From assembly GCF_002095395.1 (NCBI RefSeq), contig NZ_MJEI01000065.1, positions 1 to 45,717 on the forward strand: a stretch of DNA of 45,717 bases, read 5' to 3'. The stretch is from Williamsia sp. 1135 (GTDB lineage Bacteria > Actinomycetota > Actinomycetes > Mycobacteriales > Mycobacteriaceae). A program made the position numbers and the translations under genes. Below, piece by piece: positions 1 to 45,717 of the stretch. Positions within the stretch are counted from its first letter, which is position 1. Each line of letters opens with the position of its first letter. The notes below the pieces were generated by a model. The model worked only from the letters and a program-made list of their open reading frames with translations. It ran no database searches and was not told the DNA's origin.

Positions 1-899
1 TGACATCTCGTAGTCGATGGGACTGAGCATCCCGATCGTTGAGTGCCTCCGTCGAGTGTTGTAGTAGTCGAACCAATTGTCAACCGCAGCAACCAGTTCG
101 CTCTTGTAGACGTAGCTGTGGCGGTAGTAGTGCTCGTGCTTGAACGTCGACCACAGGCTCTCGGCACCGGCGTTGTCCCAGCACACCCCGGTCCGACCCA
201 TCGACCGAAGCAGACCGTACTTCCCGCAGGCATTCGTCATCAAGGACGATGTGTACTGAGATCCCCTGTCCGAGTGCATGATGATGCCCTTGGTTCGACC
301 GCGACGGGTACGAGCAGCCATATCGACCGCATCGGTCACCAAGTCAGCGCGCATGTGATCGGCCACAGCCCACCCCAACGCCCGCTTCGAATGCTCATCC
401 TTGATCACGCACAGATACATGTCTTCGCCACCGCAAGTCAGATATGTGATGTCCGACGTCCACACGGCGTCGGTGCGGCCCTGATCGAAGACGCGGTCGA
501 CCAGATCCGGCGGGAACGTCGCGAACGGATCGACGATCGTCGTCGGCGGCGAGAAGGTGCGCGGACTGATACCAGCTAGGCCCCGCTCGGCCATGATTTT
601 GGCGACGGTCTTCTCGGTGACGAACTCGCCCCGCGCGCGTAGCTCAGCGGTGATCCGCGGCGATCCGTAGACACCGTGGGAGTCTTCGTGGATCGAAGCG
701 ATTCGCACAGCCAACTCTTCCCGACGCTGCCTCTGTATCCCTAATTCTGTTGCCCTGGTTGACTTTAGATGCCGATAGTAACCCGAGGCTGACACACCCA
801 GCAGGGTGGCCATTCGACTGATTGCTGTGGTGGCGCACTCCGTGGCCATCAACGCGTACTTCTCTACCGTTGATGGTTCGCCGCGAAGTACGCCGACGC
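1..899 (-). CDS. IS3-family transposase OrfB (integrase), runs off window
   Basis: Translating the minus strand in the frame that ends at base 1 gives an uninterrupted integrase of about 300 residues. It contains an N-terminal HTH_21-like segment, a first catalytic Asp in VWTSDITYL, a second in MHSDRGSQYTS, and the catalytic Glu in WDNAGAESLWSTF, followed by the typical RRRHSTIGMLSPIDYE tail. This is the DDE strand-transfer domain of IS3 transposases. It has no clear independent start and is probably made as an OrfAB fusion by -1 frameshifting at the A-rich run at 899-905. The stop codon is outside the window. Confidence 0.88.
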
Positions 900-1169
900 T
901 TTTTTCAAGAATGCGATGTCCTTCTCCTGATCGGCGACCTGCCGGCGTAGCCGGGCAAGCTCGTCGCGCTCGACTGCGGTCAGTGGCTCATCGCCCTCTC
1001 GCCGCGCTGCGTCCAGGCGCCGGCGCTCATCAGCGACCCACCGCCCCAGCAGGCCTTCGTTGAGGCCGAGGTCTCGTGCGACCTCGGCGATGGATCGACC
1101 AGAATCGATCACTCGATGCGCAGCATCGACCTTGTACTCGGTCGTGAACGACCGACGCTTCCGCGACAT
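864..1169 (-). CDS. IS3-family transposase OrfA
   Basis: This 101-residue protein has an N-terminal helix-turn-helix (FTTEYKVDAAHRVIDSG, then IAEVARDLGLNEGLLGRWV) and a C-terminal leucine-zipper-like helix (LARLRRQVADQEKDIAFLKK). That is the usual build of OrfA, the DNA-binding and dimerising partner of the integrase. It overlaps the OrfB frame by about 35 bases around a run of six A residues (minus strand) followed by G, consistent with programmed -1 frameshifting. Confidence 0.9.
   Translation of the reverse strand: MSRKRRSFTTEYKVDAAHRVIDSGRSIAEVARDLGLNEGLLGRWVADERRRLDAARREGDEPLTAVERDELARLRRQVADQEKDIAFLKKASAYFAANHQR
899..905 (-). other. Probable -1 ribosomal frameshift slippery site
   Basis: On the minus strand the OrfA codons for Leu-Lys-Lys-Ala read through AAAAAAG, a classic A6G slippery heptamer, exactly where the OrfA and OrfB frames overlap. 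IS3-family elements make their OrfAB transposase by -1 slippage at such sites. Confidence 0.6.
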
Positions 1170-1210
1170 GTGAACATCCTCCCAGCGGAACCGCTGATCC
1201 CGCTAGCTCG

Positions 1211-1233
1211 GTGTCCACTACCTGGGGGGAACC
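1211..1233 (-). repeat. Terminal inverted repeat of left IS3 element
   Basis: Read on the minus strand this end is GGTTCCCCCCAGGTAGTGGA. The first ten bases are identical to the left end of the IS3 element at 44428. The inward edge is uncertain because the other end of this element is not in the window. Confidence 0.6.
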
Positions 1234-1799
1234 TCACCGGTCGCGACCGCGCATGTGCCCATTGAGTAGATCGGCGCCTTTCAGGCAGAGCTCTGGCTGC
1301 TTCTTGTGCACGAGCCAGACGATCCGCGCTTTGTCGCCTTGTTGTTCAGCGCAGGTGAGCGCGTGCCGGGCCGACGGCCGTCGACGTTTCGCACCTCGCC
1401 ATCGACACACGGCGACGCAGCCAGACGCCGCCCTCGTCATCGAACGGCGCGGGACCTCGGGTCTGGTGGCTCGACCCAACGTCGTCCAGGGACCTATCCG
1501 CGCGGACAGAACGCGGAAATCCCAAGTCCTTCAACCCGTTCGACGGTTACGTCCGCGTCTGAGCCGTAGATAGCCCGCAGGTGCTAGCAACCGCAACTCT
1601 GGGGACGAAGCCGAGAACGTATCTTAACTTCGGTGCTTGCGGATTCCTCGCCGGGAGAAGCCAATTGTGGGAATGCTGATCGACACGACGGATCACGACG
1701 ACAATTGGCAAATCCCTGACGCACAATTGACATGAGCAAGCTGTGGGGGCTCGCCAGTCGCTTTGCAGTGGCGGCGAGTTTTGTGAGATGAGGTCTCGG
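1234..1799. other. Stretch without a convincing gene
   Basis: Short open frames exist on both strands (the longest plausible one is 81 residues on the minus strand, 1234-1479), but none shows a recognisable domain, a ribosome binding site or homology I know. It may be debris of whatever the IS3 element inserted into. A hairpin-like CTCGCCA...TGGCGGCGAG sits near 1750-1783 but lacks a T tract on the side expected for the neighbouring minus-strand gene. Confidence 0.4.
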
Positions 1800-2432
1800 T
1801 TATTGTTCGGTTGGCGAGGTTGGGTGATCGGGTAACCGATCGGCCACTGCATTAAGGCCTCTGTTAAGGACTGTTGCACTGTCTTTGATGGCCTTCACTA
1901 TCGACAGCGGCGTTCCAGGAACCGTCATCGCGGCAGCTAAGTAGTCCCCGACATCTATGACGTACGTGAGTGTATCCACCGGCCCTGAGGGCCCCTGCGC
2001 ATCGATCGTGACGGTGAACCGCGTCGGATTGTCCGGGTCGGCAGGGTCTAGGACGTCCGTATGGACACCCAGGTGCCACTGCATCACACGACCAGGTGGG
2101 AGTGCCTCGAACTGGGCCACTCCAGGTTTGCCAGGTGTGGTGGGGCCAACTGTCCGGCCTCGGCGCCAACCCTGCGGGAGGGGTGGATCGAACGTCATCG
2201 TGACACTATTGGCGACGGTCGGGCCCTCGTTCTTGAGTACGAGCATCAAGAACTGCCCGTGCTGCTCGTGCATCCGGATATCTGCCCACACATACGGTTG
2301 CGTGGCATCTCGTCGCAGTTGCCTCTGAAGTTCAGTTTGCTCGCTCGCAACACGCGTTTGGAGGGCGGTGAAGAACAACGCGGCGGCCGCGATCACCGCG
2401 CCCACGATAGCCACGACGGCAGATACATCCAT
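1800..2432 (-). CDS. Membrane-anchored hypothetical protein
   Basis: About 210 residues. An N-terminal transmembrane helix (roughly residues 3-24, VVAIVGAVIAAAALFFTAL) is followed by a short charged helix (RVASEQTELQRQLRRD) and a beta-rich domain of about 150 residues. This layout is common in actinobacterial and phage proteins of unknown function whose soluble domain is anchored by one helix. The start used is the ATG at 2432, which has AGGAAG upstream; ATGs at 2462 and 2558 are in frame but would put 10-42 polar residues ahead of the helix. It lies between the IS3 end and the first Fpg-tail repeat, so it belongs to the outermost accessory cassette. No function can be assigned. Confidence 0.6.
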   Translation of the reverse strand: MDVSAVVAIVGAVIAAAALFFTALQTRVASEQTELQRQLRRDATQPYVWADIRMHEQHGQFLMLVLKNEGPTVANSVTMTFDPPLPQGWRRGRTVGPTTPGKPGVAQFEALPPGRVMQWHLGVHTDVLDPADPDNPTRFTVTIDAQGPSGPVDTLTYVIDVGDYLAAAMTVPGTPLSIVKAIKDSATVLNRGLNAVADRLPDHPTSPTEQ

Positions 2433-2858
2433 GTCGACCTGCTTCCTCTTGCGCGGCTCCATGTCGAGGGCGCCCTGGCGGGTGCTCGCCGCAATCGAAG
2501 TGTGGCTCCTATTGTGGCCTGAAGTCTCTTCGTTGCGGACTAGGAAACTGCTTGCCATCTGGTCGTTAGCTCAAGGAGCATCGAAGCACACTGGCGGGCA
2601 CCTTGCTGTGGGGTGGATATCTGCTCAGCGCGGCCGCGAGGACGCTGTCGCCGGCACCCGATTGATGCCAGTGATCCAGTTGCGGGTGGGTTCGCTGATC
2701 GACCCAATCAGATTGAAAATGTCACGGGCACGTTCAGCATTGTCCATCTCGAGCAATGACTCCATGTGCGAGACACGGTTGCGACTGAGCGACACTCAGA
2801 TTCGAAAGCTCGGCACCGAATTCGTCGCGCAGCTCAAGAAGCGCCAGGCGCTCGTCTG

Positions 2859-3203
2859 ATGAGCAAGAGTGGAAACCCCGAGAGCATCTATCGGCGCATT
2901 CTCGATGACATCGGCGGGACAGCCTGGAGCGCGTCGCAGGAGATCGTGAGCGGGGTCGAAACCGCTGTCCTCGTACGTCACGTAGAGCGATCTCTGGCGG
3001 GCTCTGCATTCGCGTTCAGTGGCGGGAAATTGGAAAGGTTTTCGGGGTATTTCAGCAGAGAACTACATTCATACGGACGCGAAGGCCTGCCGTGTCACCG
3101 ATGTGGCGCGCTGATCCGGCGCGAAGCGTTCATGAACCGTAGCTCGTTCGTCTGCCGGAAGTGCCAGCGGCCGCCAAGGCAGGGGAATGGTACGTGCCGC
3201 TGA
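2859..3203 (+). CDS. Hybrid ORF: unknown N-terminus joined to Fpg zinc finger
   Basis: An open frame of 114 residues starts at an ATG overlapping the stop of a short upstream frame (TGATG at 2857-2861). Residues 1 to about 61 (starting [19 protein letters not shown]) are unlike Fpg. The rest, from [13 protein letters not shown] onward, is an intact Fpg/Nei-type C4 zinc finger: C-x2-C (PCHRC), then C-x2-C (VCRKC). The catalytic N-terminal proline-glutamate domain and the H2TH domain of a real glycosylase are absent, so this cannot be a working DNA glycosylase. I read it as a junction formed when an element inserted at the fpg 3' end, leaving a chance or fused frame. Whether it is translated is unknown. 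Confidence 0.45.
3044..3203 (+). repeat. Fpg 3'-end repeat, copy 1 (intact zinc finger)
   Basis: Encodes [14 protein letters not shown], then four zinc-ligand cysteines, then a short QRPPRQ tail and a TGA. Compared by eye with copy 2 (12824) about five of six bases match, the match starts abruptly at GGGTAYTTC, and it continues about 15 bases past the stop (CATCGCA). The repeat is a direct repeat in the same orientation as smc and its neighbours. It marks the left edge of a 9.8-kb cassette. Confidence 0.85.
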
Positions 3204-3363
3204 GGGCGAGTCATCGCATGCACGCCTGAGGAGGTCGGCCGAGCGCCTCGAAGCCATCTTCGACGCCGATCCGAGATCCGTTCGTGTCGTCCGCACGTGG
3301 GCTAGGGCTCTCCGCAACGCAGGACACCGGCGGCACAGCCGCCAGCCAGATCCTCCTCGATGA
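3187..3363 (+). CDS. Small ORF (58 aa) upstream of ardA remnant
   Basis: ATG at 3187, with AGGGGA just upstream, opens a 58-residue frame ([20 protein letters not shown], then [20 protein letters not shown]). The sequence is basic, helical-looking and reads like coding sequence. It begins inside the last codons of the first Fpg-tail repeat in another frame and ends 22 bases before the ardA start, so it could be the first gene of that operon or a remnant. No family is recognised. Confidence 0.35.
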
Positions 3364-3385
3364 CCCGCCGTCGAGGAGGAACGAC

Positions 3386-3939
3386 ATGTCCGACTGCAAC
3401 GCCCCTTCTGTCTGGATGGGCTCGCTCGCTGCGTAACACGGAGCCCACGACGGCGTCCCGCGCCTCATCGGGAAGTTGGGTCGACGCGATCGACGCCGAC
3501 GGCGTCACCGTGGCCGATCTGCACGCCGGCACTGACGCGCCCTACGACGACGATGACGAGCTCTGGTCCCTCGACACGTCCGGAATACCTTCGGGCACGG
3601 GCGAGATGAGCCCCGCCGAGGCCACGGCCTGGGGCCTGGCATGTGCTCGTCGATCGACGAGCACCTGCCCGGCCTACATCGCGTGGTGCGCCACGGTGGA
3701 CCTCGACGACGGCCCGCCCGACGTCGACGAGTTCGTCGATTCCTATGCGGGAGTGGGACTCGTTCGGCGACTTGGCATCCCAGCTTGTCGAGAACCTTGG
3801 TTTGCTCGCCGAGGTGCCCGAGGAAGTGGCCCGGTACTTCGATCACGACTCGTACTGCAGGGACCTGCTGCTCTCGGGCGACTACAGCACCGTCGATGCT
3901 CCCGGCGGCGGCGGCGTCTAGGTGTTCCATTCCTACTGA
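3386..3939 (+). pseudogene. ardA: ardA antirestriction protein, decayed
   Basis: A good ribosome binding site (GAGGAGG, 3374-3380) precedes the ATG at 3386. The encoded pieces match ArdA in order but are scattered over three frames: SVWMGSLAA (stopped at 3434), then WVDAIDADGVTVADLHAG and ELWSLDTSGIP, then CATVDLDDGPPDVDEFVDSY, then WDSFGDLASQLVENLGLL and VARYFDHDSYCRDLLLSGDY. The last codons (GGGV-stop-VFHSY) contain TAG at 3919 where Tyr is expected. There are thus at least three frameshifts and one or two stops. ArdA proteins are DNA mimics that block type I restriction enzymes and travel on conjugative elements and phages. Its presence implies that the 9.8-kb cassette came from a mobile element that is now defective. 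Confidence 0.7.
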
Positions 3940-4053
3940 GAACCATCGCACGCACGACCCTGCCGGGTGGCACCCATCCGCCGGCCTCCTTCGTCGGCAG
4001 GCCGATGGACCGATCAGCTGTGGGTCACCATACATGAAAGGAGATCACCCCCA

Positions 4054-4424
4054 TTGATCTACGAGGACCGAATCGAACAGATCCCATTCGATCAACTCGT
4101 TCCCGGTCACGTGCTGTTCGACAGTGCCGCACCTTTACGCCGTGGTCGCCACCGGTGCGCTGCTCGTCTCGCCCGATCTGGCCGTCGTCGGCATCCGCGC
4201 ATGGACGACCGCTGGCAACCTAATCACCACCCCCGACACCGCATTGACCGCGCTCGACTGCCCGAACCGCCTGTGCCGCGTCTACGTCCCCCGCCACCGG
4301 CGGCCCCTGGCGCCCGCCCCGGCCCGGGCCGGGGGAGGACCCGCAGGACCCGGATGCCCGGCTCGACGGCATCGCCGACCGACTCCGGCCGCACATCGAC
4401 CCAGACCGACCTGATCGACGATGA
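4054..4424 (+). pseudogene. Hypothetical accessory gene, frameshifted
   Basis: A strong ribosome binding site (AAAGGAGATC, 4037-4046) precedes a TTG at 4054 beginning LIYEDRIEQIPFDQLVPGHV. The coding signal then moves to a second frame (LYAVVATGALLVSPDLAVVG, AWTTAGNLITTPDTALTALD) and ends in a third (EDPQDPDARLDGIADRLRPH, stop at 4422). It follows the ardA remnant in the same direction and carries the same kind of damage, so the two were probably one operon of a mobile element. The family is not recognised. Confidence 0.5.
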
Positions 4425-4427
4425 CAC

Positions 4428-4460
4428 GAGGCCCCGCGCCGAGATCCGGTGCGGGGCCTC
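4428..4460. terminator. Hairpin terminator between convergent genes
   Basis: GAGGCCCCGC at 4428-4437 is perfectly complementary to GCGGGGCCTC at 4451-4460, with a 13-base loop. It lies just after the stop of the broken plus-strand gene and just beyond the end of the minus-strand gene at 4473, so it could serve both directions. No clear T tract follows. Confidence 0.6.
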
Positions 4461-4472
4461 ACGCTTACCTGC

Positions 4473-5246
4473 TCAGGACGAGAAGGCCTCGTCGATCCAA
4501 TCGTCCCCGCGGTAGACCGCGTCGACCATCATGCCGATCGACGTGTACCCGGTCGCCGTCATCGTGGTGTCATCGCCGCCGTTAATAGCCTCGCCGTCGT
4601 CCGGGCGAGATCCCGCGTCCACCTTCAGGAACTTCATCCGGGAGATAGACCGGCAGTGCACCGCCACGGTCCCGCCGTCGGGGAAGTAGTGCTTCAGGCG
4701 TTCCACCACGACGTCGTCGGCCGGGTCGTCGTCGATGCACACCACGGTGCTGCGCACCCACGGGTACCTCTCGTCGCGGAAGTCCTGGTCGCGGTTGTTC
4801 TGCGCGAACCCGAACGTCGCGACCGTGCGCGGGTCACGCGTCTCGTGGCGGGCGTCCCATTGGTCGGCGAGCTGCTTCATGAAGAAGTTGTATCCGGAGT
4901 CGACCAGGTCTCCGTCGCCGGCGCGCAGCTCCCTGGCCACGGAGACCTCGAAGTCGTCGGGCCCCGGGCCAGTGCGCACCCGATGCACAACCGTGCCGTC
5001 CTCGACCGAGAAGGAGTCCATCACGTATCGGACCGGCCGCTCGCCGGTCGCGCGGAACGAGTCGACGTCGCCCTCGCGGGCGATCAGCTCGATCGTCCAG
5101 TCGTAGTACTTGCCGCCGCGGACCCCGTACCGCACGTGCAGCTCGGTGTTCACCGGGTTGCCGTTGCCATAGGGTCCCAGCGACCCGACGAACTCGTTGT
5201 ATTCCATACCCGTGGTCGGCACCTTGTAAGGCCTCGTCTCAGTCAT
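4473..5246 (-). CDS. Hypothetical protein, accessory cassette
   Basis: About 257 residues from the ATG at 5246; an in-frame TTG at 5285 would add 13 residues, and neither start has a strong ribosome binding site. The sequence is acidic and shows no membrane segment or signal peptide. It has a plausible globular pattern (TGMEYNEFVGSLGPYG, YYDWTIELIAREGDVDSF, DFEVSVARELRAGDG) but no motif I can place. It is convergent with the decayed ardA operon. Codon use is consistently high in G or C at the third position, so the frame is very probably real. Confidence 0.6.
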   Translation of the reverse strand: MTETRPYKVPTTGMEYNEFVGSLGPYGNGNPVNTELHVRYGVRGGKYYDWTIELIAREGDVDSFRATGERPVRYVMDSFSVEDGTVVHRVRTGPGPDDFEVSVARELRAGDGDLVDSGYNFFMKQLADQWDARHETRDPRTVATFGFAQNNRDQDFRDERYPWVRSTVVCIDDDPADDVVVERLKHYFPDGGTVAVHCRSISRMKFLKVDAGSRPDDGEAINGGDDTTMTATGYTSIGMMVDAVYRGDDWIDEAFSS

Positions 5247-5435
5247 ACCGGCGACGATAGTGCTCAGTGCAGACACCCTTTCCAAGACACGTGATCTTGG
5301 CGTGCAGTACCGCGACAGCCGTTAGCTAGGCGACACGAAACGGACGACAGCCGGCTGTGGGCTCCGACTTAGTAGAGGGAGAGCCCGGCGGCAGCCAAGG
5401 CATCGAACGGGACGTCAAATGGCGAACTGTCGTCG

Positions 5436-5807
5436 TCAGCCACGATTATTCGCCACCCAGGTCCCTCGGCGGTCTTTGCTTCCGGGCGGTCGAATCCTCA
5501 TCTGTGAGTTGAACACCGCTAGCACGCCCGGATACTCGTCGACCAGATCGACCATGAACGCGTCGTCCGACATGATGTTGTACCCGATGACCACTATTAG
5601 TGAGTCGACCTGGCGGCGCACCAACTCGTAGTACGCAATCGAATGCTGATTGTTCAACCCGCTGGTCGCCGCCACCACAGGCTTGCGCGCACCGCCGTTG
5701 TACATCCGCCTGCGCCACTGGGGTACTCCCGCGTAACAGCCCTGCGGCTGGTCGACGCTCATGGCCGTACTCGAGATGATCCGGCCACGCGAAGCCGATG
5801 TCGCCAC
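5436..5807 (-). CDS. Hypothetical protein, possible SIR2-like C-terminal fragment
   Basis: The minus-strand frame contains a well-formed segment: YYELVRRQVDSLIVVIGYNI, then MSDDAFMVDLVDEYPGVLAV. In SIR2-like and related Rossmann NADase proteins the last part of the fold often reads like this: a helix, then a hydrophobic strand ending in IGYS/N, then a D-rich turn. That similarity is my inference; the NAD-binding N-terminal part is missing, so at best this is a fragment. The start is uncertain (GTG 5807 or ATG 5762). It begins 12 bases after the lipoprotein gene ends, in the same direction. Confidence 0.35.
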   Translation of the reverse strand: MATSASRGRIISSTAMSVDQPQGCYAGVPQWRRRMYNGGARKPVVAATSGLNNQHSIAYYELVRRQVDSLIVVIGYNIMSDDAFMVDLVDEYPGVLAVFNSQMRIRPPGSKDRRGTWVANNRG

Positions 5808-5819
5808 CGGTCGGCTGCA

Positions 5820-6380
5820 TCAGCCGGTCACGACCTCCCACCGCGCCAGCTCCGCAGACTCCGACGGTTTGCCGTTCCACAGATGCGCCTGGAAGTCACT
5901 GTCCTTGAGCTTGATCTCACCGGTCGTGTCAGTCTCAGTGAAGCTCGCGTAGTGCGCGACGTACAGCGCGAAGACCTGCTCGCTGACCGGCGCAGCTTTG
6001 TAGGCCATGGCGAATGCCGTGGCCACCGGGCGCAACTCGTCGGTGGTCGTGATGTCGCCGCCGCACAAGTCGATAGCGATGGCGAACTCACCCGGATGGT
6101 CGCTGTCGGTCGACCGTCGGCCGGTCACCAGCGAGACGCCTCCAGGCAGCGCAACACTTTCCGCGACCGCCTGGGCCGCAGGGCCCTGGCCCTTATCCTC
6201 GCGTCCACCTTCGCTGAACGGCACCATGTCCCGGCACTCGCCTGCAGTGGCCGTGCTCGTGGCCGTGGTACCCGTGGTCTCGGCGTCGGTAGTGCTTTCG
6301 CTGCTACACCCGGCCAGCACTAGCGCCGCCGCTGCGGCCAGCGCGCCGCACATCTTCATGGTTCTCATGCGCATCAGCAT
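5820..6380 (-). CDS. Secreted lipoprotein of unknown function
   Basis: A 186-residue protein with a charged N-terminus (MRMRTMK), a hydrophobic core (ALAAAAALVLAGC) and a lipobox LAGC, so it should be lipidated at the Cys and held on the outer face of the membrane. A Thr/Ser/Ala-rich linker of about 25 residues precedes a small soluble domain that includes AIDLCGGDITTTDELRP and a WNGKPS motif near the end. Several in-frame ATGs at 6353-6380 make the exact start uncertain. It lies head-to-head with the HEPN-like gene at 6449. No enzymatic motif is visible. Confidence 0.65.
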   Translation of the reverse strand: MLMRMRTMKMCGALAAAAALVLAGCSSESTTDAETTGTTATSTATAGECRDMVPFSEGGREDKGQGPAAQAVAESVALPGGVSLVTGRRSTDSDHPGEFAIAIDLCGGDITTTDELRPVATAFAMAYKAAPVSEQVFALYVAHYASFTETDTTGEIKLKDSDFQAHLWNGKPSESAELARWEVVTG

Positions 6381-6448
6381 CTCAGGTCAGCGCCGGGGAG
6401 TGTTGCTGCCCACGTCGATACCTGCACCGACACAACATCCTTAGTCCT

Positions 6449-6970
6449 GTGAACGAGTCGGCGCAGGTGAGCCGTCGCCATGAGTTCTCGCCGGTGCTGA
6501 GATACTCAGCCACCGTGAGCTATGAATCCCTGTACCCCCGAGAACTTGCTGAGCACGTTGGCTACGTCGTTCTAGAAGCCGCCGAGACCGAAGACCTGAT
6601 CGGTGAACTGCTCGTGCTGCGCGGTGGTCTCGACAAACCTGATCCGAACTGGTGGGCCAGCGGCGAAGCGCTGGCCAAAGCCATCGAGAAGATCGGCGAT
6701 CCGGCGCTTCAACCGATCGCCGATGAGATGAGAGAACTACTCGCCCAGCGCAATGCATTGGTGCACGGATTGTTCCTCGGCTATGGACAGCCCCGGGTGA
6801 CCATGAAGCGTCATCGAGGCAACAAGGGCGACGCACCGTCCTTCCAGTTCCGGGGAGAGTGGACTGACGCAGCACTGGCAGATGTGGCCCATCGTTTCCA
6901 CCTACTCGGCCGAATGGTCGATAACGCGATCAGTGACGCGATGGGTATCACCTCGCCGTCAAGTCCGTGA
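6449..6970 (+). CDS. HEPN-like domain protein
   Basis: A predicted all-helical protein of up to 173 residues (GTG start at 6449; the in-frame GTG at 6514 is an alternative, giving about 151). It contains LLAQRNALVHGLF, which fits the R-N-x3-H signature of HEPN domains, and the preceding helix (ADEMRELL) is also typical. Many HEPN proteins are metal-independent RNases in toxin-antitoxin, abortive infection and CRISPR systems; others are non-catalytic. There is no adjacent nucleotidyltransferase antitoxin, so a classical HEPN-MNT pair is not seen. Its position in an island with other defence-like genes supports a defensive role, but that is inference. Confidence 0.5.
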   Translation: MNESAQVSRRHEFSPVLRYSATVSYESLYPRELAEHVGYVVLEAAETEDLIGELLVLRGGLDKPDPNWWASGEALAKAIEKIGDPALQPIADEMRELLAQRNALVHGLFLGYGQPRVTMKRHRGNKGDAPSFQFRGEWTDAALADVAHRFHLLGRMVDNAISDAMGITSPSSP

Positions 6971-7603
6971 GTGTTCGATCAGCCGGACCAACCGACACCC
7001 CCTGATCTCGATCGGCGGTCTCCGGGGTGCATCGTGATCGACACCGTCGGCTCTCGCCCTCACTTCCATCAGGCTGTCCGCAAGCCGGCGGGTGAGCGGA
7101 CACTCGGCGCCATACGCCCACCGGGGGCGAACGGTGTCCACAAGACCTGGCGGGTGGTGTCGCCCCGTCGACGCACCCTTACCGAGCCAGCAGGGGGCTG
7201 AGAAAGGTGCCGCATAAGGGATCAAACCTGCTGGTAATGGGTGCTACCGCTGGCCTTGAGGCCGCCAAATGAACCAGCGCTGCGTCAGACCAGGAGTCGC
7301 CTGTTAGGCAGTGCGATCTGCGAGTCTTAGAAACTTCAGCAAGGGTGCTGGTGGCATCCATAACAATGCCATCACACGGTTTCGGTCTCCATGTAAAAGC
7401 CGTACATCGGTCGCCGGCCAAGGCTTCGTCGAAACTGGGCTATGGGAGCGGCCTGCGAACCCAGACCACGTGAAACGTGTGCCCCGCAGCCTCCGCAAAA
7501 CTCGCTGCCACGTTGACCGCTGTACGGCCCAACACGGCGGTGAACTTAACTGCAGCTCGGGAGTTCGCAACACCCCGTCAGAGTCGCGCTGGCCGGTTTC
7601 GCC
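6971..7603. other. Intergenic stretch, no convincing gene
   Basis: Several short frames occur on both strands, but none has a domain or consistent codon signal. The section holds a degenerate repeat (7074-7108) that is also found upstream of the gene at 13877, including an inverted GTCCGC...GCGGAC. The part at about 7490-7600 has lower third-position GC and looks foreign to the neighbouring genes. It separates the plus-strand HEPN-like gene from the end of the hydrolase gene. Confidence 0.4.
7074..7108 (+). repeat. Degenerate 35-bp repeat, copy A
   Basis: CTGTCCGCAAGCCGGCGGGT and the following bases match 13909-13943 at about 28 of 35 positions. It includes the inverted pair GTCCGC / GCGGAC. 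Function unknown; it could be an operator or a recombination-related site. Confidence 0.4.
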
Positions 7604-8875
7604 TTATCGGAGTCCGGCGGCATGGCGCATTACCCAAAACCGCTGTGCGGTCTCAGTGGTCTGCGGTAGCAGCCCAAATCGATCGTCGGGGCCGAGGTTG
7701 TTGCGGATCAGATGATAGATGTCGGACACAACCGTCAGCGTCTGGAATACATACGAGTGCCCCAGAAAATCCGACTCCACCTCAGTGGCGTCTATAGTAT
7801 CCACGCCATCGACCACCACAACGGAGTTTCCAGCCCGAGCCCACCCCGCGATGCTCTGAGATGCGCCCAGCGCCCGATCGTTTCGCGAAACATACAGGGT
7901 GTACCGATTAGCCTCTCGCGGAAACGATTCCGAACGGTGCGCGAACACTTCAGCATCAACATCGGGAGCAGCGAAGATCACGTGTCCCAACGTCAGAGGG
8001 ACGCCAGCGGCCAGAGCTTCGGTCACCAATCGGTTGCCCATGCTGTGCGCCACAATGTGCACGGGCGTCCCCTCGGGCAGTGCATCGCCAAGAATCTGGA
8101 CGAACCTCCTGAAGTAACGTTGACTCGCCTCGACGCTAGTACTGTCGACAACGTAACTGTTGAGGTTTCCAGCGGACGGCCAACTATAGACCGCAGCAAT
8201 GCCTTTGAAATCGTAGGCTTCGGCCATTCGCGCTACCTGCCGGACCGCATCGGCAAACGTGACGTTGTATCCGTGGACGAAGAGTAAGACTTCCAGTCCT
8301 TGGCCTTGTTCATCGCCGTTGGGAGGCGGCAACTCCCCGGCGAGCTCAGACACTTTCTCGCGCAAGTTCTCGGTTGGCGTGAGCGTGATGACCGGCTTCC
8401 TTGATCTGCCGAATCCCAACGGCCGCCGCCGCATTCGCGGACGCTCTCGGGACTCGTGGTGATCAGGCAATCCGATCTTGGCGACCCCGAAGCGTAACGC
8501 TCGTCCTCGGTCGCCACCGAAGTCGAGGTCGTCGCCCTCGCGAATTGATCGATCGGTCGCATACAGCACCTGAAGCCAACCGAGTCGAACCGGCGTCGAC
8601 TGGGCGTTGCCAATTCCCCTCTCCTCGCCCAGGTGCCGCAGCATCTGCGCATCAGCCACCTTGTCCGCGAAGTCAGGAGACTCATCCAGGACCGCTAGCA
8701 CGCGGTTGTGGGCAGCATCGATATCCTCGCCCTCCGCGCCAAGGAGTGCGGCATCGAGGTCACGGAGGGCATCGATGAGGTCCGCCTCGTTTCGAATCGC
8801 GGACAACCCAGAGGCTTCCCACACGTCCGCGAGCGCGGTTACCAGGGCCTCTGCACTGCTCGCATTCGATTCCAT
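7604..8875 (-). CDS. Alpha/beta hydrolase, DUF900 type, coupled to CHAT protease
   Basis: A 423-residue protein. Residues 1 to about 95 form a helical acidic region (VTALADVWEASGLSAIRNEA, LIDALRDLDAALLGAEGEDI) unlike the enzyme part. From about 100 (VLYATDRSIR) it matches the DUF900/COG4782 alpha/beta hydrolases: an oxyanion strand LLFVHGYNVTF near 200, nucleophile Ser near 278 in VAHSMGNRL, acid Asp near 332 in SRNDRAL and His near 373 in FLGHSYV. So the full catalytic triad is present and it should be an active esterase or lipase. Its ATG overlaps the stop of the TPR-CHAT gene (TGATG) with GGAGG just upstream, showing translational coupling. I infer that the N-terminal region may be a linker or docking domain acted on by the protease. 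Confidence 0.75.
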   Translation of the reverse strand: MESNASSAEALVTALADVWEASGLSAIRNEADLIDALRDLDAALLGAEGEDIDAAHNRVLAVLDESPDFADKVADAQMLRHLGEERGIGNAQSTPVRLGWLQVLYATDRSIREGDDLDFGGDRGRALRFGVAKIGLPDHHESRERPRMRRRPLGFGRSRKPVITLTPTENLREKVSELAGELPPPNGDEQGQGLEVLLFVHGYNVTFADAVRQVARMAEAYDFKGIAAVYSWPSAGNLNSYVVDSTSVEASQRYFRRFVQILGDALPEGTPVHIVAHSMGNRLVTEALAAGVPLTLGHVIFAAPDVDAEVFAHRSESFPREANRYTLYVSRNDRALGASQSIAGWARAGNSVVVVDGVDTIDATEVESDFLGHSYVFQTLTVVSDIYHLIRNNLGPDDRFGLLPQTTETAQRFWVMRHAAGLR

Positions 8876-11800
8876 CAGTCCTCCTTTGTTGCCGGGTGAA
8901 TTGGCCTTTCAGCCGCGTCCACAGGTGGTCGATCCCGCACATCGACGTGAGCCAGACCCCAGCCGAAGAATGCATACGGCGCCCACGACAGCGGGTCGAG
9001 AGCAGTCACCCGACCACGACGAAGTGAATCTACTGCTTGGTGCATCGCCCGCACGATGGCATCACCAGGACGGTGTTGGCTGGCGCGGTTCAGCGTTGAA
9101 TAGATGGCATTGACAACGGGAATGGTCGACGAATCGCGAAGCGGCATCGTGGCAGCGACCACTTCTCGATAGCCTGCTTGCCGAGCAGCGCCCGCCAGGT
9201 GCAGTGCCTCGTTGGGTAGGCGAACATCTCCTGACGCCGAGTCGCACGAAAGGAGGACTGCCAACTCGCCACCCGGTACCTGGCCGTCCGCCAGTTCCCC
9301 CAATGTGAAAGTCCCGTCCCGCAAGCGAATACCCGACTCCACCGAATTCTCATCGAGATGTCCGTGTGCGGTCACATGAAGGTAGCGATGCCTGGTGATG
9401 GCCTCCCGTACAGCGTCTACCGTCACGTCTGCATCGAGCAGAGGGGTGATGGGGATCGACGGCAGTGAATCGCTCACCGCTTGATACTCCGCTGGAATGG
9501 CTTTGATGCCGCCGATCGAGTCGGTCGCGAGGTAAAGCAAGCCCTTGACAGCCGACGTCTCGTTCGATGAACGAGCGACGTCTAACGACCACACGGTCGG
9601 TAGGTAGGCCGAGATCGCGATGTCGGCGAGACACGGCCATTCCTCAGAGTTGGCTCGGGCAATCTGCCGCGACGAGCGAGGGTGACGGCCGGCCGCGTGG
9701 AGCGGAAGCAGCGCGAACTGACCGATCGGCGACCACCAAATCCTGGCAAGCTCCTGACCGTGGTGGTGGGGCAGGCAGTCAACGATGGGTCCTACGACGC
9801 AATCCCAAAGCCACTCGAAGCAATCAAACAGGGCGTGCCGGCGACGCTCGACACTCGACCATGCACCCGACCGGTCACTAGTGGAACCCAGCGCCGCCCG
9901 CAAACTAGCAACCTGCTTGTCGAGTTCGTCGATTCCGGCCTTGGGAAGATGCACTGTTTGGGTGCCGATGGCGTCGCCCACCACAAGCGCGGTCGCTCCC
10001 TCCGTGCCGGGGACGACTGACACCAAAGTCCCGGGCACGTGAAGATTCTCATAGACCCGCGGATCAATCGACGGGACCACGAGCGCCGATCCGGTAGAAT
10101 GAGCTGCCGCCCTTCGCTGTTCACGCTCCGCGTTTGCGCTGTCGGGCAATACACCTGGTGCGTCACGCGAATCGCGGAGAGAAGCGAGGCCAGCCAAAGC
10201 CGAACGCTGTTCTGCACCAACGTTGTCGAGGACTGTCCGAACATGCATCGACTGCCGCCACAGTATCGATCGGATCTGATCCGCCCACGCCATCGCCACA
10301 TGGTTCTGCGACTGCGAAATGGCGAACGTCACCGCCCTGATCATCGCGCCGGACATCTGTTCGAGCAACAGTTGCCGCTCAACCACATTCATGCCTATCC
10401 AGGCAACGTCGCTGGCGAGTGTCACAGCCTGCCGATGAGCCGCCATCGCTTGGTCGGCGTCTGCGTACGCCTCAGCGTCCTGCGCCCACAGGACGGACTG
10501 TGTGAACTGGTGAGCTGGCGGTATGCCGGTTAAGCTGGCGGCGCGACGCTGAACATTCAGAATGTCTTCCAACGTTGCGGCGGTCGGATGGACGCGGTGC
10601 AATAGGCGCAGAGCCCGGGCGTGATTCGCCAGGGCCGGCAGAAGGCGAGGCCCGCTATACCCCGCAGAGGTAGCCGCCGCATCAGCAGCATTGATGGCCC
10701 GCGTGATGTCGGCGGTGGCAGCAGATGTCCGCCCCGACTTCTCCCGGAGCGCGGCCCGTTGAAGGTACACGTCTGAGAGATTGGCTTGGCGAAATGCCCG
10801 GTCCCCATGATCTTCCGGGAGTATCTCGAGAGCAGTGACCAGCCATTCGATGCCCTCATCGAGCAATGACGGCGATGCCGTGTAGTGCGCCTTCGCGGCG
10901 AGAGAAAGGCCGAGGTTCGACGCGTAGCCCGACTGTTCTGTCGGTCGACCTTCGGCCAGTAACTCAGCCTGCTCAAACAACGCGATCGCGTCGGTGAGAT
11001 CGGAGAGGCGTGACTTGCTTTCGAATCCTCGGCCAGCGCGTTGCCCAGGTTGCTTGCAAATCCCGGCCACAGCAAGGACTGGCGATCAGTCGCATCGACT
11101 GCTTTGTGCGACTCGGTGATCGCTTCTTCGAGATCGTCGATGTTTAGAGTCGACTCGAAGCGTGCCCGGAGAGCAAGTGCGAGGTCGTTCTGCCGCTCAC
11201 AGATACGCATACCGATGGGCTCAGGCCTGGTGAGGGCCTCCCGGTACAGCTCGATTGCTCTATCGAGGTCGGCGAGTACCGCACGTTCATCGAAGTTGTC
11301 GCTGAGGATGACCGCCAGGTTCGTCTGTCGCGCAGCGTATTCCCGATGTTCCTCGGGGGTTGAGTCGAGCGACTGCGTCGTGTAGTTGAACGCGAGATCC
11401 AGATCAGCCAGCGACCTGGCTACCACGAAGCGGGACCGAAGGGCGTTAGCTGTCATCGTGAGCGCCGCCGCTCGCCTGAGTCCCGGCTTCGTCAGGATGC
11501 GTAAAGCCTTCTCGCCGGCGTCCACCGCGTCACCGAGAAGTCCTGCATCATCGAACATCTCACCGGCATCTCGTAGCGCTGCAGAAAAAGTCGACAGGCC
11601 GATACCCGCGTCCTCCGCGGTCACCTCTTGAGCGGCAGTTCCCGTTCGATACAGGTCGAGACTCCTGCGGACCAACTGTTTGTCGACCGTCTCATATCCG
11701 AGGTCGCTCGCGACCGATGCCGCCGAAATGTGGACATACGCGAAATCCGGGTGATCGTCGATCCCCGCATCCAACACCTCTTGAATGAGAGCCCACGCCC

Positions 11801-12617
11801 TTTCCAGATGCTGGGCGCTACCTGCTTCCCGTGATCGCTGGCGCAGCAGACCACAGAGATTGGCGGTGAGGCGCGGCCAGTCGTCGTTGTCCGCATCGAG
11901 ATAGCTCAATGCGCGTTCGCTTGCCGAAATCGCTTCGACGATGAGTTCAGGCTCCGGGCGCAGATCATGCAGTCGGTCAAGTGAATTCGCAAGGCTCATC
12001 CACGCCTGCGCTAGGACCCCGCGATCCTCGACCGGCAACGAGGTCGCTCGCCGCGCGTTGTCGACGGCATCCACCAAGTCAGCGAGTGGCGAGTCATCGA
12101 GACTCAATGTCTCTGCGAGATTGGCGAGCACCTGGGCGAGTACGTCGACATCCAGGTCGTCGCATGTCGCAGCCTGCTTCCAAAGCGACGCTGCACGTTG
12201 CTCGTCGCCGTCTGCCCGCCGGCTCATGAGCCCGACCGCGAGATTGGTTTGCGTGTGCGCCCGCAAGAAGCAGTCATCATCCTCATAGATGTGAGCCAGC
12301 GCGCGTTCCCACAGGTGAATGCACTCTGCGAGCAACTCATCGCTACGCACGACCTCGAACTTCGACCACACCATCAAAGCGAAGTCAGTAAGATATTCCG
12401 GGTCATTCGGGTGATAGTCATCCACGATCAACTGCGCTCGCCGAATCGCATTCTCGAGATCGTCGTAGTCCCGGGTTTCGTTGTACCGATCGTGCAGCCG
12501 ATTCGCGACCATCCAGTGCAGGTCAGGCCAGTCTTCGTCGCTACGGTCCAAGCCGTCGATGGCAACACGCATGTCGTTCAAGTTGGGCTCGAAGTTGTCA
12601 TCATCGTCGCCGTTCAT
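8875..12617 (-). CDS. TPR-CHAT caspase-like protease, with apparent frameshift near 11028
   Basis: Read with one correction this is a protein of about 1,247 residues. The N-terminal 900 or so residues are helical repeats of the TPR kind (for example [60 protein letters not shown]). The C-terminal third is a CHAT domain, a clan CD cysteine protease related to caspases and separase: catalytic His in [10 protein letters not shown] (about 9360), catalytic Cys in [10 protein letters not shown] (about 9245), and the usual [10 protein letters not shown] end. The start is the ATG at 12617 after CACAGG. Near 11028 the frame changes: NLGNALAE in one frame continues as [14 protein letters not shown] in the next, as if one base were missing. 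As it stands the TPR part would end in an out-of-frame tail of about 150 residues. TPR-CHAT proteins act in several bacterial defence systems as proteases that activate a neighbouring effector; here the coupled neighbour is a hydrolase. Confidence 0.75.
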
Positions 12618-12823
12618 CCTGTGATTATGTACTTTCCGAACCGCGACTGTGCGCCGCTGACGGCGGCGCCCAGGCCAGTCCGCGGCGGCTATCACTCGCG
12701 AAAGCCGCACCAAACGCGAATTGGTGCTCGGCTAGCTCGCGACCGGGCAAACACACTGCCCTCGCGGCGCCTGACAGGCATCTTCGGTCGCATCATTGCG
12801 AATGTCATTGGATGCGCTAAGTC
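12618..12823. other. Upstream region of the TPR-CHAT operon
   Basis: On the minus strand TACATAAT lies 6 bases before the ATG at 12617. It resembles a -10 box but is so close that any transcript would be nearly leaderless. A GC-rich inverted sequence (GCGCCGCTGACGGCGGCGC, 12651-12669) sits farther upstream. No gene is seen before the second Fpg-tail repeat. Confidence 0.35.
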
Positions 12824-12983
12824 AGGGTACTTCAGCAGAGAGCTACATTCATACGGCCGGGAAGGGCTGCCGTGCCACCGATGCGATACGCCGATCAGGC
12901 GGGAGGCGTTCATGAACCGCAGCTCGTTCTACTGCCCGAAGTGCCAGCGACCGTCCAGGCAGGTGAGCGGCACCCGCCGCTGA
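12824..12983 (+). repeat. Fpg 3'-end repeat, copy 2 (intact zinc finger)
   Basis: Encodes [14 protein letters not shown] followed by PCHRC and, after [11 protein letters not shown], then QRPSRQ and a TGA at 12981. All four zinc ligands are present. It is the closest match to copy 1 (43 of 52 residues by eye). The sequence 5' of AGGGTACTTC is unrelated to copy 1, so the boundary is sharp. No glycosylase body precedes it; the upstream DNA is the promoter region of the minus-strand protease operon. Confidence 0.85.
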
Positions 12984-13019
12984 GGAGGCGCCATCGCACT
13001 GGATGCATCCAGCCTGGCG

Positions 13020-13877
13020 TCAGTCCTTCTTCGGCATCCGCGAGTGGACATCCTTTGCTGCGTCCGTCATTCGCGTCTGCGCGTCATAACCGCACAGGTC
13101 GAGCCACCGCCACGTTCCCCACTGAAGAGTGTCGGCCGCGGCCTCCATGACCTCGGTGATGTACGACCCGTCGGGTATACGCGTCGTCCGGTAATGACCC
13201 GGCTCGTACTCGTCGCCCAGTTCGACGTCATACCCCTCCACGCCGAACCAATTCTGGCCGTGGCCGGCGCCGCTCGCGGCGTTCCACAGGTACGACCAGC
13301 GCTCGGGGTCGCCGCCGACGGTGGTGGCGGCCGCCTTAACCAACCCCTCGTACCCCGGAGGCTTGTCCTTCGGGGAGACCCCGACGCCGAGCTCCTCGGC
13401 CCGGGCGACCAGCTCGTCCATCCGCACGTCGATCTTCTCCACGGGCAAGCCGCCTGCCTTCCGGGCCTTGCGCGCGTAGCCGAAGTCCTTATGCATCACC
13501 CGCAGGAGTCGACGCACGCAGTCACGAGGGTCCTTCGGGTCCAGCAGCCAGACTGCGTGGGCTCCGGACTCGAGACCTGCCCTGCCCATCAGCAGATAGG
13601 GGAGGAAGCGCACCTGGTTGATGTGGCCCTCCACGAACTCGTACGGCGCGACCAGGTCGGCCCACAGCATCATGTGCTCGGTGCCCGACGTTAGATAGCC
13701 GCGCGACCACACGGAGGTCTTCTCCCACTTGTACGCGATGTCGGCCATTCGCATGAAGCTGCCCGGCTTGGGGTCGACTACGTCAGCGAGCGCCAGGTCG
13801 CATGCGCGTACCACGTAGGTCGCGGTTGCCCATCGGTGCTGATGGTCCGCGCTCAGGAAGCCAGCGGGAGTGGTCAT
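13020..13877 (-). CDS. Hypothetical protein, sole gene of a 1.2-kb cassette
   Basis: A 285-residue soluble protein from the ATG at 13877. It is mostly helical, with many Trp residues. Near residue 205 it has YLWNAASGAGHGQNWFG, a Ser-x4-His-Gly pattern within a helix that recurs in several poorly characterised actinobacterial HEPN-like or DUF5677-like proteins; no R-N-x3-H signature is present, so I do not call it a HEPN RNase. Other clear segments are GRAGLESGAHAVWLLDPKD and VRRLLRVMHKDFGYARKARK. It fills the space between two Fpg-tail repeats and points against them. Such a single-gene cassette inside a defence-like island suggests a stand-alone defence gene, but nothing in the protein proves it. 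Confidence 0.65.
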   Translation of the reverse strand: MTTPAGFLSADHQHRWATATYVVRACDLALADVVDPKPGSFMRMADIAYKWEKTSVWSRGYLTSGTEHMMLWADLVAPYEFVEGHINQVRFLPYLLMGRAGLESGAHAVWLLDPKDPRDCVRRLLRVMHKDFGYARKARKAGGLPVEKIDVRMDELVARAEELGVGVSPKDKPPGYEGLVKAAATTVGGDPERWSYLWNAASGAGHGQNWFGVEGYDVELGDEYEPGHYRTTRIPDGSYITEVMEAAADTLQWGTWRWLDLCGYDAQTRMTDAAKDVHSRMPKKD

Positions 13878-13908
13878 CCCGCGATCATCTCACTCCGCGT
13901 CGAATCCA

Positions 13909-13943
13909 CCGTCTGCAAGCCGGCCGTTGACCGGACGCTCGAC
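13909..13943 (+). repeat. Degenerate 35-bp repeat, copy B
   Basis: CCGTCTGCAAGCCGGCCGTT and the following bases match 7074-7108 at about 28 of 35 positions. It lies about 30 bases upstream of the start of the 13877 gene, where an operator or promoter element would be, and 50 bases before the third Fpg-tail repeat. Confidence 0.4.
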
Positions 13944-13992
13944 GATCGGGGGTCCAGCGGGGCCAACTAGTGCCCGTATGGCCCGTCCGCCC

Positions 13993-14142
13993 AGGGAACT
14001 GCATTCACATGGTCAAGAAGGTCCGCCGTGCGACAGGTGCGGGACGCCGATTATGTGGGAAGCGTTCACGAACCGGAGTTCGTTCTTCTGCCGCGTTGCC
14101 AGCGACAACAGTGGGCCCGGTTTGTCTCTGGACAAATGGTAA
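13993..14142 (+). repeat. Fpg 3'-end repeat, copy 3 (frameshifted)
   Basis: Encodes RELHSHGQEGPPCDRCGTPI, then EAFTNRSSFFC, then loses the frame: the DNA TTCTGCCGCGTTGCCAGCGA needs one extra C near 14092 to read the expected C-P-R-C-Q-R. The fourth zinc ligand is therefore lost and the frame runs on to a stop at 14140. Homology to the other copies starts at AGGGAACT, slightly inside the boundary used by copies 1, 2 and 4. Tyr and Arg of the conserved YGRE are changed to His and Gln, so this copy is no longer under selection. Confidence 0.75.
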
Positions 14143-14223
14143 GCAAGGGCAAGGGGTAGCGGGTTGCTCTAGGAGAAGGGTGTCGGAGCCGTAACTGTCG
14201 GGACTTCTGCGTAGTCTCACGCC

Positions 14224-16509
14224 ATGCTTCGAAGTCTTGACGTCCACAGTCAGTGGCGCTCCCTTGCGCCTGGCTTCTGGCCGAAGGAGGTCCCGTTCGG
14301 CAAGCGAACTATCGTCTACGGGCACAACGGGAGCGGTAAGTCCACCATCGCGGACTTGTTGCTGGCGCTCGCCGGTGACGGTGCCCCTGTGGACACGTCC
14401 TGGCAGGCAGAGGATGGAACTTGCTATCGCGTGGCCAGTGGAGCGGCCGGCCCCGCCAGTGGTGTAGCGGTGTTCACCAAGCGGTGGGTGGAGGAGAACC
14501 TCTCAGCATTTCTTGATGGCGATTCGGCGTCGGCCATCGTGACATTGGGTAGACAGGCCATCTCGGCGAAGGAGGAGGAGGAGCGCCTCACTGAAGAAAT
14601 CGCGTCTTTCGTCAAGTCCGCCCAGGAGCACACACGGACGGCCGAGGAACTCGACAAGAAGGCCGAGGCGCTGGCGCGCGAGCTCCAGAACCTCATCGTT
14701 GCGGAGCTGGAGGATGTCGACCGACGGCGGTTTACCAAGCACCGGTATCAACTGCCGACGGTGAAGGCCGATCTTGCTGGGTTCAAGGGAGAGGTGCCGA
14801 GTACGGCTGACCATGCCGCTGCGCTGATGCATCTTGGGGAGGGCACGCCGGAGAAGATTCCAGTTCCCCGCCCGATGCCGGATGCCGTCATTGCCAGCTT
14901 GCGCGACATAGACGTACTTCTGTCTGAGACTCCAACTCGGGAAGCTCTGGCGTCACTGGAGGGCCATCCCGAGGTTCAGCGATGGGTTGAGGAGGGCCGT
15001 GAACTGCACGAGACTGAGGTCGAATGTTTGTTCTGCGCTTCGCCCCTTACCGAGCAGCGCCGCGAAGCTCTTGCGAAGCACTTCGACGAAAGCTGGCTGA
15101 GTATCCGCGCCCGCGCACGCACATTGCGTGATCAGGTCAATCAAGAAGCACGAGACTTGGCAGCGTGGGCGCGTGAGTGGCCTGACTCGCCGCTGATCGC
15201 AGGCGAGCTCCGTCCTACCTATCAAGAGGCTGTCGAGGCTATCCAAGCGGCCGTAGCGACTAGGGTTGACGTCCTCGCAGCCGTCGAGGAGACCCTTGGC
15301 GTGAAGGAACTGGACCCAAGCGCAACGCCCACTTCGCCAGACCTCACCCCGTTGGGTACGCCACCCAGAACGGCGGTGGTGGATGAGCTTGTTGCAACAC
15401 ACAACGAGCAGGCCGACGACCACGATCGACTCCGTTCCGAGAACATCAACACAGTTCTCGATCACCTGGTTGGCTCACGCAGCGCACGGTTCGCGGAACT
15501 TAGGAAGCAGGCTGGCGAAGCATCCGAAAAGGGAGAGGCTGATTCGCGGGCGGCTTCCGTGAGCGATCGCAGGTTGAGGAGAATACGCGAGCAGAAGCTG
15601 ACGACCAGCGAGACTGCTACAAGGCTCACCGAAGATCTGTCGAGGGTCTTCGGGCGGGGCCACCTCTCGGTGCGCGTCACCGACGACGGTAAGTCCTACA
15701 CTTGCTGGCGCGGCGGCCTGGCTGCAACTCATCTCAGCGAAGGTGAGCGCACCACCCTTTCGCTCCTGTACTTCCTGCGTCAGTTGGAGGATGAAAGTCG
15801 CAGGATTGACCCGGGCAAGCGGATCGTGATCATCGATGACCCCTCCAGCTCCTTGGACCGGGAGTCGGTGTTCGCTACACACCAATGGCTGGTCTCTGCT
15901 CTCGAGAACGCGGGACAGTTTGTCGTCTTCACCCATGACTTCAACCTGCTCCGCCTGTTCCTGAAGTCGCAGAAGAACCAGTGGGACACTTCGTTCAGGA
16001 AAGTGAAGAACAACGATCCCAACGAAATTCGCTACCCACGTGTCGCCTTCATCGAGTGCTTCGCAAGTAACCAAGGTGGGCAGCGCCAGACGCGCATCGC
16101 ACCTTTGCCCGACCTTCTCCGTAAGAGCACCTCCGAGTACGCCTACCTGTTCTCGATGGTCATGAAAGGCCTTGCCGAGCCAATCGACCACGAGCGCTTG
16201 TTCCTACTCCCCAACGCGGCACGCCGCGTGCTGGAGAGCTTCGCGAGCTATAACACGCCGGATCTGAGCCACTTCGACCAGCAACTTGAGGCAATGATCG
16301 AAGCGCCGGAACTCCAGCCATACCGTGATGTCTACGACTTCTGTAACAGGTGGTCCCATGGCGAAGGGAGTGAGGCGGTGGACGTTCTCGACGTACGGGC
16401 AGTTTACAACTCGGTCCGGCGATGCATGGAGTTCCTACGGGCGGCTGACCTCGATCACTTCACTCGCCTCTGCAAGGCCACCTCGGTTGATGCCAGTGTC
16501 CTCGATTGA
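14224..16509 (+). CDS. RloC/PrrC-like AAA ATPase (AAA_13 type), possible anticodon nuclease
   Basis: A 761-residue ABC/SMC-type ATPase: Walker A GHNGSGKST at 33-41, ABC signature LSEGERTTLS near 504, Walker B IVIIDDPSSSLD near 534 and H-loop FTHD near 571. Between them is a coiled-coil insert with a Cys-x2-Cys (ECLFC, 268-271) at its tip, the position of the zinc hook in RloC and Rad50. The region after the H-loop contains RRVLE (R667, E671) and later NRWSH (H712); AAA_13 proteins PrrC and RloC use an Arg-x3-Glu...His triad to cut tRNA anticodon loops. The spacing from Glu to His (41) is longer than in PrrC as I recall it, so nuclease activity is inferred, not shown. It is alone in its cassette, with no restriction enzyme beside it. 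Confidence 0.75.
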   Translation: MLRSLDVHSQWRSLAPGFWPKEVPFGKRTIVYGHNGSGKSTIADLLLALAGDGAPVDTSWQAEDGTCYRVASGAAGPASGVAVFTKRWVEENLSAFLDGDSASAIVTLGRQAISAKEEEERLTEEIASFVKSAQEHTRTAEELDKKAEALARELQNLIVAELEDVDRRRFTKHRYQLPTVKADLAGFKGEVPSTADHAAALMHLGEGTPEKIPVPRPMPDAVIASLRDIDVLLSETPTREALASLEGHPEVQRWVEEGRELHETEVECLFCASPLTEQRREALAKHFDESWLSIRARARTLRDQVNQEARDLAAWAREWPDSPLIAGELRPTYQEAVEAIQAAVATRVDVLAAVEETLGVKELDPSATPTSPDLTPLGTPPRTAVVDELVATHNEQADDHDRLRSENINTVLDHLVGSRSARFAELRKQAGEASEKGEADSRAASVSDRRLRRIREQKLTTSETATRLTEDLSRVFGRGHLSVRVTDDGKSYTCWRGGLAATHLSEGERTTLSLLYFLRQLEDESRRIDPGKRIVIIDDPSSSLDRESVFATHQWLVSALENAGQFVVFTHDFNLLRLFLKSQKNQWDTSFRKVKNNDPNEIRYPRVAFIECFASNQGGQRQTRIAPLPDLLRKSTSEYAYLFSMVMKGLAEPIDHERLFLLPNAARRVLESFASYNTPDLSHFDQQLEAMIEAPELQPYRDVYDFCNRWSHGEGSEAVDVLDVRAVYNSVRRCMEFLRAADLDHFTRLCKATSVDASVLD

Positions 16510-16720
16510 CCGCCATATTTTCGAGCCTGCTGCTATGCGGTTCGTCCTTTCTTGGACGAACTTCCCGGAAACCCCGGGATGGATCAGTCCCTCCTCGGGG
16601 GTGACTGAACCGAAGGTAGCGGCCGCCTCCGACAACCATTGGGGCCTGAACCTCAGGAGACTGTCCTGATAATCGTTCCGGGTACGGGAACTAGACCCGC
16701 ATCAACGACAAACGGCCAGT
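16510..16720. other. Spacer between ATPase gene and last Fpg-tail repeat
   Basis: No gene seen. Contains an inverted sequence TTCCCGGAAACCCCGGGA (16562-16579) and a hairpin CAGTC...GACTG (about 16588-16608), which could terminate the ATPase transcript although no T tract follows. Confidence 0.35.
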
Positions 16721-16863
16721 CGGGGTACTTCGAGCGTTCGCTCAACGCCTATGGGCGAGAGGACAAGCCCTGCCGGCGTTGCGGTGCAGCGATGCGACGG
16801 GAGCAGTTCATGAATCGCAGTTCTTTCAGCGGCCCGAAGTGCCAGGTTCGCCCGCGCTTCTAG
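16721..16863 (+). repeat. Fpg 3'-end repeat, copy 4, next to the conserved chromosome
   Basis: Encodes [27 protein letters not shown] and PKC, then QVRPRF and a TAG. The third zinc ligand is changed to Gly (GGC at 16831 where TGC is expected), so the finger is broken. Only the tail of the gene is present. The next genes are a nitroreductase and then the OsmC-acyP-smc block that follows fpg in Mycobacteriales, so this copy is most likely the original chromosomal 3' end displaced from its gene body by the cassettes to its left. Confidence 0.8.
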
Positions 16864-16890
16864 CCGCTGCGCGTCGGGCATGATCGTCGT

Positions 16891-17535
16891 ATGACCGTGA
16901 ACCTGACGCCCGACGAACTGCTGACCACCACCCGAACCGTGCGTAAGCGGCTGGACCTGACGAAACCCGTGCCCATCGAACTCGTCAAAGAGTGCCTCGA
17001 GATCGCGCTCCAGGCGCCGTCGGGATCCAATCGTCAAGGCTGGCAGTGGATTGTCGTCACCGACCCAGAGGTACGCGCGGCGATCGGGAAGATCTACGGC
17101 GAACTCGTCGACGAGTATCTCGACTCGAACCAGTCGGCAGCCAAACTGTTCGCGGACGATCCTGAGCGTGCCCCTGTGCAGCAGCGGGTCGGTGGCAGCG
17201 TCGCGTGGCTCGGCGAGCACATGGGCGAGGTCCCCGTTCTGGTGATCCCTTGTATCAAGGCCGGCGCGACGCTACCGGCCGGGAATCAGGCCGGCCTCTG
17301 GGGGTCGTTGCTGCCCGCGGCGTGGAGTTTTGCCCTCGCTGCACGTGCCCGCGGCCTCGGCACCGCGTGGACCACGCTGCATCTGCAGCGGGAGGCGGAA
17401 GTCGCGGAACTCCTCGAGATTCCCGCCGGTTTCCATCAGGCGGCGTTGATCCCGACGGCGTTCTACACGGGGGACACGTTCAAGCCTGCGCCGCGCGAAC
17501 CCCTCGACAACCTGCTTCACATCGACCGTTGGTGA
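16891..17535 (+). CDS. Nitroreductase family protein
   Basis: A 214-residue FMN-dependent oxidoreductase of the nitroreductase fold. Visible markers are TRTVRKRLDLTKPV at the N-terminus (FMN phosphate contact), APSGSNRQGWQWIVV at about 43-57, and ARARGLGTAWTTLHL near 160 (second FMN site). Such enzymes reduce nitroaromatics, quinones or flavin substrates with NAD(P)H; the natural substrate cannot be told. It starts 28 bases after the last Fpg-tail repeat and precedes the OsmC gene by about 60 bases, so it could share a transcript with it. Confidence 0.85.
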   Translation: MTVNLTPDELLTTTRTVRKRLDLTKPVPIELVKECLEIALQAPSGSNRQGWQWIVVTDPEVRAAIGKIYGELVDEYLDSNQSAAKLFADDPERAPVQQRVGGSVAWLGEHMGEVPVLVIPCIKAGATLPAGNQAGLWGSLLPAAWSFALAARARGLGTAWTTLHLQREAEVAELLEIPAGFHQAALIPTAFYTGDTFKPAPREPLDNLLHIDRW

Positions 17536-17601
17536 CCCGCGTCGCGTCGTCTCTCCCCGCTGAGGTCCCGCGGAATTGCCGGGTGGGGCGGCGTGTTCAA
17601 T

Positions 17602-18051
17602 ATGGACATGAGCGCAACCGAACCAGTGGCCAGTGAGCAGCATGCGACAGAACTGTGGGTTCAGCGAACCGGCAGCAGGCGATACACCGGGCGCAGTAGC
17701 CGCGGCGCCGAGGTCCTCATCGGTTCGCAGGACGTCGAGGGAGTCTTCACGCCCGGTGAGTTGCTGAAGATCGCTCTCGCCGCCTGTACCGGGATGAGTT
17801 CGGACAAGCCGCTCTCGCGCAGGCTCGGAGATGACTATGACGCGACCGTGCGCGTGGCCGGGGACGCAGACCGGGACAACGAGGTCTATCCGGCGTTGAG
17901 CGAGGTGCTCGAGGTCGATCTGTCCGAGTTGGACCCGGAAGCCGCGAAACGGTTGCTGGTGGTGGTCGAACGGGCCGTCGACGCGGTGTGCACGGTAGGG
18001 CGCACCCTCAAGGCAGGAACCACCGTCGACCTGCGCATCGACGCGGAGTAG
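17602..18051 (+). CDS. OsmC family protein
   Basis: About 149 residues; the ATG at 17602 (MDMSATEP) or 17608 is the likely start, a GTG at 17593 being in frame. OsmC/Ohr-type proteins are small peroxide or thiol-reactive enzymes. Here a single reactive Cys is in LAACTGMSSDKPL, and the N-terminal part has a substrate-strand pattern (YTGRSSRGAEVLIG). The gene is the counterpart of Rv2923c, which lies between fpg and acyP in M. tuberculosis. It ends 4 bases before the acyP start, so the two are one operon. Confidence 0.85.
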   Translation: MDMSATEPVASEQHATELWVQRTGSRRYTGRSSRGAEVLIGSQDVEGVFTPGELLKIALAACTGMSSDKPLSRRLGDDYDATVRVAGDADRDNEVYPALSEVLEVDLSELDPEAAKRLLVVVERAVDAVCTVGRTLKAGTTVDLRIDAE

Positions 18052-18055
18052 CACC

Positions 18056-18355
18056 GTGGCCGAGCATCCAGGACCTGATTCGGACCCTGTCCGGCTCACC
18101 GCTTGGGTGCACGGGCGAGTACAGGGCGTCGGATTCCGGTGGTGGACGCGTGCCCGAGCGCTCGAACTGGGGCTCGTGGGTTCCGCGACGAACCACGCCG
18201 ACGGCCGCGTACTGATCGTGGCGGAAGGCCACAGGGCTGACTGCGACAACTTGCTGGACCTGCTCGATCAGGGCCGGAGTCCAGGTCACGTGGACACGGT
18301 GGTGGTGCAATGGGGACCCGCCCGCGGTGACTTGACAGGGTTTGTCGAGCGCTGA
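18056..18355 (+). CDS. acyP: Acylphosphatase
   Basis: A 99-residue protein beginning at GTG 18056. The acylphosphatase signature is present: VHGRVQGVGFRWWTR with the catalytic Arg, and later GSATNHADGRVLIVAEG with the catalytic Asn. It hydrolyses carboxyl-phosphate bonds such as acetyl or carbamoyl phosphate in the cytoplasm. It follows the OsmC gene directly and precedes smc by 73 bases, the conserved order in Mycobacteriales. Confidence 0.93.
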   Translation: MAEHPGPDSDPVRLTAWVHGRVQGVGFRWWTRARALELGLVGSATNHADGRVLIVAEGHRADCDNLLDLLDQGRSPGHVDTVVVQWGPARGDLTGFVER

Positions 18356-18428
18356 TCGCCCGTCGCCTCGGCCGCCCGATCACACCGCCCGCCCACGCCG
18401 CGGACGGTAATGGGTACGCTCAAGCGCT

Positions 18429-21400
18429 GTGCACCTGAAAAGTCTGACCCTCAAGGGCTTCAAGTCCTTTGCGTCAGCAACCACCCTGCGGTTCGAACCG
18501 GGGATCACCTGTGTGGTGGGCCCCAACGGTTCGGGCAAATCGAACGTCGTCGACGCTCTGACCTGGGTGATGGGCGAGCAGGGCGCGAAAGCGCTGCGCG
18601 GCGGGAAGATGGAGGACGTCATCTTCGCGGGCACGTCCGGCCGCGCGCCGCTGGGACGCGCGGAAGTGACCCTGACCATCGACAACTCCGACGGCGCGCT
18701 TCCCATCGACTACTCCGAGGTGTCGGTGACGAGGCGGATGTTCCGTGACGGTGCCGGGGAGTACGAGATCAACGGCAGCTCGTGCCGGCTGATGGACGTG
18801 CAAGAACTGCTCAGCGACTCCGGCATCGGCCGGGAGATGCATGTCATCGTCGGCCAGGGACGGCTGGCGGCGATTCTGGAGTCGCGCCCGGAAGAGCGTC
18901 GGGCCTTCATCGAAGAGGCTGCCGGGGTCCTCAAACATCGCAAGCGCAAAGAGAAAGCGGTTCGCAAGCTCGACGCGATGCAGTCCAATCTGGCGCGCCT
19001 GGGCGACCTCACCGCCGAACTGCGGCGTCAACTCAAACCACTCGGTAGGCAGGCAGAGGTCGCCCGCCGGGCCCAGACCGTCCAGGCCGACCTGCGTGAT
19101 GCCCGATTGCGTTTGGCTGCAGACGATCTGGTGACCCGTCGCAACGAACTGGCGGAGCAACGTACCACCGAGGCGGAACTTCGCAGGCAGCAAGACGAGC
19201 TGGCACAGCGCCTCGACGAACTCGGTGGCCAGGTCGACGAGAACGAGAAGTATCTGGCGCAGATCGTGCCGGCTGCCAACGACGCCGGACAGGCCTGGTT
19301 CGCGTTGTCGGCGCTGACCGAACGAGTCGGGGCAACCTGCCGAATCGCCGGCGAGCGCAGTCGGTACCTCGCGGAGCCGGTGCGCAACGACTCCGGGCGC
19401 GATCCCGACGAGCTCGATCGTCAAGCAGAGGTCGCAGCCGAAGAGGAGTTCATCCTCACCGAGACCGTCGAGGTGACTGCCGAAGCTCTCGACGACGCGA
19501 AGGTCGCACTGAGCGAGCGTGAGCAGGAAGCCGCGGCGGCGCAGCAGCAGCACCTGGCCGCCGTGCGCGCGGTTGCCGATCGCCGCGAGGGACTGGCGCG
19601 GCTCGAGGGCCAGGTGAACAATCTCCGGACCAAGGTCGAGTCGATCGATGCCGAGGCGACCCGTCTGGGAGCGGCGATCGACAACGCGGTCGCCAGGGCC
19701 ACCGAGGCCGCCGACGAGTTCGACGCGGTCCAGGCCACTGTCGCCGACCTCGATGCCTCCGAGCTGGGGTTGGACGAGCATCACGAGCGCAGTGTCGCGG
19801 CGTTGAACCAGGCAAACGAACGGGTCGCGGAACTGCAGGCAGCCGAGCGTGCCGCGGAACAGCGGGTCACGTCGCTGGGCGCCCGGATCGACGCTCTCGC
19901 AGTCGGTCTCGAGCGTAAAGACGGTGGCGCGTGGCTGCTGGAGAACAGGGCCGGTGAACTGCTGGGGCCGATGTCCTCGCTGCTGCGGGTGCAAGACGGT
20001 TACGAGGCGGCGATCGCTGCTGCCATGGGTCCGGCAGCTGATGCAGTGGCGACGGCTGACCTACCGGCCGCCCGCTCCGCCTTGTCGTCGCTGCGCGAGA
20101 ACGAGGGCGGGCGTGCTGCGGTCTTGATCGGGGGCGTCGACCCGTCCGGGCGCGGCTCTGCCGGCCTTCCGGCGGGCGCGGTCTGGGCGCTCGACGTCGT
20201 CGACGGTCCGGACACGCTGCGGGGAGCCCTGGAGCTGCTGCTCGGCTACACCGTCGTCGCGGACGATGTCTCGATCGCAGAAGCCGTACTCGACGAGGCC
20301 GCCGGAGGGGTCCCATACCTGGGCTCCCTGCGGGTCGTGACCCTCAACGGCGATCTGATCGGAGCGGGCTGGCGCAGCGGTGGAACCGGCGCGCGTCCGT
20401 CAACCATCGAGGTGCAGTCAGCAATCGATTCGGCACGTGCCGAACTCCAGCAGTCCCGGCGACGCAGTGAAGAACTGGTCGCGGCACTCGCCGGGGCCCT
20501 CGCGCAGCAGACCGATCGCAGAGAGACCGCTGAGCAGGCGCTGGCCGCACTGCACGAGTCGGACGCCGAGTTGGGTGCGGTGTACGAGCAGTTGGCCCGC
20601 CTCGGGCAGACCGCCCGTGCAGCGCAGGAAGAATCGACCCGGCTGACCAATCAGCGGGCAAAGGCAGAAGACGGCCGCACCGAGGCTCTGGCGAAACTGG
20701 CCGAGTTCGAGGAGCGACTGCGCCTGGCCCGCGACGACAGCGAAGAGGCCCCTGCGGACGGGGATCTGCCCGACAACGATCGCGATCGTACGGCCGCTGC
20801 CGTGACCGAGGCACGTTCGGTGGAGATGGAGGCACGCCTCGCCCTGCGCAGCGCCGAGGAGCGGCTGGCGTCGGTGCGGGGTAAGTCGGATTCACTCCGG
20901 CGCGCGGCCCGCGCTGAGCGAGAAGCGCGCGAGCGGGCCGAACGCCAGAACCGCGCCCGCCGGCACGCGGCGAGTGTGGCCGAAGTGGTGTTCGAGTGCG
21001 GCGGTCTGATCGCAACGAGGCTCGAAACCGCAGTGGCGGGGGCACAAGCGCATCGTGACGAACTGGAGCGGGAGCGGCGGGTCCGCACGGAGCAACTGGA
21101 TGTCGCGAAAAAGGCGGCCGCCGAGGTCGGTGCGCAGCTGACGGCGCTACGTGATGCTGTGCACCGCGACGAGGTGGCCAAGGCGCAGGTGTCGCTGCGC
21201 ATCGAACAACTCGAAGAACAGATCATGGGGGACTTCTCGATCAGTCCGGACGATCTGGTGGCTGAGTACGGTCCCGAGGTCACGATGCCGCCGTCCGAAC
21301 TCGAGATGGCGGAATACGAGCAGGCGAAAGAACGCGGCGAGATGGTAGTCGCGCCCACCCCGATACCGTACGACCGGGCGACCCAGCAGGCCCGTGCGAA

Positions 21401-22055
21401 GAAGGCACAGCGCGACCTCAACACACTCGGTAAAGTCAATCCGCTTGCGCTGGAAGAGTTTGCCGCGCTCGAGGAAAGATACAACTTTCTGTCCACTCAG
21501 CTCGAGGACGTGAAGAAGGCGCGGCAGGACCTTCTCGACGTGGTGCAGGATGTCGACAGCCGGATCCTGCAGGTCTTCACCGAGGCCTACGCCGACGTCG
21601 AACGCGAGTTCGTCGAGGTGTTCAAGACCCTGTTCCCCGGCGGTGACGGCCGTCTCATCCTGACCAACCCATCCGACATGCTGACCACCGGTATCGACGT
21701 GGAGGCGCGACCGCCGGGGAAGAAGGTCAAGCGCCTCTCGCTGCTGTCCGGCGGCGAGAAGTCACTGACCGCGGTGGCGATGCTGGTGGCGATCTTCCGC
21801 GCCCGCCCGTCGCCGTTCTATGTGATGGATGAGGTCGAGGCCGCCCTCGACGACACCAACCTCCGTCGGCTCATCACGCTGTTCGAGCAACTACGCGAAA
21901 AGTCGCAGCTCATCGTCATCACACACCAGAAGCCCACGATGGAAGTCGCGGACGCGCTCTACGGCGTGAGCATGCAGGGCGACGGCATCACCACCGTCAT
22001 CTCGCAGCGCATGCGCGGGCAGGACCTCCCGGCACCGACGCCGACAACCGGTTAG
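18429..22055 (+). CDS. smc: Chromosome segregation ATPase Smc
   Basis: 1,208 residues from GTG 18429, the usual length. The N-terminus [20 protein letters not shown] leads into Walker [10 protein letters not shown] near 32-40. Long coiled-coil arms flank a hinge domain around residues 500-660 ([27 protein letters not shown]-like strands), and the C-terminal head carries the signature [14 protein letters not shown] and Walker [14 protein letters not shown]. Smc forms a ring with ScpA and ScpB, loaded by ParB, that folds and segregates the chromosome; those partners are not in the window. It converges on the HNH gene with only 21 bases between stops. Confidence 0.97.
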
Positions 22056-22076
22056 GCCCGCCGCCGATCGGGGTGA

Positions 22077-22457
22077 TCAACCGAGCGAGTTCGTCTCCTG
22101 CTCGACTTCTTGCCCAACGGGGAACTTCGCGGCCATCGCCGACCTGATGGCGACGTATCGTTCGAGAAACGCGCGCTCGTCCAGCTTCTTGCGCCGCATC
22201 CAGGCGGTCACCTCGTCGTTGCATTTGCTGGCGTTGCAGGAACCGCAGGCGGGTGCGATGTTGTCCAGGGTGTACCGGCCGCCACGTGAGATCGGTAGCA
22301 CGCAGTCTCGTTGCAGCGGTCGGTCGCCCGCGCCGCAGTACGCACACCCTTCCCAGGCTGCCTTGAGCTGCGACCACTGTTCGTCGCTCAGGTCGTGCTC
22401 GACGCGGGCCATCCGGCGACGGCGTTTGCGCGCGTATCTCGTCCGGTTGGCGACCAC
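22077..22457 (-). CDS. HNH endonuclease-like protein
   Basis: A basic 126-residue protein with two Cys-x2-Cys pairs (CAYCG and CGSCN) and the HNH core pattern LPISRGGRYTLDNIAPACGS and CNASKCNDEVTAWM. In standard HNH nucleases the core begins with an Asp-His pair, the His being the general base; here the sequence is QRDCVLPISRGG, with Cys in place of His. Similar DCVLPISRGG forms are, to my recollection, common in mycobacterial homologues, so this is a family feature and not a fresh mutation. Whether it still cuts DNA is unclear. It lies between smc and egtD on the opposite strand to smc. Confidence 0.8.
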   Translation of the reverse strand: MVANRTRYARKRRRRMARVEHDLSDEQWSQLKAAWEGCAYCGAGDRPLQRDCVLPISRGGRYTLDNIAPACGSCNASKCNDEVTAWMRRKKLDERAFLERYVAIRSAMAAKFPVGQEVEQETNSLG

Positions 22458-22475
22458 GGGGATCGAGTCTATTGC

Positions 22476-23432
22476 TCAGCAGACCTGACTGAGCACAACT
22501 GCGAAGTCGTCGGCGTGGTCGGTCCAGCTCTCGAGCTGCCGTAGACCGGCGGCGGCCAATTCGGCATGCAGCGATCCGAGGTCGAACTTCGTGCTGATCT
22601 CGGTGAGAATCTCAGCGCCTCTGGGTAATTCCCACGTCCGCTCGATCGCGCCGAACCGGGCGTGCACGTCGCGCCGGGCGCGTAGCCACATCTCGATCCG
22701 GTGCTCGGGCGGATTCCACCTCGCGATGTGATCGAAGTCGTCGGTGTAGAGGCCGGTCGCGTCGAGCCCTGTACGCAAGACCTCGATGACGTTCCGGTTG
22801 AAGTCGGCGGTGACCCCGGCTCGGTCGTTGTAGGCCGCGATCAACCGGCCGGTGTCCTTGATCAGATCGGCCCCGAGGAGAAAGTAGTCTCCGGGCCGCA
22901 ACGCCCCCGCGATGTGGCGGTAGAAATCGGACCGTTCGGTGGGGTCGAGGTTCCCGATCGTTCCACCGAGGAAGATCGCCATGCGCGGTCCGTCGCGGTC
23001 CGCGAGATTCAGGTCGGGGTCACCGAAGTCGGCGTGCAAGGGTTGGACCGAGATCTCCGGGAACTCGGCTGCCACCTGGTCGGCCGCGTACGTGAGCATC
23101 TCGACGCTGACGTCGAGCGGCACATAGGTGAAGTCGGTCCCGCGGGCAGCGAAAGCCGACAGCAGGAGCCGGGTCTTCTCCGACGTCCCCGAACCGAGCT
23201 CGATCATGGTCCGGGCTCCCGTCGCGGCGACGATCTCTGCCGCGCTCCGTCGCAGGATCTCGGTCTCGCGTCGTGTCGGGTAATACTCGGGCAGCCGGGT
23301 GATCTCATCGAACAACTCACTGCCGCGTTTGTCATAGAGCCATTTCGCGGGCAGGACGGGCGGACTCTGCCATAGTCCGGCGACGGCGTCCGCGACGAGC
23401 AACGGGTCGACCGACGGTGGTGACATCGTCAT
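22476..23432 (-). CDS. egtD: L-histidine N-alpha-methyltransferase EgtD
   Basis: About 318 residues. EgtD trimethylates histidine with SAM to give hercynine, the first step of ergothioneine synthesis. The SAM-binding loop is TMIELGSGTSEKTRLLLSAF; other family segments are LPEYYPTRRETEILRRSA (substrate Tyr region) and FLGGTIGNLDPTERSDFY. The ATG at 23432 overlaps the egtB stop (ATGA), so it is translated by coupling; an in-frame GTG 30 bases upstream lies inside egtB and is less likely. No egtC is found between egtB and egtD. Confidence 0.93.
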   Translation of the reverse strand: MTMSPPSVDPLLVADAVAGLWQSPPVLPAKWLYDKRGSELFDEITRLPEYYPTRRETEILRRSAAEIVAATGARTMIELGSGTSEKTRLLLSAFAARGTDFTYVPLDVSVEMLTYAADQVAAEFPEISVQPLHADFGDPDLNLADRDGPRMAIFLGGTIGNLDPTERSDFYRHIAGALRPGDYFLLGADLIKDTGRLIAAYNDRAGVTADFNRNVIEVLRTGLDATGLYTDDFDHIARWNPPEHRIEMWLRARRDVHARFGAIERTWELPRGAEILTEISTKFDLGSLHAELAAAGLRQLESWTDHADDFAVVLSQVC

Positions 23433-24661
23433 CGGGCCAACCGGAGTCCGCTGAAGACCCACCGGGATCCGGCTGGGAAGAAGTTGCGGTAGGTGGGCCG
23501 TTCATGGCCGGCGGGAGTCAGTGCGCTCGCGCCACGCAGCACGTGCTGATCACTCATGAACTTGCCGTTGTACTCGCCGACGGCGCCGTGTGCAGGTACG
23601 AAGCCGGGGTAGGGGAGGTATGCACTCGCGGTCCATTCCCAGACGTCGCCGACCATGGTTTCACCGGCGATGCCGGGATGACATCGCCCAGGGTCGAGGA
23701 GCTGGCCGCGGGAGGCTCCGGTGCGAATCGCCGCGGTCTCCCATTCGAACTCGGTGGGCAGCCGCGCGCCGGCCCACCGGGCGTAGGAGTCCGCTTCGTA
23801 GAAAGACACGTGTACGACCGGTTCGCTCTCGACGATCGGACGCCTCCCGGACAGCGTGAACGACGTCCAGGTGCCGTCGTCGAGGCTCCAGTAGCCTGGA
23901 GCTGACCAGCCGGTCTCGCCGATCCTGTTCCATCCGTCGGACAACCAGAGTTCACTGCGGCGATATCCGTCATCGGCCATGAATTCCAGCCATTCACCAT
24001 TGGTCACCTGCCGGTTGGCGAGTTGGAAGTCCGGGAGGTAGACCGAATGGCCGGGACCCTCGTTGTCGTAGCTGAAACCATTCGGATTCGCCCCGATCGT
24101 GACGAGCCCCCCGTCGAAGGATTGCCAACGCAGGGGTGCCGCCTCCTCCGTGGCATCCGGTCCCCGCTCGACGTAGACAGGCGCGAACGGGTGCGTCGAG
24201 AGGAGATGCTTGATGTCCATGAGCAACAGTTCTTGGTGCTGTTGCTCATGGTTGCAGCCCAGTTCGACGAGGGTGCGTGCGTACTCATCGAGTCGGCCCT
24301 GCTCGAGTGCCGAGATCATTGCCTGATCGACGTACTCGCGGTAACGGGTGATCTCGTCGACGCCGGGTCGGGTGACGAGGCCTCGATGTGGACGGGGGTG
24401 GCGGGCGCCCACTGCCTCGTAGTAGCTGTTGAAGAGGTACCGAAAGCTCTCGTCGTACACCGTGTATCCCGGCAGATTCCGCAGGATGAACTCTTCGAAA
24501 AACCAGGTGACGTGGGCGCGATGCCACTTCGTCGGACTGGCATCGGTCATGGACTGCGGAACCTGGTCTTCGGGTGACAGTCGCGCGGTTAGCTCATCGG
24601 TGAGCGCGCGGACGTCACGGAACCTGGTGGTGAGAGTGGACTGCTCGACTGTGATGCTCAT
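23429..24661 (-). CDS. egtB: Iron(II)-dependent sulfoxide synthase EgtB
   Basis: About 410 residues from ATG 24661, which has AGGAGAC seven or eight bases upstream. An N-terminal DinB-like four-helix bundle holds the iron ligands (KWHRAHVTWFFEEF, then NHEQQHQELLLMDIKH with His-x3-His), followed by an FGE-sulfatase domain (GPGHSVYLPDFQLANRQVTN, ARLPTEFEWETAA, GDVWEWTASAY). EgtB joins hercynine to a thiol (gamma-glutamylcysteine or cysteine) with oxygen. It overlaps egtD by four bases. It is divergent from ftsY with about 130 bases between starts, where both promoters must lie. Confidence 0.92.
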   Translation of the reverse strand: MSITVEQSTLTTRFRDVRALTDELTARLSPEDQVPQSMTDASPTKWHRAHVTWFFEEFILRNLPGYTVYDESFRYLFNSYYEAVGARHPRPHRGLVTRPGVDEITRYREYVDQAMISALEQGRLDEYARTLVELGCNHEQQHQELLLMDIKHLLSTHPFAPVYVERGPDATEEAAPLRWQSFDGGLVTIGANPNGFSYDNEGPGHSVYLPDFQLANRQVTNGEWLEFMADDGYRRSELWLSDGWNRIGETGWSAPGYWSLDDGTWTSFTLSGRRPIVESEPVVHVSFYEADSYARWAGARLPTEFEWETAAIRTGASRGQLLDPGRCHPGIAGETMVGDVWEWTASAYLPYPGFVPAHGAVGEYNGKFMSDQHVLRGASALTPAGHERPTYRNFFPAGSRWVFSGLRLAR

Positions 24662-24789
24662 GCTCGTCTCCTGGAAGATGACCGGCGGGACAGCAGTATG
24701 GATGAGGCGTCTGACAGTCACGGTACCCGCAGGTCGGTCGTGTCCGCCTCTGGCACTGATGGCGTAGGTGCCTCTGGCAGACTGAGGCC

Positions 24790-26262
24790 GTGAACACCGG
24801 TGCCGTCATCGCGATTGTCGTAGTTGTCGTCCTTCTGCTCGTCGCCCTCGTGGCGACGGGCCTGGTCCTGTCCCGTCGCAGGCGAATCTCTCTGAGCGAC
24901 AGCGCAGATCGGACACCCTCCGACGGCACGAGGCAAGTCGACAAGTCCGGTGGTTACAAGGCGGGGAGCGGGTTCTCTTTCACCCAGGGTGGCGCGGGCA
25001 CGGCCACCGCCGAACCGCCGGCCCGAGACGTACCCACGATCGAGCGGACCGACACCGACGGGCAGCCGGGTGTGGGTGACGATGCGGCGATCCCTCGCGA
25101 CGCACCGAAACGCGGCCTGCGCAATGTTCCTCTGCCCGAACCGAAGACAGACGAGACAGAACCGAAGACAGAAGAACCGGAACCTGCTGCCCCGGCACCC
25201 GAGGCGACGACCACCGAGATCGAGGCCGCGCCCGCCGAACCTGAGGTAGTGGCGCCGGAACCGGTGATCGAGCCCGAGCCGGCGGTGGAGCCCGAACCTG
25301 TGGCCGAACCGGTCCCCTCGACCCCGGTGCTCGACGACATCGCTCCGACAGCCGGGCGGCTGGGATTGCTCCGTGGTCGCCTGTCCCGATCGCAGAATGC
25401 TCTCGGCAAGAGTGTGCTGGGGCTGTTGGGCGCCGGCGACCTCGACGAGGACGGCTGGGAAGAGATCGAGGACACCCTGCTGATGGCAGACCTCGGGACC
25501 GCGGTGACGACTGCTGTGGTCGATCGTCTGCGCACCGAACTGGCCGCCTCGCCCGTCCGGACCGCGGAGGAGGTCCGTGCGCTGTTACGCAAGGTTCTCA
25601 TCGCCGAGGTGGGTCCCGATCTCGACCGCGCGATCAAGGCGCTGCCTCATGCCGGCAAACCGTCGGTGCTGTTGGTCGTCGGGGTCAACGGCACGGGAAA
25701 GACGACGACGACCGGCAAGCTGGCCCGCGTGCTCGTCGCAGACGGGCGCAGGGTGTTGCTCGGCGCTGCTGACACGTTCCGTGCGGCCGCAGCCGATCAG
25801 CTGCAGACGTGGGCCGAGCGGGTCGGTGCCGAGGTCGTCCGCGGCAAGGAAGGGGCCGATCCGGCCGCGGTGGCCTTCGACGCCGTCGCCCGAGGCATCG
25901 ACGAGGGCGTCGACGTGGTCATGATCGATACAGCAGGGCGTCTGCACACCGAGACCGGCTTGATGGATGAACTCGGCAAGGTCAAGCGGGTCGTGGAGAA
26001 GAAAGCCGTAGTCGACGAGGTCCTGCTCGTACTCGACGCGACGACCGGACAGAACGGCCTCGCCCAGGCGAAGGTTTTCGCCGACGTCGTCTCGATCACC
26101 GGTGTGGTGCTGACCAAACTCGACGGCACCGCCAAAGGTGGCATCGTCTTCCACGTCCAACGAGAGCTGGGTGTACCGGTCAAATTGGTTGGTCTCGGCG
26201 AGGGCGCAGACGACCTCGCACCCTTCGAACCAGAGGCGTTCGTCGACGCGCTCCTCGGCTGA
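24790..26262 (+). CDS. ftsY: SRP receptor FtsY
   Basis: 490 residues from GTG 24790. A short N-terminal membrane helix (AIVVVVVLLLVALVATGLVL) is followed by an acidic, Pro/Glu-rich A domain of about 140 residues, then the NG GTPase: G1 GVNGTGKTTT, DTFRAAA, G3 VMIDTAGRL, G4 TKLDGTAKGG and the closing LVGLGEGADDLAPF. It receives ribosome-SRP complexes at the membrane and hands them to SecYEG, working with Ffh encoded at 30759. Membrane helix plus acidic domain is the common actinobacterial form. Confidence 0.96.
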   Translation: MNTGAVIAIVVVVVLLLVALVATGLVLSRRRRISLSDSADRTPSDGTRQVDKSGGYKAGSGFSFTQGGAGTATAEPPARDVPTIERTDTDGQPGVGDDAAIPRDAPKRGLRNVPLPEPKTDETEPKTEEPEPAAPAPEATTTEIEAAPAEPEVVAPEPVIEPEPAVEPEPVAEPVPSTPVLDDIAPTAGRLGLLRGRLSRSQNALGKSVLGLLGAGDLDEDGWEEIEDTLLMADLGTAVTTAVVDRLRTELAASPVRTAEEVRALLRKVLIAEVGPDLDRAIKALPHAGKPSVLLVVGVNGTGKTTTTGKLARVLVADGRRVLLGAADTFRAAAADQLQTWAERVGAEVVRGKEGADPAAVAFDAVARGIDEGVDVVMIDTAGRLHTETGLMDELGKVKRVVEKKAVVDEVLLVLDATTGQNGLAQAKVFADVVSITGVVLTKLDGTAKGGIVFHVQRELGVPVKLVGLGEGADDLAPFEPEAFVDALLG

Positions 26263-26339
26263 TTCCACCTCGCCGTCGACAGCGTGCGAACAACAAACGG
26301 CCGCACTTCACGCCATCTGATCAACACCGCTCCTGGCGG

Positions 26340-26387
26340 TATACACAGATGAAACATGAACTGCCCGCTGGTTCACATGCATGAAAC
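26340..26387 (+). promoter_or_regulatory. Two GlnR-like boxes upstream of amt
   Basis: TATAC-N6-GAAAC lies at 26340-26355 and TTCAC-N6-GAAAC at 26372-26387. Both fit the GlnR half-site pattern GTNAC-N6-GAAAC known from Streptomyces and mycobacteria. The two GAAAC elements are 32 bases apart, ten more than in the canonical 22-base pair, i.e. about one extra helical turn. Position 85-130 bases before amt suits activation of amt-glnB-glnD on nitrogen starvation. Confidence 0.55.
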
Positions 26388-26456
26388 ACCACAGCACCAC
26401 GAACGAAATCCCTGCCCGCCAATCTCTTTGAAGGCGCCGAGCCGTCGGCGCACTCT

Positions 26457-26463
26457 AGGAGGT
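26457..26463 (+). promoter_or_regulatory. Ribosome binding site that fixes the amt start
   Basis: AGGAGG at 26458-26462 and neighbouring bases lie eight to nine bases before GTG 26472. An ATG at 26356 upstream is in another frame and inside the operator region, so GTG 26472 is the start of amt. Confidence 0.7.
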
Positions 26464-26471
26464 TTCTTACA

Positions 26472-27827
26472 GTGGTTTTGGCACTGCCAGACGATGCGTT
26501 CGCGCCCTACGACGTCGGGGCCACCGCCTGGGTCCTGACGAGCGCCGCACTCGTGCTCTTCATGACTCCGGGACTGGCCTTCTTCTACGGTGGCCTCTCG
26601 CGACAGAAGTCCGTCCTCAACATGTTGATGATGTCCTTCGGCTCACTCGGAGTCGTCAGCATCATCTATGTGTTGTGGGGTTACTCGATGTCGTTCTCTT
26701 CGGCTCACACCGGAGAAAGTGACATCGCGGGCATCTTCGACAACCCGTTCTCGCTGTTCGGCTTGAACCAGCTGATGGAAACGATCCCGGATCCCGAGAA
26801 CCCAGACGAGGTCCTCAATGTCATCGGCGGCTTCGGTGATGTCCCGGCCATCGTGTGGGCCGGCTTCCAGCTGACGTTCGCGGTCATCACCGTGGCCCTC
26901 ATCTCGGGTGCGCTCGCCGAACGCGTCAAGTACTCGACCTGGCTGGTCTTCACCGGCATCTGGGCGACCTTGGTCTACTTCCCGCTCGCCCACATGGTGT
27001 GGGGTGGCGGTCTGCTGTCGAACAACGAGACCAGCTTCGCCTCCTGGATCTTCGGCACCGAAGACGTCGACGGCACGATGGTCGCGAAGGTCGCACCGAT
27101 CGACTTCGCCGGCGGCACCGTGGTCCACATCAACGCCGGTATGGCTGCGCTGGTCCTCGTGCTCATCATCGGTAAGCGCGTCGGATACGGCAGGACCGCT
27201 TATCGCCCGCACAATGTACCGTTCGTCATGCTCGGTGCCGCGATCCTGTGGTTCGGATGGTTCGGCTTCAACGTCGGTTCCGAAGGCACCGCAGACGCAC
27301 TCGCCGGCCTGGTCTGGATCAACACGACTGCTGCAACCGCCGCGGGTCTGATCGGCTGGCTCGTGGTGGAGAAGATCCGCGACAAGTCCGCCACCGGTGT
27401 CGGCGCGGCCTCGGGCATCGTGGCCGGTCTGGTCGCCATCACCCCCGCCTGTGGAGCGTTGACGCCGATCGGTTCGCTGATCCTCGGCGCTGTGGCCGGC
27501 GTGATCGCCGCAATCGCTGTCGGCTTCAAGTCCAAGTTCGGCTTCGACGATTCGCTCGACGTCGTCGGTGTCCACCTGGTCGCGGGCCTCTGGGGCACGA
27601 TCGGTATCGGCTTCCTGGCGTCGGAGACCGGCCTGTTCTACGGCGGCGGCGGTAAGCAGCTCGTCGTCCAGCTCGTGATCGCCCTCGTCGCAGTCGCGTT
27701 CACCGCGATCATGACCGCCATCATCGCGTTCGCTCTCAAGCCACTCGGCTGGCGGATCACCGCAGAGGATGAGGACACTGGTATTGATGAGACGGATCAC
27801 CGCGAAAGCGCGTACGACCTCGTTTAA
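26472..27827 (+). CDS. amt: Ammonium transporter Amt
   Basis: 451 residues with about eleven membrane helices, typical of Amt/MEP/Rh channels. Family landmarks include FMTPGLAFFYGGLSR near 35, the pore histidine segment GGTVVHINAGMAALVL, the second His in GVHLVAGLWGTIGIG, and a short cytoplasmic tail ending YDLV. It takes up ammonium/ammonia when nitrogen is scarce and is gated by the PII protein encoded 51 bases downstream. The N-terminal VLALPDDAFAPYDVGATAWV is short, without a long signal peptide. Confidence 0.95.
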   Translation: MVLALPDDAFAPYDVGATAWVLTSAALVLFMTPGLAFFYGGLSRQKSVLNMLMMSFGSLGVVSIIYVLWGYSMSFSSAHTGESDIAGIFDNPFSLFGLNQLMETIPDPENPDEVLNVIGGFGDVPAIVWAGFQLTFAVITVALISGALAERVKYSTWLVFTGIWATLVYFPLAHMVWGGGLLSNNETSFASWIFGTEDVDGTMVAKVAPIDFAGGTVVHINAGMAALVLVLIIGKRVGYGRTAYRPHNVPFVMLGAAILWFGWFGFNVGSEGTADALAGLVWINTTAATAAGLIGWLVVEKIRDKSATGVGAASGIVAGLVAITPACGALTPIGSLILGAVAGVIAAIAVGFKSKFGFDDSLDVVGVHLVAGLWGTIGIGFLASETGLFYGGGGKQLVVQLVIALVAVAFTAIMTAIIAFALKPLGWRITAEDEDTGIDETDHRESAYDLV

Positions 27828-28217
<390 letters not shown>

Positions 28218-28222
28218 CGACA

Positions 28223-30754
28223 GTGCCATTCGTACGTGGCGGTCGCGGTCCTGCATCCGAGGAGCCCTCGGGAGCAGGACCGCAGCCGTCTCATCTGACA
28301 CCGGCTGCCGCGACGGATCTGGTCACAGCACGCAAACAACTCCTACGCCGGACCGACGGCAACAAGCGGGTCGATGCGCCCGCGCTGCGCAGGGTTCTCG
28401 TCGACCTGCACGACTTCTGGCTCACCACCAAAGCCGCCGAGATCGGGATCAAACCCGGTAGCGGATTCGCCATCGTTGCCGTCGGCGGACTGGGCAGACA
28501 GGAATTGCTGCCCCATTCGGATCTCGATCTGATCCTGTTGCACGACGAGATGGATCCGGCGGTCGTCGCGGAGATCGCCGACCAGATCTGGTATCCGCTG
28601 TGGGACGCGCACATCAAACTCGACCACAGTGTGCGGACCGTGTCGCAGGCCCTACAGGTGGCCGCCACCGACATGACCGCGGCGCTCGGGTTGCTGGAGG
28701 CCCGCCACATCGCCGGGGACGAGGACCTGTCCAAACTGCTGATCGGTGGGATCCGTCAGCAGTGGCGTACCGACATCCGTTCGCGGTTCGGCGGACTCGT
28801 CGATCAGGCCCGCGATCGTTGGCGGCGCAGCGGCGACATCGCCCATCGCGCCGAACCCGATCTCAAGTACGGCCGGGGAGGGTTGCGCGATGTTCACATG
28901 CTCGATGCCCTCGCCGTGGCACAGCTGACCGATGGAATGGCTGCGCTCCGTCCGGATTCTCCCGGTGGTGGGCTTCGGCAGGCGTACACCCGCCTGCTCG
29001 ACGTGCGCACCGAACTACACCGGATCACCGGTCGACCCCGCGAGCAACTGCGTGCGCAGGACGCCGATGAGATCGGTGCCGCGCTGCGGATCGGCGATCG
29101 ATTCGACTTGGCCCGGACCATCAGTGACAGCGCGCGCACGATCAGTTACGCCGTGGAGGTTGGACTGCGTACATCGTCCAATTCGCTTCCGCGCAAGGGG
29201 CTTTCAAAGCTACGTCGCTCACCCATCCGGCGCCCTCTGGATGAAGGGGTTGTCGAGCACTTCGGTGAGGTCGTCCTCGCGCGTAACGCGCTGCCCAGCA
29301 AGGACCCAGGTCTGATCCTGCGGGTCGCTGCGGCATCGGCGCGGACCGGCCTGCCCATGGCGGCCTCCACCCTGGCCAGGCTGGCCGACTACGCGCCGGA
29401 GCTGCGGGAACCCTGGCCGATCGATGCGCTCAGTGACCTGCTGGTGCTGCTCGGCACCGGTGAACACATGATCGCGCCGATCGAGGCCCTCGACCGGACG
29501 GGCTTGTGGGGCAGGCTGATCCCCGAATGGGGTGCGATTCGAGACCTACCCCCACGCGATCCGATCCACACGTGGACAGTGGACCGCCATCTCGTGGAGA
29601 CCGCGGCCAACGCGGGTTCGATGACGACCAGGGTGTCACGTCCTGACCTGCTGGTCCTGGGCGCGCTGATCCATGACCTCGGGAAGGGGCGCGGCGCCGA
29701 CCACAGCGTCGTCGGTGCCGAGCTCGCCAATCAGGTGGGTAACCGCATCGGCCTGTGGCCCGAAGACGTGCAGATCCTGTCCAAGATGGTCCGCTATCAC
29801 CTGCTCCTGCCCGACGTCGCGACCAGGCGCGATCTGGACGATCCGGCGACCGTGCAGGGCGTGGTCGACACCCTCGGCGGTTCCCGTGTCCTACTGGAAT
29901 TGCTTGCCGCGCTTGCCGAAGCCGATTCCAAGGCGACCGGTCCCGGGGTCTGGGGCGATTGGAAGTCTTCACTGATCGGCGAACTGGTCCGCCGGTGTCT
30001 GCGGCTGATGGACGGCGGCGAGTTGGCCGATCCAGGGCCGCTGACGCCTGAACTGACCGCTCTGGCGGAAGCGGGCGGCGTCAGCGTCGACCTCGTGACG
30101 ACCGACAACCCGCACACCTTCGCAGTGACCATGATCGCGCCCGAACAGCCGGGTCTGCTCTCGCAGATGGCGGGGGTGCTCTCCTTGCGGGGCCTGCGGC
30201 TGCTGAGCGCGTCGGTACAGTCCCACGCGGGGAGCGCGGTCAACACGTTCCTGGTCTCACCGCTGTTCGGTGAACCATCGGAGTCCGGCCTCCTGCGGCA
30301 GCAACTGATCCAGGCGCTGGAGGGCAACATCGACGTGATCGCCCGGCTCGACGCCCGTGAGCGGGAGTCACAGCTCCCGGTCGCACCGGGGCCGGGCGGA
30401 GAGAACTCTCAGGGGCCGGCGGTGCCGGCATTGTTCGCCCAGGCCCCACCGCGGGTCCTGTGGTTCGACGGATACGACGACGACAGGGTGATCCTGGAAC
30501 TGCGCGCGGGCGACCGTGTCGGCCTGCTGGCCCGGGTCAGTGCGGTGCTCGAGCAGCATCGGGTCTTCATCACGTGGGCGAAGGTCTCCACATTGGGCGG
30601 ATCGGTGGTCGATTCATTCTGCGTCAGCCTGCCCGGGGATGGTCCGCAGACGCGCGACCAGCTCGAAGAGGCGATCCTGGCGGTGGTACCACCCCCTGCG
30701 CCACCCCGGGAACCAGAGGAGGACACCGGTAAATCCGGCGTCCCGATAGGCTAG
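28223..30754 (+). CDS. glnD: PII nucleotidyltransferase GlnD
   Basis: About 843 residues from GTG 28223, 5 bases after glnB, with no separate ribosome binding site, suggesting coupling. Domains in order: nucleotidyltransferase (GGLGRQELLPHSDLDLILLH, the metal-binding Asp-x-Asp), helical linker, HD hydrolase (LVLGALIHDLGKGRGADHSV near 490), and two ACT domains for glutamine sensing (TMIAPEQPGLLSQMAGVLS and LRAGDRVGLLARVSAVLEQH). It adds or removes the nucleotide on PII Tyr51. Ends 4 bases before ffh. Confidence 0.94.
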   Translation: MPFVRGGRGPASEEPSGAGPQPSHLTPAAATDLVTARKQLLRRTDGNKRVDAPALRRVLVDLHDFWLTTKAAEIGIKPGSGFAIVAVGGLGRQELLPHSDLDLILLHDEMDPAVVAEIADQIWYPLWDAHIKLDHSVRTVSQALQVAATDMTAALGLLEARHIAGDEDLSKLLIGGIRQQWRTDIRSRFGGLVDQARDRWRRSGDIAHRAEPDLKYGRGGLRDVHMLDALAVAQLTDGMAALRPDSPGGGLRQAYTRLLDVRTELHRITGRPREQLRAQDADEIGAALRIGDRFDLARTISDSARTISYAVEVGLRTSSNSLPRKGLSKLRRSPIRRPLDEGVVEHFGEVVLARNALPSKDPGLILRVAAASARTGLPMAASTLARLADYAPELREPWPIDALSDLLVLLGTGEHMIAPIEALDRTGLWGRLIPEWGAIRDLPPRDPIHTWTVDRHLVETAANAGSMTTRVSRPDLLVLGALIHDLGKGRGADHSVVGAELANQVGNRIGLWPEDVQILSKMVRYHLLLPDVATRRDLDDPATVQGVVDTLGGSRVLLELLAALAEADSKATGPGVWGDWKSSLIGELVRRCLRLMDGGELADPGPLTPELTALAEAGGVSVDLVTTDNPHTFAVTMIAPEQPGLLSQMAGVLSLRGLRLLSASVQSHAGSAVNTFLVSPLFGEPSESGLLRQQLIQALEGNIDVIARLDARERESQLPVAPGPGGENSQGPAVPALFAQAPPRVLWFDGYDDDRVILELRAGDRVGLLARVSAVLEQHRVFITWAKVSTLGGSVVDSFCVSLPGDGPQTRDQLEEAILAVVPPPAPPREPEEDTGKSGVPIG

Positions 30755-30758
30755 GGGA

Positions 30759-32339
30759 ATGTTCGACTCCCTCTCAGGCCGGTTGGCCGGTGTCCTGACC
30801 GATCTGCGCGGCAAGGGCAAGCTGTCCGATGCCGATATCGACCGCACCTGCCGCGAGATCCGTCTCGCCCTACTCGAGGCCGACGTCTCGCTGACCGTCG
30901 TCCGCGGTTTCATCGCCAGGATCAAGGAACGTGCCAAGGGCGCAGAGGTGTCGGGGGCACTCAACCCCGCACAGCAGGTCGTCAAGATCGTCAACGAAGA
31001 GCTCGTCGGGATTCTCGGCGGCGAGACCCGGCGGATCCAGTTCGCGAAGACGCCGCCGACGGTCATCATGCTCGCCGGTCTGCAGGGTGCCGGTAAGACC
31101 ACCCTCGCGGGCAAGCTCGCGGCCTGGCTGAAGAAGCAGGGTCATACCCCGATCCTGGTGGCATGTGACCTGCAGCGACCGGGTGCTGTCAGTCAGCTCC
31201 AGATCGTCGGTGAGCGGGCCGGCGTCCCGGTCTTCGCGCCAAACCCGGGCACGAGCGTGGGCGGCACCGGCGAGCTCGGCGTCTCGGGTTCCGAGGGCGC
31301 GGGCAGTCTGGCCGAACCCATCGAGGTCGCGAGATCCGGTGTGGCCGAGGCGAGGTCCAAGCACCACGACGTCGTGATCGTGGACACTGCCGGTCGCCTC
31401 GGTATCGACGAAGAACTCATGGCCCAGGCCAAGGGCATCCGTGACGCAGTCGAGCCCGACGAGGTGCTCTTCGTCCTCGACGCGATGATCGGTCAGGACG
31501 CCGTGGCGACGGCGGAAGCATTCGCCCAGGGTGTCGATTTCACCGGTGTGGTCCTGACCAAGCTCGACGGCGACGCACGTGGCGGTGCCGCGCTCTCGGT
31601 GCGCGAGATCACCGGCCGTCCGATCATGTTCGCGTCCACGGGCGAGAAGCTCGAGGACTTCGACGTCTTCCACCCCGACCGGATGTCGAGTCGCATCCTC
31701 GGGATGGGCGACGTACTGAGCCTGATCGAGCAAGCCGAAACGCACTGGGACGTCCAGCAGGCCGAGGCGGCCGCGAACAAGATCACCCAGGGTGAGCTGA
31801 CTCTCGAGGACTTCCTCGAGCAGATGCTCATGATCCGCAAGATGGGGCCGATCGGGAACCTGCTGGGGATGTTGCCGGGCGCGGCGGGCATGAAAGACGC
31901 CTTGTCCCAGGTCGATGACAAGCAGCTCGACAAGGTCCAGGCGATCATCCGCGGTATGACCCCGGCAGAGCGTGAGAATCCGAAAATCATCAACGGGTCG
32001 CGTCGTGCTCGCATCGCCAACGGTTCAGGCGTGACGGTGAGCGACGTCAATCAGCTCGTCGACCGCTTCTTCGACGCGCGAAAGATGATGTCGCAGATGG
32101 CCGGCCGTATGGGCATGCCGGGTGGTCGCAAGAACAATCGCAAAAAGGGCGGCAAGAAGGGCAAGAAGGGTGGGCGCGGGCCTACGCCTCCGAAGGTGCG
32201 GGGCGGGTTCCCCGGGATGCCTGGTGGTATGCCCGCCGGCTTCCCCGACCTGTCGAACATGCCTGCCGGGCTTGACCAGATTCCGCCCGGCCTCGAGGGT
32301 ATCGACGTGAGCCAGTTCCAGCGGCCGAAGAAGAAGTAG
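30759..32339 (+). CDS. ffh: Signal recognition particle GTPase Ffh
   Basis: 526 residues: N domain, G domain (G1 GLQGAGKTTLAGKLA, VACDLQRPGAVSQLQIV, G3 VIVDTAGRLGID, G4 TKLDGDARGG) and a Met-rich M domain (EQMLMIRKMGPIGNLLGMLP, MMSQMAGRMGMPGG) that binds SRP RNA and signal peptides. It has an unusual Gly/Ser-rich insertion between FAPNPGTSVGG and EPIEVARSGV, roughly residues 165-185, where most Ffh proteins have only a few residues. The basic and Gly/Met/Pro-rich tail after residue 450 is common in actinobacteria. Confidence 0.96.
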   Translation: MFDSLSGRLAGVLTDLRGKGKLSDADIDRTCREIRLALLEADVSLTVVRGFIARIKERAKGAEVSGALNPAQQVVKIVNEELVGILGGETRRIQFAKTPPTVIMLAGLQGAGKTTLAGKLAAWLKKQGHTPILVACDLQRPGAVSQLQIVGERAGVPVFAPNPGTSVGGTGELGVSGSEGAGSLAEPIEVARSGVAEARSKHHDVVIVDTAGRLGIDEELMAQAKGIRDAVEPDEVLFVLDAMIGQDAVATAEAFAQGVDFTGVVLTKLDGDARGGAALSVREITGRPIMFASTGEKLEDFDVFHPDRMSSRILGMGDVLSLIEQAETHWDVQQAEAAANKITQGELTLEDFLEQMLMIRKMGPIGNLLGMLPGAAGMKDALSQVDDKQLDKVQAIIRGMTPAERENPKIINGSRRARIANGSGVTVSDVNQLVDRFFDARKMMSQMAGRMGMPGGRKNNRKKGGKKGKKGGRGPTPPKVRGGFPGMPGGMPAGFPDLSNMPAGLDQIPPGLEGIDVSQFQRPKKK

Positions 32340-32354
32340 GGGCGGTCGCGGTCG

Positions 32355-33431
32355 ATGAGCCTGTCGCAGCTGCACTTTCGTGGATTGGCGGTCGGGTCGG
32401 GTGAACCCGTCGAGTTCTGGGTCGATGATGGTGTCATCACCCGCGAGCCCATCACGGGCGCCGACACGGTCACCGACGGTGGCTGGATCATGCCGGGGTT
32501 GGTGGACGCGCACAACCACGTCGGCATCGCACCCGGGCTCGGCGTCACGATCGAGCAGGCCCGGGCGTTCGCCCACCAGGACCTACGAGCAGGTGCGACG
32601 CTGATCCGTGAGGTCGGGTCGCCGGTCGACACCCACCCACTCGACGACGATGCCGGAGGCCCCCGATTCATCCGGGCGGGCAAACACATCGCCCGTCCGA
32701 AGCGGTACATACGCGACTACGGCGTCGACCTGGACGAGGTCACCGACCTTCCCGCCGAGGTCGCGCGGCAGGCCCAGGCAGGCGACGGCTGGGTCAAGCT
32801 GGTGGGGGACTGGATCGACCGGGACACCGGGGATCTGTCTCCACTGTGGCCGGACAATGTTCTCCGCGAGGCCATCTCGGTGGCCCACCAGCTCGGTGTC
32901 AAGGTGACCGCGCACGTGTTCGGCACAGAGGCCCTCTACGGGCTGATCAACGCCGGGATCGATTGCATCGAGCACGGCACCGGCCTGAACGACGAACTCA
33001 TCGCGATCATGGCTGCCCAGAGGATCGGGTTGGTGCCGACGTTGATCCAGGTCGAGAACTTCCCGTCGATCGCCGACGGGGCGGACCGTTTCCCCGCCTA
33101 TCAGCAGCACATGCGCAAGCTGCACGCAGACGCGCCGAGCACCTTCGCCGCCGCGATCGAGGCGGGGGTGGACGTCTACGCAGGGACGGATGCAGGCGGA
33201 TTCGTCGAACACGGTCGCATCGTCGACGAGATCATCGCGCTGGCGGGCATCGGGCTAGGTCCGGGGCAGGCACTGGACGCAGCGTGCAGCTCTGCTCGTG
33301 AGTGGCTGGGGGCGGGAGGCCTGAGCGACGGTGATCGCGCGGACGTGCTCGTGCTGCGCGACGACCCCGCAAAGGACCTGTCCATCTTGCGGTCCCCGGC
33401 CGCGATCGTCTGCGGCGGGCACCTCGTCTGA
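32355..33431 (+). CDS. Metal-dependent amidohydrolase
   Basis: 358 residues of the amidohydrolase superfamily (imidazolonepropionase-like). Metal-binding and catalytic signs: VDAHNHVGIAPG (the first His pair), GWVKLVGDW (candidate bridging Lys), VTAHVFG (His), CIEHGTGL (His) and YAGTDAGG (Asp). The substrate cannot be deduced. It is the positional counterpart of Rv2915c, next to ffh in M. tuberculosis, and begins 15 bases after ffh, so it is probably cotranscribed. Cytoplasmic: no signal peptide. Confidence 0.88.
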   Translation: MSLSQLHFRGLAVGSGEPVEFWVDDGVITREPITGADTVTDGGWIMPGLVDAHNHVGIAPGLGVTIEQARAFAHQDLRAGATLIREVGSPVDTHPLDDDAGGPRFIRAGKHIARPKRYIRDYGVDLDEVTDLPAEVARQAQAGDGWVKLVGDWIDRDTGDLSPLWPDNVLREAISVAHQLGVKVTAHVFGTEALYGLINAGIDCIEHGTGLNDELIAIMAAQRIGLVPTLIQVENFPSIADGADRFPAYQQHMRKLHADAPSTFAAAIEAGVDVYAGTDAGGFVEHGRIVDEIIALAGIGLGPGQALDAACSSAREWLGAGGLSDGDRADVLVLRDDPAKDLSILRSPAAIVCGGHLV

Positions 33432-33437
33432 GATTCT

Positions 33438-34010
33438 TCAGGTGTTGGTGCGGACATGAGCGCGCTCGCCCTGGGTTCCGTAGAGGCAGAGAACTTCTGC
33501 CTCTCCCGGTCCGACGGCCGCAATCCAATGCGGCACATGGGTATCGAACTCGACCACCTCTCCCGGCAGCAGGGTCAGATCCTGGTCGCCGAGAAGTAGT
33601 CGGACGCGACCGGACAGCACGTACAGCCACTCATAGCCCTCGTGGACCTTCAGTTCGGGCTCGACGGGGTCCTGCGGTGGCATGATCTGCTTGAACGCCT
33701 GGATCCCACCCGGGCGCCGCGTCAGCGGGATGAAGACACGGCCGTGCCGGCGGATGGGGCGCATGTGGATGCGGGGGTCGCCGGTGGCCGGGGCGCCGAC
33801 GAGTTCGTCGAGCGGGAAGCCGTAGGCCTTCGCGAGTGGCAGTAGCAACTCCAAGGTCGGTTTCCGGCCACCCGATTCGAGCCGCGACAGCGTGCTCTCG
33901 GAGATGCCTGTGCTCTCCGCCAGCTCGGCGAGGGTGATCTCCCGTTCGCGGCGCAGGGCGCGAAGCCGCGGCCCGACGGCGTTGAGGGTGTCGTGCAGCT
34001 CGTCGTCCAT
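33438..34010 (-). CDS. XRE-family regulator with cupin sensor
   Basis: 190 residues. An N-terminal helix-turn-helix (LRALRREREITLAELAESTG, ISESTLSRLESGGRKP) is joined to a C-terminal cupin barrel (VHEGYEWLYVLSGRVRLLLG, LTLLPGEVVEFDTHVPHWI). Such proteins repress or activate adjacent genes in response to a small ligand bound in the cupin. It is divergent from the flavin reductase at 34088, and the 77-base gap holds a perfect palindrome, which makes local autoregulation likely. Confidence 0.9.
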   Translation of the reverse strand: MDDELHDTLNAVGPRLRALRREREITLAELAESTGISESTLSRLESGGRKPTLELLLPLAKAYGFPLDELVGAPATGDPRIHMRPIRRHGRVFIPLTRRPGGIQAFKQIMPPQDPVEPELKVHEGYEWLYVLSGRVRLLLGDQDLTLLPGEVVEFDTHVPHWIAAVGPGEAEVLCLYGTQGERAHVRTNT

Positions 34011-34039
34011 GGGATGCAGTGTGCCAGAATTTGCTGAAT

Positions 34040-34057
34040 CGGCAAGTAAACTTGCCG
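34040..34057. promoter_or_regulatory. Palindromic operator in divergent promoter region
   Basis: CGGCAAGTAAACTTGCCG: seven-base perfect arms around a 4-base centre, midway between the regulator and the flavin reductase genes. Best guess is the binding site of the XRE-cupin regulator. Confidence 0.6.
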
Positions 34058-34087
34058 TGCTGTGGGTTCGGGCGGCACAGTGAACTC

Positions 34088-35056
34088 ATGACGCAGCAGC
34101 AGCAGCAAGCAACGTACGACGCAATCGTGATCGGTGGCGGGTCCGCGGGCCTGAGTGGGGCGGTGATGTTGGGCCGTTCGCGGCGGTCGGTGCTCGTCAT
34201 CGACGGTGGGCAACCTCGGAATGCACCCGCCGACGGTGTGCACGGATTCCTGACCCGCGACGGGTTGCCGCCCGCCGAACTCGTCGCCATCGGGCGCGAC
34301 GAGGCGAAGAGTTATGGCGCCCAGATCCTCGACGACGAGGTGGTCGGTGTCGACGGCGACGTCGGCACCGGGTTCACCGTGAGGACCGCAGGGGGTGTCA
34401 CTGTCGGAGCACGACGACTGTTGGTGACCACCGGATTGGTCGATGAGTTGCCCGACATCCCGGGGTTGGCCGACCGCTGGGGCAAGGACCTGCTGCACTG
34501 CCCCTACTGCCACGGCTGGGTAGTGCGCGATCAGGCCATCGGGATCCTGGGAGTGAACGCCATGTCCCTACACCAGGCCCAGATGTTCCGGCAGCTCAGC
34601 AAGGACATCGTGCTGTTCCACAACGATGAGTTGCGGCTCACCGACGATGAACGCACGCAGCTGACCGCGCGCGGGATACGCCTCGTCGAGGGCAAGGTCG
34701 CGGCGGTGAGAACCGAGAGCGATGCCATCACCGGGGTCGTGCTCGCCGACGGCACGTTCGTCGGGCGCCAAGCGCTGACGGTCACGCCCCGATTCGTCGC
34801 CCGTGCAGCATTCCTTGCGGACCTGGGGCTGCAGCCGGTGCAGCATCCGATGGGCGTCGGCGAATACATCCCGGCCGACGAGACCGGGCTGACCGCGGTT
34901 CCTGGTGTGTGGGCAGCAGGCAACGTCAGCAACCTGATGGCCCAGGTCGGCGCAGCTGCTGCTGCCGGTGCGATGGCCGGCGCCCACATCAACGGGGATC
35001 TGATCGCAGCGGAGACCCGTATCGCAGTCGCAGAACTCTCTGCATCCGCCTCGTGA
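34088..35056 (+). CDS. Thioredoxin-reductase-like FAD oxidoreductase
   Basis: About 322 residues from ATG 34088; an in-frame GTG at 34021 would begin inside the promoter and is unlikely. FAD-binding AIVIGGGSAGLSGAVMLG at the N-terminus, a redox Cys pair in LHCPYCHGWVV, an NAD(P)-binding stretch (QAIGILGVNAMS) with the usual GxGxxA poorly kept, and the second FAD motif GVWAAGNVSNLMAQ. This group of class II flavin disulfide reductase relatives often lacks thioredoxin as a partner. Substrate unknown. Divergent from its likely regulator. Confidence 0.85.
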   Translation: MTQQQQQATYDAIVIGGGSAGLSGAVMLGRSRRSVLVIDGGQPRNAPADGVHGFLTRDGLPPAELVAIGRDEAKSYGAQILDDEVVGVDGDVGTGFTVRTAGGVTVGARRLLVTTGLVDELPDIPGLADRWGKDLLHCPYCHGWVVRDQAIGILGVNAMSLHQAQMFRQLSKDIVLFHNDELRLTDDERTQLTARGIRLVEGKVAAVRTESDAITGVVLADGTFVGRQALTVTPRFVARAAFLADLGLQPVQHPMGVGEYIPADETGLTAVPGVWAAGNVSNLMAQVGAAAAAGAMAGAHINGDLIAAETRIAVAELSASAS

Positions 35057-35213
35057 TTTCTGTCGGGAGGGCACTCTCTGGCACAATGGCTCCCTGGTTC
35101 GCCGGACCCGGCCACGTGCCGACCGGCGGTCACACCACCTCAACAGCAAAACCGGGCGCTCCGACTCTTGGAACGTCGCCGAATTGCACTGTGACCATAG
35201 AAGGAAGTAACTC
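35057..35213. other. Upstream region of the rpsP operon
   Basis: 157 bases without a gene. AAGGAAG at 35201-35207 serves as the rpsP ribosome binding site. TGGCACAATGGC (35077-35088) could include a -10 element, but I cannot place a -35 with confidence. Confidence 0.35.
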
Positions 35214-35675
35214 GTGTCTGTCAAGATCAAGCTCACCCGCCTCGGCAAGATCCGTAACCCCCAGTACCGGATCGTCGTCGCCGACGCCCGCACCCGTCGT
35301 AACGGCCGGGCAATCGAAACCATCGGTCGTTACCACCCCAAAGAAGAGCCCAGCCTGATCGAGATCGACTCCGATCGCGCGCAGTACTGGCTCGGTGTCG
35401 GCGCACAGCCGACCGAGCCCGTCGCGGCACTGCTGAAGATCACCGGTGACTGGCAGAAGCACAAGGGCCTGCCGGGCGCCGAGGGAACCCTGCGTGTCGC
35501 AGAGCCCAAGCCGTCGAAGCAGGACCTGTTCAACGCTGCGCTCGCCGCTGCCGACAACGCTCCCGCCGGCGAAGCCGTCACCCCGAAGAAGAAGGCTGCC
35601 AAGAAGGCAGAAGATGCACCGAAGGCCGACGAGCCTGCTGCCGAGGCCCCCGCAGCTGAGGTCGCCGACAAGTGA
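35214..35675 (+). CDS. rpsP: 30S ribosomal protein S16
   Basis: 153 residues from GTG 35214. The S16 domain is the first 85 or so residues ([40 protein letters not shown]). The rest is an Ala/Lys/Glu-rich tail ([20 protein letters not shown]), a common actinobacterial extension. First gene of the rpsP-KH-rimM-trmD operon. Confidence 0.96.
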
Positions 35676-35914
35676 GCGTCGTCGTCGCTGACGCCGTCGA
35701 GCATCTCGTCCGCGGCATCGTCGCCAACCCCGACGACGTCCGCGTCGAGCTGGTAACCGGCCGACGGGGCCGCTTCGTCGAGGTGCATGTCAACCCGGAA
35801 GACCTCGGTAAGGTCATCGGCCGCAACGGCCGCACGGCCACTGCGCTGCGCACCCTCGTCACCGGAATCGGTGGCCGCGGGGTCCGGGTCGACATCGTCG
35901 ACACCGACCGCTGA
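35672..35914 (+). CDS. KH-domain RNA-binding protein
   Basis: 80 residues, GTG start overlapping the rpsP stop (GTGA). A single KH domain with the GxxG loop in [16 protein letters not shown]. It is the counterpart of Rv2908c (YlqC/KhpA family). KhpA proteins bind structured RNA, often with KhpB, and its place between S16 and RimM supports a role in ribosome or RNA metabolism. Confidence 0.93.
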
Positions 35915-35941
35915 TCGCACCGCAGAACAAGGCGCTCACAG

Positions 35942-36466
35942 GTGGATCTGGTTGTCGGCCGCGTTGCCAAATCGCACGGCGTACGTGGCGAGGTGATGGT
36001 CGACGTCCGTACGGACGAGCCAGGCGTGCGTTTTGCTGTAGGAAATGTGCTGCGCGGACGAAAGTCCACCGGTAAGAACACCTTCGTCGAGACCAGCTAC
36101 ACGGTGACAGCCGCCCGGAATCACTCCGGGCGGCTGTTGCTGTCTCTCGCCGAGATCAACGACCGGGATTCCGCGTCCGCGCTGCGCGGCGTGCTCTTCT
36201 TGATCGATGCCGACGACGTCAGTTCCGGGGATGACCCGGACGAGTTCTACGACCACGAGCTGCAAGGGGTCCCCGTGCGCACGGTCGATGGCGATGATGT
36301 GGGGACCGTCACCGATGTCGTCCACCTGCCTGCCGGGGATCTGCTGTCGGTGAAGATGCCCGATGGCCGGGAGGTGCTGATCCCGTTCGTCACCGCGATC
36401 GTGCCGACCGTGAGTCGAGAACTCATCGAGATCGACCCGCCCGACGGCCTACTGGATCCCGAATGA
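35942..36466 (+). CDS. rimM: 16S rRNA processing protein RimM
   Basis: 174 residues from GTG 35942. N-terminal RimM beta barrel ([20 protein letters not shown]) and C-terminal PRC barrel ([33 protein letters not shown]). It helps assemble the 30S head by binding S19. The stop overlaps the trmD ATG by four bases. Confidence 0.95.
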
Positions 36467-37212
36467 GCCAGGGGAGCGGCCCGGCCATCCGGATCGGCGT
36501 GGTCTCGATCTTTCCCGAATATCTCGAACCGATGCGAATGGCACTGCTGGGCAAGGCCATCGACCGCGGAATACTCGCGCTCGACACCTACGACCTGCGG
36601 GACTGGACGCACGACGTCCACCGTGCAGTGGACGATTCCCCGTACGGCGGTGGCCCGGGCATGGTCATGAAACCGACAGTGTGGGGGCCGTGCCTCGACG
36701 AGGTCTGCCCCGACGACGCGCTCCTGGTCGTCCCGACCCCTGCGGGCGTTCCGTTCACCCAGGCCACCGCGCAGGAGTGGAGTCGCGAGAGCCACATCGT
36801 GTTCGCGTGCGGACGGTACGAGGGCATCGACCAAAGGGTGTTCGATGATGCCGCCACACGTGTTCGGGTGCAAGAGGTTTCGCTGGGCGACTTCGTCCTG
36901 ATCGGCGGCGAGGTGGCCGTGATGGCCATGGTCGAAGCCACAGTGCGCCTGATCGACGGGGTCTTGGGCAACAAGAACTCGCACCAGCAGGACTCCTTCT
37001 CCGACGGTCTGCTCGAAGGTCCGAGCTACACGCGCCCACCGACGTGGCGTGGGCTCGACGTGCCGCCGGTACTCCTGAGCGGTGACCACGCCAAACAGGA
37101 TCGCTGGCGCACAGAGCAGTCGCTCGCCCGTACCCGGGAGCGGCGTCCAGATCTGCTGCCTCGCGAGTCCGGAGACTCCGCCGACTCCGCCGGTGGCGCC
37201 CCCGCGGGCTAA
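36463..37212 (+). CDS. trmD: tRNA (guanine-N1)-methyltransferase TrmD
   Basis: 249 residues. Trefoil-knot SPOUT methyltransferase that makes m1G37 in tRNAs. Family motifs: [41 protein letters not shown] and [14 protein letters not shown]. The final 25 residues ([17 protein letters not shown]) are low complexity. Last gene of the operon in the usual order. Confidence 0.96.
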
Positions 37213-37240
37213 GATCTCCGCACGCGAGTGGGGGGTCACT

Positions 37241-37591
37241 ATGGTCGCAGAGTCGATGAGGTCCGGTGAGATGAACCGGGCCTGGGATGCGGTGTTGGCG
37301 GAGGTGGACGAGCAACGGGAGCAGTTGCGAGCGGCCGCGCAGGAACTCAATTCCGCCACCGTGGAAGTCACGTCCACCGACCGTCTGGTCAGGGTGGTGG
37401 TCAACGCCCGAGGCATGCTGACCGATCTTCACATCGATCCGCTCGCGCTGCGGCGTCACCGAGCCGATCAGCTGGCGACGCTCATCCGCAATCTGGTCGA
37501 GCGGGCGGACGGTGAACTGACGTCTCGCCGGAACCAACTGGTGACCGCGATCGTCCAAGACCAGGGTCCACATCTTCGGGATCTGGACTGA
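37241..37591 (+). CDS. YbaB/EbfC-family protein
   Basis: 116 residues from ATG 37241 (a GTG at 37229 is also in frame). N-terminal coiled helix (WDAVLAEVDEQREQLRAAAQ) followed by VTSTDRLVRVVVNARGMLTD, the core of the YbaB/EbfC nucleoid-associated fold. Paralogues of this family sit next to ESX/WXG100-like genes in actinobacteria, and the next gene here fits that picture, so a link with type VII secretion is more likely than a chromosomal DNA-binding role. Confidence 0.7.
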   Translation: MVAESMRSGEMNRAWDAVLAEVDEQREQLRAAAQELNSATVEVTSTDRLVRVVVNARGMLTDLHIDPLALRRHRADQLATLIRNLVERADGELTSRRNQLVTAIVQDQGPHLRDLD

Positions 37592-37614
37592 GTCGACGGA
37601 TCGGGGAGACGCGA

Positions 37615-37950
37615 ATGCCGGCAGCACAACCGGGGTCGGAACTTCGGATCGACGGCGCCGCAGTCCTCGCGGCGGCGAGAGACCTCGAACCGGTACTCGT
37701 CGAGCTCGCGGCGATCTCGTCGGATATCGATGAACTCGCCAGGCAGATTGCGTCGACGTGTGCGGCCCATGTGAGCGGGCACGTCTTCGCCCGCGCCCAC
37801 GGCCGGCTCAGCGCCGGTGCCGTTGCCGCTGTCGACGAGGCGCACGCCTCACTCGCACGCTATGCCGGTGGCCTGACCCGAGCTGTCGAGGTAGTGGTGA
37901 ACGAGGACGCGGAGGCGGCCGGATCTGTCCCGGCCGCGTCGGACCACTGA
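37615..37950 (+). CDS. Small helical protein, EspC/WXG100-like
   Basis: 111 residues, predicted two-helix hairpin: ELRIDGAAVLAAARDLEPVL, VELAAISSDIDELARQIAST, then AVDEAHASLARYAGGLTRAV. The LRID start and alternating small/charged residues recall the EspC family of ESX secretion substrates; a WXG motif is absent. No signal peptide. It lies between the YbaB-like gene and the next ORF, whose ATG overlaps its stop. Confidence 0.6.
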   Translation: MPAAQPGSELRIDGAAVLAAARDLEPVLVELAAISSDIDELARQIASTCAAHVSGHVFARAHGRLSAGAVAAVDEAHASLARYAGGLTRAVEVVVNEDAEAAGSVPAASDH

Positions 37951-38951
37951 TGCCGACCGACTACCGCGAACCGGTCGAGTCTTTTTTGCGGGAACTGACC
38001 CCCGACATCGACGCGGCCGCGCTGTACCTCCTCGTCGAGCGTTATGAGTCTCTGATCCAGCGGCTTTCGGAGTGCATCTCCGCGGTCGATGGCGGGATCC
38101 GTTCGGTGTCCGAAGCGATCGACGGTCAGACGTCGGCGGCCGCAGACGCCGTGGGTGTGTCGCTGGTTCGCGCTCTGCACACGAGCACAGAGAAGGTCGA
38201 CGGCACCGCCGAGGTCGTCCGGGCCTACGCCGATGCGGTCGAGCAGACGAGGCAGCGACTGACGGTTGTCGCGGCGATCGCAGATCGCGAGTTGCTCGCC
38301 GGGACGGTACTCGCGGCGGCCACGGGCGACACCACCACCCTGGCAGGCGCGGAACACCTCGCGGCGCGCACGTTGTCGGCTACTGCGGCAGAGTTGGACC
38401 GGCGCGCAGCCCAGATCTCGCAGGAGACGGTCGAGGAGACCGGCACCGAGCACGGTCAACAGTCCGGCGGTACGCCGATGAACCCAGGCGCGATGATGGC
38501 GCCGACGGGCGCCGCCCTCGCAGGCATCGCGGCAGGTCGATCTGCCGCCGGCGTGGGGGATACGCATCCGCCCGACGCGGACCTGGTCATGTTGCGCGCC
38601 CGGGCTGCCGTTCTCACCGCGACCCAGCCTCCCGAGGTCGCGCCGTGGATCCGGGTGGCTGTCGGTCTGGGAATCGATCAGAACGGTCGCCGCACCGTGG
38701 TCGTCGGGACAAGCGAGCCTGCCGGCTACCTGAGACCGGGCGTGGTCCCCGAGCCGCACGAGGTGGTCGTGGGCGACGGGCGGGCACCCGAACTTGCCAT
38801 CCTCGGCTACTTCCGGGACGCCGAGCTCGTCCCCCTGGCCGTCTGTGCCATGACACCACCGCCACCAGAAGTTGCGGCGGTGGTCGACGAATCAGGCGCG
38901 CACGCGGTCGATCCCGGTGGCCATGAAGACTCACCGGATTCGGCGCCGTGA
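37950..38951 (+). CDS. Hypothetical protein, ESX-associated cluster
   Basis: 333 residues. The first 180 residues are helical (LYLLVERYESLIQRLSECIS, TSAAADAVGVSLVRALHTST), in the manner of T7SS PE/PPE/Esp scaffolds. A short hydrophobic Ala/Gly run (GAMMAPTGAALAGIAAGRSA) follows, then a beta-rich C-terminal domain (RVAVGLGIDQNGRRTVVVGT, YLRPGVVPEPHEVVVGDGR). The start is ATG 37950, overlapping the previous stop (TGATG). No family name is recognised. Coupling to its neighbours suggests a shared complex. Confidence 0.65.
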   Translation: MPTDYREPVESFLRELTPDIDAAALYLLVERYESLIQRLSECISAVDGGIRSVSEAIDGQTSAAADAVGVSLVRALHTSTEKVDGTAEVVRAYADAVEQTRQRLTVVAAIADRELLAGTVLAAATGDTTTLAGAEHLAARTLSATAAELDRRAAQISQETVEETGTEHGQQSGGTPMNPGAMMAPTGAALAGIAAGRSAAGVGDTHPPDADLVMLRARAAVLTATQPPEVAPWIRVAVGLGIDQNGRRTVVVGTSEPAGYLRPGVVPEPHEVVVGDGRAPELAILGYFRDAELVPLAVCAMTPPPPEVAAVVDESGAHAVDPGGHEDSPDSAP

Positions 38952-39382
38952 GCCCACATCGCATAGATGTCCTGGGCGCAGGAGTCGCGGGACTCGTCGA
39001 CCGAGTCGATTCCAGGCAGCTGGACCGCGTCGGTCTGCTGATCGCGGTGGCCGCCCTCGATGCGGCCGGCGTCCCGACCGACGGGCCGGTCACCGGAGCG
39101 CTCAAGACCTGGCGCGCCGGGCGACCCGCGGCGGCGATCCAGCGTCTGGAGATCGCGGCGCTCCGGGGCCGTCTGGACACCATGGCTTTCGCTGCGTCCC
39201 ACGCCGGCCGCGATGCCGAGTATCGGGCAGCGTTCGCTCGGGCCCGTGCGGTCGGCGCCCTCGAGTTCGGTGCCGGCCGTGGCGGCCGAGAGGGGTTGCG
39301 CGAAGTCGTGTGTGAGGCGTGCGCCGCCACCGGATCGGCGTCTTTGGTCGCAAACCTCTTGCTCGACCACCTCGGCGACTAA
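38948..39382 (+). CDS. Hypothetical protein, last of ESX-like cluster
   Basis: 144 residues from GTG 38948, overlapping the previous stop by four bases (GTGA). All-helical, Ala/Arg-rich (DRVGLLIAVAALDAAGVPTD, CEACAATGSASLVANLLLDH). It closes the four-gene cluster that replaces the short trmD-rplS interval of related genomes. No motif is recognised. Confidence 0.6.
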   Translation: MSPHRIDVLGAGVAGLVDRVDSRQLDRVGLLIAVAALDAAGVPTDGPVTGALKTWRAGRPAAAIQRLEIAALRGRLDTMAFAASHAGRDAEYRAAFARARAVGALEFGAGRGGREGLREVVCEACAATGSASLVANLLLDHLGD

Positions 39383-39391
39383 TCTGACCCC

Positions 39392-40363
39392 ATGAGCCAC
39401 TGGTTCACCGAGAACATCATCGACAACGGTCGACTACCGCTGTTCATGGCCTACATCGGCTTCATTCTGGGATTCCTCGGGATTCGTATCAGCGTGCGGC
39501 TGATCCGAGCCGAGGTCAGCTGGTGGTTCAACAATGTAACCCCCGGCGGACTGCACATCCATCATGTCGTCTTCGGCACCGTGCTCACGATGTTGTCCGG
39601 CCTCGGCCTGATCGCTCTGGCCATCAACGGCTCCCAGACGACGCTGTCGATCTTTGCTGCGCTCTTCGGAGTCGGTGCGGCCTTGGTCCTGGACGAGTTC
39701 GCGCTGATCTTCTATCTACGCGACGTCTACTGGGCAGAAGAGGGGCGCGCCTCGCTCGATGCCGTGTTCGTGGCGATGGCGGTCACGGGCCTGATCCTGC
39801 TCGGTTACCACCCGCTCGACTGGTGGGGCGCCGACACCAACGACGTGGCTGCCACGATCGCTGCGGTGATCTACTCGGGAGTGGTACTCGCACTGGCCGG
39901 GCTCGTGCTGCTCAAAGGAAAGATCTGGACGGGCCTCATCGGTTTGTTCATCTTCCCGCTGCTCGTGGTCGCGGCCATCCGACTGGCCCGTCCCACCTCG
40001 CCCTGGGCTCGCTGGCGCTACACAAAACGGCCGAAGAAGATGAATGCGGCCGTCCGGCGGGAACGCCGAGTGCGCAGGCCGCTCATCCGGGCAAAGATCT
40101 TCCTGCAGGACCTCATGGCCGGCAAACCCGACGTCGCCCACGCCAAGTCGGGCGCCGAAGAGGAATTGAACGCCAAGGTCCACCCCGCTCCCGCCAAGGG
40201 CGAGTCCGCAGGGCTCGTGCTGACCGAGGCGATTTCACCTGGCGGGGGTGCTTCTGGCACAATTGACCAGTTGCCGTTTGACGGTCAGCAGCCCGGCACG
40301 CCCGCGGTCGCTGAGACGTCGCGGAGACCACACGAATCGGAGCACGAACCAGTCGAGCCGTAA
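39392..40363 (+). CDS. Integral membrane protein
   Basis: 323 residues; about seven membrane helices in the first 215 residues (for example LFMAYIGFILGFLGI, FGTVLTMLSGLGLIALAI, AVFVAMAVTGLILLGY, GLIGLFIFPLLVVAAI), then a basic, disordered cytoplasmic tail of about 100 residues. A conserved-looking GGLHIHHVVFG precedes helix 2. Such proteins are widespread in actinobacteria without assigned function. No link to ribosomal protein L19 beyond position. Confidence 0.7.
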   Translation: MSHWFTENIIDNGRLPLFMAYIGFILGFLGIRISVRLIRAEVSWWFNNVTPGGLHIHHVVFGTVLTMLSGLGLIALAINGSQTTLSIFAALFGVGAALVLDEFALIFYLRDVYWAEEGRASLDAVFVAMAVTGLILLGYHPLDWWGADTNDVAATIAAVIYSGVVLALAGLVLLKGKIWTGLIGLFIFPLLVVAAIRLARPTSPWARWRYTKRPKKMNAAVRRERRVRRPLIRAKIFLQDLMAGKPDVAHAKSGAEEELNAKVHPAPAKGESAGLVLTEAISPGGGASGTIDQLPFDGQQPGTPAVAETSRRPHESEHEPVEP

Positions 40364-40439
40364 CGCGTGACCCACGAGGCCACGTCGAAAGCCGCTAGGT
40401 TCCTCTACTCACGCCAACTGCAAGATTGGAACCGACAAC

Positions 40440-40781
40440 ATGAACACTCTGGACTTCTTGGACAACAAGTCCCTGCGCGACGACATCCCCGACTTCCGTG
40501 CGGGCGACACCCTGAACGTTCACGTGAAGGTGATCGAGGGTTCGAAAGAACGCGTCCAGGTGTTCAAAGGCGTCGTGATCCGCCGTCAGGGTGGTGGCGT
40601 GCGTGAGACGTTCACGGTCCGCAAGGTGTCGTTCGGTGTGGGCGTGGAGCGTACGTTCCCGGTGCACAGCCCCAACCTCGCGAAGATCGAGGTCGTGACC
40701 CGCGGCGACGTGCGTCGCGCGAAGCTGTACTACCTTCGCGACCTGCGCGGCAAGGCTGCCAAGATCAAAGAAAAGCGCTGA
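40440..40781 (+). CDS. rplS: 50S ribosomal protein L19
   Basis: 113 residues, the standard length. Diagnostic stretches: [39 protein letters not shown] and [18 protein letters not shown]19 lies at the 30S-50S interface. It is followed after 17 bases by lepB, the usual actinobacterial order rplS-lepB-rnhB. Confidence 0.97.
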
Positions 40782-40798
40782 CGCACTAAGCTTGCGGC

Positions 40799-41656
40799 GT
40801 GGTAGACACCCCCCGCGGTTCCGAGAGTTCCAGCCCTTCCGGCGACGATACCTACGGAGACCCGGATTCTGAGGGCGCCCGTCCGTGGCGCAGCCTGAAC
40901 GACCAGGACGAGAGCAAGCCCAAGAAGAAGGGCTCCATACTGCGCGAGACGGCGATCATCATCGTCTGCGTGCTGCTGTTGACCTGGGTCCTGCAGACCT
41001 TTGTCGGCCGCCAGTATGTGATCCCGTCCGAGTCGATGGAACCGACGTTGACCGGATGTGCCGGGTGCACCAACGATCGCATCGTCATCGACAAGCTGGT
41101 CTACCGGTTCGGCGAGCCCGAGGCCGGCGACGTGGTGGTCTTCAAGGCCCCTACGTCGTCCTGGGATCTCGGATGGCGCTCACCGCGTTCGGACAACACC
41201 GTTGTCCGCGGGGCACAGAACGCGATGTCCTGGTTCGGGTTCGCCCCACCGGACGAGAACAACCTCGTCAAGCGCGTCATCGCGACCGGTGGGCAACGCG
41301 TGGAGTGCCACAACGCCGATCGCACCGGAGTCAAGGTCGACGGTAAGCCGCTGGTGGAGCCGTACATCGACATGAAGCTCCAGGAACAGAACGCTGCGAT
41401 GCGTCCCGGAGATCTGCTGGACGCGAACGGCCAACTCAACTCGTGTCTCGGTGAGGATTTTGGTCCGTTGGACGTGCCGGCGGGGCAGGTCTGGGTGATG
41501 GGTGACAACCGCGGCAACTCCGCGGACTCGCGCTACCACCAGGACGACGAGCTGCATGGCATGGTGCCCGTCGACGACATCCGCGGCAAGGTTCGGTTCG
41601 TCATCTACCCGTTCTCCCGGATGGGTTCTGTCGACTCCGTCAATCCGCAGAAGTAG
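40799..41656 (+). CDS. lepB: Type I signal peptidase
   Basis: 285 residues from GTG 40799. A polar cytoplasmic N-terminus of about 45 residues, one membrane helix ([18 protein letters not shown]), then the peptidase: catalytic Ser in [10 protein letters not shown], catalytic Lys in [15 protein letters not shown], and the [11 protein letters not shown] box. It removes signal peptides on the outer face of the membrane. Confidence 0.95.
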
Positions 41657-41663
41657 CACTGTA

Positions 41664-42317
41664 GTGCCAACGCGGTGGCCACCGAGGGTTGCAATCAGAC
41701 GCGCGGCGGGTCTGCGCACCTTCGAGGCCGCTCTGTATCGCAGCGGGCTCGGGCCTGTCGCCGGGGTCGATGAAGCCGGTCGCGGTGCCTGCGCCGGACC
41801 GCTGGTCGTCGCGGCGTGTGTTCTCAAGCCCACGCAATTGGCGTCGTTGGCCGATCTGAACGATTCCAAGAAGCTCACGGCCGCGACCCGGGAGAAACTG
41901 TACAAATCGGTGACCCGTCACGCAGCGGCGTGGAGCGCGGTGATCATCGACGCAGCCGAGGTGGATCGAATCGGTATCCACGTGGCGAACATCGAGGGAA
42001 TGCGCAGGGCTGTAGCAGGTTTGGTAATCCAGCCCGGCTATGTGTTGTCCGATGGATTCCGTGTCCCAGGTCTGACCGCACCTTCCCTGCCGGTGATCGG
42101 TGGTGACGGTGCCGCCGCCTGCATCGCGGCGGCAAGCATCGTCGCGAAGGTCACCCGCGATCGGATCATGGTCGCGATGGACACCGAGCTGCCCGGATAC
42201 GGGTTCGCAATCCACAAGGGTTACAGCACAGAGATGCACATGCAGTGCCTCGATGCGCTCGGACCTTCAGAGCAGCACCGAATGTCGTACCGCAACGTGC
42301 GCATGCGCGTGCGTTGA
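41664..42317 (+). CDS. rnhB: Ribonuclease HII
   Basis: 217 residues from GTG 41664, chosen because the N-terminal [20 protein letters not shown] aligns with mycobacterial RnhB and because it lies just after lepB. Catalytic acidic residues: [18 protein letters not shown] (Asp-Glu) and the later Asp pair in [11 protein letters not shown] and [19 protein letters not shown]. It removes ribonucleotides and RNA from DNA-RNA hybrids. Confidence 0.94.
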
Positions 42318-42347
42318 ACCAGGCGGTACGCAAGTTAGGCTTAGAGG

Positions 42348-42671
42348 ATGAGCGCCGAAGATCTCGAGAAGTACGAAACCGAGATGGAATTGTCCCTGTA
42401 CCGGGAGTACAAGGACGTCGTCGGTCAATTCACCTATGTCGTCGAGACCGAGCGCCGGTTCTACCTGGCGAATGCCGTCGAGATGGTGCCCCGTAACGCA
42501 GACGGCGAGGTCTACTTCGAGGTGCGCATGAGTGATGCGTGGGTATGGGACATGTACCGGCCGGCCCGGTTCGTGAAACAGGTCCGGGTCATCACCTTCA
42601 AGGACGTGAACATCGAAGAGCTGGAGAAACAGGATCTGCGGCTTCCCGAAGACGGCGTGCTGGGGGACTAA
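42348..42671 (+). CDS. DUF2469 family protein
   Basis: 107 residues, acidic, highly conserved in actinobacteria and always next to rnhB (Rv2901c counterpart). Recognised from SAEDLEKYETEMELSLYREY and YFEVRMSDAWVWDMYRPARF. Function unknown. It overlaps the MFS gene end by four bases in convergent arrangement. Confidence 0.92.
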   Translation: MSAEDLEKYETEMELSLYREYKDVVGQFTYVVETERRFYLANAVEMVPRNADGEVYFEVRMSDAWVWDMYRPARFVKQVRVITFKDVNIEELEKQDLRLPEDGVLGD

Positions 42672-44293
42672 CCGGCTACGTCGGCAACCGCGGTCACCGG
42701 TTTCTTGAGCAAAAGGCTGATGCACGCGAGCACCACCGCTGCCCCGGCAATCGCCCAGAGCACCACGGCGAGTGCTCCGAGGAATGATTGGGCTGCGGCT
42801 TGACGCGCTGCCTCCTCGAGCTCTGGTGCCGCTTGGACGGCGACGGTGCTCCTGATGTCCCCCGGGGTCGGAGATGCCGATGCGGGGTCGCCCGCACACC
42901 CTGGTGGCGTCTGCTCCGGGTGCGGTGAACTCAGCTGCATTTGTGCGCAACGGGTGAACTCACCTGCCACCGCGGGCCGCAGGGCCGGCGCCACGGCCGT
43001 CGCTTCCAGCGACCGGGACAGGGTGGCGCCTGCGTTGTCGACGGCCGATTGCGATTGGGCCGCAACTTGATTGAAGAAAACGATGCTGATCAACGCCAGT
43101 CCGACGGAGCATCCGATCTGCTGGATTGTCGGGATGGAGCCCGACGCGGAGCCGACGTTCGACGACGTCGTCCCCGACAGGATCGTTGCCTGCAGGGGTG
43201 CGACGAACAGACCGGTTCCGACGCCGCCGATGAGTAGCGGCAACAGGAGGGTGAGTAGATCCAGCGACTCACTGGCCGGATCGATGGTCACCGCGAGCCA
43301 ACCGAGGCACACCGCGAACGCGACCATCCCGACGGTGAGTGTGCGTGAGCCGATCCGTGCGACCAACCACGGGGACACCACCGATCCGAATGCAGCCCCG
43401 ACGGCGAACGGAAAGGTGAGGACGCCGGTGCGCAGCGGGCTGTAACCCAGTCCGAACTGCGCGGCGATCGACACCGTGAAGAAGAACGCAGCGAACACGC
43501 TGAAGAACGTGACCGAGAGAACGGCACCGACCGAAAAACTCCGGTGGGAGAAGAGGTCGAGTCGTAGCAGCGGGCTACCGCCCCGGTGCTGCAGTCGGCG
43601 TTCGTAGAAGACGAAGATCACGAGGAGTAGGACTGCGGCACCGAGCATGAGCAGCAATGAGACCGGCCACCCCTTCTCCCGGCCGACGGCGAGAGGGTAG
43701 ATGAGTAGGAACAAGCCGGTGCTCGAGAGCACCATGCCGATCACGTCGAATGGCTCATGGGTCTGCGACCGCACCGGCGGGAGGTGCCGGTAGGCAAGCA
43801 GGGAGGCCGCCGCGCCCAGGGGGAGGTTCACCTGAAAGATGGTCCGCCAGTCCCAACCGAATACGTCGAGCGCGATGAGTGCGCCGCCGAGCATCGGGCC
43901 GAGCATCGCGGCAACCCCGGCCGTGGCGCCGTAGATCCCGAAGACCGCACCATGCTTGGCCCGTGGGAACAACACCGAGATGATGGCGATGGTTTGCGCG
44001 GATGCGGCGGCCGCGCAGACACCTTGCACTCCACGCAACGCGATGAGCTCTGTCACACCGGAAGCGGTGCCGCACAGAACCGAGGCGACGGTGAACCCGG
44101 CAAGCGCACAGAGGAAAACTCGGCGCCTGCCATAGCGTTCTCCGAGGCGTGAACTCGTCATCAGGGTGCACGCAAATGCGAGCGTGTACACCGTTGCGAC
44201 AAGAAGTTGCGCCGAGTAGGTGGCGTTCAGGTCGGTGGCGAGGCTGGGCAGGGCGATGTTGACGATGGTGGTGTCCACCATCTGCATGAACAC
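42668..44293 (-). pseudogene. MFS exporter (DHA2/EmrB-QacA type), 5' end cut by IS
   Basis: 541 residues with about 14 membrane helices. Typical drug:H+ antiporter marks: VDTTIVNIALPSLATDLNA in helix 1, motif A LGERYGRRRVFL, and PMLGGALIALDVFGWDWRTI (motif C region). The C-terminal part has a Cys-containing extracytoplasmic loop before the last helix. The frame reads LIAVFMQMVDTT at its start, so the normal cytoplasmic N-terminus and the first part of helix 1 are missing: only a His codon and then a stop lie upstream, exactly where IS21-like sequence begins (44304). It is probably inactive unless translated from GTG 44293. Confidence 0.75.
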
Positions 44294-44303
44294 TGCGATG
44301 AGA

Positions 44304-44427
44304 TGTCAACGGTCATCGGGAACTGCCCATGTGCGGACTTGAAAACTGCCCGTAGGTGGCCAATAAGAACTGCCCGGTGGCGGACATGAATCTGCCCATG
44401 CGGCGGTGCCCGCCACCGGTTCCTGAG
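44304..44427 (+). mobile_element. End of an IS21-family-like element
   Basis: The sequence from TGTCAACGG at 44304 holds repeated units GGGAACTGCCCATGTGCGG (about 44318), AAAACTGCCCGTAGGTGGCC (about 44341), AGAACTGCCCGGTGGCGGAC (about 44367) and a diverged ATCTGCCCATGCGGCGG. Multiple short repeats behind a TGT terminus are the mark of IS21-family ends, where IstA binds. No istA or istB gene follows inside the window, because an IS3 element begins at once. Confidence 0.6.
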
Positions 44428-44450
44428 GTTCCCCCCAAACCGTAGAGGCA
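44428..44450 (+). repeat. Left terminal inverted repeat of right IS3
   Basis: Starts GGTTCCCCCCAAACCGTAGA. Matches the right end (45700-45717, reversed) at most positions after the C tract, and shares its first ten bases with the IS3 end at 1211-1233. Confidence 0.7.
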
Positions 44451-44468
44451 TCGATAATGAGGAGCACG

Positions 44469-44759
44469 ATGTCTGAGAAGCGGAAGAAGTACGACCGGGA
44501 GTTCCGTGATGGGGCGGTCCGGATCGTCGAGGAGACGGGTAAACCGATCGCCCAGGTCGCGCGCGATCTGGGGGTCAACGAGGGCACCCTGGGCAACTGG
44601 GTCAACCGTGCGCGCGCCGAGCGCGGCGGCGAGGATGAGGCGAGCGGCGATAGTGCTGCCGAGCTCAAGCGGTTGCGTGCCGAGGTGGCCGAGTTGCGGA
44701 TGGAGCGCGATGTTTTAAAACGATCGGTGGTCCTGTGGGTGAAGGAGGCGACGAAGTGA
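44469..44759 (+). CDS. IS3-family transposase OrfA
   Basis: 96 residues from ATG 44469, which has GAGGAG five bases upstream (an ATG at 44457 is also in frame). Helix-turn-helix IVEETGKPIAQVARDLGVNE and a terminal zipper-like helix LKRLRAEVAELRMERDVLKR. Its stop overlaps the OrfB start (TGATG at 44757). Confidence 0.9.
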   Translation: MSEKRKKYDREFRDGAVRIVEETGKPIAQVARDLGVNEGTLGNWVNRARAERGGEDEASGDSAAELKRLRAEVAELRMERDVLKRSVVLWVKEATK

Positions 44760-45694
44760 TGCTGGCCCGCTTCATCGCAGAGCAGAGGACCACCTATCGA
44801 GTGCCACATACGGTCACGTGCGCGCTGCTTGGCGTGAGTATGGCGTGGTTCTACAAGTGGTTCAAGCGTTCTCAAAAGCCGGGTGCAGCAACAGGATTGC
44901 ATACCGCGCGTGACTATCGGCGCGACACGGTAGACCGCGCAGTCAAGGTCAAGTTCATGACATTGCGGGGCTTGCATGGTTCCCCGCGGCTGCACGTGGA
45001 CCTGCGTGAGGACGGGTGGACAGTGAGCGAGAAGACGGTCGCGGATTCGATGCGCCGGCAGGGTTTGGTGGCACGCCGGATCCGTCGCCGAAACGGGCTG
45101 ACCCGGCAGGACAAGACGGCACCGAAGTTCCCGGATCTGGTGCGCCGGAACTTCACCGCGACGCGTCCGAACGAGAAGTGGGTCGGCGATATCACCGAGA
45201 TCCCGACTGCGGCCGGGAAGTTGTATCTGGCGACCGTGATCGACCTCTACAGCCGCCGATTGCTGGGTGCGGCCACCAGCGTGCATCCAGACGCACCGCT
45301 CGCGTGTGCAGCAATCGAGATGGCGGTGGCCACCCGAGGCGGTAAGCAGGCCATAAGGCGTGACGAGGAGTCCGAACGGGTCATCTTCCACAGTGACCGC
45401 GGGTCGACGTACACCTCCAACAAGTTCACCAAGCTGTGCCGTCGGATGGGACTCCGTCAGTCGATGGGCCGCGTCGGGTCATGCTTCGACAATGCCGCTG
45501 CCGAAGCGTTCTTCTCTTCCCTGGAGTGGGAGGTACTGTCACGCAACGATTTCGAGACTCTTGCCGGAGCCAAGGCCGGTGTGCTTGACTGGTGTTACGG
45601 CTTCTACAACCACGTCCGCCGGCACTCCACGATTGGGATGGTCAGCCCCATCGACTACGAGAACGCTGCAGTCGCGGAGCCCGAAGCCGCATAG
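44759..45694 (+). CDS. IS3-family transposase OrfB
   Basis: 311 residues. HTH_21 region (LRGLHGSPRLHVDLREDGWT), then the rve integrase core with Asp in WVGDITEIPT, Asp in HSDRGSTYTSNKF and Glu in DNAAAEAFFSSLEWE. It ends with HSTIGMVSPIDYE, like the left element, though the two integrases differ over most of their length. An open frame extends upstream to 44735, compatible with frameshifted OrfAB as well as coupled reinitiation. Confidence 0.92.
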   Translation: MLARFIAEQRTTYRVPHTVTCALLGVSMAWFYKWFKRSQKPGAATGLHTARDYRRDTVDRAVKVKFMTLRGLHGSPRLHVDLREDGWTVSEKTVADSMRRQGLVARRIRRRNGLTRQDKTAPKFPDLVRRNFTATRPNEKWVGDITEIPTAAGKLYLATVIDLYSRRLLGAATSVHPDAPLACAAIEMAVATRGGKQAIRRDEESERVIFHSDRGSTYTSNKFTKLCRRMGLRQSMGRVGSCFDNAAAEAFFSSLEWEVLSRNDFETLAGAKAGVLDWCYGFYNHVRRHSTIGMVSPIDYENAAVAEPEAA

Positions 45695-45697
45695 AGG

Positions 45698-45717
45698 AGT
45701 CCTCCACGATTTGGGGG
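45698..45717 (-). repeat. Right terminal inverted repeat of right IS3, cut by window end
   Basis: CTCCACGATTTGGGGG at the end of the window is the reverse complement of CCCCCAAATCGTGGAG, matching the left end after its GGTTC. The final GAACC is expected just outside. Confidence 0.7.

Follow-up and report, generated by a model that had tools for sequence, protein, structure and literature searches.

In staphylococci, SCC elements sit at the 3' end of rlmH (orfX), are associated with a serine recombinase and comprise composite as well as recombinase-less members. The ssrA islands of Dehalococcoides follow a single gene in tandem, and repeats of the 3' end of this gene delimit each island; 15 islands without an integration module stand against 16 with one, and the former were proposed to be cis-mobilizable (PMC3146451). 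CIMEs are presented as decayed ICEs or IMEs (PMC5704250), and for large serine integrases Rutherford 2013 placed the zinc-domain motif 5 bp nearer to the centre in attB than in attP (PMC3783163). Here we analyze a contig of Williamsia sp. 1135 (NZ_MJEI01000065.1; 45,717 nt, hereafter the window), in which cassettes have probably accreted at the 3' end of the DNA repair gene fpg.

Results

The Fpg zinc-finger tail occurs four times in the window, always in the same orientation, near 3042, 12822, 13984 and 16723 (T1 to T4, Table 1), as a preliminary description of this DNA had stated: A genome search with the tail peptide recovered all of them on the array contig C95, at 12825 (E 1.8e-30) and 3045 (9.8e-28) and, more weakly, at 16723 (1.6e-15) and 13993 (3.7e-13), together with the full fpg gene (C9:51946, 2.8e-29). 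T1 and T2 each have an open frame running through them. Decay is seen in two of the four, T3 and T4. Of the window tails, T1 and T2 score above the curated cut-off of Pfam zf-FPG_IleRS (21.3 bits), T3 and T4 below it (18.0 and 17.2 bits). The repeat finder paired T1 with T2 (82% over 177 nt, same strand, 9780 bp apart) and did not return T3 or T4. The sharp left edge GGGTAYTTC, reported earlier for the first, second and fourth copy, is real, and T3 lacks it. To control for duplicate specificity, the C-terminal 50 residues of neighbouring genes were searched in 24 loci in the same way as the fpg tail: Those of rnc, OsmC and acyP were found in 20, 18 and 20 loci, respectively, and twice in none, whereas the fpg tail occurred in more than one copy in 19; as the loci had been picked for having tails, only the zeros are informative. 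The C-terminus of the nitroreductase was found in one locus only and says little as a control.

Table 1. Features of the fpg tail array and its flanks (window coordinates unless a locus is given).
Feature	Position	Strand	Description
Cassette A, right-hand part	1..3041	.	between fpg (contig C9) and T1; IS3-type insertion sequence, then 252-aa ORF
IS3-type insertion sequence	1..1190	-	orfA 864-1169; contig begins inside; type assigned by eye from ORFs
252-aa ORF, cassette A	1800-2558	-	no Pfam or PADLOC match
Cassette A, left part	L025:4133-7008		TIR gene (spbK-like) and PDC-S60-like gene (PADLOC)
Possible remnant, C-terminus of HTH_17 excisionase-like gene	2785..2856	+	56% over 23 aa, E 0.012, weak
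T1	3042..3218	+	displaced fpg tail, element lineage; zinc cysteines kept
Cassette B	3219..12821	.	CHAT gene, overlapping TPR-like ORF, DUF900 gene, several ORFs without Pfam match
DUF900 alpha/beta hydrolase, cassette B	7604..8875	-	E 2.6e-40
CHAT-domain protein, cassette B	8875-11070	-	E 2.2e-27
TPR-like ORF, cassette B	10557-12713	-	overlaps CHAT ORF; TPR-like by eye; no PADLOC match
T2	12822..12998	+	displaced fpg tail, element lineage; zinc cysteines kept
Cassette C	12999..13983	.	single 285-aa gene (13020-13877, -), no Pfam or PADLOC match
T3	13984..14097	+	decayed fpg tail; core and last zinc cysteine gone
Cassette D	14098..16700	.	single 761-aa AAA_13 ATPase gene
AAA_13 ATPase, cassette D	14224..16509	+	Pfam E 7.8e-85; PADLOC candidate defence protein PDC-S06, E 1.5e-108
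T4	16701..16863	+	displaced native fpg tail; zinc Cys to Gly
Native right flank	16891..18355	+	nitroreductase (16891-17535), OsmC, acyP
smc, native right flank	18429..22055	+	

The complete fpg gene, expected to the left of the array, is present on another contig of this draft assembly of 107 contigs (C9:51229-52131) and bears a fifth tail, T0, of foreign type. Because of the gene order, C9 and C95 are probably joined through cassette A. T0, T1 and T2 are mutually 83-85% identical and share 78-83% with the fpg tail of G045, a genome of another genus; T4 has 93% nucleotide identity to the native fpg tail of the same-genus genome G007 versus 61-64% to T0, T1 and T2. Although G000 and G007 share 99% identity in the Fpg body, their tails differ. 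T0, T1 and T2 are evidently one non-native lineage, and T4, the tail farthest from fpg, is evidently the displaced native one. The element tails T0-T2 and that of G045, spanning two genera, keep AGCAGAGARCTACATTCATACGG, and in G208, which belongs to a third genus, it is present apart from three differences; the codons AGA, CTA and TCA occur at only 1.1, 2.5 and 3.6 per 1000 among 4442 codons of nine neighbouring genes, yet AGCAGAGARCTACATTCATACGG is kept.

All eight same-genus genomes have a native-type tail on fpg with the nitroreductase gene next to it, which removes the objection that a full fpg might lie elsewhere with no homologue at this locus in relatives. OsmC, acyP and smc follow the nitroreductase directly in four of the eight, and Williamsia muralis (L026) has the same gene order, except that 8.1 kb separate nitroreductase from OsmC. 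The preliminary description had put the last repeat at the place of fpg, immediately upstream of OsmC-acyP-smc: The order of the native flank agrees with this, and the nitroreductase gene has to be added between tail and OsmC. No orphan tail was found in the eight genomes at E<=0.001. The order of features on each contig, the displaced native tail and the empty relatives can be read from the sequences; since the native T4 is displaced and the same-genus sites are empty, serial insertion into the 3' end of fpg with displacement of the older tail, as had been proposed, is well supported.

The cargo was said to be defence-like. As in a defence island, cassettes D and A do carry PADLOC-matched genes (Table 1), and the cargo is defence-rich overall; it is mixed, however, with metabolic and regulatory genes in the cassettes of relatives, and none of the scanned ORFs of cassettes B and C has a PADLOC match. 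The CHAT and TPR-like ORFs of cassette B (8875..12713), whose pieces were searched separately, look like a single gene that a frameshift at about 11.0 kb has disrupted. Of the many ORFs, 28 from relatives' cassettes and 11 from the array were scanned, and no conjugation family appeared among their matches. An HTH_17 excisionase-like gene sits beside tails in relatives. No tRNA gene, as an alternative target, was found in L199, L200, L174, L175, L025 or the window.

HMMs built in this analysis detected neither a serine nor a tyrosine integrase in 24 complete cassettes, three of them from the window; lacking an integrase of its own, each of the 24 resembles a CIME. This absence counts against the serine-integrase model as the motor of most arrays. 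The earlier finding that the window is free of integrases holds: The serine-integrase HMM has no match in it, and the 11 PF00589 tyrosine-integrase matches of the genome all lie outside C9 and C95, which therefore have no counterpart of an integron's IntI by attI. A catalytic-motif scan for tyrosine integrases gave two matches, taken as chance, and was replaced by the HMM search. In G045, whose fpg tail belongs to the element lineage of the window and whose element is split over two contigs, a serine integrase (PF00239, PF07508) lies 44 bp from a displaced tail; Resolvase and Recombinase domains by an att site, as in large serine integrases, were found only there and not in the window. Of the 394 class-level genomes, the 393 others give no match to this integrase at E<=1e-80. 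Its next matches in the family sample are 44-45% identical, with no tail in about 1.5 kb around them, and viral contigs hold eight relatives (33-43%) and no match to the DNA pattern of the element attP half.

Many junctions have the core AGTC-N-GG in common, with an exact AGTC before GG in 15 of 24 orphan junctions. Against native fpg, the element-side motif scores highest when shifted by -5 bp (7.88, followed by 4.65; reached by 0 of 2000 column shuffles), a test that is not fully independent because the left half of fpg is protein-coding and contains a Val-Asn repeat of period 6. Compared with native fpg, the motif thus appears to be set 5 bp outwards, like attP versus attB of large serine integrases. 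For the two attP halves, the best mutual match comes at shift 0, though only narrowly (3.32 vs 2.56). The strict element-side pattern is present in 12 of 18 scored orphans and missing in six; all three scored window tails lack it (T1 and T2, shifted by one base, and T4), which counts against the att reading. Likewise against the model, the left 22 nt of T4 resemble the left half-site of fpg itself. Putative att sites of a single specificity thus border the array elements at this locus.

Within the family, at least 19 of 401 genomes, spread over nine genera, mark the fpg site as a hotspot, and the fpg-OsmC interval, when compared across relatives as envisaged in the preliminary description, holds 0, 1, 2 or more tails. 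No close relative of the element tail was seen in phage records (25, all below 60% identity) or plasmid records (48, none above 80%; best among the 20 listed 73%). Among the 20 listed of each kind, many are annotated mutM or unannotated.

Discussion

We consider it likely that the fpg 3' end serves as an attachment site of the large-serine-integrase type at which cassettes accreted serially, each supplying a new Fpg tail; the locus reads as an accretion of integrase-less, CIME-like cassettes. A circular cassette would carry attP, with an entire Fpg tail as its right half, about 47 codons long and codon-compatible. Crossover at the GG of a conserved Gly codon (Ser-Gly-Tyr-Phe), probably the crossover dinucleotide, would join the host codons to the cassette tail, so that Fpg would stay full-length as a chimera, which presumably works. 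Each insertion would shift the previous tail to the far side of the cassette, and repeated rounds would yield fpg-T0 / A / T1 / B / T2 / C / T3 / D / T4-native flank, the tails being more decayed the farther they lie from fpg. The shared core, the 5-bp motif shift and the integrase beside a tail in one relative are legible at the sequence level. The window cassettes may have been moved by an integrase in trans or may have lost their own after insertion; the HTH_17 gene, often beside tails, is a candidate directionality factor, and the cargo may be kept for its benefit to the host. Because the attL that an integrase has produced should not serve it again as a target, repeated insertion calls either for tails mimicking attB or for more than one integrase.

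The cassettes may also be decayed full-size elements that bore an integrase at entry and later lost it by deletion, with nothing special moving small cassettes. We give this reading, a variant of serine-integrase accretion rather than its opposite, a real though less than even chance: The integrase is still at the expected place in G045, T3 and T4 are decayed, and transposase genes (named by eye) occur in cassette A and in the G174 cassette, yet cassettes of 0.6-1.9 kb keep a half-site no more than 30 bp from the tail with an integrase detected in none of 24. One might also think of an integron-like trade on fpg, in which small right-capped cassettes with any cargo and an Fpg tail are moved in trans by occasional serine-integrase elements. 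The common right-end cap would be the attP half, often with the HTH_17 directionality gene, every capture would swap the zinc finger of a DNA repair enzyme, and some cassettes would bear a spare full-length fpg; we regard this proposal as rather doubtful.

Homologous recombination, raised earlier as an alternative, would start from a first tail duplication that was fortuitous or due to a single element; crossovers between tails in imported DNA would then have added or exchanged the later cassettes. The 83-85% identity of T0-T2 might permit this, nine of 24 orphan tails lack the exact core, and not all duplications start at the core: The extra copy in G334 begins at Fpg residue 103, and G079, G020 and G159 have full extra copies. 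It predicts junctions scattered within the tail, however, whereas one core is common to many junctions across genera, the element-side motif is absent from fpg at that spacing, and G063 and G299 from the same genus, with differing cargo, share the last 67 nt before the tail at 95.5% identity. We judge it improbable and not needed as a route of gain and loss. That the tails are functional stand-alone zinc-finger genes is scarcely credible: T1 and T2 retain all four cysteines and an open frame, but cysteines are lost in T3 and T4, the sequences before the tails differ with no shared start seen, and none was found in the eight same-genus genomes. Least conceivable is an assembly artefact; despite the draft state and the separate contigs of fpg and array, one contig holds four different tails, and the single-contig genomes G079, G299, G351 and G174 are arranged alike.

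Serial accretion at fpg would make this site a mapped hotspot for the gain of defence and other cargo in an actinobacterial family, in which the order of insertions is readable from tail decay and leftover tails record past events. The zinc-finger end of a housekeeping DNA repair enzyme would be repeatedly replaced by mobile DNA. The model predicts a testable integrase/att pair and raises the question of how recombinase-less cassettes reach the exact site.

Comparison with Known Systems

The preliminary description suspected an undescribed system. Cassette accretion as such belongs to a type of process already known; fpg as its target is undescribed as far as the literature found goes: No paper found in the open-licence literature names fpg or mutM as an integration site, and neither word occurs in the main text of PMC10083194. 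The tandem repeats treated in a paper on M. tuberculosis fpg lie upstream of the gene, and this work has no bearing on the array (PMC2734929).

As in SCC, the 3' end of a conserved coding gene is the target; target (fpg instead of rlmH), host phylum and repeat length differ, and the window has no match to a serine recombinase such as ccr. Large serine integrase prophages and elements share the attP/attB half-site architecture and, in G045, the integrase next to att, unlike the complete fpg cassettes, which have no detectable integrase (PMC3783163, PMC10083194). CIME and ICE accretion arrays likewise stack integrase-less elements with att sites at one 3' end, there described as decayed ICEs or IMEs (PMC5704250); the relatives' fpg cassettes gave no conjugation family among 28 ORFs in a scan that was not systematic. 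The ssrA islands, as described in PMC3146451, resemble the fpg array in their tandem 3'-end repeats, serine recombinase and many members without an integration module, and differ in their RNA-gene target with a 20-bp repeat, as opposed to 47 codons of a protein-coding DNA repair gene, in their CcrB-like recombinase with a partner and in a cargo that includes reductive dehalogenases.

Displaced Fpg tails and the complete gene

The window (contig C95, 45717 bases) is one of 107 contigs of the genome. The four Fpg zinc-finger tails in one orientation that had been read from its sequence (T1-T4) were all confirmed, and the full fpg gene sought to their left was located on another contig, C9, where it encodes 300 aa, follows rnc 2.9 kb from the contig end and terminates in a tail of its own, T0. 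Past it, C9 ends after two genes on the other strand, one encoding a TIR protein (PADLOC spbK, E 3.3e-11) and the other PDC-S60-like (E 2e-9), and C95 opens within an element classed by eye as IS3-type; thus, cassette A, between T0 and T1, is split by the gap. That C9 and C95 are neighbours we infer from the order fpg-then-nitroreductase, the latter being the next gene in 8/8 same-genus loci. OsmC, acyP, and smc directly follow the nitroreductase in four of these loci; in the other four, OsmC is absent from the 6.7-7.1 kb examined behind it. In Williamsia muralis (L026) the three genes lie 8.1 kb past the nitroreductase, which indicates that the gene order is kept with other genes in between; by eye, this interval (L026:11558-19671) resembles a potassium-transport (kdp) operon.

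Displaced tails in the window and the mobile full-length fpg lineage (three genera)
Feature	Position	Orientation	Support
T1	3042-3218	same as T2-T4	accepted by Pfam zinc-finger model
T2	12822-12998	same as T1, T3, T4	accepted by Pfam zinc-finger model
T3	about 13984-14097	same as other tails	tail-peptide search, E 3.7e-13; below Pfam cut-off
T4	16723-16857	same as other tails	tail-peptide search, E 1.6e-15; below Pfam cut-off
Mobile fpg	L165:5039-5866		
Mobile fpg	L198:4300-5130		
Mobile fpg	L170:12814-13641		
Mobile fpg	L171:4394-5221		

Native and foreign tails

All eight same-genus genomes carry a single fpg at the locus, and a tail search at E<=0.001 yielded no orphan tails (tail copies without the rest of fpg) in them, the other matches being open frames of at least 270 aa that encode other Fpg/Nei-like or unrelated proteins. 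Their tails are of the T4 type, unlike T0-T2: T4 has 93, 91, and 89% identity with the tails from genomes G007, G005, and G002, but only 61-64% with T0-T2, which share 83-85% among themselves. As the fpg body is 99% identical to that of G007, T4 is, judged by these identities, the displaced native tail, and fpg now carries the foreign tail T0. Nine codons differ between the G007 tail and T4, and four of these differences change the amino acid, in one case a zinc cysteine; T3 has lost its last cysteine and the core (AGTC-N-GG at the tail junction). The array is more decayed farther from fpg, the pattern expected of successive insertions beside the gene. The proposal that such insertion pushed older tails downstream is supported, with the native tail farthest from fpg, and we consider site-specific serial insertion with tail replacement at fpg well supported.

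A hotspot across the family

The tail is matched at E<=1e-9 in 392/401 family genomes, 47 of which, chosen for several matches or highest scores, were re-searched. Additional tails follow fpg on its own contig in G039, G047, G056, G063, G072, G079, G099, G104, G159, G174, G281, G299, G312, G334 (where the copy begins at Fpg residue 103), G351, and G371; in G020, G045, and the present genome, a contig break separates them from the gene. The resulting count of at least 19/401 genomes, from 9 of the 31 genera, is a minimum, since decayed tails receive poor scores and the second search covered only 47 genomes. Outside the family, G792, from another family of the same order, likewise has a cassette whose tail is decayed. 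Tail-like stretches far from fpg were seen in two further genomes (L201:4880-4990, L202:6521-6619).

Cassettes behave as modules. Within one genus, G063 and G299 have the last 67 nt before the tail in common (95.5%), with no further shared stretch in the 700 nt compared, and differ in cargo (an HNH gene in G299, a 98-aa ORF without Pfam match in G063). Across genera, G047 and G371 have stretches of 347 nt (86%) and 113 nt (92%) in common, and the DNA that follows tails in G020 and G174 shows 85% identity over 480 nt. Full-length extra fpg genes in G079, G020, and G159 (twice) are 81-86% identical across three genera, whereas identity among the first fpg genes of the same genomes is 55-57%, which implies that some cassettes bring a spare gene. 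In L165 and L198 this gene directly follows one of MarR-HTH_17 type. Fpg-type tails with an attP-like core also occur away from fpg at L200:9635-9757 and L199:10652-10774 (AAGTC-GG ... CTACATTCATACGG in L200). The L200 stretch also contains genes for a tyrosine integrase and for a relative of PDC-S06 (48% to that of the window); other elements may therefore carry cassettes as well. The two loci are 92.6% identical over 3.2 kb, tail included; beyond this, L199 has transposase-like genes (by eye) and L200 the PDC-S06 gene.

Defence-like cargo, as initially described, is common: cassette D encodes PDC-S06 (E 1.5e-108), and relatives' cassettes hold SIR2-HerA, type I and type II/IIG restriction-modification, a second PDC-S06 (E 1.1e-272), PDC-S09, Abi_2, and HipA. 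It is, however, not universal, since relatives also carry oxidoreductases, a transporter, a glycosidase, a histidine kinase, and TetR regulators; in the window, the genes of cassette B include a CHAT gene and one for a DUF900 hydrolase, and the product of cassette C has no assignment. The CHAT gene and an overlapping TPR-like frame (window:8875-12713) are apparently one gene cut by a frameshift or sequencing error. One candidate defence gene recurs in fpg cassettes of two genera (L178:12001-12420, L025:4546-5544; 79% over 140 aa).

Geometry of the putative attachment site, and the recombinase

Of 24 aligned orphan tails, 15 carry an exact AGTC ahead of the conserved Gly codon's GG; it is missing in T1, T3, both G159 tails, G174 T2, G039, G056, G351, and G104. 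Half-sites were scored for the 18 orphans with clear register, omitting T3, one doubtful G281 tail, G039, G056, G351, and G104. Counted outward from GG, the element side (the cassette half-site before the tail) has a motif near TGACRTTSATG at 18-28, and native fpg has TGACGTTGACG at 13-23. The two profiles align best when shifted by exactly -5 bp (score 7.88; 0/2000 column shuffles reach it), the next scores, 4.65 and 4.16, coinciding with the 6-bp periodicity of the Val-Asn codons. The strict element-side pattern is present in 12/18 scored orphans and fails in T1, T2 (by one base), and T4. For the element-left and element-right halves the highest score is that at shift 0, slightly ahead of the next (3.32 vs 2.56). 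One study places the zinc-domain motif of a Listeria integrase 5 bp closer to the centre in attB than it is in attP; its authors recognized motifs of this kind in several further large serine integrases, with a single exception (PMC3783163). In L168 a perfect 36-nt palindrome flanks the half-site, at about 27-62 nt before the tail at 9060 (by eye), and the right ends of G072, G099, and G020 seem to have similar inverted repeats.

The search of relatives for a recombinase succeeded in G045 only, where a 470-aa serine integrase (PF00239 2.1e-24, PF07508 4.3e-15) starts 44 bp from a displaced tail; the G045 fpg tail belongs to the window's element lineage, and the two halves of the G045 element lie on different contigs. 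HMMs built from 21 serine- and 30 tyrosine-integrase ORFs recognize the integrase and a 195-aa resolvase in the G045 element but match nothing in the 24 complete cassettes. The closest family relatives of this integrase are 44-45% identical, with no tails in the roughly 1.5 kb examined on either side, and 393 other class-level genomes contain none at E<=1e-80. A helix-turn-helix gene, related by tblastn, recurs next to tails in L165, L170 (twice), L176, L178, L197, and L198, with a weak 23-aa match in the window; Pfam assigns HTH_17 to the L165 gene and to a gene near the L175 integrase, that of L178 being just below cut-off. It might encode a directionality factor.

Half-site geometry and the one cis example of G045 thus point to a site of serine-integrase type; integrase-less cassettes may either have arrived in trans or have lost their integrase later. 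The left half-site of T4 (window:16701-16722) fits this imperfectly, as it is similar, apart from one indel, to the left half of fpg itself and not to the element-side motif. An integrase is not expected to reuse its own attL, which likewise sits awkwardly with repeated insertion.

Comparison with known systems

The preliminary description had considered the accretion system possibly undescribed. For the target this stands within the open-licence literature searched, whose available text gave no report of fpg/mutM as such an insertion site; accretion at a gene 3′ end is itself known from the Dehalococcoides ssrA islands (PMC3146451). The fpg array resembles these islands in accreting at a gene 3′ end, here that of fpg, and is new in its target, its tail length, and its near absence of integrases.
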